This document shows, piece after piece, positions 1 through 64,000 of a stretch of DNA of 64,000 nucleotides (position 1 is its first letter; every line of letters starts with the position of its first letter). The DNA comes from Ischnura elegans. Taxonomy: Eukaryota > Arthropoda > Insecta > Odonata > Coenagrionidae. The translations under genes were made by a program, and so were the position numbers. The notes beneath the pieces are model-generated. The model was not told where the DNA came from. It did not search any database and worked only from the letters and a program-made list of their open reading frames with translations. The DNA lies in the NCBI RefSeq assembly GCF_921293095.1, contig NC_060259.1, positions 3,472,001 through 3,536,000 of the forward strand, given 5' to 3'.

Positions 1-1110
1 ATAATGAGGCAGAATGTAGACGCATGCTAGCCGTGATTGTGGCATTTTAGCTAATGACGATGTTTCGAAGGCGGTCCGGGGGGTTGCCAGGGTTTTTTAT
101 GAGTGTACTGACAACGGTCACAATCATCCAAATGAATTCCTTAGCGATGAGTCATAGGAGAAGGGAAATACTGCTAAAATATGCGAAAACACCGAAGAAC
201 ATGCTATTAACAGAAAAAGAAGAATTTTTTCCCCGGTCTTATAGGAAGCCACGTGAAATTTCGAGGGGTTTTCTTGCATAAAAGGTCTTTGTCTACCTAC
301 AGTAAAAATTCCAGCGATCTAACTGTAGGGGAACAATGAATTTTCCCGTATTACTCACATTTAGATTACCAATTCTGTGTTCTCCACATAGCGGTGCATA
401 GGCGCTGTAATAAGGCATAAGTCGTGTGAATTTCGTAGCCGTACCTTATGGGAAAGTGGTTAAAAAAAATCGGTTTTAGGTGTCCTTGTCCTGGAAGCCA
501 TTTTTTATCTCTACTATTTTGTTAAGAAATGTACATTAAAAAATTTGAAGTTTGATTGCGGGTGTGTTAATGGGGCAGGATAATTGAACATGACGCGTAA
601 ATGTAGCCGACACAATTCCCAGTCCGAATAAATAAAAACGATACAACTCGGATGAATGGTACACGAAATATACCACTTATTAAATAATTTTTATTTTTTT
701 GGGGGGGTCCCAGGGGGTTATCGGGGGATTTTTTGTGCTTGTCCCGTATAACGCGGCATCGTTTACCTTCGATAAAAATTTCGGCTCTTTAGCTTTAGCG
801 CAAGCATGGTTTTTCGACGGTGTCACCCGTTTAAATGAAAAATTCTGCGTTCTCCGGGTAGCGGTACGTAGGGTCACGAAAAAGACGTCTTTCACGTTAA
901 TTTGGTGTCCGTACATTGTCGGTAAGTGGCGAAAAAAAATTCGGAAAAATTTAAAATCGTGTGTTGAGGGAATGCAAACTTCACGGCGGATGTGTTGTAA
1001 GTTACCAAACGTTGTAGGAGTCGCAATTTCAATGGAAATACATAATCGTTAATAACTCGAAATTCTTTCGTCCTTTGGATACATGAAGATAGCCGAAAAA
1101 TTGAATAAAA

Positions 1111-1560
1111 AATCTAGTATCTTGCATAAAAGTGAATTTGTCCTACGATTATTGCAAATTGGTGAAAAAAATTCCGAAATTCGGCCCATAAGAAAAGCAT
1201 TGAAAATTTGAAAAAGTTAAAAAAAATACTTTAAATCAAAATATTGCAAAGAAAACGACACTACAAAATCAACCGAAAAATCTTGTATCTCATACGTGAA
1301 GGACTTATTCCTACAACGATTTAAAGTTGGTTTAAAAAAAATCCAAAGATAGGCCCATAAGAAAAGCATTAGAAATTTAAAAAAATTATAAAAAATACTT
1401 TCAATCAAAATACGGCTAAATGGTTCACATCAAAAAATCGGCCAAAAAATCTAGTTTCCGTCAGTGAAATTTCACGTTCCCGTGACGTTTGCAAGTATGC
1501 GAAGAAAGGATAAAGTTTTAGTCCCATAAGGCTCCAATGTTAATTCGGATCGATATATCT
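1111..1560 (+). repeat. Degenerate ~170-bp subrepeats inside the AT block
   Basis: Three diverged subunits begin at AATCTAGTAT (1111), AATCTTGTAT (1279) and AATCTAGTTT (1448), spaced 168-169 bp apart. Each contains a variant of CCCATAAGAAAAGCATT; the third has CCCATAAGGCTCC. The same organisation recurs in every AT block. A second old internal duplication is visible upstream: AATTCTGTGTTCTCC at 371 and AATTCTGCGTTCTCC at 841, each followed by a TAGCGGT-like stretch, 470 bp apart. Confidence 0.7.
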
Positions 1561-1739
1561 CGAAAACCGATCGACTTTTTCCAGTTTTCGGACTTTTCCC
1601 CTCGATGAATATTTTTTCTCCACGACCTGTAAAATTTTCGTCTTCCCAGCACGTCCGGAAGTGGTCGGGAATTTGTATACGTGAATGAGTGAGTGGTCAA
1701 TGAGCTATCTGTCACACATCGGGTTGTATATAATATAGA

Positions 1740-2847
1740 CTCGCCGCGCTGCGCGCGCTCGTTAGGGGGCTACGCCCCCTAAAACCCCCCCGCATCCGGC
1801 TTCGCCGGCTGCCCCCGCCGGACGGCTTCGCCGTCCCGCCCCCGACTCCTCGGAACGGCTTCGCCGTTCCTCGCCCGGGGTCGGCTTCGCCGCCCAGATA
1901 TCGAGGTAGCCCTGTGACGGAGACCCGCTAGTGCCTCGGAGTGGCATCGCCGTTCATCGTGGAAGGGCGGCTTCGCCGCCCAAGGGTTGGCCTAGTCCCC
2001 CCGAGGCGTCGACTCCTGGGAACGGCATCGCCCTTAACGTGATGGGGCGGCTTCGCCGCCCGAGGTTTACTGTGTCCCCCCGAGCCGTCGACTCCTCCTA
2101 ACGGCTTCGCCGTTCCTCGTCTGTGGGCGGCTTCGCCGCCCATGGGTTATCCGAGTCTCCCCGAGGCGTCGACTCCTGGGAACGGCATCGCCGTTCCTTG
2201 TGATGGGGCGGCTTCGCCGCCCGAGGTTTACTGTGTCCCCCCGAGCCGTCGGCTCCTCGGAACGGCTTCGCCGTTCCTCGTGTATGGGCGGCTTCGCCGC
2301 CCAAGGGTTACCGGCGTCCTCCCCCCTTAAGCCTCCTCGTGATGGGGCGGCTTCGCCGCCCAAGGTTTGCATGTGTCCCCCCGGGAAGTCGACTCCTCTT
2401 TACTTTACTCTGTTTCCCCCCGAGCCATCGGCTCCTCGGAACGGCTTCGCCGTTCCTCGCCTGTGGGCGGCTTCGCCGCCCAAGGGTTATCGGGGCCCTC
2501 CCCCCGTAAGCTTCCGCGGGTTGGGGCGGCTTCGCCGCCCAAGGCTTGCCAGTGTCCCCCCGAGACGTCGACTCCTCGGAACGGCTTCGCCGTTCCTCGA
2601 CTGTGGGCGGCTTTGCCGCCCAAGGGGTATCGGCGCCCTCCCCCCTCGTAAGACACCCATTCGGCTGCTCCACGTGTTGGAGCGGATTTGCCGCCCGAGG
2701 GTTCTCGGAGGTTTTCCGCGCCTCTGACTCCTCGGAATGGTTCCGTCGTTCCTGGGGCGGGGGCAGCATCGCCGCCAAGGTTTTCACTCCTCACAGAGCA
2801 ATGCGTACTACCAGCTATCCCTCATCGTTTACAAAGGCTACCGGGGG
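1740..2847. repeat. Long GC-rich palindrome block (copy at 9894-11001)
   Basis: The block opens with CTCGCCGCGCTGCGC and a 9-bp inverted repeat (TTAGGGGGC-TAC-GCCCCCTAA). It then alternates two small palindromes, GGAACGGCTTCGCCGTTCC and GGGCGGCTTCGCCGCCC, spaced a few tens of bases apart. Each could fold into a 6-8-bp stem with a TTC loop. Spacers often contain CGTCGACTCC or AAGGGTTA. The block ends near CTCACAGAGCAATGCG before the next AT block. Six-frame translation gives proline/arginine-rich frames on both strands, as expected of such repeats, so no protein is called. Confidence 0.9.
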
Positions 2848-5498
2848 ATAATGTGGCAGAATGTAGACGCATGCTAGCCGTGATTGTGGCATTTTAGCTT
2901 ATGACGATGTTTTGAAGGTGGTCCGGGGGGTTTCCAGGGTTTTTTTATGAGTGTAGTGACAACGGTCACAATCATCCAAAAAAATTCCTTAGCGATGAGT
3001 CATAGGAGAAGGGAATTACTGGTGAAATATGCGAAAACACCGAAGAACATGCTATTTACAGAAAAAAATTAATTTTTTTCCCCGGTCTTATAGGAAGCCA
3101 CGTGAAATTTCGAGGGGTTTTCTTGCATAAAAGGTCTTTGTTTACCTACAATAAAAATTCCAGCGATCTAGCTTTAGGGGAACAATGAATTTTCCCGTAT
3201 TACTCACATTTATATTACGAATTCTGTGTTCTCCACATAGCGGTGCATAGGCGCTGTAATAAGGCATAACTGGTGTGAATTTAGTAGCCGTACCTAATGG
3301 GGAAGTGGTTTAAAAAAATCGCTTTTAGGTGTCCTTGTCCTGGAAGCCATTTTATACCCCTACTATTTTGTTAAGAAATGTACATTTAAAAATTTGAAGT
3401 TTTATTGCGGGTGTGTAAATGGGGCAGGATAATTGAACATGACGCGTAAATATAGCCGACACAATTCCCAGTCCGAATAAATAAAAACGATACAACTCGG
3501 ATGAATGGTACAAGAAATATACCACTTATTAAATAATTTTTATTTTTTTGGGGGGGTCCCAGGGGGTTATCGGGGGACATTTTGTGCTTGTCCCGTATAA
3601 CGCGGCATCGTTTACCTTCGATAAAAATTTCGGCTCTTTAGCTGTAGTGTTAGCATGGTTTTTCGACGGTGTCACCCGTTTAAATTCAATATTCTGCGTT
3701 CTCCGGGTAGCGGCACGTAGGGGCACCAAAAAGACGTCACTCACGTTAATTTGGTGTCTGTGCGACGTGTGGAAGTGGCGAAAAAAAAATCCGAAAAAGT
3801 TAAAATCGTGTGTTGAGGGAATGCAAACTTCACGGCGGATGTGTTGTAAGTTACCAAACGTTGTAGGAGTCGCAAATTCAATGAAAATACATAATCGTTA
3901 ATTACTCGAAGTTCGATGAACATGTGGATATCAAAGGATAGCCAAAAAATTAAGAAAAAAATCTAGTATCTTGCATTAAATTGAATTGGTCCTACGATTA
4001 TTGCAAATGTGTCAAAAAAATTCCCAAAGTGAGCCCATAAGAAAAGCATTGGAAATTTTAAATTGTTAAAAAAAATACTTTTAAACAAAAAATTGCAAAG
4101 GAGACCACACCAAAAAATCAACCAAAAAATCTAGTGTCTCATACGTTAGGGACTTATTCCTACAACGATTATGAGTTGGTTTTAAAAAAATCCAAAGATA
4201 GGCCCATAAGAAAAGCATTGGAAATTTAAAAAAATTATAAAAAATACTTTCAATCAAAATATGGAAAAATGTTTCGCATCAAAAAATCGCCCAAAAAATC
4301 TAGTTTCCGTCAGTGAAATTTCATGTTCCCGTGACATTTTTAAGTAGGCAAATAATGGAATATGTTTAAGTCCCATAAGGCTCCTATGTTAATTCGGATC
4401 GATATATCTCGAAAACCGATCGACTTTTTCGAGTTTTCGGACTTTTCCCCCCGATGAATATTTTTTCTCCTCCCACGGTGAAAATGTCGTCTTCCCAGGA
4501 CGTCCGGAAGTGGTCGGGAATTTGTATACGTGAATCAGTGAGTGAGCTATCTGTCACACATCGGGTTGTATATAATATAGACTCGCCGCGCTGCGCCCGC
4601 TCGTTAGGGGGCTACGCCCCCTAAAACCCCCCCGCATCCGGCTTCGCCGGCTGCCCCCGCCGGACGGCTTCGCCGTCCACCCCGCGACTACTCGGAACGG
4701 CTTCGCCGTTCCTCGCCAAGGGGTCGTCTTCGCCGCCCATATATTTAGGCGGTGTTAGAGCGGCTTCGCCGCCCAAGGGTTACACGAGTCCCCCAGAGGC
4801 GTGGACTCCTGGGAACGGCATCGCCCTTCCTCGTGGCGGGGCGGCTTCGCCGCCCAAGGTTTACCGGTGTTCCCCCGCGCCTTCGACAACTCGGAACGGC
4901 TGCGCCGTTCCTCGCCCGTGGGCGGCTTCACCGCCCAAGGGTTATCTCGTCGTAATGGGGCGGCTTCGCCTCCCACGGTTTACCTATTTCCCCGAGCCAT
5001 CGCCTCCTCGGAACGGCTGCGCCGTTCCTCGCGTGGGGGCGGCTTCGCCGCCCAAGGGTTATCGGCGCCCTCCCTCGTAAGCTTCCTCGTAATGGGGCGG
5101 GTTCGCCGCCCAGGGTTTACCCGTGTTCCCCCGAGGCGTCGAATCCTGGGAACGGCGTCGCCCTTCCACGTGATGGGGCGGCTTCGCCGCCCAAGGTTTA
5201 CAGTGTCCCCCCGAGCCGTCGACTCCTCGGAACGGCGTCGCCGTTCCTCGTCTGTGGGCGGCTTCGCCGCCCAAGGGTTATCGGCGCCCTCCCCCCTCGT
5301 AAGACACCCATTCGGCTGCTCCACGTGTTGGAGCGGATTTGCCGCCCGAGGGTTCTCGGAGGTTTTCCGCGCCTCTGACTCCTTGGAATGTCTCCGTCGT
5401 TCCTGGGGCGGGGGCAGCTTCGCCGCCAGGGTTTTCACTCCTCACAGAGCAATGCGTACTACCAGATAACCCCCATCATTTACAAAGGCTACCGGGGG
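2848..5498 (+). repeat. Array monomer B (beta AT block + short GC block)
   Basis: The beta-type AT block is 2848-4581 (1734 bp), clearly diverged from alpha by many substitutions and small indels. The short GC block is 4582-5498 (917 bp). It matches monomer E at an offset of 8154. A G-to-C variant in the GTGAATGAGTGAG segment near 4537 is seen here but not in E. Confidence 0.92.
4582..5498. repeat. Short GC-rich palindrome block (copies at 7238, 12736, 15392)
   Basis: This 917-bp variant has the same opening and closing sequence as the long block but a different internal series of palindromes, including loop variants such as GGCTGCGCC and GGCTTCACCGCC. Copies lie at 7238-8154, 12736-13652 and 15392-16308 and are almost identical to one another. 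It occurs downstream of both alpha and beta AT blocks. Confidence 0.9.
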
Positions 5499-8154
5499 AT
5501 AATGAGGCAGAATGTAGACGCATGCTAGCCGTGATTGTGGCATTTTAGCTAATGACGATGTTTCGAAGGCGGTCCGGGGGGTTGCCAGGGTTTTTTATGA
5601 GTGTACTGACAACGGTCACAATCATCCAAATGAATTCCTTAGCGATGAGTCATAGGAGAAGGGAAATACTGCTAAAATATGCGAAAACACCGAAGAACAT
5701 GCTATTAACAGAAAAAGAAGAATTTTTTCCCCGGTCTTATAGGAAGCCACGTGAAATTTCGAGGGGTTTTCTTGCATAAAAGGTCTTTGTCTACCTACAG
5801 TAAAAATTCCAGCGATCTAACTGTAGGGGAACAATGAATTTTCCCGTATTACTCACATTTAGATTACCAATTCTGTGTTCTCCACATAGCGGTGCATAGG
5901 CGCTGTAATAAGGCATAAGTCGTGTGAATTTCGTAGCCGTACCTTATGGGAAAGTGGTTAAAAAAAATCGGTTTTAGGTGTCCTTGTCCTGGAAGCCATT
6001 TTTTATCTCTACTATTTTGTTAAGAAATGTACATTAAAAAATTTGAAGTTTGATTGCGGGTGTGTTAATGGGGCAGGATAATTGAACATGACGCGTAAAT
6101 GTAGCCGACACAATTCCCAGTCCGAATAAATAAAAACGATACAACTCGGATGAATGGTACACGAAATATACCACTTATTAAATAATTTTTATTTTTTTGG
6201 GGGGGTCCCAGGGGGTTATCGGGGGATTTTTTGTGCTTGTCCCGTATAACGCGGCATCGTTTACCTTCGATAAAAATTTCGGCTCTTTAGCTTTAGCGCA
6301 AGCATGGTTTTTCGACGGTGTCACCCGTTTAAATGAAAAATTCTGCGTTCTCCGGGTAGCGGTACGTAGGGTCACGAAAAAGACGTCTTTCACGTTAATT
6401 TGGTGTCCGTACATTGTCGGTAAGTGGCGAAAAAAAATTCGGAAAAATTTAAAATCGTGTGTTGAGGGAATGCAAACTTCACGGCGGATGTGTTGTAAGT
6501 TACCAAACGTTGTAGGAGTCGCAATTTCAATGGAAATACATAATCGTTAATAACTCGAAATTCTTTCGTCCTTTGGATACATGAAGATAGCCGAAAAATT
6601 GAATAAAAAATCTAGTATCTTGCATAAAAGTGAATTTGTCCTACGATTATTGCAAATTGGTGAAAAAAATTCCGAAATTCGGCCCTTAAGAAAAGCATTG
6701 AAAATTTGAAAAAGTTAAAAAAAATACTTTAAATCAAAATATTGCAAAGAAAACGACACTACAAAATCAACCGAAAAATCTTGTATCTCATACGTGAAGG
6801 ACTTATTCCTACAACGATTTAAAGTTGGTTTAAAAAAAATCCAAAGATAGGCCCATAAGAAAAGCATTAGAAATTTAAAAAAATTATAAAAAATACTTTC
6901 AATCAAAATACGGCTAAATGGTTCACATCAAAAAATCGGCCAAAAAATCTAGTTTCCGTCAGTGAAATTTCACGTTCCCGTGACGTTTGCAAGTATGCGA
7001 AGAAAGGATAAAGTTTTAGTCCCATAAGGCTCCAATGTTAATTCGGATCGATATATCTCGAAAACCGATCGACTTTTTCCAGTTTTCGGACTTTTCCCCT
7101 CGATGAATATTTTTTCTCCACGACCTGTAAAATTTTCGTCTTCCCAGCACGTCCGGAAGTGGTCGGGAATTTGTATACGTGAATGAGTGAGTGGTCAATG
7201 AGCTATCTGTCACACATCGGGTTGTATATAATATAGACTCGCCGCGCTGCGCCCGCTCGTTAGGGGGCTACGCCCCCTAAAACCCCCCCGCATCCGGCTT
7301 CGCCGGCTGCCCCCGCCGGACGGCTTCGCCGTCCACCCCGCGACTACTCGGAACGGCTTCGCCGTTCCTCGCCAAGGGGTCGTCTTCGCCGCCCATATAT
7401 TTAGGCGGTGTTAGAGCGGCTTCGCCGCCCAAGGGTTACACGAGTCCCCCAGAGGCGTGGACTCCTGGGAACGGCATCGCCCTTCCTCGTGGCGGGGCGG
7501 CTTCGCCGCCCAAGGTTTACCGGTGTTCCCCCGCGCCTTCGACAACTCGGAACGGCTGCGCCGTTCCTCGCCCGTGGGCGGCTTCACCGCCCAAGGGTTA
7601 TCTCGTCGTAATGGGGCGGCTTCGCCTCCCACGGTTTACCTATTTCCCCGAGCCATCGCCTCCTCGGAACGGCTGCGCCGTTCCTCGCGTGGGGGCGGCT
7701 TCGCCGCCCAAGGGTTATCGGCGCCCTCCCTCGTAAGCTTCCTCGTAATGGGGCGGGTTCGCCGCCCAGGGTTTACCCGTGTTCCCCCGAGGCGTCGAAT
7801 CCTGGGAACGGCGTCGCCCTTCCACGTGATGGGGCGGCTTCGCCGCCCAAGGTTTACTGTGTCCCCCCGAGCCGTCGACTCCTCGGAACGGCTTCGCCGT
7901 TCCTCGTCTGTGGGCGGCTTCGCCGCCCAAGGGTTATCGGCGCCCTCCCCCCTCGTAAGACACCCATTCGGCTGCTCCACGTGTTGGAGCGGATTTGCCG
8001 CCCGAGGGTTCTCGGAGGTTTTCCGCGCCTCTGACTCCTTGGAATGTCTCCGTCGTTCCTGGGGCGGGGGCAGCTTCGCCGCCAGGGTTTTCACTCCTCA
8101 CAGAGCAATGCGTACTACCAGATAACCCCCATCATTTACAAAGGCTACCGGGGG
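5499..8154 (+). repeat. Array monomer C (alpha AT block + short GC block)
   Basis: The alpha AT block is 5499-7237 and is almost identical to that of monomer A at offset 5498. The short GC block is 7238-8154 and is almost identical to that of monomer B. This monomer therefore looks like a recombinant between A-type and B-type units. A private change (CCCTTAAG for CCCATAAG) occurs near 6684. Confidence 0.92.
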
Positions 8155-11001
8155 ATAATGAGGCAGAATGTAGACGCATGCTAGCCGTGATTGTGGCATT
8201 TTAGCTAATGACGATGTTTCGAAGGCGGTCCGGGGGGTTGCCAGGGTTTTTTATGAGTGTACTGACAACGGTCACAATCATCCAAATGAATTCCTTAGCG
8301 ATGAGTCATAGGAGAAGGGAAATACTGCTAAAATATGCGAAAACACCGAAGAACATGCTATTAACAGAAAAAGAAGAATTTTTTCCCCGGTCTTATAGGA
8401 AGCCACGTGAAATTTCGAGGGGTTTTCTTGCATAAAAGGTCTTTGTCTACCTACAGTAAAAATTCCAGCGATCTAACTGTAGGGGAACAATGAATTTTCC
8501 CGTATTACTCACATTTAGATTACCAATTCTGTGTTCTCCACATAGCGGTGCATAGGCGCTGTAATAAGGCATAAGTCGTGTGAATTTCGTAGCCGTACCT
8601 TATGGGAAAGTGGTTAAAAAAAATCGGTTTTAGGTGTCCTTGTCCTGGAAGCCATTTTTTATCTCTACTATTTTGTTAAGAAATGTACATTAAAAAATTT
8701 GAAGTTTGATTGCGTGTGTTTTAATGGGGCAGGATAATTGAACATGACGCGTAAATGTAGCCGACACAATTCCCAGTCCGAATAAATAAAAACGATACAA
8801 CTCGGATGAATGGTACACGAAATATACCACTTATTAAATAATTTTTATTTTTTTGGGGGGGTCCCAGGGGGTTATCGGGGGATTTTTTGTGCTTGTCCCA
8901 TATAACGCGGCATCGTTTACCTTCGATAAAAATTTCGGCTCTTTAGCTTTAGCGCAAGCATGGTTTTTCGACGGTGTCACCCGTTTAAATGAAAAATTCT
9001 GCGTTCTCCGGGTAGCGGTACGTAGGGTCACGAAAAAGACGTCTTTCACGTTAATTTGGTGTCCGTACATTGTCGGTAAGTGGCGAAAAAAAATTCGGAA
9101 AAATTTAAAATCGTGTGTTGAGGGAATGCAAACTTCACGGCGGATGTGTTGTAAGTTACCAAACGTTGTAGGAGTCGCAATTTCAATGGAAATACATAAT
9201 CGTTAATAACTCGAAATTCTTTCGTCCTTTGGATACATGAAGATAGCCGAAAAATTGAATAAAAAATCTAGTATCTTGCATAAAAGTGAATTTGTCCTAC
9301 GATTATTGCAAATTGGTGAAAAAAATTCCGAAATTCGGCCCATAAGAAAAGCATTGAAAATTTGAAAAAGTTAAAAAAAATACTTTAAATCAAAATATTG
9401 CAAAGAAAACGACACTACAAAATCAACCGAAAAATCTTGTATCTCATACGTGAAGGACTTATTCCTACAACGATTTAAAGTTGGTTTAAAAAAAATCCAA
9501 AGATAGGCCCATAAGAAAAGCATTAGAAATTTAAAAAAATTATAAAAAATACTTTCAATCAAAATACGGCTAAATGGTTCACATCAAAAAATCGGCCAAA
9601 AAATCTAGTTTCCGTCAGTGAAATTTCACGTTCCCGTGACGTTTGCAAGTATGCGAAGAAAGGATAAAGTTTTAGTCCCATAAGGCTCCAATGTTAATTC
9701 GGATCGATATATCTCGAAAACCGATCGACTTTTTCCAGTTTTCGGACTTTTCCCCTCGATGAATATTTTTTCTCCACGACCTGTAAAATTTTCGTCTTCC
9801 CAGCACGTCCGGAAGTGGTCGGGAATTTGTATACGTGAATGAGTGAGTGGTCAATGAGCTATCTGTCACACATCGGGTTGTATATAATATAGACTCGCCG
9901 CGCTGCGCGCGCTCGTTAGGGGGCTACGCCCCCTAAAACCCCCCCGCATCCGGCTTCGCCGGCTGCCCCCGCCGGACGGCTTCGCCGTCCCGCCCCCGAC
10001 TCCTCGGAACGGCTTCGCCGTTCCTCGCCCGGGGTCGGCTTCGCCGCCCAGATATCGAGGTAGCCCTGTGACGGAGACCCGCTAGTGCCTCGGAGTGGCA
10101 TCGCCGTTCATCGTGGAAGGGCGGCTTCGCCGCCCAAGGGTTGGCCTAGTCCCCCCGAGGCGTCGACTCCTGGGAACGGCATCGCCCTTAACGTGATGGG
10201 GCGGCTTCGCCGCCCGAGGTTTACTGTGTCCCCCCGAGCCGTCGACTCCTCCTAACGGCTTCGCCGTTCCTCGTCTGTGGGCGGCTTCGCCGCCCATGGG
10301 TTATCCGAGTCTCCCCGAGGCGTCGACTCCTGGGAACGGCATCGCCGTTCCTTGTGATGGGGCGGCTTCGCCGCCCGAGGTTTACTGTGTCCCCCCGAGC
10401 CGTCGGCTCCTCGGAACGGCTTCGCCGTTCCTCGTGTATGGGCGGCTTCGCCGCCCAAGGGTTACCGGCGTCCTCCCCCCTTAAGCCTCCTCGTGATGGG
10501 GCGGCTTCGCCGCCCAAGGTTTGCATGTGTCCCCCCGGGAAGTCGACTCCTCTTTACTTTACTCTGTTTCCCCCCGAGCCATCGGCTCCTCGGAACGGCT
10601 TCGCCGTTCCTCGCCTGTGGGCGGCTTCGCCGCCCAAGGGTTATCGGGGCCCTCCCCCCGTAAGCTTCCTCGTGTTGGGGCGGCTTCGCCGCCCAAGGCT
10701 TGCCAGTGTCCCCCCGAGACGTCGACTCCTCGGAACGGCTTCGCCGTTCCTCGACTGTGGGCGGCTTTGCCGCCCAAGGGGTATCGGCGCCCTCCCCCCT
10801 CGTAAGACACCCATTCGGCTGCTCCACGTGTTGGAGCGGATTTGCCGCCCGAGGGTTCTCGGAGGTTTTCCGCGCCTCTGACTCCTCGGAATGGTTCCGT
10901 CGTTCCTGGGGCGGGGGCAGCATCGCCGCCAAGGTTTTCACTCCTCACAGAGCAATGCGTACTACCAGCTATCCCCCATCGTTTACAAAGGCTACCGGGG
11001 G
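8155..11001 (+). repeat. Array monomer D (copy of A)
   Basis: The alpha AT block is 8155-9893 and the long GC block is 9894-11001. It repeats monomer A exactly 8154 bp downstream with a few substitutions, for example GCGTGTGTTTTAATGG near 8713 where A has GCGGGTGTGTTAATGG, and CCCATATAAC near 8898. Confidence 0.92.
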
Positions 11002-13652
11002 ATAATGTGGCAGAATGTAGACGCATGCTAGCCGTGATTGTGGCATTTTAGCTTATGACGATGTTTTGAAGGTGGTCCGGGGGGTTTCCAGGGTTTTTTT
11101 ATGAGTGTAGTGACAACGGTCACAATCATCCAAAAAAATTCCTTAGCGATGAGTCATAGGAGAAGGGAATTACTGGTGAAATATGCGGAAACACCGAAGA
11201 ACATGCTATTTACAGAAAAAAATTAATTTTTTTCCCCGGTCTTATAGGAAGCCACGTGAAATTTCGAGGGGTTTTCTTGCATAAAAGGTCTTTATTTACC
11301 TACAATAAAAATTCCAGCGATCTAGCTTTAGGGGAACAATGAATTTTCCCGTATTACTCACATTTATATTACGAATTCTGTGTTCTCCACATAGCGGTGC
11401 ATAGGCGCTGTAATAAGGCATAACTGGTGTGAATTTAGTAGCCGTACCTAATGGGGAAGTGGTTTAAAAAAATCGCTTTTAGGTGTCCTTGTCCTGGAAG
11501 CCATTTTATACCCCTACTATTTTGTTAAGAAATGTACATTTAAAAATTTGAAGTTTTATTGCGGGTGTGTAAATGGGGCAGGATAATTGAACATGACGCG
11601 TAAATATAGCCGACACAATTCCCAGTCCGAATAAATAAAAACGATACAACTCGGATGAATGGTACAAGAAATATACCACTTATTAAATAATTTTTATTTT
11701 TTTGGGGGGGTCCCAGGGGGTTATCGGGGGACATTTTGTGCTTGTCCCGTATAACGCGGCATCGTTTACCTTCGATAAAAATTTCGGCTCTTTAGCTGTA
11801 GTGTTAGCATGGTTTTTCGACGGTGTCACCCGTTTAAATTCAATATTCTGCGTTCTCCGGGTAGCGGCACGTAGGGGCACCAAAAAGACGTCACTCACGT
11901 TAATTTGGTGTCTGTGCGACGTGTGGAAGTGGCGAAAAAAAAATCCGAAAAAGTTAAAATCGTGTGTTGAGGGAATGCAAACTTCACGGCGGATGTGTTG
12001 TAAGTTACCAAACGTTGTAGGAGTCGCAAATTCAATGAAAATACATAATCGTTAATTACTCGAAGTTCGATGAACATGTGGATATCAAAGGATAGCCAAA
12101 AAATTAAGAAAAAAATCTAGTATCTTGCATTAAATTGAATTGGTCCTACGATTATTGCAAATGTGTCAAAAAAATTCCCAAAGTGAGCCCATAAGAAAAG
12201 CATTGGAAATTTTAAATTGTTAAAAAAAATACTTTTAAACAAAAAATTGCAAAGGAGACCACACCAAAAAATCAACCAAAAAATCTAGTGTCTCATACGT
12301 TAGGGACTTATTCCTACAACGATTATGAGTTGGTTTTAAAAAAATCCAAAGATAGGCCCATAAGAAAAGCATTGGAAATTTAAAAAAATTATAAAAAATA
12401 CTTTCAATCAAAATATGGCAAAATGTTTCGCATCAAAAAATCGCCCAAAAAATCTAGTTTCCGTCAGTGAAATTTCATGTTCCCGTGACATTTTTAAGTA
12501 GGCAAATAATGGAATATGTTTAAGTCCCATAAGGCTCCTATGTTAATTCGGATCGATATATCTCGAAAACCGATCGACTTTTTCGAGTTTTCGGACTTTT
12601 CCCCCCGATGAATATTTTTTCTCCTCCCACGGTGAAAATGTCGTCTTCCCAGGACGTCCGGAAGTGGTCGGGAATTTGTATACGTGAATGAGTGAGTGAG
12701 CTATCTGTCACACATCGGGTTGTATATAATATAGACTCGCCGCGCTGCGCCCGCTCGTTAGGGGGCTACGCCCCCTAAAACCCCCCCGCATCCGGCTTCG
12801 CCGGCTGCCCCCGCCGGACGGCTTCGCCGTCCACCCCGCGACTACTCGGAACGGCTTCGCCGTTCCTCGCCAAGGGGTCGTCTTCGCCGCCCATATATTT
12901 AGGCGGTGTTAGAGCGGCTTCGCCGCCCAAGGGTTACACGAGTCCCCCAGAGGCGTGGACTCCTGGGAACGGCATCGCCCTTCCTCGTGGCGGGGCGGCT
13001 TCGCCGCCCAAGGTTTACCGGTGTTCCCCCGCGCCTTCGACAACTCGGAACGGCTGCGCCGTTCCTCGCCCGTGGGCGGCTTCACCGCCCAAGGGTTATC
13101 TCGTCGTAATGGGGCGGCTTCGCCTCCCACGGTTTACCTATTTCCCCGAGCCATCGCCTCCTCGGAACGGCTGCGCCGTTCCTCGCGTGGGGGCGGCTTC
13201 GCCGCCCAAGGGTTATCGGCGCCCTCCCTCGTAAGCTTCCTCGTAATGGGGCGGGTTCGCCGCCCAGGGTTTACCCGTGTTCCCCCGAGGCGTCGAATCC
13301 TGGGAACGGCGTCGCCCTTCCACGTGATAGGGCGGCTTCGCCGCCCAAGGTTTACTGTGTCCCCCCGAGCCGTCGACTCCTCGGAACGGCTTCGCCGTTC
13401 CTCGTCTGTGGGCGGCTTCGCCGCCCAAGGGTTATCGGCGCCCTCCCCCCTCGCAAGACACCCATTCGGCTGCTCCACGTGTTGGAGCGGATTTGCCGCC
13501 CGAGGGTTCTCGGAGGTTTTCCGCGCCTCTGACTCCTTGGAATGTCTCCGTCGTTCCTGGGGCGGGGGCAGCTTCGCCGCCAGGGTTTTCACTCCTCACA
13601 GAGCAATGCGTACTACCAGATAACCCCCATCATTTACAAAGGCTACCGGGGG
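11002..13652 (+). repeat. Array monomer E (copy of B)
   Basis: The beta AT block is 11002-12735 and the short GC block is 12736-13652. It repeats monomer B at offset 8154. The beta block appears only in B and E, so it marks the phase of the higher-order repeat. Confidence 0.92.
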
Positions 13653-16308
13653 ATAATGAGGCAGAATGTAGACGCATGCTAGCCGTGATTGTGGCATTTT
13701 AGCTAATGACGATGTTTCGAAGGCGGTCCGGGGGGTTGCCAGGGTTTTTTATGAGTGTACTGACAACGGTCACAATCATCCAAATGAATTCCTTAGCGAT
13801 GAGTCATAGGAGAAGGGAAATACTGCTAAAATATGCGAAAACACCGAAGAACATGCTATTAACAGAAAAAGAAGAATTTTTTCCCCGGTCTTATAGGAAG
13901 CCACGTGAAATTTCGAGGGGTTTTCTTGCATAAAAGGTCTTTGTCTACCTACAGTAAAAATTCCAGCGATCTAACTGTAGGGGAACAATGAATTTTCCCG
14001 TATTACTCACATTTAGATTACCAATTCTGTGTTCTCCACATAGCGGTGCATAGGCGCTGTAATAAGGCATAAGTCGTGTGAATTTCGTAGCCGTACCTTA
14101 TGGGAAAGTGGTTAAAAAAAATCGGTTTTAGGTGTCCTTGTCCTGGAAGCCATTTTTTATCTCTACTATTTTGTTAAGAAATGTACATTAAAAAATTTGA
14201 AGTTTGATTGCGTGTGTTTTAATGGGGCAGGATAATTGAACATGACGCGTAAATGTAGCCGACACAATTCCCAGTCCGAATAAATAAAAACGATACAACT
14301 CGGATGAATGGTACACGAAATATACCACTTATTAAATAATTTTTATTTTTTTGGGGGGGTCCCAGGGGGTTATCGGGGGATTTTTTGTGCTTGTCCCGTA
14401 TAACGCGGCATCGTTTACCTTCGATAAAAATTTCGGCTCTTTAGCTTTAGCGCAAGCATGGTTTTTCGACGGTGTCACCCGTTTAAATGAAAAATTCTGC
14501 GTTCTCCGGGTAGCGGTACGTAGGGTCACGAAAAAGACGTCTTTCACGTTAATTTGGTGTCCGTACATTGTCGGTAAGTGGCGAAAAAAAATTCGGAAAA
14601 ATTTAAAATCGTGTGTTGAGGGAATGCAAACTTCACGGCGGATGTGTTGTAAGTTACCAAACGTTGTAGGAGTCGCAATTTCAATGGAAATACATAATCG
14701 TTAATAACTCGAAATTCTTTCGTCCTTTGGATACATGAAGATAGCCGAAAAATTGAATAAAAAATCTAGTATCTTGCATAAAAGTGAATTTGTCCTACGA
14801 TTATTGCAAATTGGTGAAAAAAATTCCGAAATTCGGCCCATAAGAAAAGCATTGAAAATTTGAAAAAGTTAAAAAAAATACTTTAAATCAAAATATTGCA
14901 AAGAAAACGACACTACAAAATCAACCGAAAAATCTTGTATCTCATACGTGAAGGACTTATTCCTACAACGATTTAAAGTTGGTTTAAAAAAAATCCAAAG
15001 ATAGGCCCATAAGAAAAGCATTAGAAATTTAAAAAAATTATAAAAAATACTTTCAATCAAAATACGGCTAAATGGTTCACATCAAAAAATCGGCCAAAAA
15101 ATCTAGTTTCCGTCAGTGAAATTTCACGTTCCCGTGACGTTTGCAAGTATGCGAAGAAAGGATAAAGTTTTAGTCCCATAAGGCTCCAATGTTAATTCGG
15201 ATCGATATATCTCGAAAACCGATCGACTTTTTCCAGTTTTCGGACTTTTCCCCTCGATGAATATTTTTTCTCCACGACCTGTAAAATTTTCGTCTTCCCA
15301 GCACGTCCGGAAGTGGTCGGGAATTTGTATACGTGAATGAGTGAGTGGTCAATGAGCTATCTGTCACACATCGGGTTGTATATAATATAGACTCGCCGCG
15401 CTGCGCCCGCTCGTTAGGGGGCTACGCCCCCTAAAACCCCCCCGCATCCGGCTTCGCCGGCTGCCCCCGCCGGACGGCTTCGCCGTCCACCCCGCGACTA
15501 CTCGGAACGGCTTCGCCGTTCCTCGCCAAGGGGTCGTCTTCGCCGCCCATATATTTAGGCGGTGTTAGAGCGGCTTCGCCGCCCAAGGGTTACACGAGTC
15601 CCCCAGAGGCGTGGACTCCTGGGAACGGCATCGCCCTTCCTCGTGGCGGGGCGGCTTCGCCGCCCAAGGTTTACCGGTGTTCCCCCGCGCCTTCGACAAC
15701 TCGGAACGGCTGCGCCGTTCCTCGCCCGTGGGCGGCTTCACCGCCCAAGGGTTATCTCGTCGTAATGGGGCGGCTTCGCCTCCCACGGTTTACCTATTTC
15801 CCCGAGCCATCGCCTCCTCGGAACGGCTGCGCCGTTCCTCGCGTGGGGGCGGCGTCGCCGCCCCAGGGTTATCGGCGCCCTCCCTCGTAAGCTTCCTCGT
15901 AATGGGGCGGGTTCGCCGCCCAGGGTTTACCCGTGTTCCCCCGAGGCGTCGAATCCTGGGAACGGCGTCGCCCTTCCACGTGATGGGGCGGCTTCGCCGC
16001 CCAAGGTTTACTGTGTCCCCCCGAGCCGTCGACTCCTCGGAACGGCTTCGCCGTTCCTCGTCTGTGGGCGGCTTCGCCGCCCAAGGGTTATCGGCGCCCT
16101 CCCCCCTCGTAAGACACCCATTCGGCTGCTCCACGTGTTGGAGCGGATTTGCCGCCCGAGGGTTCTCGGAGGTTTTCCGCGCCTCTGACTCCTTGGAATG
16201 TCTCCGTCGTTCCTGGGGCGGGGGCAGCTTCGCCGCCAGGGTTTTCACTCCTCACAGAGCAATGCGTACTACCAGATAACCCCCATCATTTACAAAGGCT
16301 ACCGGGGG
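13653..16308 (+). repeat. Array monomer F (copy of C)
   Basis: The alpha AT block is 13653-15391 and the short GC block is 15392-16308. It repeats monomer C at offset 8154. Private variants include the altered palindrome GGCGGCGTCGCCGCCCC near 15848. Confidence 0.92.
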
Positions 16309-18048
16309 ATAATGAGGCAGAATGTAGACGCATGCTAGCCGTGATTGTGGCATTTTAGCTAATGACGATGTTTCGAAGGCGGTCCGGGGGGTTGCCAGGG
16401 TTTTTTATGAGTGTACTGACAACGGTCACAATCATCCAAATGAATTCCTTAGCGATGAGTCATAGGAGAAGGGAAATACTGCTAAAATATGCGAAAACAC
16501 CGAAGAACATGCTATTAACAGAAAAAGAAGAATTTTTTCCCCGGTCTTATAGGAAGCCACGTGAAATTTCGAGGGGTTTTCTTGCATAAAAGGTCTTTGT
16601 CTACCTACAGTAAAAATTCCAGCGATCTAACTGTAGGGGAACAATGAATTTTCCCGTATTACTCACATTTAGATTACCAATTCTGTGTTCTCCACATAGC
16701 GGTGCATAGGCGCTGTAATAAGGCATAAGTCGTGTGAATTTCGTAGCCGTACCTTATGGGAAAGTGGTTAAAAAAAAATCGGTTTTAGGTGTCCTTGTCC
16801 TGGAAGCCATTTTTTATCTCTACTATTTTGTTAAGAAATGTACATTAAAAAATTTGAAGTTTGATTGCGGGTGTGTTAATGGGGCAGGATAATTGAACAT
16901 GACGCGTAAATGTAGCCGACACAATTCCCAGTCCGAATAAATAAAAACGATACAACTCGGATGAATGGTACACGAAATATACCACTTATTAAATAATTTT
17001 TATTTTTTTGGGGGGGTCCCAGGGGGTTATCGGGGGATTTTTTGTGCTTGTCCCGTATAACGCGGCATCGTTTACCTTCGATAAAAATTTCGGCTCTTTA
17101 GCTTTAGCGCAAGCATGGTTTTTCGACGGTGTCACCCGTTTAAATGAAAAATTCTGCGTTCTCCGGGTAGCGGTACGTAGGGTCACGAAAAAGACGTCTT
17201 TCACGTTAATTTGGTGTCCGTACATTGTCGGTAAGTGGCGAAAAAAAATTCGGAAAAATTTAAAATCGTGTGTTGAGGGAATGCAAACTTCACGGCGGAT
17301 GTGTTGTAAGTTACCAAACGTTGTAGGAGTCGCAATTTCAATGGAAATACATAATCGTTAATAACTCGAAATTCTTTCGTCCTTTGGATACATGAAGATA
17401 GCCGAAAAATTGAATAAAAAATCTAGTATCTTGCATAAAAGTGAATTTGTCCTACGATTATTGCAAATTGGTGAAAAAAATTCCGAAATTCGGCCCATAA
17501 GAAAAGCATTGAAAATTTGAAAAAGTTAAAAAAAATACTTTAAATCAAAATATTGCAAAGAAAACGACACTACAAAATCAACCGAAAAATCTTGTATCTC
17601 ATACGTGAAGGACTTATTCCTACAACGATTTAAAGTTGGTTTAAAAAAAATCCAAAGATAGGCCCATAAGAAAAGCATTAGAAATTTAAAAAAATTATAA
17701 AAAATACTTTCAATCAAAATACGGCTAAATGGTTCACATCAAAAAATCGGCCAAAAAATCTAGTTTCCGTCAGTGAAATTTCACGTTCCCGTGACGTTTG
17801 CAAGTATGCGAAGAAAGGATAAAGTTTTAGTCCCATAAGGCTCCAATGTTAATTCGGATCGATATATCTCGAAAACCGATCGACTTTTTCCAGTTTTCGG
17901 ACTTTTCCCCTCGATGAATATTTTTTCTCCACGACCTGTAAAATTTTCGTCTTCCCAGCACGTCCGGAAGTGGTCGGGAATTTGTATACGTGAATGAGTG
18001 AGTGGTCAATGAGCTATCTGTCACACATCGGGTTGTATATAATATAGA
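16309..18048 (+). repeat. Array monomer G, AT block only (array edge)
   Basis: This is an alpha-type AT block of 1740 bp (one extra A near 16770) ending in TATATAATATAGA. In monomers A-F the same bases are followed by CTCGCCGCGC and the GC block. Here they are followed by unrelated sequence (TACCTCAACAG), so this is the right edge of the array. Confidence 0.92.
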
Positions 18049-18243
18049 TACCTCAACAGCTTTGAAAAATGAAAGCATTGTATTACATACATTTATACAT
18101 TGTTATCAATGGGCCATAAGATACCAATTCTTATAAAATAATCTAAGCAAATCTTTACAGTTCTTCGTTAAAACTTTCGCGGGTGCTCGTCATGTTGAAT
18201 TAAATCTTTTGGACTGGGTCGCCGCGTCAGATTTTGGGTGGCC

Positions 18244-18280
18244 CCAACGTTTCCCGACCGATGCTGGTCGCTTTCTCAAG
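18244..18280 (-). ncRNA. Degenerate hammerhead-like motif in the Penelope 3' tail
   Basis: On the minus strand the order is CTTGAGAAA, a GCGACC...GGTCG hairpin, then GAAACGTTGG. Many Penelope-like elements carry a small hammerhead ribozyme with core CUGAUGA-stem II-GAAA. Here the second box and stem are recognisable but the first box is altered, so catalytic activity is doubtful. The family link is established knowledge; the assignment here is inference. Confidence 0.35.
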
Positions 18281-18328
18281 GGAATCTGAAGAGGTGGGAT
18301 TTAAAATTGGTATGTATAGGTATACGCG

Positions 18329-18999
18329 TCAGGTGGTGGGGGGAGGGGAATGAGAGGTTGGAGGAGTAGGTTGTCGATTATTTTTGCCGATTACGGGTTG
18401 CCAAGTACGGCTGATTTTAAGGCCAGTGTCTCTGTTAAAGTTGTTTTCCTCCTCTTTAGATATTTCTATTGCTTCTCTTACGAGTCTCTGTTTAAAGCCT
18501 TTCACTCTCGCAACAATTTTTGCTTCCTTAAGGTCGATTGTGTGGCCCAGCGCTGCGTGTTCGGCTACTGCGGACTTCGTTGACTGCCCCAGTCGAATTG
18601 CTCTCTCGTGCTCCTCTAGACGTGTTTTAACCGATCTGCCTGTTTCGCCGATGTAGTTCTTCCCACAGGTCTGGCAAGGAATTCGGTATACCCCTTCGAC
18701 TTGTAGTGGAGTTCTATCCTTGATGGTTTTCAGTAGATGCTTTATCTGTACGTGAGGCGAGAATATTGTCCTTATCTGGAATTTGCGTAGGATATTTCCT
18801 ATTCTGTCAGTCGTCCCCTTAATGGCAGGAAGGCTTTCTTCTGGTCGCTGAGGTCATTAACAGAGGAGTTCGCTGCTTCTGCGGTGTTGATTTTGATCTC
18901 GTTGTTCTTTCTGATAACTTTATTAAATGTTCGAGAGATAACTCTGTCGTCGAATTCATTTGCCCGTAGAATGGCCTTTAGCTTCTTCCTCTCTTCGAC
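18329..18999 (-). pseudogene. Penelope-like GIY-YIG endonuclease fragment
   Basis: Reading on the minus strand from about 18999 gives VEERKKLKAILRANEFDDRV and then, after one frameshift near 18825, a continuous frame to a TGA at 18329-18331. This second frame contains GVYRIPCQTCGKNYIGETGR, with the GVY...YIG signature and the cysteine pair typical of Penelope endonucleases. It is followed by the conserved EEHERAIR, AVAEHA and GHTIDL segments and a C-terminal REAIEI...TWQPVI stretch. In Penelope elements this domain nicks the target DNA. The frameshift and missing N-terminus make it non-functional. Confidence 0.85.
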
Positions 19000-19022
19000 T
19001 TTTTAATTCAACAAATCTTTAC

Positions 19023-20475
19023 GGCTTCTGGCACAATAATCTAACCATAATACGATTAATCAATGAGCTAATACCCTACTATCCATATTAAATAAAGAGA
19101 AATTCCTTGTACATAACCTTTATTTCAAAGATATTCAAATGGAATAAATACATGACATGTTTACAGGCTTAATAATTGAAGAATTATTCAAGTGGAATAT
19201 CCATATTAAGAAGTTAGTTCAAAAATAGGTCATATATTTCCTTTCAGTAATATAACTTGATAAAGTGAGTGGTTTTATATTCCAATTCTGACTCATTTCT
19301 GGCTTTCCTATGTTTTTCTCAGTTAAAATCCCTGAACACTTAAAAATTAAACATTTCTATTCAGCATATCATCTGAAAGTAAAGGTAGGCAATATCATAG
19401 GTGTATTACTACGCTCAATACTTACTAGCAGGAAGTTTTACAAATTATTTTAGACTGGTGAGTGTAACACACACATAAATTGGAGCACATTATTTTCAAA
19501 TTCATATGAACTATAGGGGGCGTCATAGATGGCGATGTAGGTTTCAAATAATCAAAAAAAGGTGTGAAAGAGAAAATGGTACACTAAATGCTTTCCTGAA
19601 CATTAAGTACATACCTACTTAGGAAAATGTGAAATTTGTGTTAATGTCAATTGCTCTCTCATAAAAAACAGGCATACCTACCCATTGGATGAGAGGGTGG
19701 GTGAGCTGCATGCTATAACCTGGTTATATTATATCACAATAGATTCAAGTTTACTGAATAAGTGAAAATATCCTGTGTAGTTAAATAGGTACCCATTAAA
19801 AAGCTAACCTTAACAAACTTTGATATTTTTGATAGAATAATTCTGAATAAATCACCACAAACAACCTTGGACAAGACATGTGGAGTGAAATAAAAATTCT
19901 TCTAGATTTTTAACGCCATATTCACCACCAAACATTATGTGGTATCCAGCAATTAATAACTTTACCAACTTAAAAACAACAAATGGCTACAAATCTTAGA
20001 AACACTAATGTCTGAATTGCTACTGGCACTGGCAGTTAAAGAATGCTAAGGTGTGGGGTCGAAGCTATGGGGATGATGAAATCTCTGACAATTTTTTTAA
20101 GGAAATCTAAATCTTGCGCAGACTTCTCTGTCGTGGAACATTTACATAGGGTTATTAAGATCCCTTATTCGCCTACTTTCAAGAGGAAGAGCTTCGTTAC
20201 CATTAACTTGCAAACAATCGTCGAAATCGTGGAGATCCAACCAACTTTTTACCCATCCAACTTTGGTTCACATGTACCTAATGGACATTGAAAATTAATA
20301 AGGTTTCTTCGTTGTATGCTACGATGCACAAATTGTATACCTTTATGATCCAATAGGAGCAAGGAACAAGGAAAAGAAACGCTATCCTGTAACATCAAAT
20401 ATCTTCTCATCACATCGATGATTTAATTAAGTTTATAAACAAATTCATGAGTATTATAAAACGATAATCCTATCA
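19023..20475. other. Intergenic, no gene seen
   Basis: AT-rich sequence with only short, unconserved open frames. No domain, RNA gene or repeat was recognised. Confidence 0.6.
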
Positions 20476-22036
20476 GGGGCCGTATTCTGTATTTCGTCGG
20501 TGCCGCACCGGTCGGTTTCCCTTTCAAGCCCACCGACTGGACATCAAACCGTACCGACAACGGATTCCGCACCGACGACGACACTTTCAGCGATTCTGTA
20601 AGGTCGTCGGTTTCAAACCAGTCGGTACGGTTCCCTCTCCTTCCCAAACAGGGAAAATCCGACTATATCCGAAGTTTCACGTGTCTCCACCAATGAAAGA
20701 AGGGTAAAAACAAGAGAAGACTCATTGGCACAGTTTGTTGTCGTCATTCTCAATCTTTTTATTTGCGGAAATTACGACTTATTGCTAGATTAAGATAAAC
20801 GATATTGGACAAGTTGTTAACAATGCTTATATAATGTGTGGTAGTAATGCTGTACCTACAGAATCGAAGGAAACAATATTACAACATCACAAAGTTTGTA
20901 TGTGATGGAGATTTGTTGCTGGAATGAATTATTGAAACTATCCTTGAGATCGTTGTTTCTTTTTGTAAATATTGGTTCCGTATAATGCTATTTATTCATG
21001 ATTTGGTAATATAGTTGTCATTAAGTAAGTTCCGTATAAATGTTATCGACGGAAGGTTATGCCATTGGCACCGTAGCAGACGAAAATAGCATACCATGGA
21101 ACGTGAACGTAGGATTCAAATGTAAATGTCATATTAGAGGAACAAGTTAGGAAATTGTTATAAAAATTGGAGCTGGGTGTAATTAAAAGAAGTGTAATGA
21201 CGAGGAAGTAAATACATTGTGATTGGGTGAAATACATATGTATAAGTTGCGCATTCCAAGTGAGAGAAAATGATAATATTGCGGTAAACCTCATACTTAT
21301 TAACAAATATCTTCTTTTATCGTCAAGGGAATCAATGGCTGACGATGAAATGAAATATAGTTGCCCGTTACAAATGAAAGAAACTGATACCGTTGTGGCA
21401 AACTTCATACTTAAATAAAAAGATCTTATTTCTATGCCGAGAGAAACGCCAAATTGATGATGGAGTGAAATAACAGTCGCCTATTCAGAGTGATATAAAG
21501 TGATAACATTGCGGCAAAACTCATATTTAATCAAAAATATCTTTTTTATGTCAAAGGAGCAAATAAATCATGATAGAGAGAAATAAAGCCTATTACAAGC
21601 GAGTGAAAGTGGTAACATAAACGAGAGAAAGTCATTATATGTTAGCAAACCTCATTTTTATTAACCATTATCTTATATTTCTGTCAAGGTAATCAATATA
21701 GATGATGACACAGTGAATTTTAGAGGCGTATTCGAAGGGGCAGAAAAAGATAACATTGCAGAAAACCTCATTATTATTTGGTGATGAGGTAAAAACAAAA
21801 TAAAACGTACATTGCGCACCGGGGAGTTCATGAAACCCACTAGTCGGTGGCCGTACCGACACCTTTTTGCTGTCGGTACGGCTACCGACGATCTCCCGTC
21901 CTCTCGTCGGTGCCGCACCGACCGGGTTCGTACAGAATCGCACGACTTCTTACCGGGAGTCGGTGTCGTCGGTGTGACGTCGCACCCGACGAATCGGTGC
22001 CGCACCGATCGGTTTGGAGTTACAGAATACGGCCCC
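20476..22036. mobile_element. Non-autonomous inverted-repeat DNA element (~1.56 kb)
   Basis: The termini are inverted: GGGGCCGTATTCTGTATTTC at 20476 and, read from the right end, GGGGCCGTATTCTGTAACTC. Subterminal sequence is rich in GTCGGTGCCGCACCG on both sides (20500-20630 and 21840-22010), extending the inverted similarity imperfectly to about 200 bp. No transposase is encoded. No convincing target-site duplication was found. The central part is an internal tandem repeat. The superfamily is not assigned. Confidence 0.7.
21249..21790 (+). repeat. Degenerate ~115-bp tandem repeats inside the DNA element
   Basis: About five diverged units contain variants of GATAACATTGCGGCAAAACTCAT followed by an AAATATCTT-like and a GTCAAGG-like segment. 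Units start near 21249, 21365, 21483, 21593 and 21729 (spacings 110-136 bp). Confidence 0.6.
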
Positions 22037-23604
22037 AGAATAGGAATACATATTCGAAGGTCCAGTGACAAATGCTACAAACAGTATGTTACAACAGCAG
22101 TAATCATAATCACTACATTTTGAAACCTTGATGACATGAAAGAAAGTAACGTGAAACCTCTAACTAGTCCAATACTTGAAAATCTTAGCCACAAGTACAC
22201 AATAACTTTGTCACTATTGCTTCATTGCACAAAAATATATTCAGTAACACACGATCACATTACCACAAACACTGTTGATTAAGCTGCAAACAGTCCTTTT
22301 CTATGCACTTATATAACTTAAAATAGTGAATTGAGAACTCAAAATTCGTCGACAAGCTAACTTCCTAAGACAGAAACGCCAATTTGGAACGAATGCATAT
22401 TACCTGCTCATTTTACACTGGCAAAGTTCAGTTCATGATTACCTGTTGGGCTGTTCGGCGATATCTGTTTACTTGACGAAAACAATAGCAAAACTTTAAT
22501 AGAAGACTCGCGGCAGTGAAGAGCGGTAAATTTGAACCTCGACGCGAGAAGTTAATTGAAAATATATTTCTTCGGGGAATATTAATGATGCATTACATGT
22601 CATGTAGGGGGTCAAAACACTTTTATATTACTTAAATTTCATCATACTTTATTAACAGTGGTCTATATGGTTATTGTAAGTTGATTTAAAAATCGCAACC
22701 CAAGCCGAGTCAAAGCCAGTCAGTAAGGTCCCCGTAATGTTTTAGTATTATTTTGAATAATAGCCGATAACATAAGTAAAACGATGCACAAATGTAAATA
22801 AGTATATCTTGATTTTGATATTTCCTACATCATATAGATTTCCATTCATAAAATCAGTAATTATTATCTGATTATAAATTATGCCAAATCACGGACCCGT
22901 GGACACCATGGGGTATCGGAAGGAACGTTAGTTGAACTTAATTAAAACGACTGACGCCTCTAAACTAAATTATAATTGTTTAAACATGCTTTATTTAAAT
23001 CACTGGAATTAAATTTTGTTGGTGGATATCGTTTTACTCCCAATATTCCGCTTTAAATATGCGAGGTGCTAACGGCAGACATTTTGAATTTTGCTCACTC
23101 CATTTGAGTGATCACTCGGAGCAAAGATTATATACTCTAGAAAGATGTGTTTCTACGTGTTAAAAATGACGTAGCAAGTTTTGGCCGCCTACTGTAGCGC
23201 CATCCTACTTTTGCAGCGGCCAAAAAAGTAACTTCGGCTATGCTAGAGCGCGAAATTCAAATTGAATAGCCTTTTTCCCCGCCCCCCTTTCCTAGGGATT
23301 ACCAATATTACTACTTATTAACAACTCGGGCCAATGACTCGTTATCATAGTTGATATCCATTACGGTTCGCTAGGGTGAAAACACCAAAAAAAAAATAAT
23401 TGAGTAATACAAAGCACATTTATTAAGATTTCTTGCATATTACATTGTGATCACACTGCAGTAGCCTCTGACACAGAACAATAAAATGATGGAAAACAAT
23501 TATACAAAAATATGGGATTATATCCACAAATGTGAAGTAACAATCAAATGTGCAACAGAAAATTTTGAGAACTGCACCTCAACATTAATAATGAAATGAA
23601 TCCC
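22037..23604. other. Intergenic, no gene seen
   Basis: AT-rich DNA without a supported gene. There is a slightly GC-richer patch near 23180-23290 with no recognisable feature. Confidence 0.55.
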
Positions 23605-25179
23605 TAAGGGTGCTATTCGTAGACGGCACTTTAAGCTAAAGTATACATTAGCTGGGCTAAAGTCTGCTTTCTCTGTTTCATAAACACCACTTTAGAAGAA
23701 AAATGGCAGAATTGTCACTTTACCGTAAAGTGCCCAACCGAAGCTCACTTAGGGTAAAGTGTTCTTTATGGATGAATAAATATGGCTGCTTTTGAGGTTG
23801 AAATATGAAGATATTTGGGTTACGGAAATTAATAGGAATTAATTCTTTGGTGAGACTCAGCAGAAGACAGGCATATTTCAAGAAATAACCAGACACGTAA
23901 TGTGTCTCTCTTTCCGGAAAATATATCGAGTCAGTATTGCTGGAGATGACCCATTACTTCTGCAATTGAACTCTATTAGTCGTTATACTACCTAGGACAT
24001 TTTTACGATTATGTGATAATTACAGCACAGTAAGTGGTTGAATAGGTTGGCATAATTTGTGTTGATTTTGAAAACAAGCTAATTATGTTCTTAGGTTATG
24101 CATGTGTTTATATTCTAGAATTTCCCCCTAGAAATGATAGCAAATTTCTGTTTATATTGGAGCCAATGGTCCTCGTAAGCAGACTTGATTTTCATATCGT
24201 TTGGCAAACCAAATGCTATTTTCTAAACGTTTCATTGTATTTTAAGCGTTTTCATTCCATAATTGCTTTATGTACTCTTTCCACATGCCTCCATATTATG
24301 TTTAACATTTTCCTGTTTCTGTCATTTTGAAACTAGAGAGTTTTTGTTTCGTTTTTCGATTAGTCATTTGAATGTTTACAATGATGAAATAGTATCTTGC
24401 CATGAAAGGCAGCAATAAATAAGTAAAACATACTTTCCTTCATAGTCATATTATCTGCAGCTAAGCAATATTTTATCGAGGATGTACATTAGGGCGGATC
24501 GGAAAAATCGATTTTTTTCAAATCCATCTGGCCCAATGAAAAAAAGTTGTGGGACCGATCAAAAATAAGGCCTGAAAATTTTGAGACCTCTAGGTGAACC
24601 CCTGACCCTCGCTCAAATGCAATTTAGGGGGGGAAGGTCGAAGTTCGAAAAAGATAGTATTTTATGGTCACTTCCTATAGATTTTGCCGAGTTACTGCCC
24701 TTTTAGGGCAAAAATTTCGTGCATTTTGACGTATTTGCCACCGTTTAGCCACAAAATGCCTAATATGAGTCCGCGCCCGCGTAGAAAATATTCCAACGCC
24801 CACGCAGCGTCGCGGCTACAAGAGCCGCAGGCCGATCCCCTCCCCTCCCCGCTCGCTTCTACCCCTCCCACGCCTCCAATACAGCAAAATTCATCCCGCG
24901 TATGCTGCTAGGAGGTCATTTATCTTTGAAAATATAAATCGGAAGATGTTAGAAGGTAATAAAGGAAGCTTAGTGAGGCGACTTGTCCCTTTCGTCGGGG
25001 GTAAACAAATCGATGTTACCAACTTTTAGAGAAGTGATGAAATATTTTTAGATCCGAGAACGCAGGAAAGGAGCCTACGGTCCATGAAAAGGCCTCTCGA
25101 GTGGCTATAAAGGTGTGCGAACTATGGTGACGCTTCCCTTCCCTTATGTGTGTGACTAAATGGATTTAGCGGTACAACA

Positions 25180-27372
25180 GGGGCCTAAGTCTGTAACTTC
25201 GTTTTCTCCCGAGTTGGGAGAAAAGAGACTCGTGAAGCTCCAGTTTCATTCAACTGAAGTCTGTAACGGTAACGGAGAAAACTTTCTCCCAGTAACGGAG
25301 ACTCTGACTCTCCTGGAGAGTATCTTTCTCCCGACTGAAGTCCGTAACGCGATTTGGAGAAACTGACGCGCCCTGGACGGGAGCTTGGGAGTCACCCGCC
25401 CGGGACCCGGCGATTCATTTTCTCCATAGGAGAAACGAGGAAAATACCAATGGCGGACCGTTGTGGGCGATCGTACTGCAGTTCTAATTGTATTCTAATA
25501 TGGTTTTTTACGTATTTGTGACAAAATAGAACACGAAAATGCATTCTTCAAGTTAGGCAGGCAACTTATGTAGTGTAATTTGTGACAAGAATAGAAATTT
25601 TTGTATGGCTGCATTTGCAAGGAAACTACGTGCAGTGAACTTTCATTGTGCCTCTAGTATAAGTGAACAAAATTTGTGTCCTTAGTGTACCCCTTAGTGA
25701 ATTGATTGCACATAGACGATGAAGTAAAGAGTGAAGTGTGTTGTGAATGTAACATCTTCGACGAAATTATTTCGCACGTATATAATTTAGGCTACGAATC
25801 AACTGTATACATTACGATGAAAGGTATCTAACTATGTATTGCGAAGGGGATATGTTTCATATTTGAACTAGTCTTACTTTAGGGATACATCGAACGCCTG
25901 TTAATTTTCATTCGTTTGTTCGCTTCTAAGTTCTGTTTGATTTTATTACGTATTGCATCTATTTCCAATTCCCGTTGTGAGATGTGAGGTTTTGGCAATG
26001 TTTACATTTCACGCATTTCGTTGTGTTGTTGTTTGTTTTTGTTTTGGTCATGTTACGGTGAGAGTGATAGTGAAATTCGAAGTTTGTTGGTGTTACAATA
26101 ACTGGTTTAGCAATTTGTTTCAACCTATTCATTTAATTGTCTTCGCAATGTTAATGTGAAATAACGTAATCTGATTCTAAGTCGTTAGTGATGAGTAGGA
26201 AGTGAGGTGTAAAGAATCCTTTCGAACTTCAAGGAGTGCAAATTCTTTTAGTGTGTGCAAAGTGATTGGAAAACCGATTATCATGTTTTATTAGTGTTAC
26301 ATAATGGTGTTTTATATTTATTGTGAGCCAAGATATTTATTGAAACAGTTGATTCCGAATATAATGATTATAAGTATTAAAAAGATAGAAATGTGTGCGT
26401 TGTAGTGCTGTATGTGATATGATGAGCAATAAATATGTACAAGTAAGGGTAATTTTGCTTTGTTTTCTCTATATATACCTCTAGTAAACCATTTTCCCCA
26501 TGTTTTCGCTATTCTACGCTGTCAGTCTTTGAAATTTTTAAAAGTAGCGAGGCAGGTTGTTGTGTTTCCTAAACTATAACATTTTGGGAGATTGTAACAT
26601 ATGTTACTAATTGCTGGCACGTAGGTATTTGCAAGAATAAATATGTACCATTCACACATTTATCTTAACGTTATTTTCTTTACGATTCTTTTCTGCATAG
26701 TAAAGTTTTTCAATTTTCTTTTTCCACTCCCACATTGTGTATTTCAGCTTTTCGAGGATAAATGCATGTAATACTGACGTTGATAGTTATGTTTTTCCAT
26801 ACTCATCATGCATTCACCAATGAAAGTAAGCATCCGAAGTGCAAAACAATATGCCATATATATCATCAATGAATACAGCGGCCGTTTGTATACAAGATTA
26901 CCTACATCTAAAACATAAAAATGCTTTGGTGTTACGCATTAGTCTCTCCTTTTTCAATGGTATAATATACTCTTTTGTGTGTACTAATGAACAAATATAT
27001 CTGCGATGGATTTAAATCGATTTATCCACTATCAATTATAATTTCGATGCATCAATTTCTTTTATTTGAAAGTTTAACTTTAATGATGAACGAGTAGCCC
27101 TTATTACAGGTGAGAATCGTTTGATTTCCCTCTCGTTTTTTTATTTGAAACAAAGCTTTTCTATTGGTTCTTCACGGTATCGCCGGCTTCGGATTCAATA
27201 TTTTTCATACCTACCTGCCGTTCCTGTCCGATACCGAGAATTAGAGTTTTCTCCGGTAGCGGCCAGGAACTGATGTTCTCTCCGCCAAGTTACGGACTAC
27301 AGTCGGGAGAAAACTACGGGAGAGTACAGAGTCTCCGGAGAAAGGAGAATTCAAGTTACGGACTTAGGCCCC
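25180..27372. mobile_element. Inner inverted-repeat element nested in the middle one
   Basis: The ends are inverted: GGGGCCTAAGTCTGTAACTT at 25180 and, from the right end, GGGGCCTAAGTCCGTAACTT ending at 27372. Subterminal repeats of GAAGTCYGTAAC and CTTTCTCC/GGAGAAAG fill about 150-250 bp at each side. The ~1.9-kb interior is AT-rich and has no convincing coding region. The element lies 57 bp inside the left TIR of the middle element, so it inserted later. Confidence 0.65.
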
Positions 27373-28260
27373 AGGAAGTACTAAAACTTAAAGAAATTGC
27401 GAATAGGCCAAAAGTAGGGTTTTTTGCTTAAGTAAAAACCTGAAGCAGTTTTGAAAGAACTTATGCGATATTTTTGCGTGTAAGTGCAAGAAGGAGCATA
27501 ATGTTCCCCCCAATGAAGAAGTATGTTGAGAGACCAGCGGGCGAAACTAAAGATGATGGCTGCTGGATTGAGTCCTAAAGAAACTAGACAACTGAGGAAA
27601 AAAGACAATCGTCGGAGAGTGTTGAGTCGACATCGTCAATTCTTGTATGGGAAAATAGTATCAAAAGTTTTCTTCATCAATTCATCCGAAGAAAATTAAA
27701 CTGAAGAGAAATCATCCGATTTTTGTCTCTACGTTTCTCATCAAATAAAAATTCAGGGCTAAACTCAAACTGGAACTTCTGCGTGGAAAATGCGTCTGCC
27801 AAATATGATACAGGTATATGCAAGAACCAAGAAACAGCAATGATCGTCCCCGTAACTTTAGTTGACGCAAAAATCATAACTTCGTAAGAAACATCCAAGG
27901 TAGTGTGCAAGAATTATTTACGTAGACAGAAAAAGATGCTAATTATTGTGAATACGAAAAGAGAAGTATCAAAGGGTATCATCAAAGGGCTACATTTTTA
28001 TGGAGTGAAAGACTATACTTTTGTCTGATGAAAAAAGGCAAGAGCACTTATCAATCCAAGTTTAGAGGGAATGTGTGATGTTAGTTGAAGAAACAGAGTC
28101 CCACATTTGGGTTTGCCTCTGCGATCTGCGATTCTCGATTCCTTTCCGAGTGAAAATTAGATACACAAAAATAAAAAGGATTTGAATGCGATGGTGAAAA
28201 CCGCCCAAAAAGGAGGTATCATCCCTATGCTACAAGCATAATTCCAACATCCCTTGCTAT

Positions 28261-28385
28261 GTGAGTAAACTCTTCTCGGGATTCCCACCGGGTTAATTTT
28301 TCCATAATGGCAAACGTTTCAAGCTCCGACTCGGGGCTCATCATCAGGGATAAATTTCGTTGAATCCCGAGAAGAGTTTACCCAC
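28261..28385 (-). repeat. Inverted repeat with hammerhead-like core
   Basis: A 24-bp inverted repeat (28261-28284 and 28362-28385, one mismatch) encloses, on the minus strand, CTGATGA (28347-28341), a 20-nt segment able to form a GC-rich hairpin, and GAAAC (28320-28316) followed by GTTTGCC. The order of boxes matches hammerhead ribozymes of Penelope-like elements. The bases flanking the hairpin are non-canonical, so this may be a decayed relative. No Penelope coding sequence lies next to it. Confidence 0.4.
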
Positions 28386-30416
28386 ATCATTCTCCGGGAA
28401 AGCATCAAATCATATTTCATCCCTTACAGAGGACTATTTGCTAATTGCACTAAGTTGACTTAGATTTGCGGCATAAACATTGGGAGGGCAATCTAAGGAC
28501 CGAATTAGCGTTGTTGCAAGTATGCGTTTGGCGGCCGATCCGAGATTTTTTAAAGTGCTGGATTTTAATATCAACTTTAAGGACTACTCGCTGATGACAT
28601 ATTGGAGAGAGACCACAGTACCTCCGGCTACATCTGACCTTAGTGCTGTGGATTTTCAAAAATCTATTGATGAACTTTCAAATTTGAAGTTAAATATTTC
28701 TTTTTATTATAGATACGGACGAGAGATTCGTGAAGAAATTCACCAAAACTTTGTTGACAAGAGCGAAAGACGAGGAATGACACTGACATAAGAAATACAG
28801 ATTGGAAAGCAGGTAATTGAAAAATTCTTTCGTGATTGTTCCTCCACAGACGATACTGAAACATTAAATATTTAGACTAACGAAGTAAGACGCACTTGGT
28901 GAGAATTTTGGTGCATTTGGCGCGTGGGAGAAGCTTGCGAGGAGGGGACGCGAGCGGCTTTCGCCCAAAATCCATTTAATCACATCTGTCGGACAAAGCC
29001 GAAATTGGAGCGCATATCTGAAGTTAGCACACCTTTACAGCCACTCGAGAGGCCTTTTCATGGACCGTAGGCTCCTTTCCTGCGTTCTCGGATCTAAAAA
29101 TATTTCATCACTTCTCTAAAAGTTGGTAACATCGATTTGTTTACCCCCGACGAAAGGGACAAGTCGTCTCACTAAGCTTCCTTTATTACCTTCTAACATC
29201 TTCCGATATATATTTTCAAAGATAAATGACCTCCTAGCAGCATACGCGGGATGAATTTTGCTGTGTTGGAGGCGTGGGAGGGGTAGAAGCGAGCGGGGAG
29301 GGGAGGGGATCGGCCTGCGGCTCTTGTAGCCGCGACGCTGCGTGGGCGTTGGAATATTTTCTTCGCGGGCGCGGACTCAAATTAGGCATTTTGTGGCTAA
29401 ACGGTGGCAAATACGTCAAAATGCACGAAATTTTTGCCCTAAAAGGGCAGTAACTCGGCAAAATCTATAGGAAGTGACCATAAAATACTATCTTTTTCGA
29501 ACTTCGACCTTCCCCCCCTAAATTGCATTTCAGCGAGGGTCACAGGTTCACGTAGAGGTCTCAAAATTTTCAGGCCTTATTTTTGATCGGTCCCACAACT
29601 TTTTTTCATTGGGCCAGATGGATTTGAAAAAAATCGATTTTTCCGATCCGCCCTAATGTACATACATACAGCCGCATACATCAACATCCCAAGAATTAAA
29701 ATACTGGTAAGAACAAAAAAATTCAATAAACATCAATACCTACTTCAAAATATGCGTCCACCTGAGACAACCACTGATTGGAAAATCTTCAAATTGATTA
29801 CTACAGTTTCAAGTTAACGTGAGAGAATTTCACTATTTCACCCACCTTCAATGAACTTATACCATCAAACTTCGACTAACATGTAGTCCAAACAACCGTG
29901 TGCAGTTAAACAGGCAAGATTATCATAAAATGATGTGAAAATATCAGCATTTGTATCTTTACTTTGCTGAAAACATCGAAGTGCATTTCCAATGCAGGAA
30001 GCCAATTAAAAGTGAGCTTTTATTCACCTAACTCAGTCATTATCATACAAAAAAGTTAGTGGGGAAAAGCTTTGGACAAAGCAGTATTAATTTACATCTG
30101 CACACAAAATGAGAGAACGAGAAAATGTAGCTTAATAAAATCTTTGCACAATACAAAATGGAAACCTAGTCCCCAAAAACCTGTAAACAACTTAGCAATT
30201 CATATCCTGAGTCAACTTTTTGTTAACCTTTACGAAGCGTTCATTGCCAACACTCAAAATTTCAATGCCTGATCGAGACTTAAGCAGCTACAGTTCCACT
30301 TTATAAAGTGAGATCCTGGGGATGCCTTTGAAGTGAACTTTAGCTAAACTCTCACTTTACCGTAAAGAGACTTTGTAAAGTGAGCAATTTTAGTGTCTCT
30401 ATGAATCGCACCCTTA

Positions 30417-32270
30417 AATGCTTTTTTACCCCAAAAAAACTTTGTATGGCACTGCATAACATAATAAATAAAAATGTAAATGAAATACAAAGATTTCTTA
30501 AAAATCTAATGGCACAATTAAGTGGTCATAATCCCAATTGGTTATGCATCATTGTAATTCCAAATACATACAGCTACACCATTGATATAAAAAGACTGAC
30601 TATAAGATGGCCTGTAGGCAAAGATAAGGAATACCTTAGATGTACACCATGGCAATGTCAAAAATTTTACTTTTGCATATTTTCCTATCAAGGTTATTAA
30701 TTTGGTTTAGAGCAAAGCTTCATTTCCATGTCCATTACCGCGGGAGAAATCCACAGGTTGAACCACTTCAGGAACTTCAGTTTCAAGATACTGTCAGAGC
30801 AAACAAAAAATATGTAAAAATATGTCACCCAATAAAAAGCAGGTACTCATAAAGATGAATGCGAAAGTACATTAGCAATCCCATCAAGTTGATTACATAC
30901 CTCTAAGCTCCATGCCTTGGAATGTTAGAAATCCAATGGAATTTTTCAATATTCAATCCCATTCATCAGTTTAACTGCTCCATTATCCTGATCTAAGGTT
31001 TCACATTGTACTTGGGTGATGAATGACATCAATTCAGATACTGTCAAGGTAAAAAAAAAAAGATAAATGACAATATGTAACCTGGTAAAAGAGAGATGGC
31101 CATAGATGTGAATATCAAAGTACATAGTCAATTCCATCAAGTTCAACACGAGCCATTCCATATCAATGCAACACACTTAAAATAAAGTGATGGCATGTAT
31201 AGCAGGCGTTCCAGTCTGCTTCTTCAGGCTGGAAGTCAAGGTTCAAATGAAAAAAAAATGTCAACTGAATTAAAAAATCAGCTTGAGTTGACATAAATAA
31301 AATAGACAAGTGCCTATTCAGAAACACCTAAAGTGGGGGAACTTGAAAATTTGGAGAGTGAGATGTTTCAAATTTGATGACTCTCGACATTTAAACAATA
31401 TTCTTTTGACAGGTGGAACATCTAAATTAAGTCATAATTTAGGAGTTTGAGACATAATGACATAGAACCTCTGATGATAAAATAGATGCACATGACTATG
31501 GGCCTATCTGAGGCTTTCTGAGTCCGTACTTCACAAGACTTAATCTACAACCAGATAATGAATGACTATCTTGTTTCTCTGTTGGTGAGACTTTTTCCTT
31601 ACATTTTTATTGAAGATAAAATTAAGTACCACATGGCTAAGCTATTACATTATGTCATGATGATGATCAAATCTGTTGAGTGATTCATTTATTAGCTTAA
31701 TTATTAGCTGGACTGAGTGGCCACACCCCACTTGTGAATATTCAACTCAACAAATCATAAAATGAATGAGTGACAATGCCAAGCAAAATGTGGCATAGAA
31801 AATAACTTAAGTAATAACAAGCAATGCAGTGCAAAATAGCATTTCAACTGATCACCAATTGATTGAAACATACGTACATAATTCTGAATATTGCCCTTGA
31901 GAAACTGTTACACCTAAAACTTTGCAAGACTCCCTTGAAGTAAATTTAAATTTAACATATTCCACTCTGACTGTAAAATTCAGTTCATTACTGTAACCTT
32001 ACTCAGACTAGATCATTTAATGTGATCTGTAAAACTGGGATTATCATAAAATAACCTGCAACATGGCCTCCATTAGGCCACCAGCTCTCTAGCTCCATTA
32101 GGACTGCCACAAGTATAGCTGAAACAACACCATTAATTTATGAGCCAGTTTTTCCAAACATAAGAATTCTTATTCCATAAAGAAACTTATATCAATTTTA
32201 AAATTTGGTAGATATTTAGTATCAGAACCAGCTATGGGTGTACCACTTTTGAACAATATTAAAATTACGA
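30417..32270. other. Intergenic, no gene seen
   Basis: AT-rich sequence with short unsupported frames. A tRNA-like stretch near 31195-31260, with a GGTTCAAAT box, is too degenerate to call. Confidence 0.55.
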
Positions 32271-32321
32271 TTTTTCAACAGTAAAGGGCACCCAACAGTT
32301 CAGAACCTCAATCATACAAAT

Positions 32322-32960
32322 CCAATGTCTCACGATAGAAGAGGATAACTCCAGTTCAGATCAAAGGGGATGTAATCGTAAAATTAAATTTCAAAGATCA
32401 TTACCTATTCCATTGCGTTGAAATTTATCCAAAAATCACACCCCAACATGATAGAAATCCAAGAGCATTTTACAACAGATCTTGCCAATATTCACTTAAC
32501 CATGTCCAGCATACAAAGCCAATGTCTCATGCTATACGCGACTGATGAATTATAGCATAAATTTCACTGTGAAGAAAAAAAATAAGATAGGTTCCCATTC
32601 GAAGAGGTCATATTCATAGAATGTAATTAGAGTTCTTACCTATTTCATTGAGTTGATCTTTATCCAACATTCACACCTCAACGTGATAGAAATTGAAGAG
32701 CTTTTTTCAATAGAATACGCCAATTTTCACTTAACAAAATACACCATACACGTCCAATGTCTCATGCTATATGTGATTGATGAATAATAGCATATATTAC
32801 ACTATGAAGAAAAAAAGCAAATGGGATAAGGTGCACAATCAAAGAGGTTCTAGTCATAGAATTTAATTAAAATAATTACCTATTCCATAGAGTTGACCAC
32901 GTCCAACATTCACACCTCAACATGATAGAAATTCAATTCAAGGGCACATCCTTCCTTACT
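32322..32960 (+). repeat. Diverged ~237-bp tandem repeat (about 3 copies)
   Basis: Landmark TTACCTATT(C/T)CAT recurs at 32401, 32636 and 32876 (spacing 235 and 240 bp). It is followed each time by a CACACCYCAACRTGATAGAAAT-like segment. CCAATGTCTCA recurs at about 32322, 32519 and 32754. Identity between copies is moderate, so the array is old. No coding potential is seen. Confidence 0.7.
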
Positions 32961-33462
32961 CAAATATCGAACATCCATAATTATTTCCACTTATTTTCAT
33001 GTTTTAATTGTCCAGATAACGAGATAACTGAGTAATACTGGTAATACCTCGAGCAAAACGAATGTTTCTGTCAACAACAACATAGGCAGGTGAAGCAACT
33101 GCACAATGTTCACATAGTACAGTGGCGTAGGTTACTTTTGCACAATATGCATTAATCCGTATAAAATATCGTTCATATGTATCCGCAGATAACATTACAC
33201 AATATTAAAATATGTTTCTTCCGCTGCACTGCTCTTTATTTTGCCAATGAAAAGTAATTCACACTAAAAGGATTATGTTGGTAATAGCATGAAGGATATC
33301 GAATAGGATGCTGAACTTGATGAATTTTACTAGCGCCCCAGGTCTTCACGCGGTGTCTTATCCACAACATTAGGTAAGCCGGCGGCCTATACTTCTTTCA
33401 CGGCCTTGACTCGGAGTGTCCAACACAGGTCACTCGTTTCCGAGGGGTGTCCGAGGGAGCAA

Positions 33463-33560
33463 CGTCACTCGAGTGACGTCTTGGAATACCAAAGTAGCGA
33501 CCGAGTGCAGTTGGGAGTGAGGGAAATCAACACTCGAGTGACGTTCTGGAATATGGCCCT
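33463..33560. mobile_element. Possible single end of an inverted-repeat element
   Basis: Read from the right, the end is AGGGCCATATTCCAGAACGT, followed by CACTCGAGTG. A second TTCCAAGACGTCACTCGAGT-like copy lies 70 bp further in, over the palindrome CGTCACTCGAGTGACG (33463-33478). The terminus resembles those at 20476 and 25180. No matching left end was identified. Confidence 0.35.
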
Positions 33561-34316
33561 AAGTCTTTATCTTGCCGCAAAATGTGCTTCATAATTTTTT
33601 TAATTTTTACTTTTGCTCTTTAAAAGAGTTATTCGAAAAGGTTATTTTAGAGGTTCATCAATTTCAGGGCATTTTCAAGGAGCAAATTCACTAAATAGAT
33701 AATTGAACCATAATATATAATTAAATTTTATAAGCTGTGGAGTTCCTACTTCCCATAGTTTTTCTTACAAAATTTTATTTTTCAAATTCTATCTTGTTTT
33801 TAGAGCGGGCGAATCTTCCGCTGAGAGGGGGCCATCATGAGCGCCAGCCGAGGGCCCCCAATCACCCCAGCCCGTCCCTGTGTCTTCCTTATAAGCTCAC
33901 AGCCCTCTCTCCGTCCTCTCCACGTGTGTCATCACCTCGAGCCCCACGTGTGCTTGGTCCGCCTGATCAGTCTAGAGTGACGAGAGCATGTGCTTCGCTC
34001 TGCATTTATTTTTTTCTTCTTTTGTGGACAGTAATCAACGAAGATAATATTCCATCTAAACAGTCAGAATATACCAGGAACCCTTCGAGATATTTTCTTG
34101 TCTCTTGATGGAGCTTCAAAACCACGGGCTTCAGTTCACTAGAACTGTTCATGCTGCGTGATGTTCTTTCCGGCAATGTGTAGAAATTCTCGTCGGGTGC
34201 TCTTCCTGTGTGTGGTTATTTTTATTTATAATTAGGGAGCCTACGAAATGGGAATAGTGTTGAAAGGTAAACAAGAGACTTGCAAGTCTGTTTGTTAGGT
34301 TTTAGTTAAGTCATTG
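33561..34316. other. Intergenic, no gene seen
   Basis: A modest C-rich patch at 33800-33980 is surrounded by AT-rich DNA. An open frame across it has no recognised homology. Part of this stretch could be decayed upstream piggyBac sequence, but none was recognised. Confidence 0.45.
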
Positions 34317-34844
34317 GTAAGGTGGATCTCAAGGGCCTATTATTGCATTCATACCCAATGGAAAGAAAATTCCATAAAAAGTGGTGTATGAAGTTACTTT
34401 GGAGACTGTTGAATTCCGCAGTCTTTAATTCATATGCTATTCACAGGGAACACACAATAGAAAATTGGCCCTATTATCACTTCGCGTGCAGCTGGCTGAG
34501 GTACTCTTAATATTGTTTAAATAGGCAACTCCATACGGACGGTGTGGACACAGAAGAGGGACATACGGTAACTCCGTAGGTCCTCATTCTGTGGTTTGGA
34601 CAAGGGCGTCACTCCTTAATAATAATATTTATTACAGAGACAATCAATAAACAATAACAGTCTTACACAATTTAGTACCGACACACACCGAGAGACATTT
34701 CCTAAGGAGAATTCCTGCTGCTAGGAAGGAAACCCCCAAAGGAGGTGTGCAGTTTGTGCCAATCATGGGGAAAGAAGAGAAAGCTGGTGTGAACAATGTT
34801 CAGTGGATTGCTTCCTATCATGTCACTCAAAGCAGAATTACTAA
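34317..34844 (+). pseudogene. piggyBac transposase C-terminal remnant
   Basis: From 34317 the frame reads KVDLKGLLLHSYPMERKFHK and continues to NSAVFNSYAIHR, which matches the end of the piggyBac catalytic region (family pattern VD.KD..L..Y...RK..KW). A frameshift near 34490 leads to RVQLAEVLL. The last part, 34728-34844, reads NPQRRCAVCANHGERRESWC and ends with CSVDCFLSCHSKQNY and a TAA. That is the cysteine-rich zinc-binding tail that binds the transposon ends in this family. At least two frameshifts separate the pieces and the rest of the gene is missing. Confidence 0.8.
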
Positions 34845-36194
34845 GGTAAAGTCAATTGAATATTTTCATCTTGACGTTAGAAACAACAGAACTTACGTAC
34901 TTATATGAAATGATTCGGTAATAATAGAACAAATTCAAAGAAATGGGCGAAGTTGCAATTTATCAAGTAGGCAAAATGGGTAATCCTATCGAAAATACCC
35001 AATTTGTTATGAAATTTTCAACCCCATATCACTAAAATAAATCATGTCTATAGAAAAAATGCATGGGATGCTAGATATCTGGCAGCTTGATCTAAGCTAA
35101 ATTTCAATCTTTGAAAACTGAAAATTTATTCATTAGTTCAGAGAACGAGATACATTAAACAATAAATATTTATTAAAATTGCTTGAAAAATTATCACAGA
35201 GTAGCGCATTATGTAACACATTTTTACAATTATCTTCGACAATACTGATCATATATCATGAAAGTCAAACTATTGAATGATAGCATGCTAAAAAAGGCAA
35301 AGTCATCTAAATCTCATCCGGCTGCTTGGATGGGATTAGATTAAATGCCTGCTGCACTTGAGGGGTTAACACTTTTTTTAACGTTTATTTTCATAAGCCT
35401 TCTGTTGATTTCTCTGTAGTAAATTTGTGTCTATATTCCCTTTGTAGAAATTTTTCGTTTTATGTCACGAGTTTATTGATTATCAATAAAATCAATGATT
35501 TTACAATCATTGACGTAATTGGTGTTCGGATCAGGACATATTTAAAATTTATATTAATGACTTTCCTATTTCGTGGTACCGATTCGGCGATTAAGTACGC
35601 AAAAAACCGCTATTTATGTTGCTAAATCTAAAGGCAAAATTTCTTTCGGAGGTAACGAGATGAGCCTTGTCAGAGACGAAACTGGGGTTCATGAAACGAT
35701 ACCAGAGTGCGAAGAACGGGACTGACGCAAGTCTCGTCTCGTGGCAACATTACCATTCACATATATTGGCATCTGGAAGGGAATCCAGGTGGCACCACTA
35801 AATTAGGTGCCATGGCCGAATGGAGGTGATCGGTTCCTTAAGATGTTTGTTCGTGTGAAACGATAGCCAGCCAACACAATACCGTTTAGCCGAATATCAA
35901 TAGCATTATGATGAAAAACATAGAAGTTCATGAGCAACAAAATGTGCGGCATTTATAATTGCACCAGCCAGTGTGAGATACCCCTAATTTGGGAAAGAAG
36001 TGGGAGCACGTCTTGAGAATGGGCAAGAGTTAGCTAGCTTATTTAAGAAAAAATTAGAATGGGTCATAGAGAAATACATGAAGGCACGACGTCAATGTAT
36101 TATTTAATGCCTACTTATTATGTTTACTTTATCTCTGCAGGTGAGCTTTTGTGAGATCCCGGACACACTCCGAGGGCCTCGCTGAAGGGGTAGT

Positions 36195-36197
<3 letters not shown>
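34845..36197. other. Intergenic, no gene seen
   Basis: No supported gene. A short palindromic stretch (TCAATGATTTTACAATCATTGA) lies near 35490. No piggyBac 3' terminus was located. Confidence 0.5.

Positions 36198-36246
<49 letters not shown>
36198..36246. repeat. (GA)n microsatellite
   Basis: A perfect dinucleotide run of about 24 GA units. Any open frame through it (poly Leu-Ser on the minus strand) is an artefact. Confidence 0.97.
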
Positions 36247-36247
<1 letters not shown>

Positions 36248-36850
36248 AGGAGCGACTTCAACGTTACCAGATGTACATATCCACCTTAGTGTCTCACTGA
36301 AAAGGTGTGACTCATACGTGGCCACAGATATTTTGGGACCGGCGGCTAAACAATGTATACCTACTCCTTTAGTCCCAATTCCTTCTCTCGTTGAAAATAA
36401 CGAAGAACATTAAACACAATGTTCTTCGCGCTAATTTGAAGCAGCATGTTGACTTTCTTCTCCATAGCACCTTCAATAAACACGCTCTGATGTTACTGTG
36501 GCGTTTCGTGTTCCGTCACAATATATAATCACCAAAAGAGGAAATTCACTTTAAGAAAAATCACTCAATTGGGATTCAATAATGCCCTATAAACACAGGT
36601 ATAACACACCTCACAGATCACTGGCTTCCTTTTAAGTCAGTTGTCAGCAGAAACAGAATCACCCATCTAAATATTTAAAAACCACTTTCAATGAAATTGT
36701 TAATAGATATTGCAATTAGAGATTATTGCCCACTATGGTACAAATACTATAAAAATGCTTTCAAAAAGAGGATACAGAATAAGAAGATTATAAGTTACTG
36801 GTGAAAAGCTAAAGTGAAATGTAATTCCAGACATTTTATAAAGATATCAC

Positions 36851-36856
36851 TTTATT
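36851..36856 (-). terminator. Candidate poly(A) signal of eEF1B
   Basis: TTTATT on the plus strand is AATAAA on the minus strand, 20 bases beyond the eEF1B stop codon. This would give a very short 3' UTR; a more distal signal cannot be excluded. Confidence 0.5.
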
Positions 36857-36875
36857 ATTTCCTGTACGTACAAAA

Positions 36876-39800
36876 TTATATTTTATTGAATGCCGCTACA
36901 TCAACAGATTGAACTAAGTCTTCAAATTCCTGAATTTCTTCAGTAAGGAGATCAACTGAGATTTTTTCATCTTCAACCACACACATAATCTGGAGCTTCT
37001 TGATACCAAAGGCCAATGGAACTAATTTAGCTATAAGAGCAAGAGAAAAATTTATGAAGCAATAATAAAATATCACAAGCACATTTGACATCATTAATAA
37101 ACTTGGGGAAATTCTGATACTCACAGGCACCCCATACTAAACCATCCTTCTGAATAGACCTGACTTTCTCCTCCATCTGCTTCATGTCAGTTTCATCATC
37201 CCAAGGTTTGACATCTAATACAATACTAGACTTAGCTATAAGAGCAGGTTTCTTTGATTTCTTAGCAGCATATTCTTTCAACCTTTCTTCTCGGATCTTC
37301 GCCGCCTCAGCATCCTGCAATGAATAGAATAAAATTGTGGATGAAACTTTCCCACTTGCTCATTCAATGGGCCATCCTCAGAGACCCTATATCGCAGCCA
37401 CTTAAAATCATTTGGCACATCGAAAGGAAAAAAAAACAAAAACATTCTTCATTCAGCAACATTATATTTCCATATCTGTATATAAAATAAATATATAAAA
37501 TTGGGCCTCGTGGAGCAATGCGTTAAAGCTTTGCCAGTTAAAGGAGACTTCATCAAGCATCTCATATAGAAATTATCGATTTTAACTCTGAAAGTAGCTT
37601 AGAACTTTCCTGAGGAGATCAGCTAGACACTGATTGGAATCATTCTTCGGTCCATTCCATAAAAATGGGTAACTTCTGAAAAAAAATAGTCTTTTAAATT
37701 TAATTTATTATGCCATTACTGTCCTCTTATAACACTATATTAAGAATATTTACTAGGAATTTAAGTTAAAAACATTACAATATGAAGTTAACCTAGCTTT
37801 ACAGTTGTCTCTTCATCAGCTGTTCAAAAATTACAATTTTCATGCCAAGCCAAAGCTTAAATAAATAGTATAGTATATATCTGTCTTCATTATACTAACA
37901 TTAAAATATAGAACCAAATAAGAGTTTCTTTCACCAAGTTTTATTTATTTTACAATTATAAAATAAACTGTGCATAAAACATTGTGCTTAAAAACAAATG
38001 TTTCATTGTCCTGTACGTAGCATAAAGTAGATAAATTTCTTCCTTCAGCATATTTCTTGACAGACAGCAACTTTAAAAATGATTTTGCAAACAGCTTATG
38101 TCTAAAACTAAATGCTTAAGGCTCCCGGATACCTTGACCAAAAACTACGCTGCAGACGTCTAGGCAGATTCGTCTGAGGCCTCTGTTATTCTATGCACAA
38201 AACATTTGAATGCTTACTCACGAAGAAGAAACATCGATATTTGAAAAGATCGTCGTAATTTTTCATTTCTCGTTTTTCACACTGCAATATTGACCACGGA
38301 AGTACACTTTATTCAGCAAAATTGGCTGCCTATTACGGCGTGTATGATAATGGAACCCAATTTTTTTTACGTTCTTTTTAAACGATAATCTTTTGTCTTC
38401 ATATAAATCCATGCCATTTTAATATACTCCTAATAATAGCGACACTAAGTCAATCTATGCGAACCTCTGCAAGCTATTTTTGCGTTCTCATCGGCAGCAA
38501 CATTTTCCCGTTCACATCGCTCTCAGCCACTGAGCGAGTCTCAGCGTGCGGGAGAAGGGGAAATGGAGGGGGAAAGCGCTTGCACGGAGTCTGTTGCCTT
38601 CAGTTTGCCGGCAGCCGCCGAGTAGAATGTTATGGTATTGCTCTTGCTACGTGAGGGTTGCTTTTATATGTGTCATACGCAATTCGGAGCCAAATTTTAA
38701 TCTAGTTCAACAACACACTCAGGGACAGTAATTGATTCACGGTAGACGCGCAGAACACCACATACTATTTAACAATGCATGATCCTATTGCCAAAATACT
38801 GCCATACCAGGATGATTTTTTCCGTGAATCTTTAGTTCCGAAGTTATTACAAAAAGACATATGAATACAACCAAGATGCATTTCCCACATTACATGCGTG
38901 GAGATGTACTTCGTACATTTACTATCGGTAATACCGGTTAATTCACAGTGGGGAGGATTGCTACAAATGACCCTGGTCAGTTCATATCCACTTCAGTACT
39001 GCATTGTACCCTGATACATCAGTTCATTTCGAGAGCAAAATTTTCCTCTCATCGGTGTAATCTTCCTTGCCATAATTTTATACGAAAAATAAGATAAATT
39101 ATATTAATTCTGCTTAAAATGAAAGATTAGCTTTACATTTATGATTCTCGAATGTTTATTTTTAAGAAATTCATTAGTTTAAATGCCTAAAACTATGTAA
39201 CTAATATAATTCTTGTTAGTTCGTGTCACGTCATAGATGACGCATCGTGTACCAGCGTGCATATTTAAATCCATGTGTTCTATTACCGAAATTTTCAATT
39301 TTCAGTAATTGAAGTTTTTTCTAACGTGCAAGTCAAGAACTCATGGACAACTTGTACTATTCATGATTCCCACGTACAAGATAATGATATAATTTTTCAG
39401 TGAAATGAGTGTCGTTTTTTGGATACTTAAAGATAGATAAAATATTTTAGGACTAGCTTAGTGTCTCTCATTATTTTAAACTTAAACAGAATATCATATC
39501 GCACACTATATCATTGATTCAGGGATCCATAATTCTGGAAAGTGGCAACAGGATGCACGAATGAGGAAAGGATTCCGCACTCGTGTCATCTCAATCTACG
39601 CAACACCGCATATTTTGTATTTTGCTGCATAAAAATGTGATAATTTGATTCTCATCTACCCACTGTCCAATTTATCTCTCGTCAATCCTCAGACCCTTTG
39701 TTTTTACTACAATTTCGCTCGCAGTTCCATCATTATCAACTAAGCCTTATAAACCGAAAAAATGGCCATTTGTTTATTTGAAACAAATACCCGTGAAAAT

Positions 39801-42800
39801 GTAACATTATTTGAATGTTACATTTTTACGGGTATCGAGTGAAGGACTTCTGGTTAAATTAGAATGAAATCGTTATGACAAATGTTTATTTCTTTTATCG
39901 CAATAATCTTAGATCTTGGAACTCTTAATAATCGCAATCGCAATAATCTTATATAATAATCTTGCATTGGAACTGCCCGAAGAATTTTTTAATCTGGGAT
40001 AGAAGTCATTGGAATATAGGCTTGCACTGGACGCTTCCTCAGAGACGATACAAGTTCAAATCACGCAAGTGCTAAAACAGGGTAGCTAATATGAGCGTAT
40101 CTTGAACCGCTCGTTCACATCTTAGAGTATAATAACTATGGTTCACATCACAGGGTCTTAGGCCGTAGGCGGCGGAAGACTGACTTGATGTTCATGTGTC
40201 CATTGATGTTGCCACTTGGTCTTCCACCTCTGACAGCCCTTCCTTACTCTAGAATTTCATTTATACGCTCTTGTTATTAATAAAACATGTCCACCTTCTT
40301 GTTCACAATTTCGTCGATTTACCTGCGAAGCCAATATTTGCAGTAAATACGCCGCAAAAAGCATCTTTTTTAACGCTATATTTTTTTTACTCACGTCTCG
40401 AACTGAAAGCTTTGGCAGAATAAGTAATCGTCTCCAGAAGAGCAAAGGAACATATTCACCTATAAAAATAACATTTAAACAACTAACTTTTTATGCACAC
40501 ATAGATTATGTGAACATTCACGCCCATTCTAAAATTGGCAACAACGTCCACCAACGATATACGGCCTGAAAATAGCCAAAATGATTGAGTCCATCTACAT
40601 CGATACTTATTAATTAATTTTTCTGTAGCATTTTATAAAAGGAAAATAGTAAAAAGAATCATAATATTAATTTTTGAGATAGATATGCTTCGTTAGTTTT
40701 CACATGAAAGACTTCTATCGGGGATTGCATTTGAAAATGGATTTAAAAATTTTCTTGACAGAGTACCACCATGCCTATTGCATTAACAGATGAAAAAATA
40801 AGATATGCAAGTAAAATGCAAAGAAGAGAAAGCATATTTTTTCATGAAGAAAGCATTGGTGAAGTGGTATAGCACTCTTGTTGGAAACTTATTTTATTGC
40901 TGGCACTGATAACTCAATATTTTTATCCATCTCATTGCGGGCATCATTGTAATACATGGTAATGAACAAATTGATAATACAGTAGAAGATCGATAATCCG
41001 GAAATCTATTTAACGGAATGATCTAAACAACGGAAGGTTTTCCCGGAGTTTTTCAAAATTTCTATTTTTTAAGTTGCATCGCCGAAAATATGGCTATCTA
41101 AGTGGTTAAATCGCCGTCTCAGAGCCTGGCTGTCTTCTCGCTAATCCCAAGAGATATAGTCAACTAATTTGCCGTTATTTTCTGTAAAATATTTCATTTC
41201 GTGATCCGGGATCCCTAGATGTAGTGATTTCGCGCAAAAGATTTCACGGAATCAACGTACCATGTATATTCCTCGAACTTTCCGGACTTCAGTAGAGGGA
41301 TGAAAGTGGATTGAAGTTTACATTGTGCGCGCCGCACGCCCAAAATTACTTCAAATTAATCCGAGGAGATTTGCAGTTAAAATAAAACTGTAAGGAACAT
41401 GAATGATAACTGCTTATTTTCTTACGATTGCCTTCTTTTTCACTCAATGAGCTCCGACCGTCAGGAAGAGGAATTCTATCGACGTCTTTAATCTGCATGC
41501 GCTCATTTTGCAGCAGTGAGAATCAACGTATTGCTTAAAACACATTTTTTCAGCTGGCATATTCCCTGGTGAAAGCACTATTTTCCGATCAGAAATTTGC
41601 CTTTTTTGAAAATCTACGAGCGAAATTACCAGTTGCTTCAATCGCGGGAGCCCTTTAGTAGTTTTAATATTGGATATGGCAATCCCTTTTCACAAGTAGA
41701 TGTTCTCAAAACATATTTAACCCTTCCTAATGACCCGCGGTTGAACCTGAGATTGCGATAATTAAATCCAAGAGAAAAATGAAAGGCCACCATGCATTGC
41801 ATTCTCGAGTTGGTCGTTGGGCGGGCGACCCCCGCCGCGAGGCCCTAAGACTCTCCCTATGAGTCATGCGGACTGGTCGAAAACGTCGACTGCACCACTC
41901 CACCCTTCTCCCAAAGACATTGTATTCGCCGCAGGTCAAAAATGACTCACAATGTCCCAATGACACGCCTTGTCGGTCACGTGAAATAGTTCTCGCAACA
42001 TAATGTAACTCCGTGGGTCTCGTTGTCAGTTCTTTTCAGCTTCAGTAACAAGGCGTTTGCCATCAGATAGCGTTGTGCAGTTTGTGTCGTTAAGTGAATA
42101 ACCCTGCAATAGATTGATTTTCATCTCTATTGGTCATGGAAGCAGCGATCGGATCCAAGAGAAAGAGGAAAACTCTCTCCCTTCAACAAAAAGTGGAGTT
42201 ATTGAAAAAATTGGATCGAGGTGTTAGTGTGTTAAAGCTTCGTGAGGAGTATGGTGTCGGGCAATCGACCATTTATGACATTAAGGGACAGAGAGAAAAA
42301 CTTTTGCAGTTCGTTTCGGAGTCTGACTCGTTGGCCGGAATTTCCAAAAGAAGAAATATACGGGGGCCGAGTAACAATGAAGTGGATAAGGTGGTATACG
42401 AATGGTTCCGGCAGCGACGAAGTGAAGGAGTTCCAATTTCCGGAGGAATAATAATTGAAAAAGCTAAATATTTCCACAAGGAATTACAAATCACGTCACC
42501 GTGCGAATATACGACAGGGTGGCTACAAAAATTTAAACAGCGCCATGGCATTCGATATCTGAAGGTTACCGGAGAAAAACTGTCAGCAGATCACGATGCT
42601 GCGGAAGATTACGTCAATGAGCTGGCAAAGTTGGTGGATGAACATAATCTTTCACCGGATCAGATTTACAACATGGACGAGACTGGATTGTTCTGGCGCT
42701 GTCTTCCCCGAAATACATTCGTTTGCCGCGATGAAAAGACTGCGAGCGGAGCGAAAGAATCAATGGAAAGGGTCACCATCGCAGCCTGTTCCAATGCTGC

Positions 42801-45800
42801 CGCGAGCCATAAATGCAAGCTCATGGTCATCGGTAAAAGTGCAAAACCACGCGTATTTAAGGGTATACACCAGTTTCCTGTGATTTACAGAGCCAATAAG
42901 CGAGCTTGGATTACGCAAGAATTATTTAAGGAATGGTTTCATACTAACTTTGTCAAAGAGGTCCGAAAAAATTTCAAGGCTCTTGGACTGCCTGAAAATG
43001 CAAAAATTTTATTGTTGTTGGACAACTGCCCTGCTCATCCTCCAGCAGAAACTCTCGTCGAGGAGAATGTTATAGTGTCTTTTTTGCCGCCGAACTGTAC
43101 TGCTCTAATCCAGCCACTTGATCAGGGGATAATAAATAGCCTTAAGTGTCACTATCGAAGTGAAGTTATGAAAAATATCATCAACCGTGACACTGCTTTC
43201 TCCTATGAAGAATTTAAGAAGGAATTTACCCTTAAAAATGCAGTATGGTGTATTGCCGAAGCGTGGGATAAGGTTACTCCCCAGGTTTTGAAAAGATGTT
43301 GGAGTAATTTGCTGCCGGATTTTCAAAACCGCTGTGAGGAAACTGATGACATACCAGAATTTGATGGCTTCCAGGGTCCGTCGAATGATCCCGTTTCTCA
43401 TTTTATAAATTTTGTGAAAGAGCTGGATGCCGACATAAGTGATGAAGATCTAAAAGAATGGAATGCCTGCGACAATAATGCCCCAGTGTACCAAAGCTTG
43501 ACCGATGGAGAGATAATGGATGCAGTCACGGGTTCGACAGTTGATGAAGACGTGACCGACAGTGACTGCAGCTCTGATGAGGAGAAAATTACTACGTCGG
43601 ACGCAATCACTTATGCAGAAAAACTCATAAAGTACTTGGAGCAGAGGCCCTCTTCTTCCAACGATATGGAGGTATTACACATGCATAGGTTGAAAAACAA
43701 TTTAATACAAGAGAGACGCAGCCGCTGGAAACAGGTCAAACTTACCGACCTCATGAAGAACGCACCAACAACCAAGTGCGCGGATGTTGCTGCCACAGAT
43801 ACTGCGTGCCACTCCACCCATGGCAAATAAATATCCAATGGACGTAATGGTAAGCAATTTTTTCAATTTTTCGGGATTCATGCCGCTAGGGAACGCGTTG
43901 TTTATGAAGTTAATGCCAAGTAGATTTTCCAAAATACTCGCGTTTTCCGCCCTTAAAAGATTAGCTGCGACTATTAATATTAAATTGAAGAATTAACATT
44001 CAAATTCGATTGTTATTTACGGTAACGTACTCGAAGTGGGATTACCTCCGATCGGAGGATTTGATAATTACCGATAAATGTATGCTAGTAGTCGTGAAAA
44101 CGACATGGAATTTGCGATAGCTGTATGTTGAAAAATACGGAGAGGCAAAATGTTGATATTCCAGTCGGATTGTAAAAATATTATTTGCCATATTTATTTC
44201 ATTTACAGTTGGCCTTATCAAGAGTACCTCTGCGATTTACGGACGAAGAATATTTTCAAATGTTTTGAACCTTTTTTTAATCACAGATGGCAAATAGATA
44301 TCCAAGATTCTCACCATAATATATATTCAATAAATATCCAAGATTCTCACGCCTTTCATCATGAATTTTATTGAGTTTTTCTTGATCCCTTACTCAGCAA
44401 TACATCATTTCTGTTGATGCCAATGCACGTTCCGGAAAAAAATATTTTCCGTATTGCAGTGTTGCCTGCATCCAGGGAACAGATCTATTTACCGGAAATA
44501 TCTTTAATCCGGAAAGGGTCTGGTCCCACGCATTCCGGATTATCGATCTTCTACTGTATTTATAGTGACTCCGGAGATGCTACAAATACAGATCTAGAAG
44601 ATACTCCACAGACCAACAAAAACAAAATCTGACGCAGAAATTGCCCATATAATGCTGGTAGAATTCATATGGAGAAAGAAGTAGACGAGGTAATAATAAG
44701 TGGAATCCCTGGTTTAAAAAATCAAGTAATGATGGGTAACTATAATGCCTCAGTCGGGGAGGGAGGAAGGGCTACGAAATAGGAGATTTTGGATCAGGGA
44801 ACGTGAAACGATCGGGGAGAGAAATCTATAAAATATTGCAGGAGAAACAAGTTATTCATCACAAAGGCCTGGTCCAATTATCCTTAAGTGCGAAAGTCCA
44901 CCAGGAAGAGTTCAAGGGATACGGAGATACACCAGAAAGACCACATAATAGTAAAGCAGACGTTTAGGAATGGCAAAAAATCTAGCACATTCTCCCTAAG
45001 GTGAATGAAACGAAACGTAACATTCAAAAGACAAATAGAATATTAAAACTTTAATGGGAATATAAGGAGAGATTACCAGAAACTTCTGGAGATTCGAACG
45101 GTAAAGAAAACCTGGATAATGAAGGAAACTAAAAAAGAAATTGCGGTGATATGGAAGTGGAAGAATGTAGACACAGTACAGGGAAAATTCTAAGTAAAAT
45201 TAATCATGCATTACGGTGAGAAACCAAGAAGAGAGAAAGAATTAGTGGAAAACAAGGAGAGACTGCGAGGAAATGGAAAAGATTCAGAAGTAACGAGAGA
45301 TAGACGAGTTGTACGTCAAGGTGAAGTTGCTATCTGGCGGCAAAAGAGGACAAGCCATGTCAAAAATTAATGATAAAAATGGAAGGATGCTAACTGAGCC
45401 AACCGAGGTTCAGAGTAGATGGATGGGGAAAGAGGAGGATCTGCATGACAGCGTAAACAGGCAGGAAAGATTTCACATGTAGAAGGGGCAGTGGTGTAGC
45501 ATAATCTTGAGCCAAGGAAGAGGCCGCTTCTAAGACATGGAAATCGAGGGAGCTCTCCCTGATATGAAACCTAGGAAAGGTGTGGGTGGATAATATCCCA
45601 TGTAAGCTGCAGAATAATCTAGGTTAGAATGGTAAGAGAAGGTTATTCGAACTAGTACGCAACATATATGAGGAAGGGTCTTGGTGGGAGGATTTCGCGA
45701 CAGTGGACAATAAGGATAAAGTGGTACTAAGGATATTTAAGACAAGAACAGAGAAAGGGACTATCAATTACTTGGGCGAAGATCAGTTTTGATTCAGAAA

Positions 45801-48800
45801 AGGTAAGTGAAGATCCAACTGCGGTAATGAGGTCGCTGGTGAAGAGGAACCTAGACTATAATCAGGTTGTGTTTGTGTTCTTCGTGGATTTTGAAAAAGT
45901 ATTTCATGGAGTGGACTGGGTAAAGTTGATGGATGATCTCAATAAAATAGGGGTAGATTGGAGGGATAGGCAACTCATTTGTAATCTTCATACGGCCCAG
46001 ACTGCGCAAGTGAAGGTGGTGGACGGAGAAACTGGAAGGGCAAGCTTTGGCCGAGTAGTAAGGCAAGACTGTTCACTATATCCATTGCTTTCTAGAGTAT
46101 ATGCTGAGGTGATGGCATGAGAAGCGTGGGATGAGTTGGGAACTGGAGTAAAAGTGGGAGGAATGATGTAAAATCAGTAAGGTTCACGGACGATCAGACG
46201 TTGATTAGCCAGTCAGCGAGAGGCCTGAAGGCTATAGTGGATGCATTAGACAAGAGATGCGATGAATATGGCATGAGGATTACTCACAAGAAGACTAAAG
46301 TCATAATTAAGTTAGCCAAATTTCTAGGAAATTTAAAAGTACCCACGCGACATTTTACTCCTTTTACAATAAATGTTACCCACAATTTATTAAAACTATT
46401 AATAATGTGTTAGTGCAATCATAATTAAACTACTTGATAACCTGCTGGTGAGGGGTATTAAAATTCGAGCAGTTGGATGCTGATTCTCCACAAAGCAATA
46501 GACCGATTGCTACAAAATATAATTTGAACCGTTCTTCCCTATAAATTTGTAGATTTACAGTTCTCCCTTTACGTCACCATTTCCTTTTCAAAGTATCCAA
46601 AATTTTCTACCCCATAAGTGGATATAAACTTTAAGAAGAATCTGAAACCAATGTATTAAACTTAAGACCAACAAATATTTATATTTTGCCGACGCCAAAT
46701 TTTACCGTTCAAACGCTCATTTGTCCATGTAAAACAAAATTATTTTCTTGATGGTCAGAAAGTACAGTGAGTCCTCGTTTAACGTTGTTGATTCGTTCCT
46801 GAAAAAGTCGACGTTAAGCGAAACAACGTTAAACGATGCAGTGTTTCCCATAAGAAACAATGTAAAAAAATTAAATAGGTTCCTAGCCATGATCCTAACA
46901 ATCCATTTCTTCGTGAAGAATCCAGAATTTCCCGGGCGAGAATCCAAGGAGGCCAATTACCGGAGCCGTAACTTTAAGCAGACTTCGTGACCAATCGGGA
47001 GACACATGAATCAGGCCAAAATGAAAAAATCTGAATCTGACACTCGGAAGCACGAGGATGAAGGGCGAGTCAATTTTCGTGATGATATGAATTCTTTAAC
47101 CCGGCGGAAATCTCGTGAAACATTCATTACCGATTATTCACTTCAGCATGATAACGATTCATTCGAAACGAAACGAATTTTCATAACGAAAAGGTTGGGA
47201 AGAAGGCATTTTTAAATGAAATATAAAAACTAAAAAGAAAGTATTTTAATGGCGAAACATCGATATTTTCAGTAACAGAAGAAATTTTAATTGTAAAAAC
47301 TCGACCTGCAAACCTAAAACTCGACCGATCTCTCCAGCAGTTGCACCTTCATCAATTCTTTTAATAATACCAAGTTTTTGTTCTAATATCGCCGTTTTTT
47401 CTTCACGTCTGAAGAACCACCAGGATAGCCTCTTCTTCGTGGACATTTTTTTCTGTTGGCATCACAAAAATATACGGATAATGGGTAAATGAGGCGATAA
47501 TTATTCGCTCAGATGCATATTTAACATACGCTACCCACGCCAACCTTTTCTGTCGAACGAAAATTACCAATCGCATTAATATAGTAATATTTACTATACA
47601 TCAGATGCGCTTGCATTCTATTCGCCATTCATTTTTTTTTCGCCGCGCATAATTTGAACAACGTTATCGCGAAGCAATAACGACGTTAAATGATAAAGGG
47701 TTTCAATTTTTGGACAACGTTATCGTGAAACAACGTTAAACGGGACGACGTTAAACGAGGACACACTGTATATGAGAATCAAATAGTTTAACATCTTTTT
47801 TTTAAAGATTAAATAAATGGTAACTTAATGAAGAAAATCCAAATAAAATAATTTGTTAATAGTGCGTTTAATGCTCAATATATTTTTTTGCACGACAGGT
47901 TGAAATTTAATAAAAATTGCTATTTTTTCAAGCATTTATTATGTTTCGTATCTGGTCTCTTACTAATTTTTCCAATTCGTATTGTCATTTGTCTTGAGGT
48001 ATCCTACAGGCAAGGCCTAAATGGGATTCCTACTTTATCCTTATTTATTTGAAATGTAAAATATGCTTTTAATGAGGATTCCACCGATAAATAAAAATAA
48101 ATTGGTTAATTATTTATGCGGTTCGTAAAGATTCACGAGCTACGATTGAGACACAAGATAAAAGTAGGTGGACAAAAACCAAGAAAGTGAAGCGGACGGA
48201 GACGAGGAGGTACGACGAAGTGTAGGACATAGTACGAGAGGAGAGAAATTTGTGTTACAGGAGAGAATTTTTGGTAAACGAGAGATAGGAAGGAAATAAG
48301 AGATTTGATGGAAAGGAATTTCATAGTGAATTGAAGAGGAAATCCATGAAAGGAGGAAGTATAGCCAGAATGTTGCATAAAAACTCATTACAAACCTACC
48401 TTAATCAGTAGGTTACTTTAGTAGTAATACATAAATTGACACATATTTTCGTACGCATTATTTTTATGAAAATTGTAAAAATGCCTAAAATACCATGACA
48501 CGCGTCTTCGTCATCCCTATGTCCAGTTGCAGCCTCCAGGAAGAAGAAATTTCCCCCCTGAGATTCTCCACTTGATGATTACTGTGAAATCCGGGAAGGA
48601 AATACACATTTATCTAAAGCGAAGATCACAAGTTTTCATAAAATCCAGGGGAAACAGAATGTTTCACGAAATGGGCATTGCATATTTTTTCTTTTGCATT
48701 CCATGTGGATTTATTTAAGAAAAAAATTAGAGGGACAAGGCTTTATCGGAAAACCTCATGGCGTTGAAGTTAAAAACATTTTACCTTCTTCCAGAAATAT

Positions 48801-51800
48801 TTAAATTGGAAAAAGTAGGACATTAATTCTTTTATGTATCGGGAGTTACGTTTTTCATTGAAAACAAAATCTCTGACATATTTTGATGGGTTGAAACACC
48901 ATGAAGAACAAACGATATTCTCAAAAAGCCAAGGAATAAAAATGTACCTTTCAATTCTTACTCGCCGGATTATCTCGCTACTACATGAGATTGCTCTAAT
49001 TAGTAACCAAATCAATTTTTTTTAAATATTCGAATACTTCCAGGTTTTTGGAGACAAAATCTCACTAATCTCTGTGCTCTACACTTCCATAAATATTATC
49101 CATTTCCCAATCTCGAAGACCGCCATGTTGCCTTGAGATACGTCTACTTCCATGCGGCGGAGAGACTATGCGCGGAGACACTCGGCTAGCTAGCTGTTCA
49201 ACTGTCACAAAACCAAGTGGCCAAGTTGGCGAGAGGGTTCCCAAAATTTCAGTCATCTAAACCCCATCCCCTCCACATCGCTCAAATCAATTTTGGATCA
49301 ATTTTGGTTCTTTCTTCAGTAGGAAGTACTATAATATACACGCAACATCATGTAATAAGCTTCATTCCTGTGGAATTATAGTGACCCATTAATGCTTGTA
49401 AATTGGACGTACAGTTAGTCCTCTTCCTACACAAATTGGATTTACGAACTTTCAGAGATATGAACATTCGAAAAATTCAAGCGTGCCCGAAATTTCAAAA
49501 TTGGTGCCTTCTGAGTTTGCCGATGCGACACGATGTGGCGTAGAGGAACTTGCACTTTGGGCATAATCTGAACAAAGTATCATTTAATCCGGTGTGAAGC
49601 CAGGAACTGTTCAGCATTTTGCCCATTCTTCCTTCCCGTGGACAGCGATGTTTTCGGCTCCAGCTGCATTGCAAGCTGGATCAGTTCATCACAATCGTGA
49701 GTTAACGCAATATTATGATGCAGTGTTGAATTCTGCAGGATAACCACTCTCCTCGATGCCTTATGTAGGTCTATCAACTAATGAGCAAGGTCTCAGAATG
49801 CATCTTCATCATATATTGAGGACTTGTGTATAATTTAATCACGTATATTATTCACTAGACTCTTAAGATTTTAAGTGTGGGAGATAGAAGAGACAAGAAT
49901 TTTTGACGAAGTATGTTTCTTTTTCTTTCAATGATTCCTGAAAGACACGTTCCTAAGAACTTCGTTATTACAAACCCTCGGTTTTTCGGTCCCACGAACT
50001 TCATAATAACGAGAGTCTACTGTAACTAAAAAGTGTGCTCAGAGCACTCATGAATTTATAGGCAAGGTGTTGCATGATGCATTGGTTGGTAGAACGGACA
50101 GGAATTATGTTTATGTCACTAGATCACAAAGTAGCAGAGGACTGTGGTAGAAAGCAGGGGTGCAGCTAGGAATTAAGTCTAGGATGTTTCTAGGCGCAAC
50201 TAATAGTGGGGAGTTTGGGGGTATGGAACACCCTCCAGGGGAAGTGGGAGAGGCGGGGGGCCCTCCCCCAGAATTTTTTTTAATGATAAATGGTTCAAAA
50301 TGGTGAGTTTTACGGCTTTTGGAGGGATATTTTATTAATTTTTTACAAGTAATGTTAATTCAATCAAGTTAAATGGATTAAACTTGAAAATTTCTCTGAG
50401 CTCTGGGGGGGTTTATCCCCCAACCCCCCCCCCTCGATGCGCCACTTGTAGAAATGATGCATTGCAGCAAACAGAAAATAACAAGTGTGTGCAAGTTGAG
50501 GTTCAGAGGGGTAGGGGAGAGGTTATAAAAAGTGAAGTGAGTGAAATGGTAAGACGTGACTGTTTAAATCATTTGCATTATCTGATTTTGCCTCCCCAAT
50601 ATACATATTGTTCTTCAAAGCAGAAAGGAGGAACTTAGTTTCTTTTGTCTCAGTGTGAGGTAGACCTCAGGTGTGAAAATCACCGGGATAGTTGTTCTCA
50701 ATTAGACGTGGCACTAGAATCTACAATCACCTACAGCCAGCACTGCTCATGTTCCAGGGCATGACTGATTACAGCAAGTGTTATTTTTGTGACTAATACT
50801 ACTTGGGGACCCAGGTCAGAATCACATGTGGACTACGTGAAGTATTATACACTTATGTATACTTAATTCACTATACATAAGCAGAGTACGGCCGTAGGTG
50901 AGAGGAGGGGCTTACTCGAGGGACCTGATGCTGCGCGAAATCTTTACATGCGAATATCTCTCGAACCCGGGCCTATGTGGAAGAAAGCCGTGACACTTTT
51001 TCTACCTTACCTATATAGTTTTAGAAAATAACATCCGCATCCAGATCCTGAACATCACTTTGGCGACTTCTCCTTGTAAGCCATGCTTCTAATTTATTTT
51101 AAATGTGAGTAAATGGCTATTGAAATTTGGCTTATAAGAAGTGTACAGTCGAAGGACCTAGGGGTGGGTTGGGTAACACTCTGCGGAAGCCACACCAAAG
51201 GCCAGCTTCCGCTAAATATATATGCAGATTCTTGAACTTTCTTAAAGGAAGCAAGCCTTCAGCACTGCTTCTGCTGCGCGCAACCCAACCCACCTCCCAG
51301 GTCCATTGCATGTGCACTGCTTATTGGCCCGAGCAAGTCCTAAATACTGTGATTTATATAAATACCATTGCCCGACCCAACCCAAACCCAGCTTGGCATA
51401 TTTGTATTTCGCAGTTTAAACAAGGAATCACTACGCGTGGTGCATTTGCAGGAAGTAGTCCTAACTTAAGATATATGATAACCACCTTATTTTACATCCG
51501 ATTTAGAAAATACTTGCATCATTGTTTTTCATATAATTACAAACATTTTCAGCACCAAAAATAATTACTTATTATGGAAAAATTATTTTCCAGTTATTCC
51601 AACTTATAATTAATTTACTGGCTTTTCCGCCACGAAAAATTATAATTTTCGTATTCAGTTTTTACGGTTTTGGTAATATTAGAAAGAAATAATACCTAAA
51701 AGAAGCGTGCATAGAAACTGAATAATCACCACCACTTTTTTTGTATTTTTTCTTTCTCCATATTATCTATTAATTTTCCATTACTTTTAACAAGTGGCCA

Positions 51801-54577
51801 ATGTCCCATTCGTAACACTAGATTAAAAAATTGTAACTTAATTTAAAATGTTTTGTTGACAATTTTGAACAAATGTACTTGAAGCACCCTTTTTAAAGGC
51901 GTGGTTACTCGGTGCATTAACCCGTACGGGTTAATGTATGAATGTGTGTCTGTTTGCATGTCTGAATTCATGGACGTTTGCGTGAACAAAAAGCATGAAT
52001 GAGCGGTTACATGGTACATGCGTTCGCTCAAGATTTCACACATTTTCTCGTAACGCGAGACGTTTAGTTTTTGTTTATTCCCTTTATGGTGCACAAAATT
52101 TAAATGTGTAAACAGTATCATTAGGTAGGAAGCAGACGATACCTACCAGAAAATAATTCCCTTTTCGTTGTTTCCTGTAGGACCAGGAAATTTCACATAC
52201 TGGTAATATATTTGCGCTGCCGTGTAAACAGTGGTGTTCATTGTAGTTGCCAAAGTTGTTTCATTTCATGCCAGTAATATTTATTTATATTTAATATTTA
52301 TCGTTATCGCTCGCTTAATGTTATCTCAATAGTACTCTATTTATATCAAAACGTTATCAAAGTTAATACTTAGGCTGAAAATTTGTTGACGCATCTTGTT
52401 TTTAAGCAGTGTTTACTAGACATTTTTCTGTCATCTGTTTCACTGAGTGTAGATGATGTATGAGGGTAGATATTTTTAATAATTTGTTCTACTTTTGTCC
52501 GGGACGGTTATAAAGTTAAGAAGATATTTGCTGTTGATGGAAAAGATGTTGGTTTAGAGATCTGGTTGATTTATGAATTTGCTAATGTTAGTCGTCTTTT
52601 TGTGGTGGACCAGTGCATTCCCACCTCAGACGTATAAAAGGTAGAATTGTCGTTAATTCGTATGATATAAATAATGTTTAAATGCGTTCTATTAGTCGTA
52701 TATGATAGCCGTTGTATTTCACAAATGCCGTGTTGAAAACTGTTATAACCTCATCGATTGTTTTGTTCCGGCATAATACAACCAATAAGATACCATAGGC
52801 ATAATCTTGATATGCCCGGCATACATACAGGGATATTCTATATGAATATTAGTGTAAATGGTGAGTTTGTGGTATGATTCAAGCTCTTACGATATAGTAC
52901 AAATACGCGTAAAGAGTTACTGAATAGCCCTGCAGATGACAACTAATTGTGTCGTTTCCCACCAGGTGGCACTGTTATCAACTTGTGCGAATGCATGGAC
53001 GAAATTAGAACAGGTTCTATTTTCCGTTCATGCATTTGTACATTTTGGGGTGGTTACACGGTGAATTTTTCTGTTCAGTCTCGCGTTCATACATTTAGAC
53101 ATTAACCCGTACGGGTTAATGCACCGTGTAACCAGGCCTTTAGGCACATGAAACAAATTAGCAACATTAAAAATTGTAGTTGCGCTGAAATAATATTTTT
53201 CATAACACGAGCTAAAACAGAGGTTGACCCAGCTTGTCCCATACATAACAGACATTTCTTTCTGCAACCATCAGAGCAAATGATTAAACAGTTAAGGCCT
53301 ACACTTAATAATTGTTATAAATATTAGGGGCGGAAAAATTTACTTAAAAGTTGTAAAATTTGGTATCATGTCCCATACATAACGGTGGTATGATCCTCTA
53401 AGTGGCACCAGGTTACAGTTTATACCCCAAGAAACCCAATACAAAAATGACCCGAGTTGTCTTAACATCCTTAATGGTTGCTCCAACTCAAAGCCTACAT
53501 GGAGCCAAGGCACTCGCCAACCCCGTGCAAATTCTTCGCAAAATTTTTGTTCACAACGAAAATAATTTTGGGTTCAGGGATAGTAATAAATATAAAACTA
53601 CGCTCCGAGTGCACTTTAAGTATGGACGTCCATGCCAAAAATAATATTCTCCCTACCATGGTGCAAACATATGGCAATTTTTTTGGCATAAAGCATAATT
53701 TCATACACAACAGCCGAAGTTAAAATTCGAAATATCTCATAATACCTCTTCATCGTCCGAACCGAACAGGTCCAAGTCATCATCGTCATCCTTGGCAGCT
53801 GGTTTGGAAGGTTCAGGCTTGCTTGGTGTTTTCGTAATCTTTTTCTCCCCTGTGAAATTCTTAATTTCACTTCCAAAGGATTTAATATGGTTGTACCACC
53901 TTAAAGCATGTGGCGTTGCATTTGTTGGTGGCTTAGTAATAGCTTCAAAATGGCTAGCATCAGATTGTGACGGCACGTATCTGTCAACAAAATATTTTAA
54001 AACACCTTATCAAGCTGAAAAATGCTAGTAAAGAAAATGAAATAAGCATTCCATTGTACATAAAAACAGGTTTGAAAATAATTTAAAGAAAATCAATCAC
54101 TCCTCTCCAGTCGTTGCAGAATATGATTTGTCAACAAGAAAACACCGGAGAGCCTGACAATCAATATTACAAAATGATTGTGATTCATTTAACACTGAGA
54201 CTGGCCAAAAATCATCCGAACGATCATTTTACCAAGCAATGCGGTGTAGGAGTACCTATTCAGAAATGACATAGGGCGTCCTCGACAAGATACACAACAC
54301 ATACTTCCAGATACCAAGTTTAATTTACCTGAGAGCAGTGTTGCGGACTTAGAACGTAGGAGAACTCAAATATTCGAAGTTAAATGACACGTTTACATGC
54401 ATAAGATAACGGTTCCAATGAATAACGACACATTTAGGACACCGGTTGTCCCTAAGAAACGAGGAATGGCCCCCGCGACACGTGGTACATTTCTTCGAAA
54501 CAGTAGTTCGCTTACCCGTCCACATAACTGTGGTCTGCGAGGTAGGCATCCAAAGATTTAATATCTCCAAGAATCAT
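36876..54577 (-). CDS. eEF1B: Elongation factor 1-beta (eEF1B alpha subunit), four coding exons
   Basis: This is the guanine nucleotide exchange subunit that recharges eEF1A with GTP in cytoplasmic translation. The coding exons on the minus strand are 54577-54516, 53980-53746, 37314-37125 and 37030-36876, all with GT-AG junctions and consistent phase, giving 213 residues (family about 207-225). Residues 1-70 form the GST-C-like N-terminal domain (start [33 protein letters not shown] in exon 2). Residues 85-99 are the acidic [15 protein letters not shown] segment, whose Ser is a known CK2 site in homologues. Residues ~125-213 are the catalytic exchange domain, including [21 protein letters not shown] and the C-terminal end [16 protein letters not shown]. 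The ATG sits in GAAAATG. Intron 2 is 16.4 kb and full of transposons. NDUFS1 is divergent upstream. Confidence 0.95.
37315..40977. other. Distal part of eEF1B intron 2, no gene seen
   Basis: AT-rich intron sequence. Short open frames, including a G-rich patch at 38520-38620, have no recognisable homology. A hairpin at 39787-39835 is listed separately. Confidence 0.6.
39787..39835. repeat. 22-bp hairpin palindrome in the eEF1B intron
   Basis: ATACCCGTGAAAATGTAACA... is followed, after a 5-base loop, by its reverse complement. The two 22-base arms differ at one position, which would be a G-U pair in RNA. It could be a tiny MITE remnant or a structured RNA segment. It is shorter than a typical animal microRNA precursor. 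Confidence 0.6.
40980..44556 (+). mobile_element. Full-length Tigger/pogo-type DNA transposon
   Basis: The element is 3577 bp with perfect 24-bp terminal inverted repeats (40980-41003 and 44533-44556, beginning CAGTAGAAGATCGATAATCC). It is flanked by a TA dinucleotide on each side (40978-40979, 44557-44558), the target duplication of Tc1/mariner-pogo elements. It holds one uninterrupted transposase gene. It sits in eEF1B intron 2, opposite to that gene. Subterminal copies of ATCTATTTAMCGG occur at both ends. Intact ends and an open frame suggest a recent insertion. Confidence 0.93.
42136..43830 (+). CDS. Tigger-like DDE transposase (564 aa)
   Basis: It catalyses cut-and-paste transposition of the surrounding element. 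The ATG at 42136 is preferred over an in-frame TTG at 42130. Residues ~5-55 form a CENP-B-type helix-turn-helix ([20 protein letters not shown]). Residues ~75-140 form a second Tc5/CENP-B DNA-binding domain. The DDE_1 catalytic core follows, with acidic residues at D181 ([10 protein letters not shown]), D296 ([11 protein letters not shown]) and D329 (ALIQPLDQG), i.e. a DD32D spacing as in Tigger/pogo (DD29-36D). The C-terminal ~180 residues are acidic and less conserved. No stop or frameshift was seen, so the protein could be active. Related host genes (jerky, CENP-B) exist, but the flanking TIRs and TA duplication show this is a transposon copy. Confidence 0.94.
   Translation: MEAAIGSKRKRKTLSLQQKVELLKKLDRGVSVLKLREEYGVGQSTIYDIKGQREKLLQFVSESDSLAGISKRRNIRGPSNNEVDKVVYEWFRQRRSEGVPISGGIIIEKAKYFHKELQITSPCEYTTGWLQKFKQRHGIRYLKVTGEKLSADHDAAEDYVNELAKLVDEHNLSPDQIYNMDETGLFWRCLPRNTFVCRDEKTASGAKESMERVTIAACSNAAASHKCKLMVIGKSAKPRVFKGIHQFPVIYRANKRAWITQELFKEWFHTNFVKEVRKNFKALGLPENAKILLLLDNCPAHPPAETLVEENVIVSFLPPNCTALIQPLDQGIINSLKCHYRSEVMKNIINRDTAFSYEEFKKEFTLKNAVWCIAEAWDKVTPQVLKRCWSNLLPDFQNRCEETDDIPEFDGFQGPSNDPVSHFINFVKELDADISDEDLKEWNACDNNAPVYQSLTDGEIMDAVTGSTVDEDVTDSDCSSDEEKITTSDAITYAEKLIKYLEQRPSSSNDMEVLHMHRLKNNLIQERRSRWKQVKLTDLMKNAPTTKCADVAATDTACHSTHGK
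44650..46340 (+). pseudogene. Decayed non-LTR retrotransposon (endonuclease + reverse transcriptase)
   Basis: Fragments appear in the order of a LINE ORF2. Near 44729 there is [14 protein letters not shown], like the LINE endonuclease GDFNA.VG motif. From 45827 a reverse transcriptase piece includes [19 protein letters not shown] (motif A region, family F.D.EKAFD.V.W) and [20 protein letters not shown] (family GVRQGC.LSPLLFN.Y.E). Near 46170 [10 protein letters not shown] corresponds to the (F/Y)ADD motif, with one residue changed. Many stops and frameshifts interrupt it. The clade looks RTE-like, but this is not certain. It lies inside eEF1B intron 2, next to the Tigger element. Confidence 0.75.
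46765..47768 (-). mobile_element. Pogo/Tigger-type deletion derivative (~1.0 kb)
   Basis: The ends are inverted: CAGTGAGTCCTCGTTTAACG at 46765 and, from the right end at 47768, CAGTGTGTCCTCGTTTAACG. TA flanks both sides (46763-46764 and 47769-47770). Subterminal AACGTTRAACG repeats occur at both ends. It retains only the N-terminal part of a transposase on the minus strand. Its sequence is distinct from the intact Tigger element at 40980. Confidence 0.85.
47246..47446 (-). pseudogene. Transposase N-terminal HTH remnant
   Basis: The minus-strand frame includes [20 protein letters not shown] followed by IGRVLGL, which matches the CENP-B/Tigger N-terminal helix-turn-helix. The match ends after about 50 residues and the catalytic core is absent, so only the DNA-binding head remains. 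Confidence 0.75.
47771..49409. other. eEF1B intron, no gene seen
   Basis: AT-rich, with short frames lacking recognisable homology (for example on the minus strand at 48133-48388). Confidence 0.55.
49412..50022. mobile_element. Possible pogo-like short element
   Basis: TA-CAGTTAGTCCTCTTCC at the left and, from the right end, TA-CAGTAGACTCTCGTTATT. The ends share only the first bases (CAGT-AG-C-C) but both resemble Tigger-type termini, and both are flanked by TA (49410-49411, 50023-50024). No transposase is encoded. The two ends could instead belong to separate decayed copies. Confidence 0.4.
50155..50448. mobile_element. Small non-autonomous element (~294 bp, MITE-like)
   Basis: The left end CAGGGGTGCAGCTAGG and the right end, read inward, CAAGTGGCGCATCGAGG are imperfect inverted repeats. 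They resemble the widespread CAGTGGCGYAGCTAGG-type termini of non-autonomous animal DNA transposons. G/C homopolymer runs (CCCCCAACCCCCCCCC) lie near the right end. It is inside eEF1B intron 2. Confidence 0.5.
51154..51304. mobile_element. Short MITE-like inverted repeat (~151 bp)
   Basis: GGACCTAGGGGTGGGTTGGGT at 51154-51174 is repeated inverted at 51283-51304 with one indel or mismatch. A smaller internal inverted pair (GCGGAAGC...GCTTCCGC) lies within. A long open frame through it has no homology and is considered a by-product. Confidence 0.5.
51895..53141. mobile_element. Inverted-repeat element with CCGTACGG palindrome ends
   Basis: The left end AAAGGCGTGGTTACTCGGTG and the right end, read inward, AAAGGCCTGGTTACACGGTG continue into the shared palindrome CATTAACCCGTACGGGTTAATG on both sides. 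A second TTCACCGTGTAACCACCCC-like copy lies inside the right end near 53050-53085. The 1.2-kb interior is AT-rich with no transposase. No target duplication was established. Confidence 0.7.
53142..53745. other. Proximal part of eEF1B intron 2, no further feature
   Basis: The intron begins at 53745 with the donor GTATTA (minus strand). Short plus-strand frames here have no recognised homology. Confidence 0.6.
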
Positions 54578-54662
54578 TTTCACCGAAAAAGGAGTGAATA
54601 CTTAAATTTTGACAAACAGCCTCAGACTTGTTCAGCCACGATTGTACCGGGCCTGCTGAAAG

Positions 54663-54671
54663 ACCGAAAAG
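54663..54671 (-). promoter_or_regulatory. Candidate TOP-type transcription start of eEF1B
   Basis: On the minus strand CTTTTCGGTC begins at 54671, 94 bases before the eEF1B start codon. mRNAs of translation factors typically start with a C followed by a pyrimidine tract (5' TOP), which couples their translation to growth signalling. The position is inferred from sequence only. Confidence 0.35.
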
Positions 54672-55358
54672 ATGGATGAGAAGGGTGGGGGAACGGAAAA
54701 CACGGGCAATCCTTTTCTTCAACCAAAAGACAACCGAATGTATAATCAAGCATTTATCAAATTTAAATTTGAGGAGATACCTTGCTTTTTTTTAAATTCT
54801 AAGCTCATGAATGTAATTTTCCAAGATATTAGTTAAAAATTAGCACGCGCAACAGAAAAGAATATATACATAAGAATGGATTACATTAAATACAAGGTTA
54901 CACCGATTTTAGCGCTTATTAGGTACCTCTGCTAACTAGCTAAAAATTAGCAGCGAATACCTAGCATAAATTTGGTAGATAGAATTTGTAGCTACAGCTG
55001 CGCTAACTAGAACAGAGATAGTCATATTAGCTAAAACTGAGGATTTCTGAGTACTATTTCGATTTTTGTGTTTAGGAAACGTTGTCAGTCAGATATTTCA
55101 TGCCATTATTTTCATCACTTTCTTACAGAAAACAGCCCTTCGTCGAGTGTTCTTATATTTTGCTCACAAGCGCAAAGCTCGTTATGAAGTCCTTTCTTAC
55201 TTACATTTTCTTTGACCATAGTTGTTCGAATTTGCGCTTGTGGCGCTAATGTAGGATAAAAACCTCAGCTGATTCGCAGCGTAAAACGAAGCTTCTTGAA
55301 GGCTGTTGAAGGGTCCGAGACGGCCTGAACAAACGATTGAGCAGTAGGAACCTTTCAG

Positions 55359-55824
55359 GTAATTATTGCAATTTCGTTGTTGACCTACGGAATAAAGTTC
55401 TTTCTTTCATAAAACTAGCGCTTCATCAATTTCACGTGTGAGCCCGTAAGTGTGAAAATACAGCAAATACTTGTGTAGGAAACTTAAATGTTGATTTCCA
55501 TTAATCATGAAACTTTATTATGATTGAAAATATTGGTTAAGTACATCGATTATTTATAGTACAGTTGCATAATTTTTATTTGGAAGTTCTTTAATCGCGT
55601 TTGTTTCAAGGGCTGTATATAAATTGCGTACTTGTCTTTCATTACCAAGTGTTGCTCTCTTTTATTTATTAATTGGTAATACAATACGCAGTCGAGAATT
55701 TAAGGTGCCGGTTCTCAGTTGAAGCAAAGATGTGATATAAACCTATCTTGATTTGTGAAATTGATATTACTACACTTTTCTACTCGTCATTTTAATTATT
55801 ACGGGCTAACATTTTGCATTTTAG
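55359..55824 (+). other. NDUFS1: Predicted 5' UTR intron of NDUFS1
   Basis: A donor CTTTCAG|GTAATT at 55358/55359 and an acceptor TTGCATTTTAG|CCAAAATG at 55824/55825 bracket 466 bp just upstream of the start codon. The acceptor lies 5 bases before the ATG, which fits a spliced leader exon. Transcript evidence is lacking. Confidence 0.4.
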
Positions 55825-55829
55825 CCAAA

Positions 55830-56166
55830 ATGTTAAGGGTCCCTTTGGCGAGGGCCCTCTGCTCGCCCGTAGCTCGGGCCAATTTCCCTGCTACAACCAG
55901 AGGAACAGCAAGCCAAGCTCCTGAGAAAGTAGAAGTATTTATTGACGACAAGAGTGTACTAGTTGAGCCTGGCACCACTGTGCTGCAGGTACTAAGTTTA
56001 TTTCTCCTATGGATGTCGATTTGGTTAAGCTTATACTTATTGAAGGTTGTTTTTTCAGGCAGCTGCAATGGTTGGAGTAGAAATTCCTAGATTTTGCTAC
56101 CATGAGAGATTGGCTGTCGCTGGTAATTGCCGTATGTGCTTAGTGGAAGTAGAAAAAGTCCCCAAG
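55830..56166 (+). CDS. NDUFS1: NADH:ubiquinone oxidoreductase 75-kDa subunit, first two coding exons
   Basis: This is the largest core subunit of mitochondrial complex I, carrying iron-sulfur clusters in the NADH-oxidising arm. Coding exons are 55830-55988 (53 codons) and 56059-56166 (36 codons), joined by a 70-bp GT-AG intron in phase 0. Residues 1-~30 are an Arg/Ala-rich mitochondrial presequence (start [20 protein letters not shown]). Residues ~34-89 begin the 2Fe-2S ferredoxin-like domain ([20 protein letters not shown]), with cluster ligands C66, C77 and C80 in IPRFCYHE...GNCRMC. The fourth ligand would be in the next exon. The protein should be about 720-730 residues, so only ~12% is here. 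The next donor, AAG|GTGCGT, opens an intron longer than 7.8 kb. Confidence 0.95.
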
Positions 56167-57839
56167 GTGCGTTGGATAAGTATTAATATTTATTATTAAC
56201 TTCGCGACGGCGTAGTGAATTCCACTATCAACGCTTATGCGAAGCAGATTCGTATTTGGGTCATTCCATGCCAAATCATCACAGAAAAGTGGACTTTTCA
56301 ACCCGACAGTCTCAGATTTGCTTGAAATTTGGTAGTAAGTTAAAGCACATGAAATTCGACTCATACACAAACTTTTAACCCTCCGCTATACACGATATTC
56401 ATACAGCAGGGTTGCAAACATGACAAAAAATGCAAAATTTTCCCTCGCATGCTCTACAAAAATAAATCATAACTTAGCTAATAATTGTGGTAGAAACTGC
56501 CTGTTGGTCTCATTTTAAAGCTAAAGAAACGTAGTTTATGTAAAAAAATATAAGATTTTAAGATACCGATTTTTTTTATTCCGAGGTCACACCATGTGAC
56601 ATTTGACCTTGGGTATCTAAAAAAATGTATCTTAAATTTTATTGGGAAAAAAATATGTTAAACAGTTAAATGCATTCTATCTTTGGTATACATTTCATTT
56701 TGGGATGGCTTTGGGAACAGGAGTAAAAAAATCGTGAAAACATCATACTTCACCTTGAATGTAAAAACTTAGCATTTATGTATAGAAATTACCTTATAGA
56801 AGAATAAAATTTAATGCTCTATACACACCCTGGAAGATATCTAATCAAAAACTAGTTAGTGCCTCCTTCTTGTAAGTGCTTTTTCTGAACAGGGTGGTTT
56901 CCTATTATTTTTTTATTGCCTAAATCGAAAGATTATTACTCCTGGAGTACGTATTTCACGCTCTTAGGTTTTTAAATGACGATATCTATTTTTCGCGATT
57001 AAATGAAAAGTAAAAATTTTCAAGCGCCCGAAAACGAGACGCGTAAGTATGAATGCCGGGAAATCTCTCCGTGAGACTATTTCTGGTTCCCGCTGCCGCC
57101 CTGTGAGGTGACCTTGAGGTGAGGCTTAGCGCTGATACGACGCAGGCTGCTAGCGGGTAGCTGAGTACCCTGCTGGCTGGTAGCGCTTGGCTTAAATAAG
57201 GATTATTAAGACCTTATCAAACGAAGAAAACTTTCCGACCTTAGCCAGTTTTAATAAGTGATTATTAAGACATGTTTCCCTGAGCTCTGCGCCTCATGCA
57301 TGCATTGGTAACCTCAGACGATGTATAACTCCTATCTTCTCGTATAGAAACTAGGTCCCTGTGACGTCACGTGGAGTGGCATCGCATGGGCGCCAATCTT
57401 GCCCTTTTCAAATGAGGATAAAAATGGGCCATTGACATTTGTCTAAACCGGTATTTATAAAATGAAATAATTTGTATATTATGAATACAGTGATGGTGGG
57501 TAACGAATCGCAATCAATGCCTTTCGTTTTATTTGATGAAGGAAACTACCCTACTGAAGAGTTTTCAAAGCTGTTAATGTGTAATTTCGCCCAGTTGCAA
57601 TATATGGATCGACCTCAGCGAGAACTTGTTCACTTGGAATTTAAGAATATCTGGCTGGTGAGGATGCACACATGATGGAGATGGCCCTTTGGGGTGTAAG
57701 AAACTGACCAAAACTTCCTGTGAGGCTACATTCACACTCATGACAAAACCTAACCACCCCGCATCACTGTGGACTCAAGTCATAAAACCTTTAATTTCTT
57801 CAAGAGACTGTTTCTTGTGGAATATTTTTTTCATGTACT

Positions 57840-58919
57840 TCACTGGTTGTGTCTGTGGAAAACTTCTTCATTATTAGGTAATTCATTCCTTGTTCCTGGA
57901 ATGAAAGTATGAAATGCTTGAGTTTCAGGCATTGGTCTTGCTTTTTCATGTTGAGTGTGTAGCATCCTCCCATTTTCCATTATTTCTTTTTGACACACAT
58001 AAACGAAGTTCATATTCTTAAAATTGTCAGTTACCCAGACAAACAATTGTCTTGGAGTCATAATTTGATCATTATGGATACGTTGTAAGCTTGCCCTAGC
58101 TGCTAGCCTCTTCAGAGTTCCACCCAACCCATCACATGAGTTCTTGCCATGATATGTGGCAAAGAAGTGCCTCTCAGCTGGAATCCCAAAGTAAACTTTG
58201 TGTTGTACCAGGTTTGAAAAGTTCTTCCTGTTTTTGTATTGGCCTGCATACCCATCTGAGAAATAATATACCTTCGTTACATTTTGCATGTACTGTTTAA
58301 GAAATTTATAAAGATGCTTTTGAAATGTATGTACAGCTATAGTATTTTGCTGTAAACAGTCTGAAATAACTACTAAATTTGTACATGCCAATTTCCCTGC
58401 AGGCATTTCTCTGTAGTAGATGGCAAATGGATGTATTGTTGCTTGGGAATTATTCCAGTGGAAACCCTGCACCTCATCTTGTAGTATGAATGAATAATTT
58501 TCAGCAAAATCACACAACACTATAATTTCTCCCATCTGCAAGTCGTCTTTCAGGATCTTCAAATATGATGATTGCTGAACGGCAATGAAAGTGTGTTTGT
58601 AATTGCAATAATTTATAAATGAAAAACTCTATGAATTCTTCAGTGGACTTGACAAATGTCTGAAGAGTGCATATTTGTGATGTTATCCACTGTTTGAAGG
58701 TAATATTTTCAATGGCATTTTCTTCTAGTACTTTTTCCAATATTGTCTTCACATAATTAGATCCTGCACATTCAGAACATTGTTGGAACCAACACTTCAC
58801 TTGGGGTGGATTGCACATCATATTTGCCAGATATTGGTTGTAAGTGGACAAATTAATACTGTGGTCTTCCATTAGCTTGTTTAATCTACACTCATCCAGC
58901 AATAATTTTACATTCTGAT
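57840..58919 (-). pseudogene. Transposase-like gene of the long-TIR element, frameshifted
   Basis: On the minus strand an exon appears to start after an acceptor-like TTTTCATCAG near 58920. It reads through a Cys-rich stretch (MMCNPPQVKCWFQQCSECAG) to about 58595. There a single-base shift is needed to enter the frame ending at 57840. That second frame contains VLCDFAENYSF, YYFSDGYAGQYKNR and HGKNSCDGLGGTLKRLA, three conserved blocks with acidic residues that suggest a DDE-type catalytic core. Proteins with these blocks are common as uncharacterised transposon proteins in invertebrates. N-terminal exons were not found, and the family name is uncertain. Confidence 0.6.
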
Positions 58920-59099
58920 GAAAAGAACAAATACATAGTGTGTGTATAATACATACAGTGCACTAGTCCCTTGAAAAACACGTGAACACCACAGAAGCTC
59001 GAGCAAGACTGACCTTGCTTACCAGACTAGTAGTGCACTTACAGAAAGAGAGAGAGCTAGACAATTTTGAACTTGTGTGATGGATGTTTTCTACATGAA

Positions 59100-59460
59100 G
59101 AGCATACAATGTCAAATGAAAATTTAGTGTACAATTTGTACACAATGTACAAAGGATTTCCAGGTTACAGTGTGGATGCACAGATGGTATAAAAAAATGT
59201 GTATATTGTACACAAATTTGAATTAACACAATTTGTGTACAATGTATACTTTGTATACAATATACACTACTGTATATTGTAAAAAAATTGTAAATATACA
59301 ATGTGTTCATTTTTATACAAATGTATGTAAAATGACATTGTACACCCTGAATGGATATTGAGTATATTGTATACAATGTACTCATGTATGCTTTTATATA
59401 CAACAGCATATAAATGTATGTAAAATGTGTACATTGTACACAGCCTGTTTAGAATTTGTG
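59100..59460. repeat. TGTACA/TGTATAC-rich low-complexity region
   Basis: Variants of TTGTACAC, TGTATACAA and ATGTATAC recur irregularly over about 360 bp within the long-TIR element, upstream of its transposase gene. A 148-codon open frame across it is a product of this composition. Confidence 0.7.
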
Positions 59461-59976
59461 TACAAATTTTTCATAGGGGATATTATTTTCACTCATGATT
59501 CAATAATTTTTTTACTCCTGCTCCCAAAGCCATCCCAAAATTAAATGTATATCAAAGATAGAATGCATTTAACTGTTTAACATATTTTTTTCCCAATAAA
59601 ATTTAAGATGCATTTTTTTTTAGATACTCAAGGTCAAAGATCACATGGTGTGACCTCGGAATTTAAAAAAATCGGTATCTTAAAATTTAATATTTTTTAC
59701 ATAAACTATGTTTCTTTAGCTTTAAAATGAGACCGACAGGTAGTTTCTACCACAATTATTAGCTAAGTTATCATTTATTTTTGTAGAGCATGCGAGGGAA
59801 AATTTTGCATTTTTTGTCGTGTTTGCAACCCTGCTGTATGAATACCGTGTATAGCTGAGGGTTAAAAGTTTGTGTACGAGTCCAATTTCATGTGCTTTAA
59901 CTTACTTTTAAATTTCAAGCAAATCTGAGACGGTCGGGTTGGGGGCTGTGGTGATTTGGCATGGAATGACCCATTT

Positions 59977-61190
59977 GCTCTAGAATATTTATTGTTATCT
60001 CTACCCTTATTGTTGTTAGATCAGCGAGAATTTTTATTTTCTGTGTTATAATTATGACAATGTAGTGTTGGTGGAAAATATTATAGATCAGACAGATGAA
60101 ATGATATCTTCAACAATTTTCTGCTGAAGGGGCAAAATGAGCCTTAGAGACCTGTGGCATTTCGGTGTGATATGAGGTGTATGTCTAGTTGGTATATTTT
60201 CTTGTTTTCCGGAACACATTGATAGTAAATGTGAGCATGTTCAACTGTTGAACAGTACAGTAAAATAAACAATCACATTGTTTGACTTAACTTCTTACCA
60301 ATCAATCATTGTAATTGACTATATTATGAAGGTGAATAGGATAGGAAACGAATTATTATTTAATTGTTAGCAGCATCTAGACCTTGACATATTAATACAT
60401 ATTTACTGTTTCCATAAGCTTTGTATGCATCTACCTACCTAGTCTCCTTATATCCCTCTTCCCTGGAAACCCAAAATCCTTATCCATGGTATGGCCATCA
60501 ATCATAAACCCGCTACTTGTTGTTCCCAGCGTATCACTTTGCATCACCTTTTCTACAGCAGCTGCCTTCTTCAAAATTCTTAAAATGTTCTCTTCTGGGT
60601 TCCTTATGATTCATCAAATATTTATGCATATTTATGTCAATTATGTGGCGTCTCTTCTCCATTGTGATATTTTGTACTTGGCTTTACTTCATATGAGGTC
60701 ACTAGCATAGTTCTATACAATCTTATCTAGGTCCTTACTCTTCAAGCAATAGCCGGAATATTCTAGAAAAAAGACAAGAAGACAAAAAGACAGTGGCAAG
60801 AAGGAGAAGCAGTGGAAATGGAATGAATACATTTATGTCTGTCTAGTGGCTGGCATGCTCTTTTAGAATTCCAAACTGATATATGCTAAGCCTATAGTTC
60901 CGTGTCTAGCACAGTCAAAATACTCAGTGCCATCCAAGTGAGTGGCCACACAGAGCATGGCTAAGCTAATGAGGAATCACCTTGTAGTATTGTTGGTCTT
61001 CTCAACTATCTTGCAACCTGGATGCTGGAACTACTTGTGGCCACATTTCATGTTTTAACTAAAATTCCCGAATGGCTTATGAATATCTGTTCCTCACATT
61101 TCCTGTCTGAAGTGATGCAAGAAATATGGCAAACCAGCGGCAGATAAATAAGAGAGCACCAATTTTGTGAATGAGTTCCAAATTATACTG
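59977..61190. other. NDUFS1 intron, no gene seen
   Basis: AT-rich intron sequence with short unsupported frames. No NDUFS1 exon 3 was recognised. Confidence 0.55.
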
Positions 61191-62728
61191 CAGTAAAACT
61201 TCCGTGTAGTGAATTCCATGGTACTGGGATGATGACAATTCCATTGCAAGGTGGTGTGTAAAAGGAGGTAATATATGGGTTGCGTTGTTGCAGGATGATT
61301 ATAGATTTCATGCAGATCAATTGCTGTGAGTCGGAAATTTAGCTGCTGCTATCAACTCCTTTTGGGATGTTTTTGTGAAGGGAGAGGACTGAGTTTACAA
61401 GTAAGGCATGCCCATTACCTATAAAGCCCCTTCCTTGCTTGACTCTTTCTCTGACTGATTCTTACCAATTCCCCACTACTTCCACAAGAGCTGGACTTAA
61501 GATGAGGGCTGGGGGATTGATTAGAGACCGTGTGGTCCAGCGCACTTTACCAATGCTATGGAATGCTCCAAAGTGGTTTGATGTTCCTGAGCATCATTCT
61601 GGAATAGTTTCCCATGCACATTATGAGCTTCTGGTTTCCTACAATATTTATCATTAACTCATTTTCATTCATCAAATAGTACATACAAACCTCTACAACA
61701 TTAATTGAGGCCTGTTATTTCCCTTCAAATCTGTGATCATCTCACTGTAAATAAGTCGCCACCACACTTTGCTGCAAAGGCTCCCAAAAGGTGAACACCC
61801 GCAGCTCTTGTAGTGAAAAGAGCCAATACTGTTGAGCATTTTGGGTGTTAGTAGTATGGAGCATTGGTTGCATTCCTTAGACTGCATCGTTGGAGAAAAT
61901 TTCTAAAAATCTTGACTTTCTGCATCCTCTCCTCCAAAAATACTTTCAAATGGCACAAATTCGGGTACTTCATTGCATGCCTCTGGTTGATGGCCTCAGA
62001 TTCCATAAGTACTCAGGAGATCTTAACCATTTTAATTATTTTTGTAGAGGTTTGGTGCTTCAGTTAGTGTGTTTTGTGTAATTTAAGTGGGGAAACATAG
62101 GGCTGTGCAAGAGGCCCTTTATTTTGAGACCATCACAGTACAGCACCTCTGATTTAAGGTCTTTTTATCATCTATGAAGAATTAGTTGGTTGATTTCATC
62201 AGTCATTTTAACTTGTATTAGTGTTAACCTTTTCATTCTATGCATACTATTCTGACCACATTTTCTTGAATTCATTGGTCACTTTCAATTATTCATTAAA
62301 AACTGCAAAGAATGTGGCACAGGCCCACCACCAAGACTCAGCACTGTTAATTTCAGGTCTTACCAAACCTGATCATTAGAGTGAGATCAGTGTCAGATGA
62401 TGCCACCCAGATGGCACCACTCCAATTTTTTTTCCAACTTAAATTGTAAAAATTCCATTCTGAAGTGACATCAGGGATTGGGGTGGTGCAACACAGAATG
62501 TATGCTTTTTACACGCAATTGCACACCAATTAAAACATGGTATAATAATTTCTAGGTTTAAAAGTTTCCTAACTGGAGTCCAAGTTTGGACGTAGTTATA
62601 GTGAAATGTCCTAATTATAGATGTACATTACGTACAGGAGGGACCTGGCACTCGGGCTACCACTTAGTTATGAAGAGGTTTTCATAAAAATTTGCTATAT
62701 GGAAGTTCGTTATACAGAGGTTTCACTG
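61191..62728. mobile_element. Probable pogo-like element (~1.5 kb), decayed
   Basis: The left end CAGTAAAACTTCCGTGTAGTG and, from the right end, CAGTGAAACCTCTGTATAACG are imperfect inverted repeats over about 25 bp. The right end is followed by TA; the left is preceded by TG, perhaps a mutated TA. No transposase domain was recognised inside. Confidence 0.4.
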
Positions 62729-63457
62729 TATATGCATCTACCAAAAATGGAAACTCTTGCATTGAGACGTAACCTGCAAGCCACTTAGATGGGTGTGTGG
62801 TATGAGGAATCAAAGGCTGAGGCTCAGGGTTGGGACTAGGGACCTACTAGAAGGCAGTAAATGCAGTTGTTCCATCACTGGAACCGTTGATTGGCTGAGT
62901 TAGGGCCTGGGTACTTGAGGTTTATAGAAAAGTCTGACCATGTGTTCTCAGCAGGTGTTTATTTTCTTGCTCAGAGCTCATTGCTGTGTCGTGGTCTCCT
63001 GCAGAGAGAGACAGCATGGGTTTCTTTGCTTTCTATTTATTCCTGGTGACAAGAGGTACTCATCTCTCTCTAGACGTAGCAAATATCATTTTCTTTTTAG
63101 CCTCTTTTTGATTGCCTTGCTCTTTATTACTCGCATGTACCGAGGTGGAGTATGCCAGAATTTCACTTCCTCTTGCAAGCAGGCCCCCATCAGAGCATAT
63201 GTCTTGTGAAGTGATCATATTTATTTTGCTGGTTGGTTGTAATGTGATAGCCTCATGGTTATCTGTGTTTGGCTTTGTATATTTTTGTAAGGTTACAAAA
63301 TAGAGAAATAAAGTATATATGTATCATATGCAGATTTAAAACTCATGGAAAGTGCCTGCTTTTAGTATTCTTACATTATTTTTTGTCTTTGTTTTTTAAA
63401 TTCTTTTTCAATATTCAGTCATTTCACTATTTTAAAATCTTTTCAATATGTATTGAA
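62729..63457. other. NDUFS1 intron, no gene seen
   Basis: No exon, RNA gene or repeat was identified. Short open frames have no recognised homology. Confidence 0.5.
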
Positions 63458-64000
63458 TCTATATTATATACAACCCGATGTGTGACAGATACCTCACTCA
63501 CTGACCACTCATTCACGTATACAAATTCCCGACCACTTCCGGACGTCCTGGGAAGACGACATTTTCACCGTGGGAGGAGAAAAAATATTCATCGGGGGGA
63601 AAAGTCCGAAAACTCGAAAAAGTCGATCGGTTTTCGAGATATATCGATCCGAATTAACATTGGAGCCTTATGGGACTTAAACATATTCCATTATTTGCCT
63701 ACTTAAAAATGTCACGGGAACATGAAATTTCACTGACGGAAACTAGATTTTTTGGGCGATTTTTTGATGAGAAACATTTTGCCATATTTTGATTGAAAGT
63801 ATTTTTTATAATTTTTTTAAATTTCCAATGCTTTTCTTATGGGCCTATCTTTGGATTTTTTTAAAACCAACTCATAATCGTTGTAGGAATAAGTCCCTAA
63901 CGTATGAGACACTAGATTTTTTGGTTGATTTTTTGGTGTGGTCGCCTTTGCAATTTTTTGTTTAAAAGTATTTTTTTTAACAATTTAAAATTTCCAATGC
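63458..64000 (-). repeat. Inverted AT-block copy of the 5' array family
   Basis: Its reverse complement matches the end of the AT block, stopping at the same TATATAATATAGA bases as the array edge at 18048. It resembles the beta type (CACGGTGAAAATGTCGTC, CATTTTTAAGTAGGC) but retains the AGTGGTCA segment of alpha, so it is a third variant. It runs off the window end, so its full length and any GC block are unknown. Confidence 0.92.

Follow-up and report, generated by a model that had tools for sequence, protein, structure and literature searches.

What is the tandem repeat that opens this 64,000-nucleotide stretch of the Ischnura elegans genome (C19:3472001-3536000, hereafter the window, to which positions without a contig name refer)? 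An earlier note read it as an exact 8154-bp higher-order repeat of kilobase-scale monomers. The repetition itself was borne out: positions 1-8154 aligned with 8155-16308 without gaps and with 19 mismatches in 8154 positions, compared with an identity of 0.252 (maximum 0.269) at sampled unrelated shifts, and the seven monomer starts that had been claimed (1, 2848, 5499, 8155, 11002, 13653 and 16309) were all exact. The accompanying claim that the copies differ by substitutions only holds for these two copies but not for the last partial copy (16309-18048), which differs from the second by four mismatches and one gap position. The assembly, ioIscEleg1.1, is described as 1,723 Mb in 110 scaffolds with a scaffold N50 of 123.6 Mb, built from HiFi reads with hifiasm (PMC9975421); our searches covered 1,722,721,009 bases in 110 contigs.

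With 40 kb upstream of the window also fetched, the array was found to span C19:3449429-3490048 (approximately 40.6 kb), starting 22.6 kb upstream of the window and ending at window position 18048. Its low-coordinate edge lies two bases inside a GC-rich block and its other edge is the final base of an AT-rich block; from the positions of both edges, the natural unit is a GC block followed by an AT block, not AT followed by GC. Cutting the array at the junction ATATAGA|CTCGCC, which occurs at 11 places, gave ten complete units after a 6-kb stretch, and these are of two types only: P, of 2842 bp, and Q, of 2656-2657 bp, in the order P Q P Q P Q Q P Q Q in window orientation. Units of one type are at least 99.5% identical. 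Between P and Q, identity is 91.5-91.8% over the AT block and, not counting gaps, 90-91% over the GC block. One P-Q-Q set makes up the 8154-bp period and one P-Q pair a period of 5498 bp. The P-Q-Q 'trimer' is present only twice, and upstream of it lie P-Q dimers followed by more diverged, partly truncated units. A third monomer disappears at the natural boundary, being the AT block of one Q unit plus the GC block of the next, and what had been taken for a trimeric higher-order monomer is actually two element subfamilies cut in the wrong phase. The compositionally opposite blocks that had been described do exist, and we reinterpret them as the AT-rich 5' part and the hairpin-rich, GC-rich 3' part of one transposon.

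In this phase the natural boundaries fall at 1740, 4582, 7238 and so on, with units read on the minus strand. The window opens with the AT-rich 5' part of a Q unit (1-1739; the unit is C19:3471083-3473739, with its 3' part upstream of the window), followed by a P unit of 2842 bp (1740-4581). The natural-phase cut then delimits two Q units of 2656 bp (4582-7237 and 7238-9893), a P unit of 2842 bp (9894-12735), a Q unit of 2656 bp (12736-15391) and a Q unit of 2657 bp (15392-18048), the outermost 5' unit of the array. The outer 5' boundary of the array, also on the minus strand, lies at 18048-18049, where the flank and terminus read ..GGTA | TCTATATT.. (A|TC). Another copy begins on the plus strand at 63458, again with an A|TC boundary at its 5' end; it leaves the window at 64000, runs to about C19:3538566 and is joined at its 3' end, head-to-tail, with a unit of a sister family.

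Each P or Q unit reads 5'-TCTATATTATATACAACCCG ... TTAGGGGGCGTAGCCCCCTAACGAGCGCGCGCAGCGCGGCGAG-3' on the minus strand, with a hairpin and then GCGAG at the 3' end; in the P unit at 1740-4581, TCTATATTATATACAACCCG starts at 4581 and the 3' terminus ..GCGCGGCGAG lies at 1740. No terminal inverted repeats were found in P or Q units (2 of 20 positions match), and the 3' end of each unit abuts the 5' end of the next without an intervening base. Among 100 listed exact 5' ends, in a list whose search pattern excludes CGAG| joins and flanks with C as the fourth base back, the base before TC was A in 84, T in 9, G in 6 and C in 1; counted by distinct 4-base flanks among the matches listed, A preceded TC in 24 of 37. 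On the other side, the base after GAG was T at 35 of 36 listed exact 3' ends (second flank base not C), four of the 35 being on C5, where the unit runs straight into a 5' end of its own family. Another 64 listed 3' places carry one mismatch and are mostly joins of the head-to-tail kind; T follows GAG in 61 of them and C in 3.

To these counts we added ten dispersed copies fetched with both sides. Their AT side met an external border in six cases and the terminus of another unit or sister element in four; one of the six external borders, on C11, lies in sister-family sequence. The external 5' borders of these six copies, of the window array and of the copy at 63458 were all A|TC (8/8). On the GC side we found other sequence once, a same-family copy three times and a sister family six times, the sister families preceding the GC side having ends such as TCCTATCTATATACAGCCC. 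An empty site was found for the copy on C8: its joined flanks were matched across the insertion point by 40 scored copies of a dispersed host repeat, and in an alignment of six of these copies only the length of a (TA)n run varied at that point, compatible with a short TA duplication. The array itself has no clean border at its outer 3' end (C19:3449429), where the final two bases are missing and a truncated sister element abuts. Each unit looks like a transposon lying between an A and a T.

The GC-rich 3' block of the P unit (1740-2841, minus strand) contains 18 stem-loops, compared with a mean of 1.5 in shuffled sequence, and that of Q contains 13 (shuffled mean 1.3), counting non-overlapping stem-loops with a stem of at least 6 bp against 50 mononucleotide shuffles, which do not preserve dinucleotides. 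The AT blocks of P and Q have three each (shuffled means of 2.4 and 2.5). The GC-block stem-loops centre mostly on GGCTTCGCC and are not independent of one another, because internal repeats of approximately 80 bp carry them. Folded as DNA, the block gave -288 kcal/mol; the case for hairpins is made from the counts against shuffles. The hairpin nearest the 3' end, a 21-nt palindrome (TTAGGGGGC-GTA-GCCCCCTAA) that ends 22 nt from the 3' end in P and Q, corresponds to the subterminal palindrome of Helitrons, and the idea that the remaining GC-block hairpins act as spare terminators is a guess.

Copy number was gauged from counts of termini of 30-50 bases. Allowing up to three mismatches, we counted 613 5' ends, 499 3' ends (the 50-base end of the GC block) and 341 P/Q-type head-to-tail junctions genome-wide. 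No head-to-head junction was found in the genome with a 40-base pattern, somewhat stricter than the 33-base pattern used for head-to-tail joins, and reversed-pattern controls of the 5'-end, 3'-end and junction searches returned none. As the patterns differ in length and strictness, the ratio of end and junction counts is only a guide. The P/Q array itself contributes eleven exact junctions. Among the first 100 of the 613 5' ends, exact ends lay on 18 contigs (C1-C17 and C19). The GC block had at least 58 matches on nine contigs when 40 of 2054 candidates were scored; an apparent excess on C19 among these 40 was not used as evidence.

The P and Q units look non-coding: the longest ATG-started ORF is 174 aa in P and 125 aa in Q, and five unit ORFs that were tested had no Pfam match at E 0.01. 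An Rfam search of the window returned no match at the gathering score. A permissive search of 1700-4700 for a known RNA in the unit gave six matches, all below the gathering score, which we took as chance.

A candidate partner was found elsewhere in the genome, where Helitron_like_N has 119 matches, some of them within open frames reaching 1925 codons. On C11 lies a RepHel element of 24,748 bp (26193947-26218694), which may include nested insertions. Its start, TCCCGTCTATATACAGCGGGATGTGTGAC, directly follows position 26193946, where a window-family 3' end lies, and its terminus, ..AAGGGGGCGGAGCCCCCTAGCGAGCTACAGCGAG at 26218694, directly precedes a window-family unit, so that both joins are without a single extra base. 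Its RepHel ORF (26210512-26215959) has one in-frame stop. The C-terminal 930 residues match PIF1 (3e-51), with no endonuclease match in this part at E 0.001. These residues also carry GLPHAHI and YLFKY, which we take to be the HUH and YxxxY motifs, and match Helraiser (PDB 7lcc) with E 3.4e-137 over 928 aa. The N-terminal part tested also gave a weak match to a herpes tegument protein (1.4e-5), just over the cut-off.

The same arrangement recurred at all four loci with a 1816-codon RepHel frame (C11, C3 and two on C4): the TCCCGTCTATATACAGCGGGATGTGTGAC start directly follows a ..GCGAG end, the 5' terminus being TCCCGTC.. in each. The preceding GCGAG terminus belongs to the window family at C3 and to a related family at C4. 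The distance from the 5' end to the Rep domain is 18,747 bases at the C3 and C4 loci and 18,710 on C11. Compared with the window unit, the RepHel element is 76.7% identical in its 5' part (360 columns) and 86% identical in its 3' region (51 columns), in an alignment that falls short of the two ends by 7 and 15 bases. A similar palindrome lies about 16 nt from the 3' end of the RepHel element. The common 3' terminus was seen at one of the four loci (C11), because the stretches fetched at the other three end before it. The genome thus contains Helitrons that encode RepHel, have related ends and stand in arrays of this same type, and RepHel probably mobilizes the P and Q units in trans.

Canonical Helitrons are described as having a 5' TC, a 3' CTRR and a palindrome of 16-20 nt about 11 bp from the 3' end, and as inserting between A and T without a target-site duplication (PMC4067079). 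The 5' TC is present in P and Q (TCTATATT..) and in the RepHel element (TCCCGTC..), and insertion at A|T is evident from the A|TC (84/100) and GAG|T (35/36) counts at listed exact ends. The partner combines an HUH Rep with a PIF1-type helicase, as judged from the Helitron_like_N, PIF1 and Helraiser matches. By contrast, the palindrome lies farther out and the 3' terminus is not CTRR: P, Q and the C11 RepHel element all end in ..GCGAG. We therefore file the P/Q family under the Helitron superfamily by its partner and ends, and not as a canonical Helitron. Nor does it fit Helentrons, which have an AP endonuclease fused to RepHel and T flanks: the C-terminal 930 residues of the C11 RepHel gave no endonuclease match, and the borders are A|T.

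The damselfly elements resemble Helraiser and the bat Helitrons (PDB 7lcc) in RepHel homology and in the HUH and YxxxY motifs. Unlike Helraiser, they have a 3' end in CGAG, a RepHel element of about 24.7 kb (one locus) and, often, mixed head-to-tail arrays. PMC5876387 mentions tandem arrays and exact head-to-tail junctions in Helitrons, traits that the damselfly arrays share; tandem Helitrons are reported from a bat, Drosophila, rice and maize in PMC5148889 and PMC5876387, which also put forward both of the explanations considered below. DINE-1/HINE, the non-autonomous Helentrons, are likewise insect non-autonomous rolling-circle elements with a RepHel partner, but are described with T flanks, sub-terminal inverted repeats and an endonuclease-fused partner (PMC4067079), whereas the damselfly units have A|T borders, no terminal inverted repeats (2/20) and no endonuclease match in the C terminus of the C11 RepHel. 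The tandem Helitrons of plant centromeres (Xiong et al. 2016) were explained by rolling-circle amplification, as related in PMC5148889, PMC5876387 and PMC8268682; the plant copies are characterized as truncated, without 3' ends (PMC5148889, PMC8268682), whereas P and Q have both ends, their subfamilies are mixed and their copies occur on 18 contigs among the matches listed. In oyster, too, tandem repeats are tied to rolling-circle transposons (PMC8268682, PMC7492417). There the tandem monomer lies inside the transposon, going by PMC8268682, whereas in the damselfly the whole transposon is the monomer; the internal repeats of approximately 80 bp in the damselfly GC block are akin to the oyster's transposon-linked tandem repeats. 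Among the papers listed for Helitrons, Ischnura elegans and damselflies we found no description of this repeat, and the family may already be catalogued in curated repeat libraries.

How the units of the array are related was analysed with an unrooted, undated tree of 24 AT blocks from matches of more than 1400 bases, with shorter ones dropped. Among these 24 blocks, the nearest relative of the P units is the copy at window position 63458 (support 0.915), and the Q units are nearest to a copy at C5:71.58 Mb; divergence from such sampled relatives gives no date. Of the four more diverged array units, the first grouped with C19:115.6 Mb (1.000), a second with C19:115.95 Mb (0.993) and a third, weakly, with C14 (0.42), and the fourth (full position 18534) sat next to the P clade (1.000). 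The diverged and truncated units are all on the 3', low-coordinate side of the array, and the P/Q series is at the 5' border.

In sum, we put the probability at roughly 90% that non-autonomous Helitrons, stacked head-to-tail on the minus strand, make up the array. A unit inserted at A|T would leave A|TC at its own 5' border and so provide a fresh A|T target, at which later copies could join. Because the 5' border regenerates its target, the stack would grow in one direction only, which fits the mixture of subfamilies and the position of the diverged, truncated units on the 3' side. Unequal exchange or rolling-circle replication may afterwards have amplified the young part in place, in blocks of P-Q and P-Q-Q, and amplification of P-Q-Q would yield the 8154-bp period. 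Symmetric targeting of A|T predicts head-to-head joins, of which none was found, so the account also needs either a target that is read in one direction or rolling-circle read-through.

In the first case, the target would be both self-renewing and directional: the transposase would prefer the A|TC 5' border and use it in one orientation only, autonomous and non-autonomous copies would accrete in turn at the same end, and a time-ordered stack could seed satellite-like DNA. We advance this tentatively; it fits the 341 head-to-tail against no head-to-head junctions, as well as the diverged units at the 3' side. A rival explanation, to which we give the same limited credence, is that arrays arise by rolling-circle replication itself, a circular intermediate, or a multi-unit one produced by end-bypass, being copied several times and inserted as a concatemer, with P-Q-P-Q-P-Q-Q laid down in one event. 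It fits the exact junctions in one orientation and the near-identity within P and within Q, and head-to-tail circles and tandem arrays have been reported for Helitrons in PMC5876387 and PMC5148889. Against it, the units of one array have their nearest relatives at different loci, and on C11 a 24.7-kb RepHel element shares its array with units of approximately 3 kb, so several insertions are needed besides circle copying. Under either reading, the identity of at least 99.5% within each type requires recent local multiplication.

The remaining alternatives fare far worse. The earlier note's proposal of a large undescribed satellite family stands as far as a kilobase-scale tandem repeat goes, but the repeat is an array of dispersed non-autonomous Helitrons. 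A true satellite family, evolving by unequal crossing-over and merely happening to contain Helitron-derived sequence, is in our judgement very improbable. The local amplification of P-Q and P-Q-Q does resemble unequal exchange, and Helitron-linked satellites are described in oyster (PMC8268682). Against this, the first 100 of the 613 5' ends include exact ends on 18 contigs, mainly at A|T borders, and an empty site is known for one copy; the units of one array are not mutual nearest relatives; and the array is only about 40 kb. Whereas a satellite is confined to long homogenized tandem arrays, copies of this family are dispersed.

The near-identity of the repeats (19 differences in 8154) could also reflect an assembly duplication of a single 8154-bp stretch, which is unlikely to the point of being negligible given a HiFi/hifiasm assembly (PMC9975421), the substitutions between copies, the eleven exact junctions in the array and the recurrence of these termini and of the junction at hundreds of further loci (341 junctions in all). 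Finally, tandem copies are typical of Penelope-like elements. A GIY-YIG-like ORF, recognized by eye, adjoins the array at 18332-18853 on the minus strand, and near a copy on C6 lies a reverse transcriptase ORF of 861 codons. Derivation from a Penelope-like retroelement, suggested by these neighbours, is scarcely credible and was dropped because the ends, the target site (A|T) and the partner (RepHel) are all of Helitron type; moreover, the unit stops at 18048, ahead of the Penelope-like ORF. The five unit ORFs had no Pfam match, a weak test for GIY-YIG because Pfam also missed the GIY-YIG-like ORF at 18332.

What appears to be a large higher-order satellite is therefore a pile-up of rolling-circle transposons, in which the choice of phase hides the element. 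Tandem Helitrons are already known, and we read this repeat as a non-autonomous Helitron family in self-stacked arrays with a non-canonical 3' CGAG. The genome contains 341 near-exact head-to-tail junctions, and a RepHel element sits in such a row at all four loci examined. Rolling-circle concatemers and insertion at the 5' border were both raised, and left open, for a fungal case in PMC5148889; in this damselfly, the two might be separated by population resequencing.

Some copies of the array's Helitron family may have inserted into other copies. In another array, on contig C5 of the same assembly, the 3' ends at 2354250, 2359894, 2362695 and 2365496 all join, among the matches listed, as GAG|TATTATA, the next 5' end lacking its TCTA; a fifth 3' end, at 2357097, reads GAG|TCTATAA. 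The four shared joins look as if an insertion at TCTA^TATT had been multiplied afterwards. Elsewhere, TCTA precedes 5 of the 100 listed 5' ends (C2:119742719, C9:111471916, C14:2484954, C17:4358228 and C19:7182986), which, judging from these borders, would fit insertion into TCTA^TA of another copy. On contig C6, at least six copies among the listed 5' ends share a TACA flank across about 1.1 Mb (C6:11646587-12727748), possibly representing a segmentally duplicated block. Close to one copy on the same contig lies an 861-codon reverse transcriptase ORF (C6:16640660-16643245, plus strand; RVT_1, 3e-12), Penelope-like by eye.

Other candidate transposable elements lie on C19, the contig of the window. 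Upstream of the window, ORFs at C19:3432001-3437600, recognised by eye as resembling a polymerase, an integrase with chromodomain, a protease and a capsid protein, read like a putative Polinton/Maverick. Immediately adjoining the array end is a Penelope-like ORF of GIY-YIG-type C-terminal character (window 18332-18853, minus strand; by eye), for which no Pfam match was found at E 0.001. A 570-codon open frame at 42118-43827 (plus strand) resembles, by eye, a pogo/Tigger-like transposase, and a 235-bp tandem repeat of 2.3 copies, separate from the array, occupies 32400-32936. Exon-like ORFs recognised by eye, one resembling eEF1B (37030-37359, minus strand) and one the first exon of a 75-kDa complex I subunit (55752-56087, plus strand), suggest that ordinary genes lie near the array.
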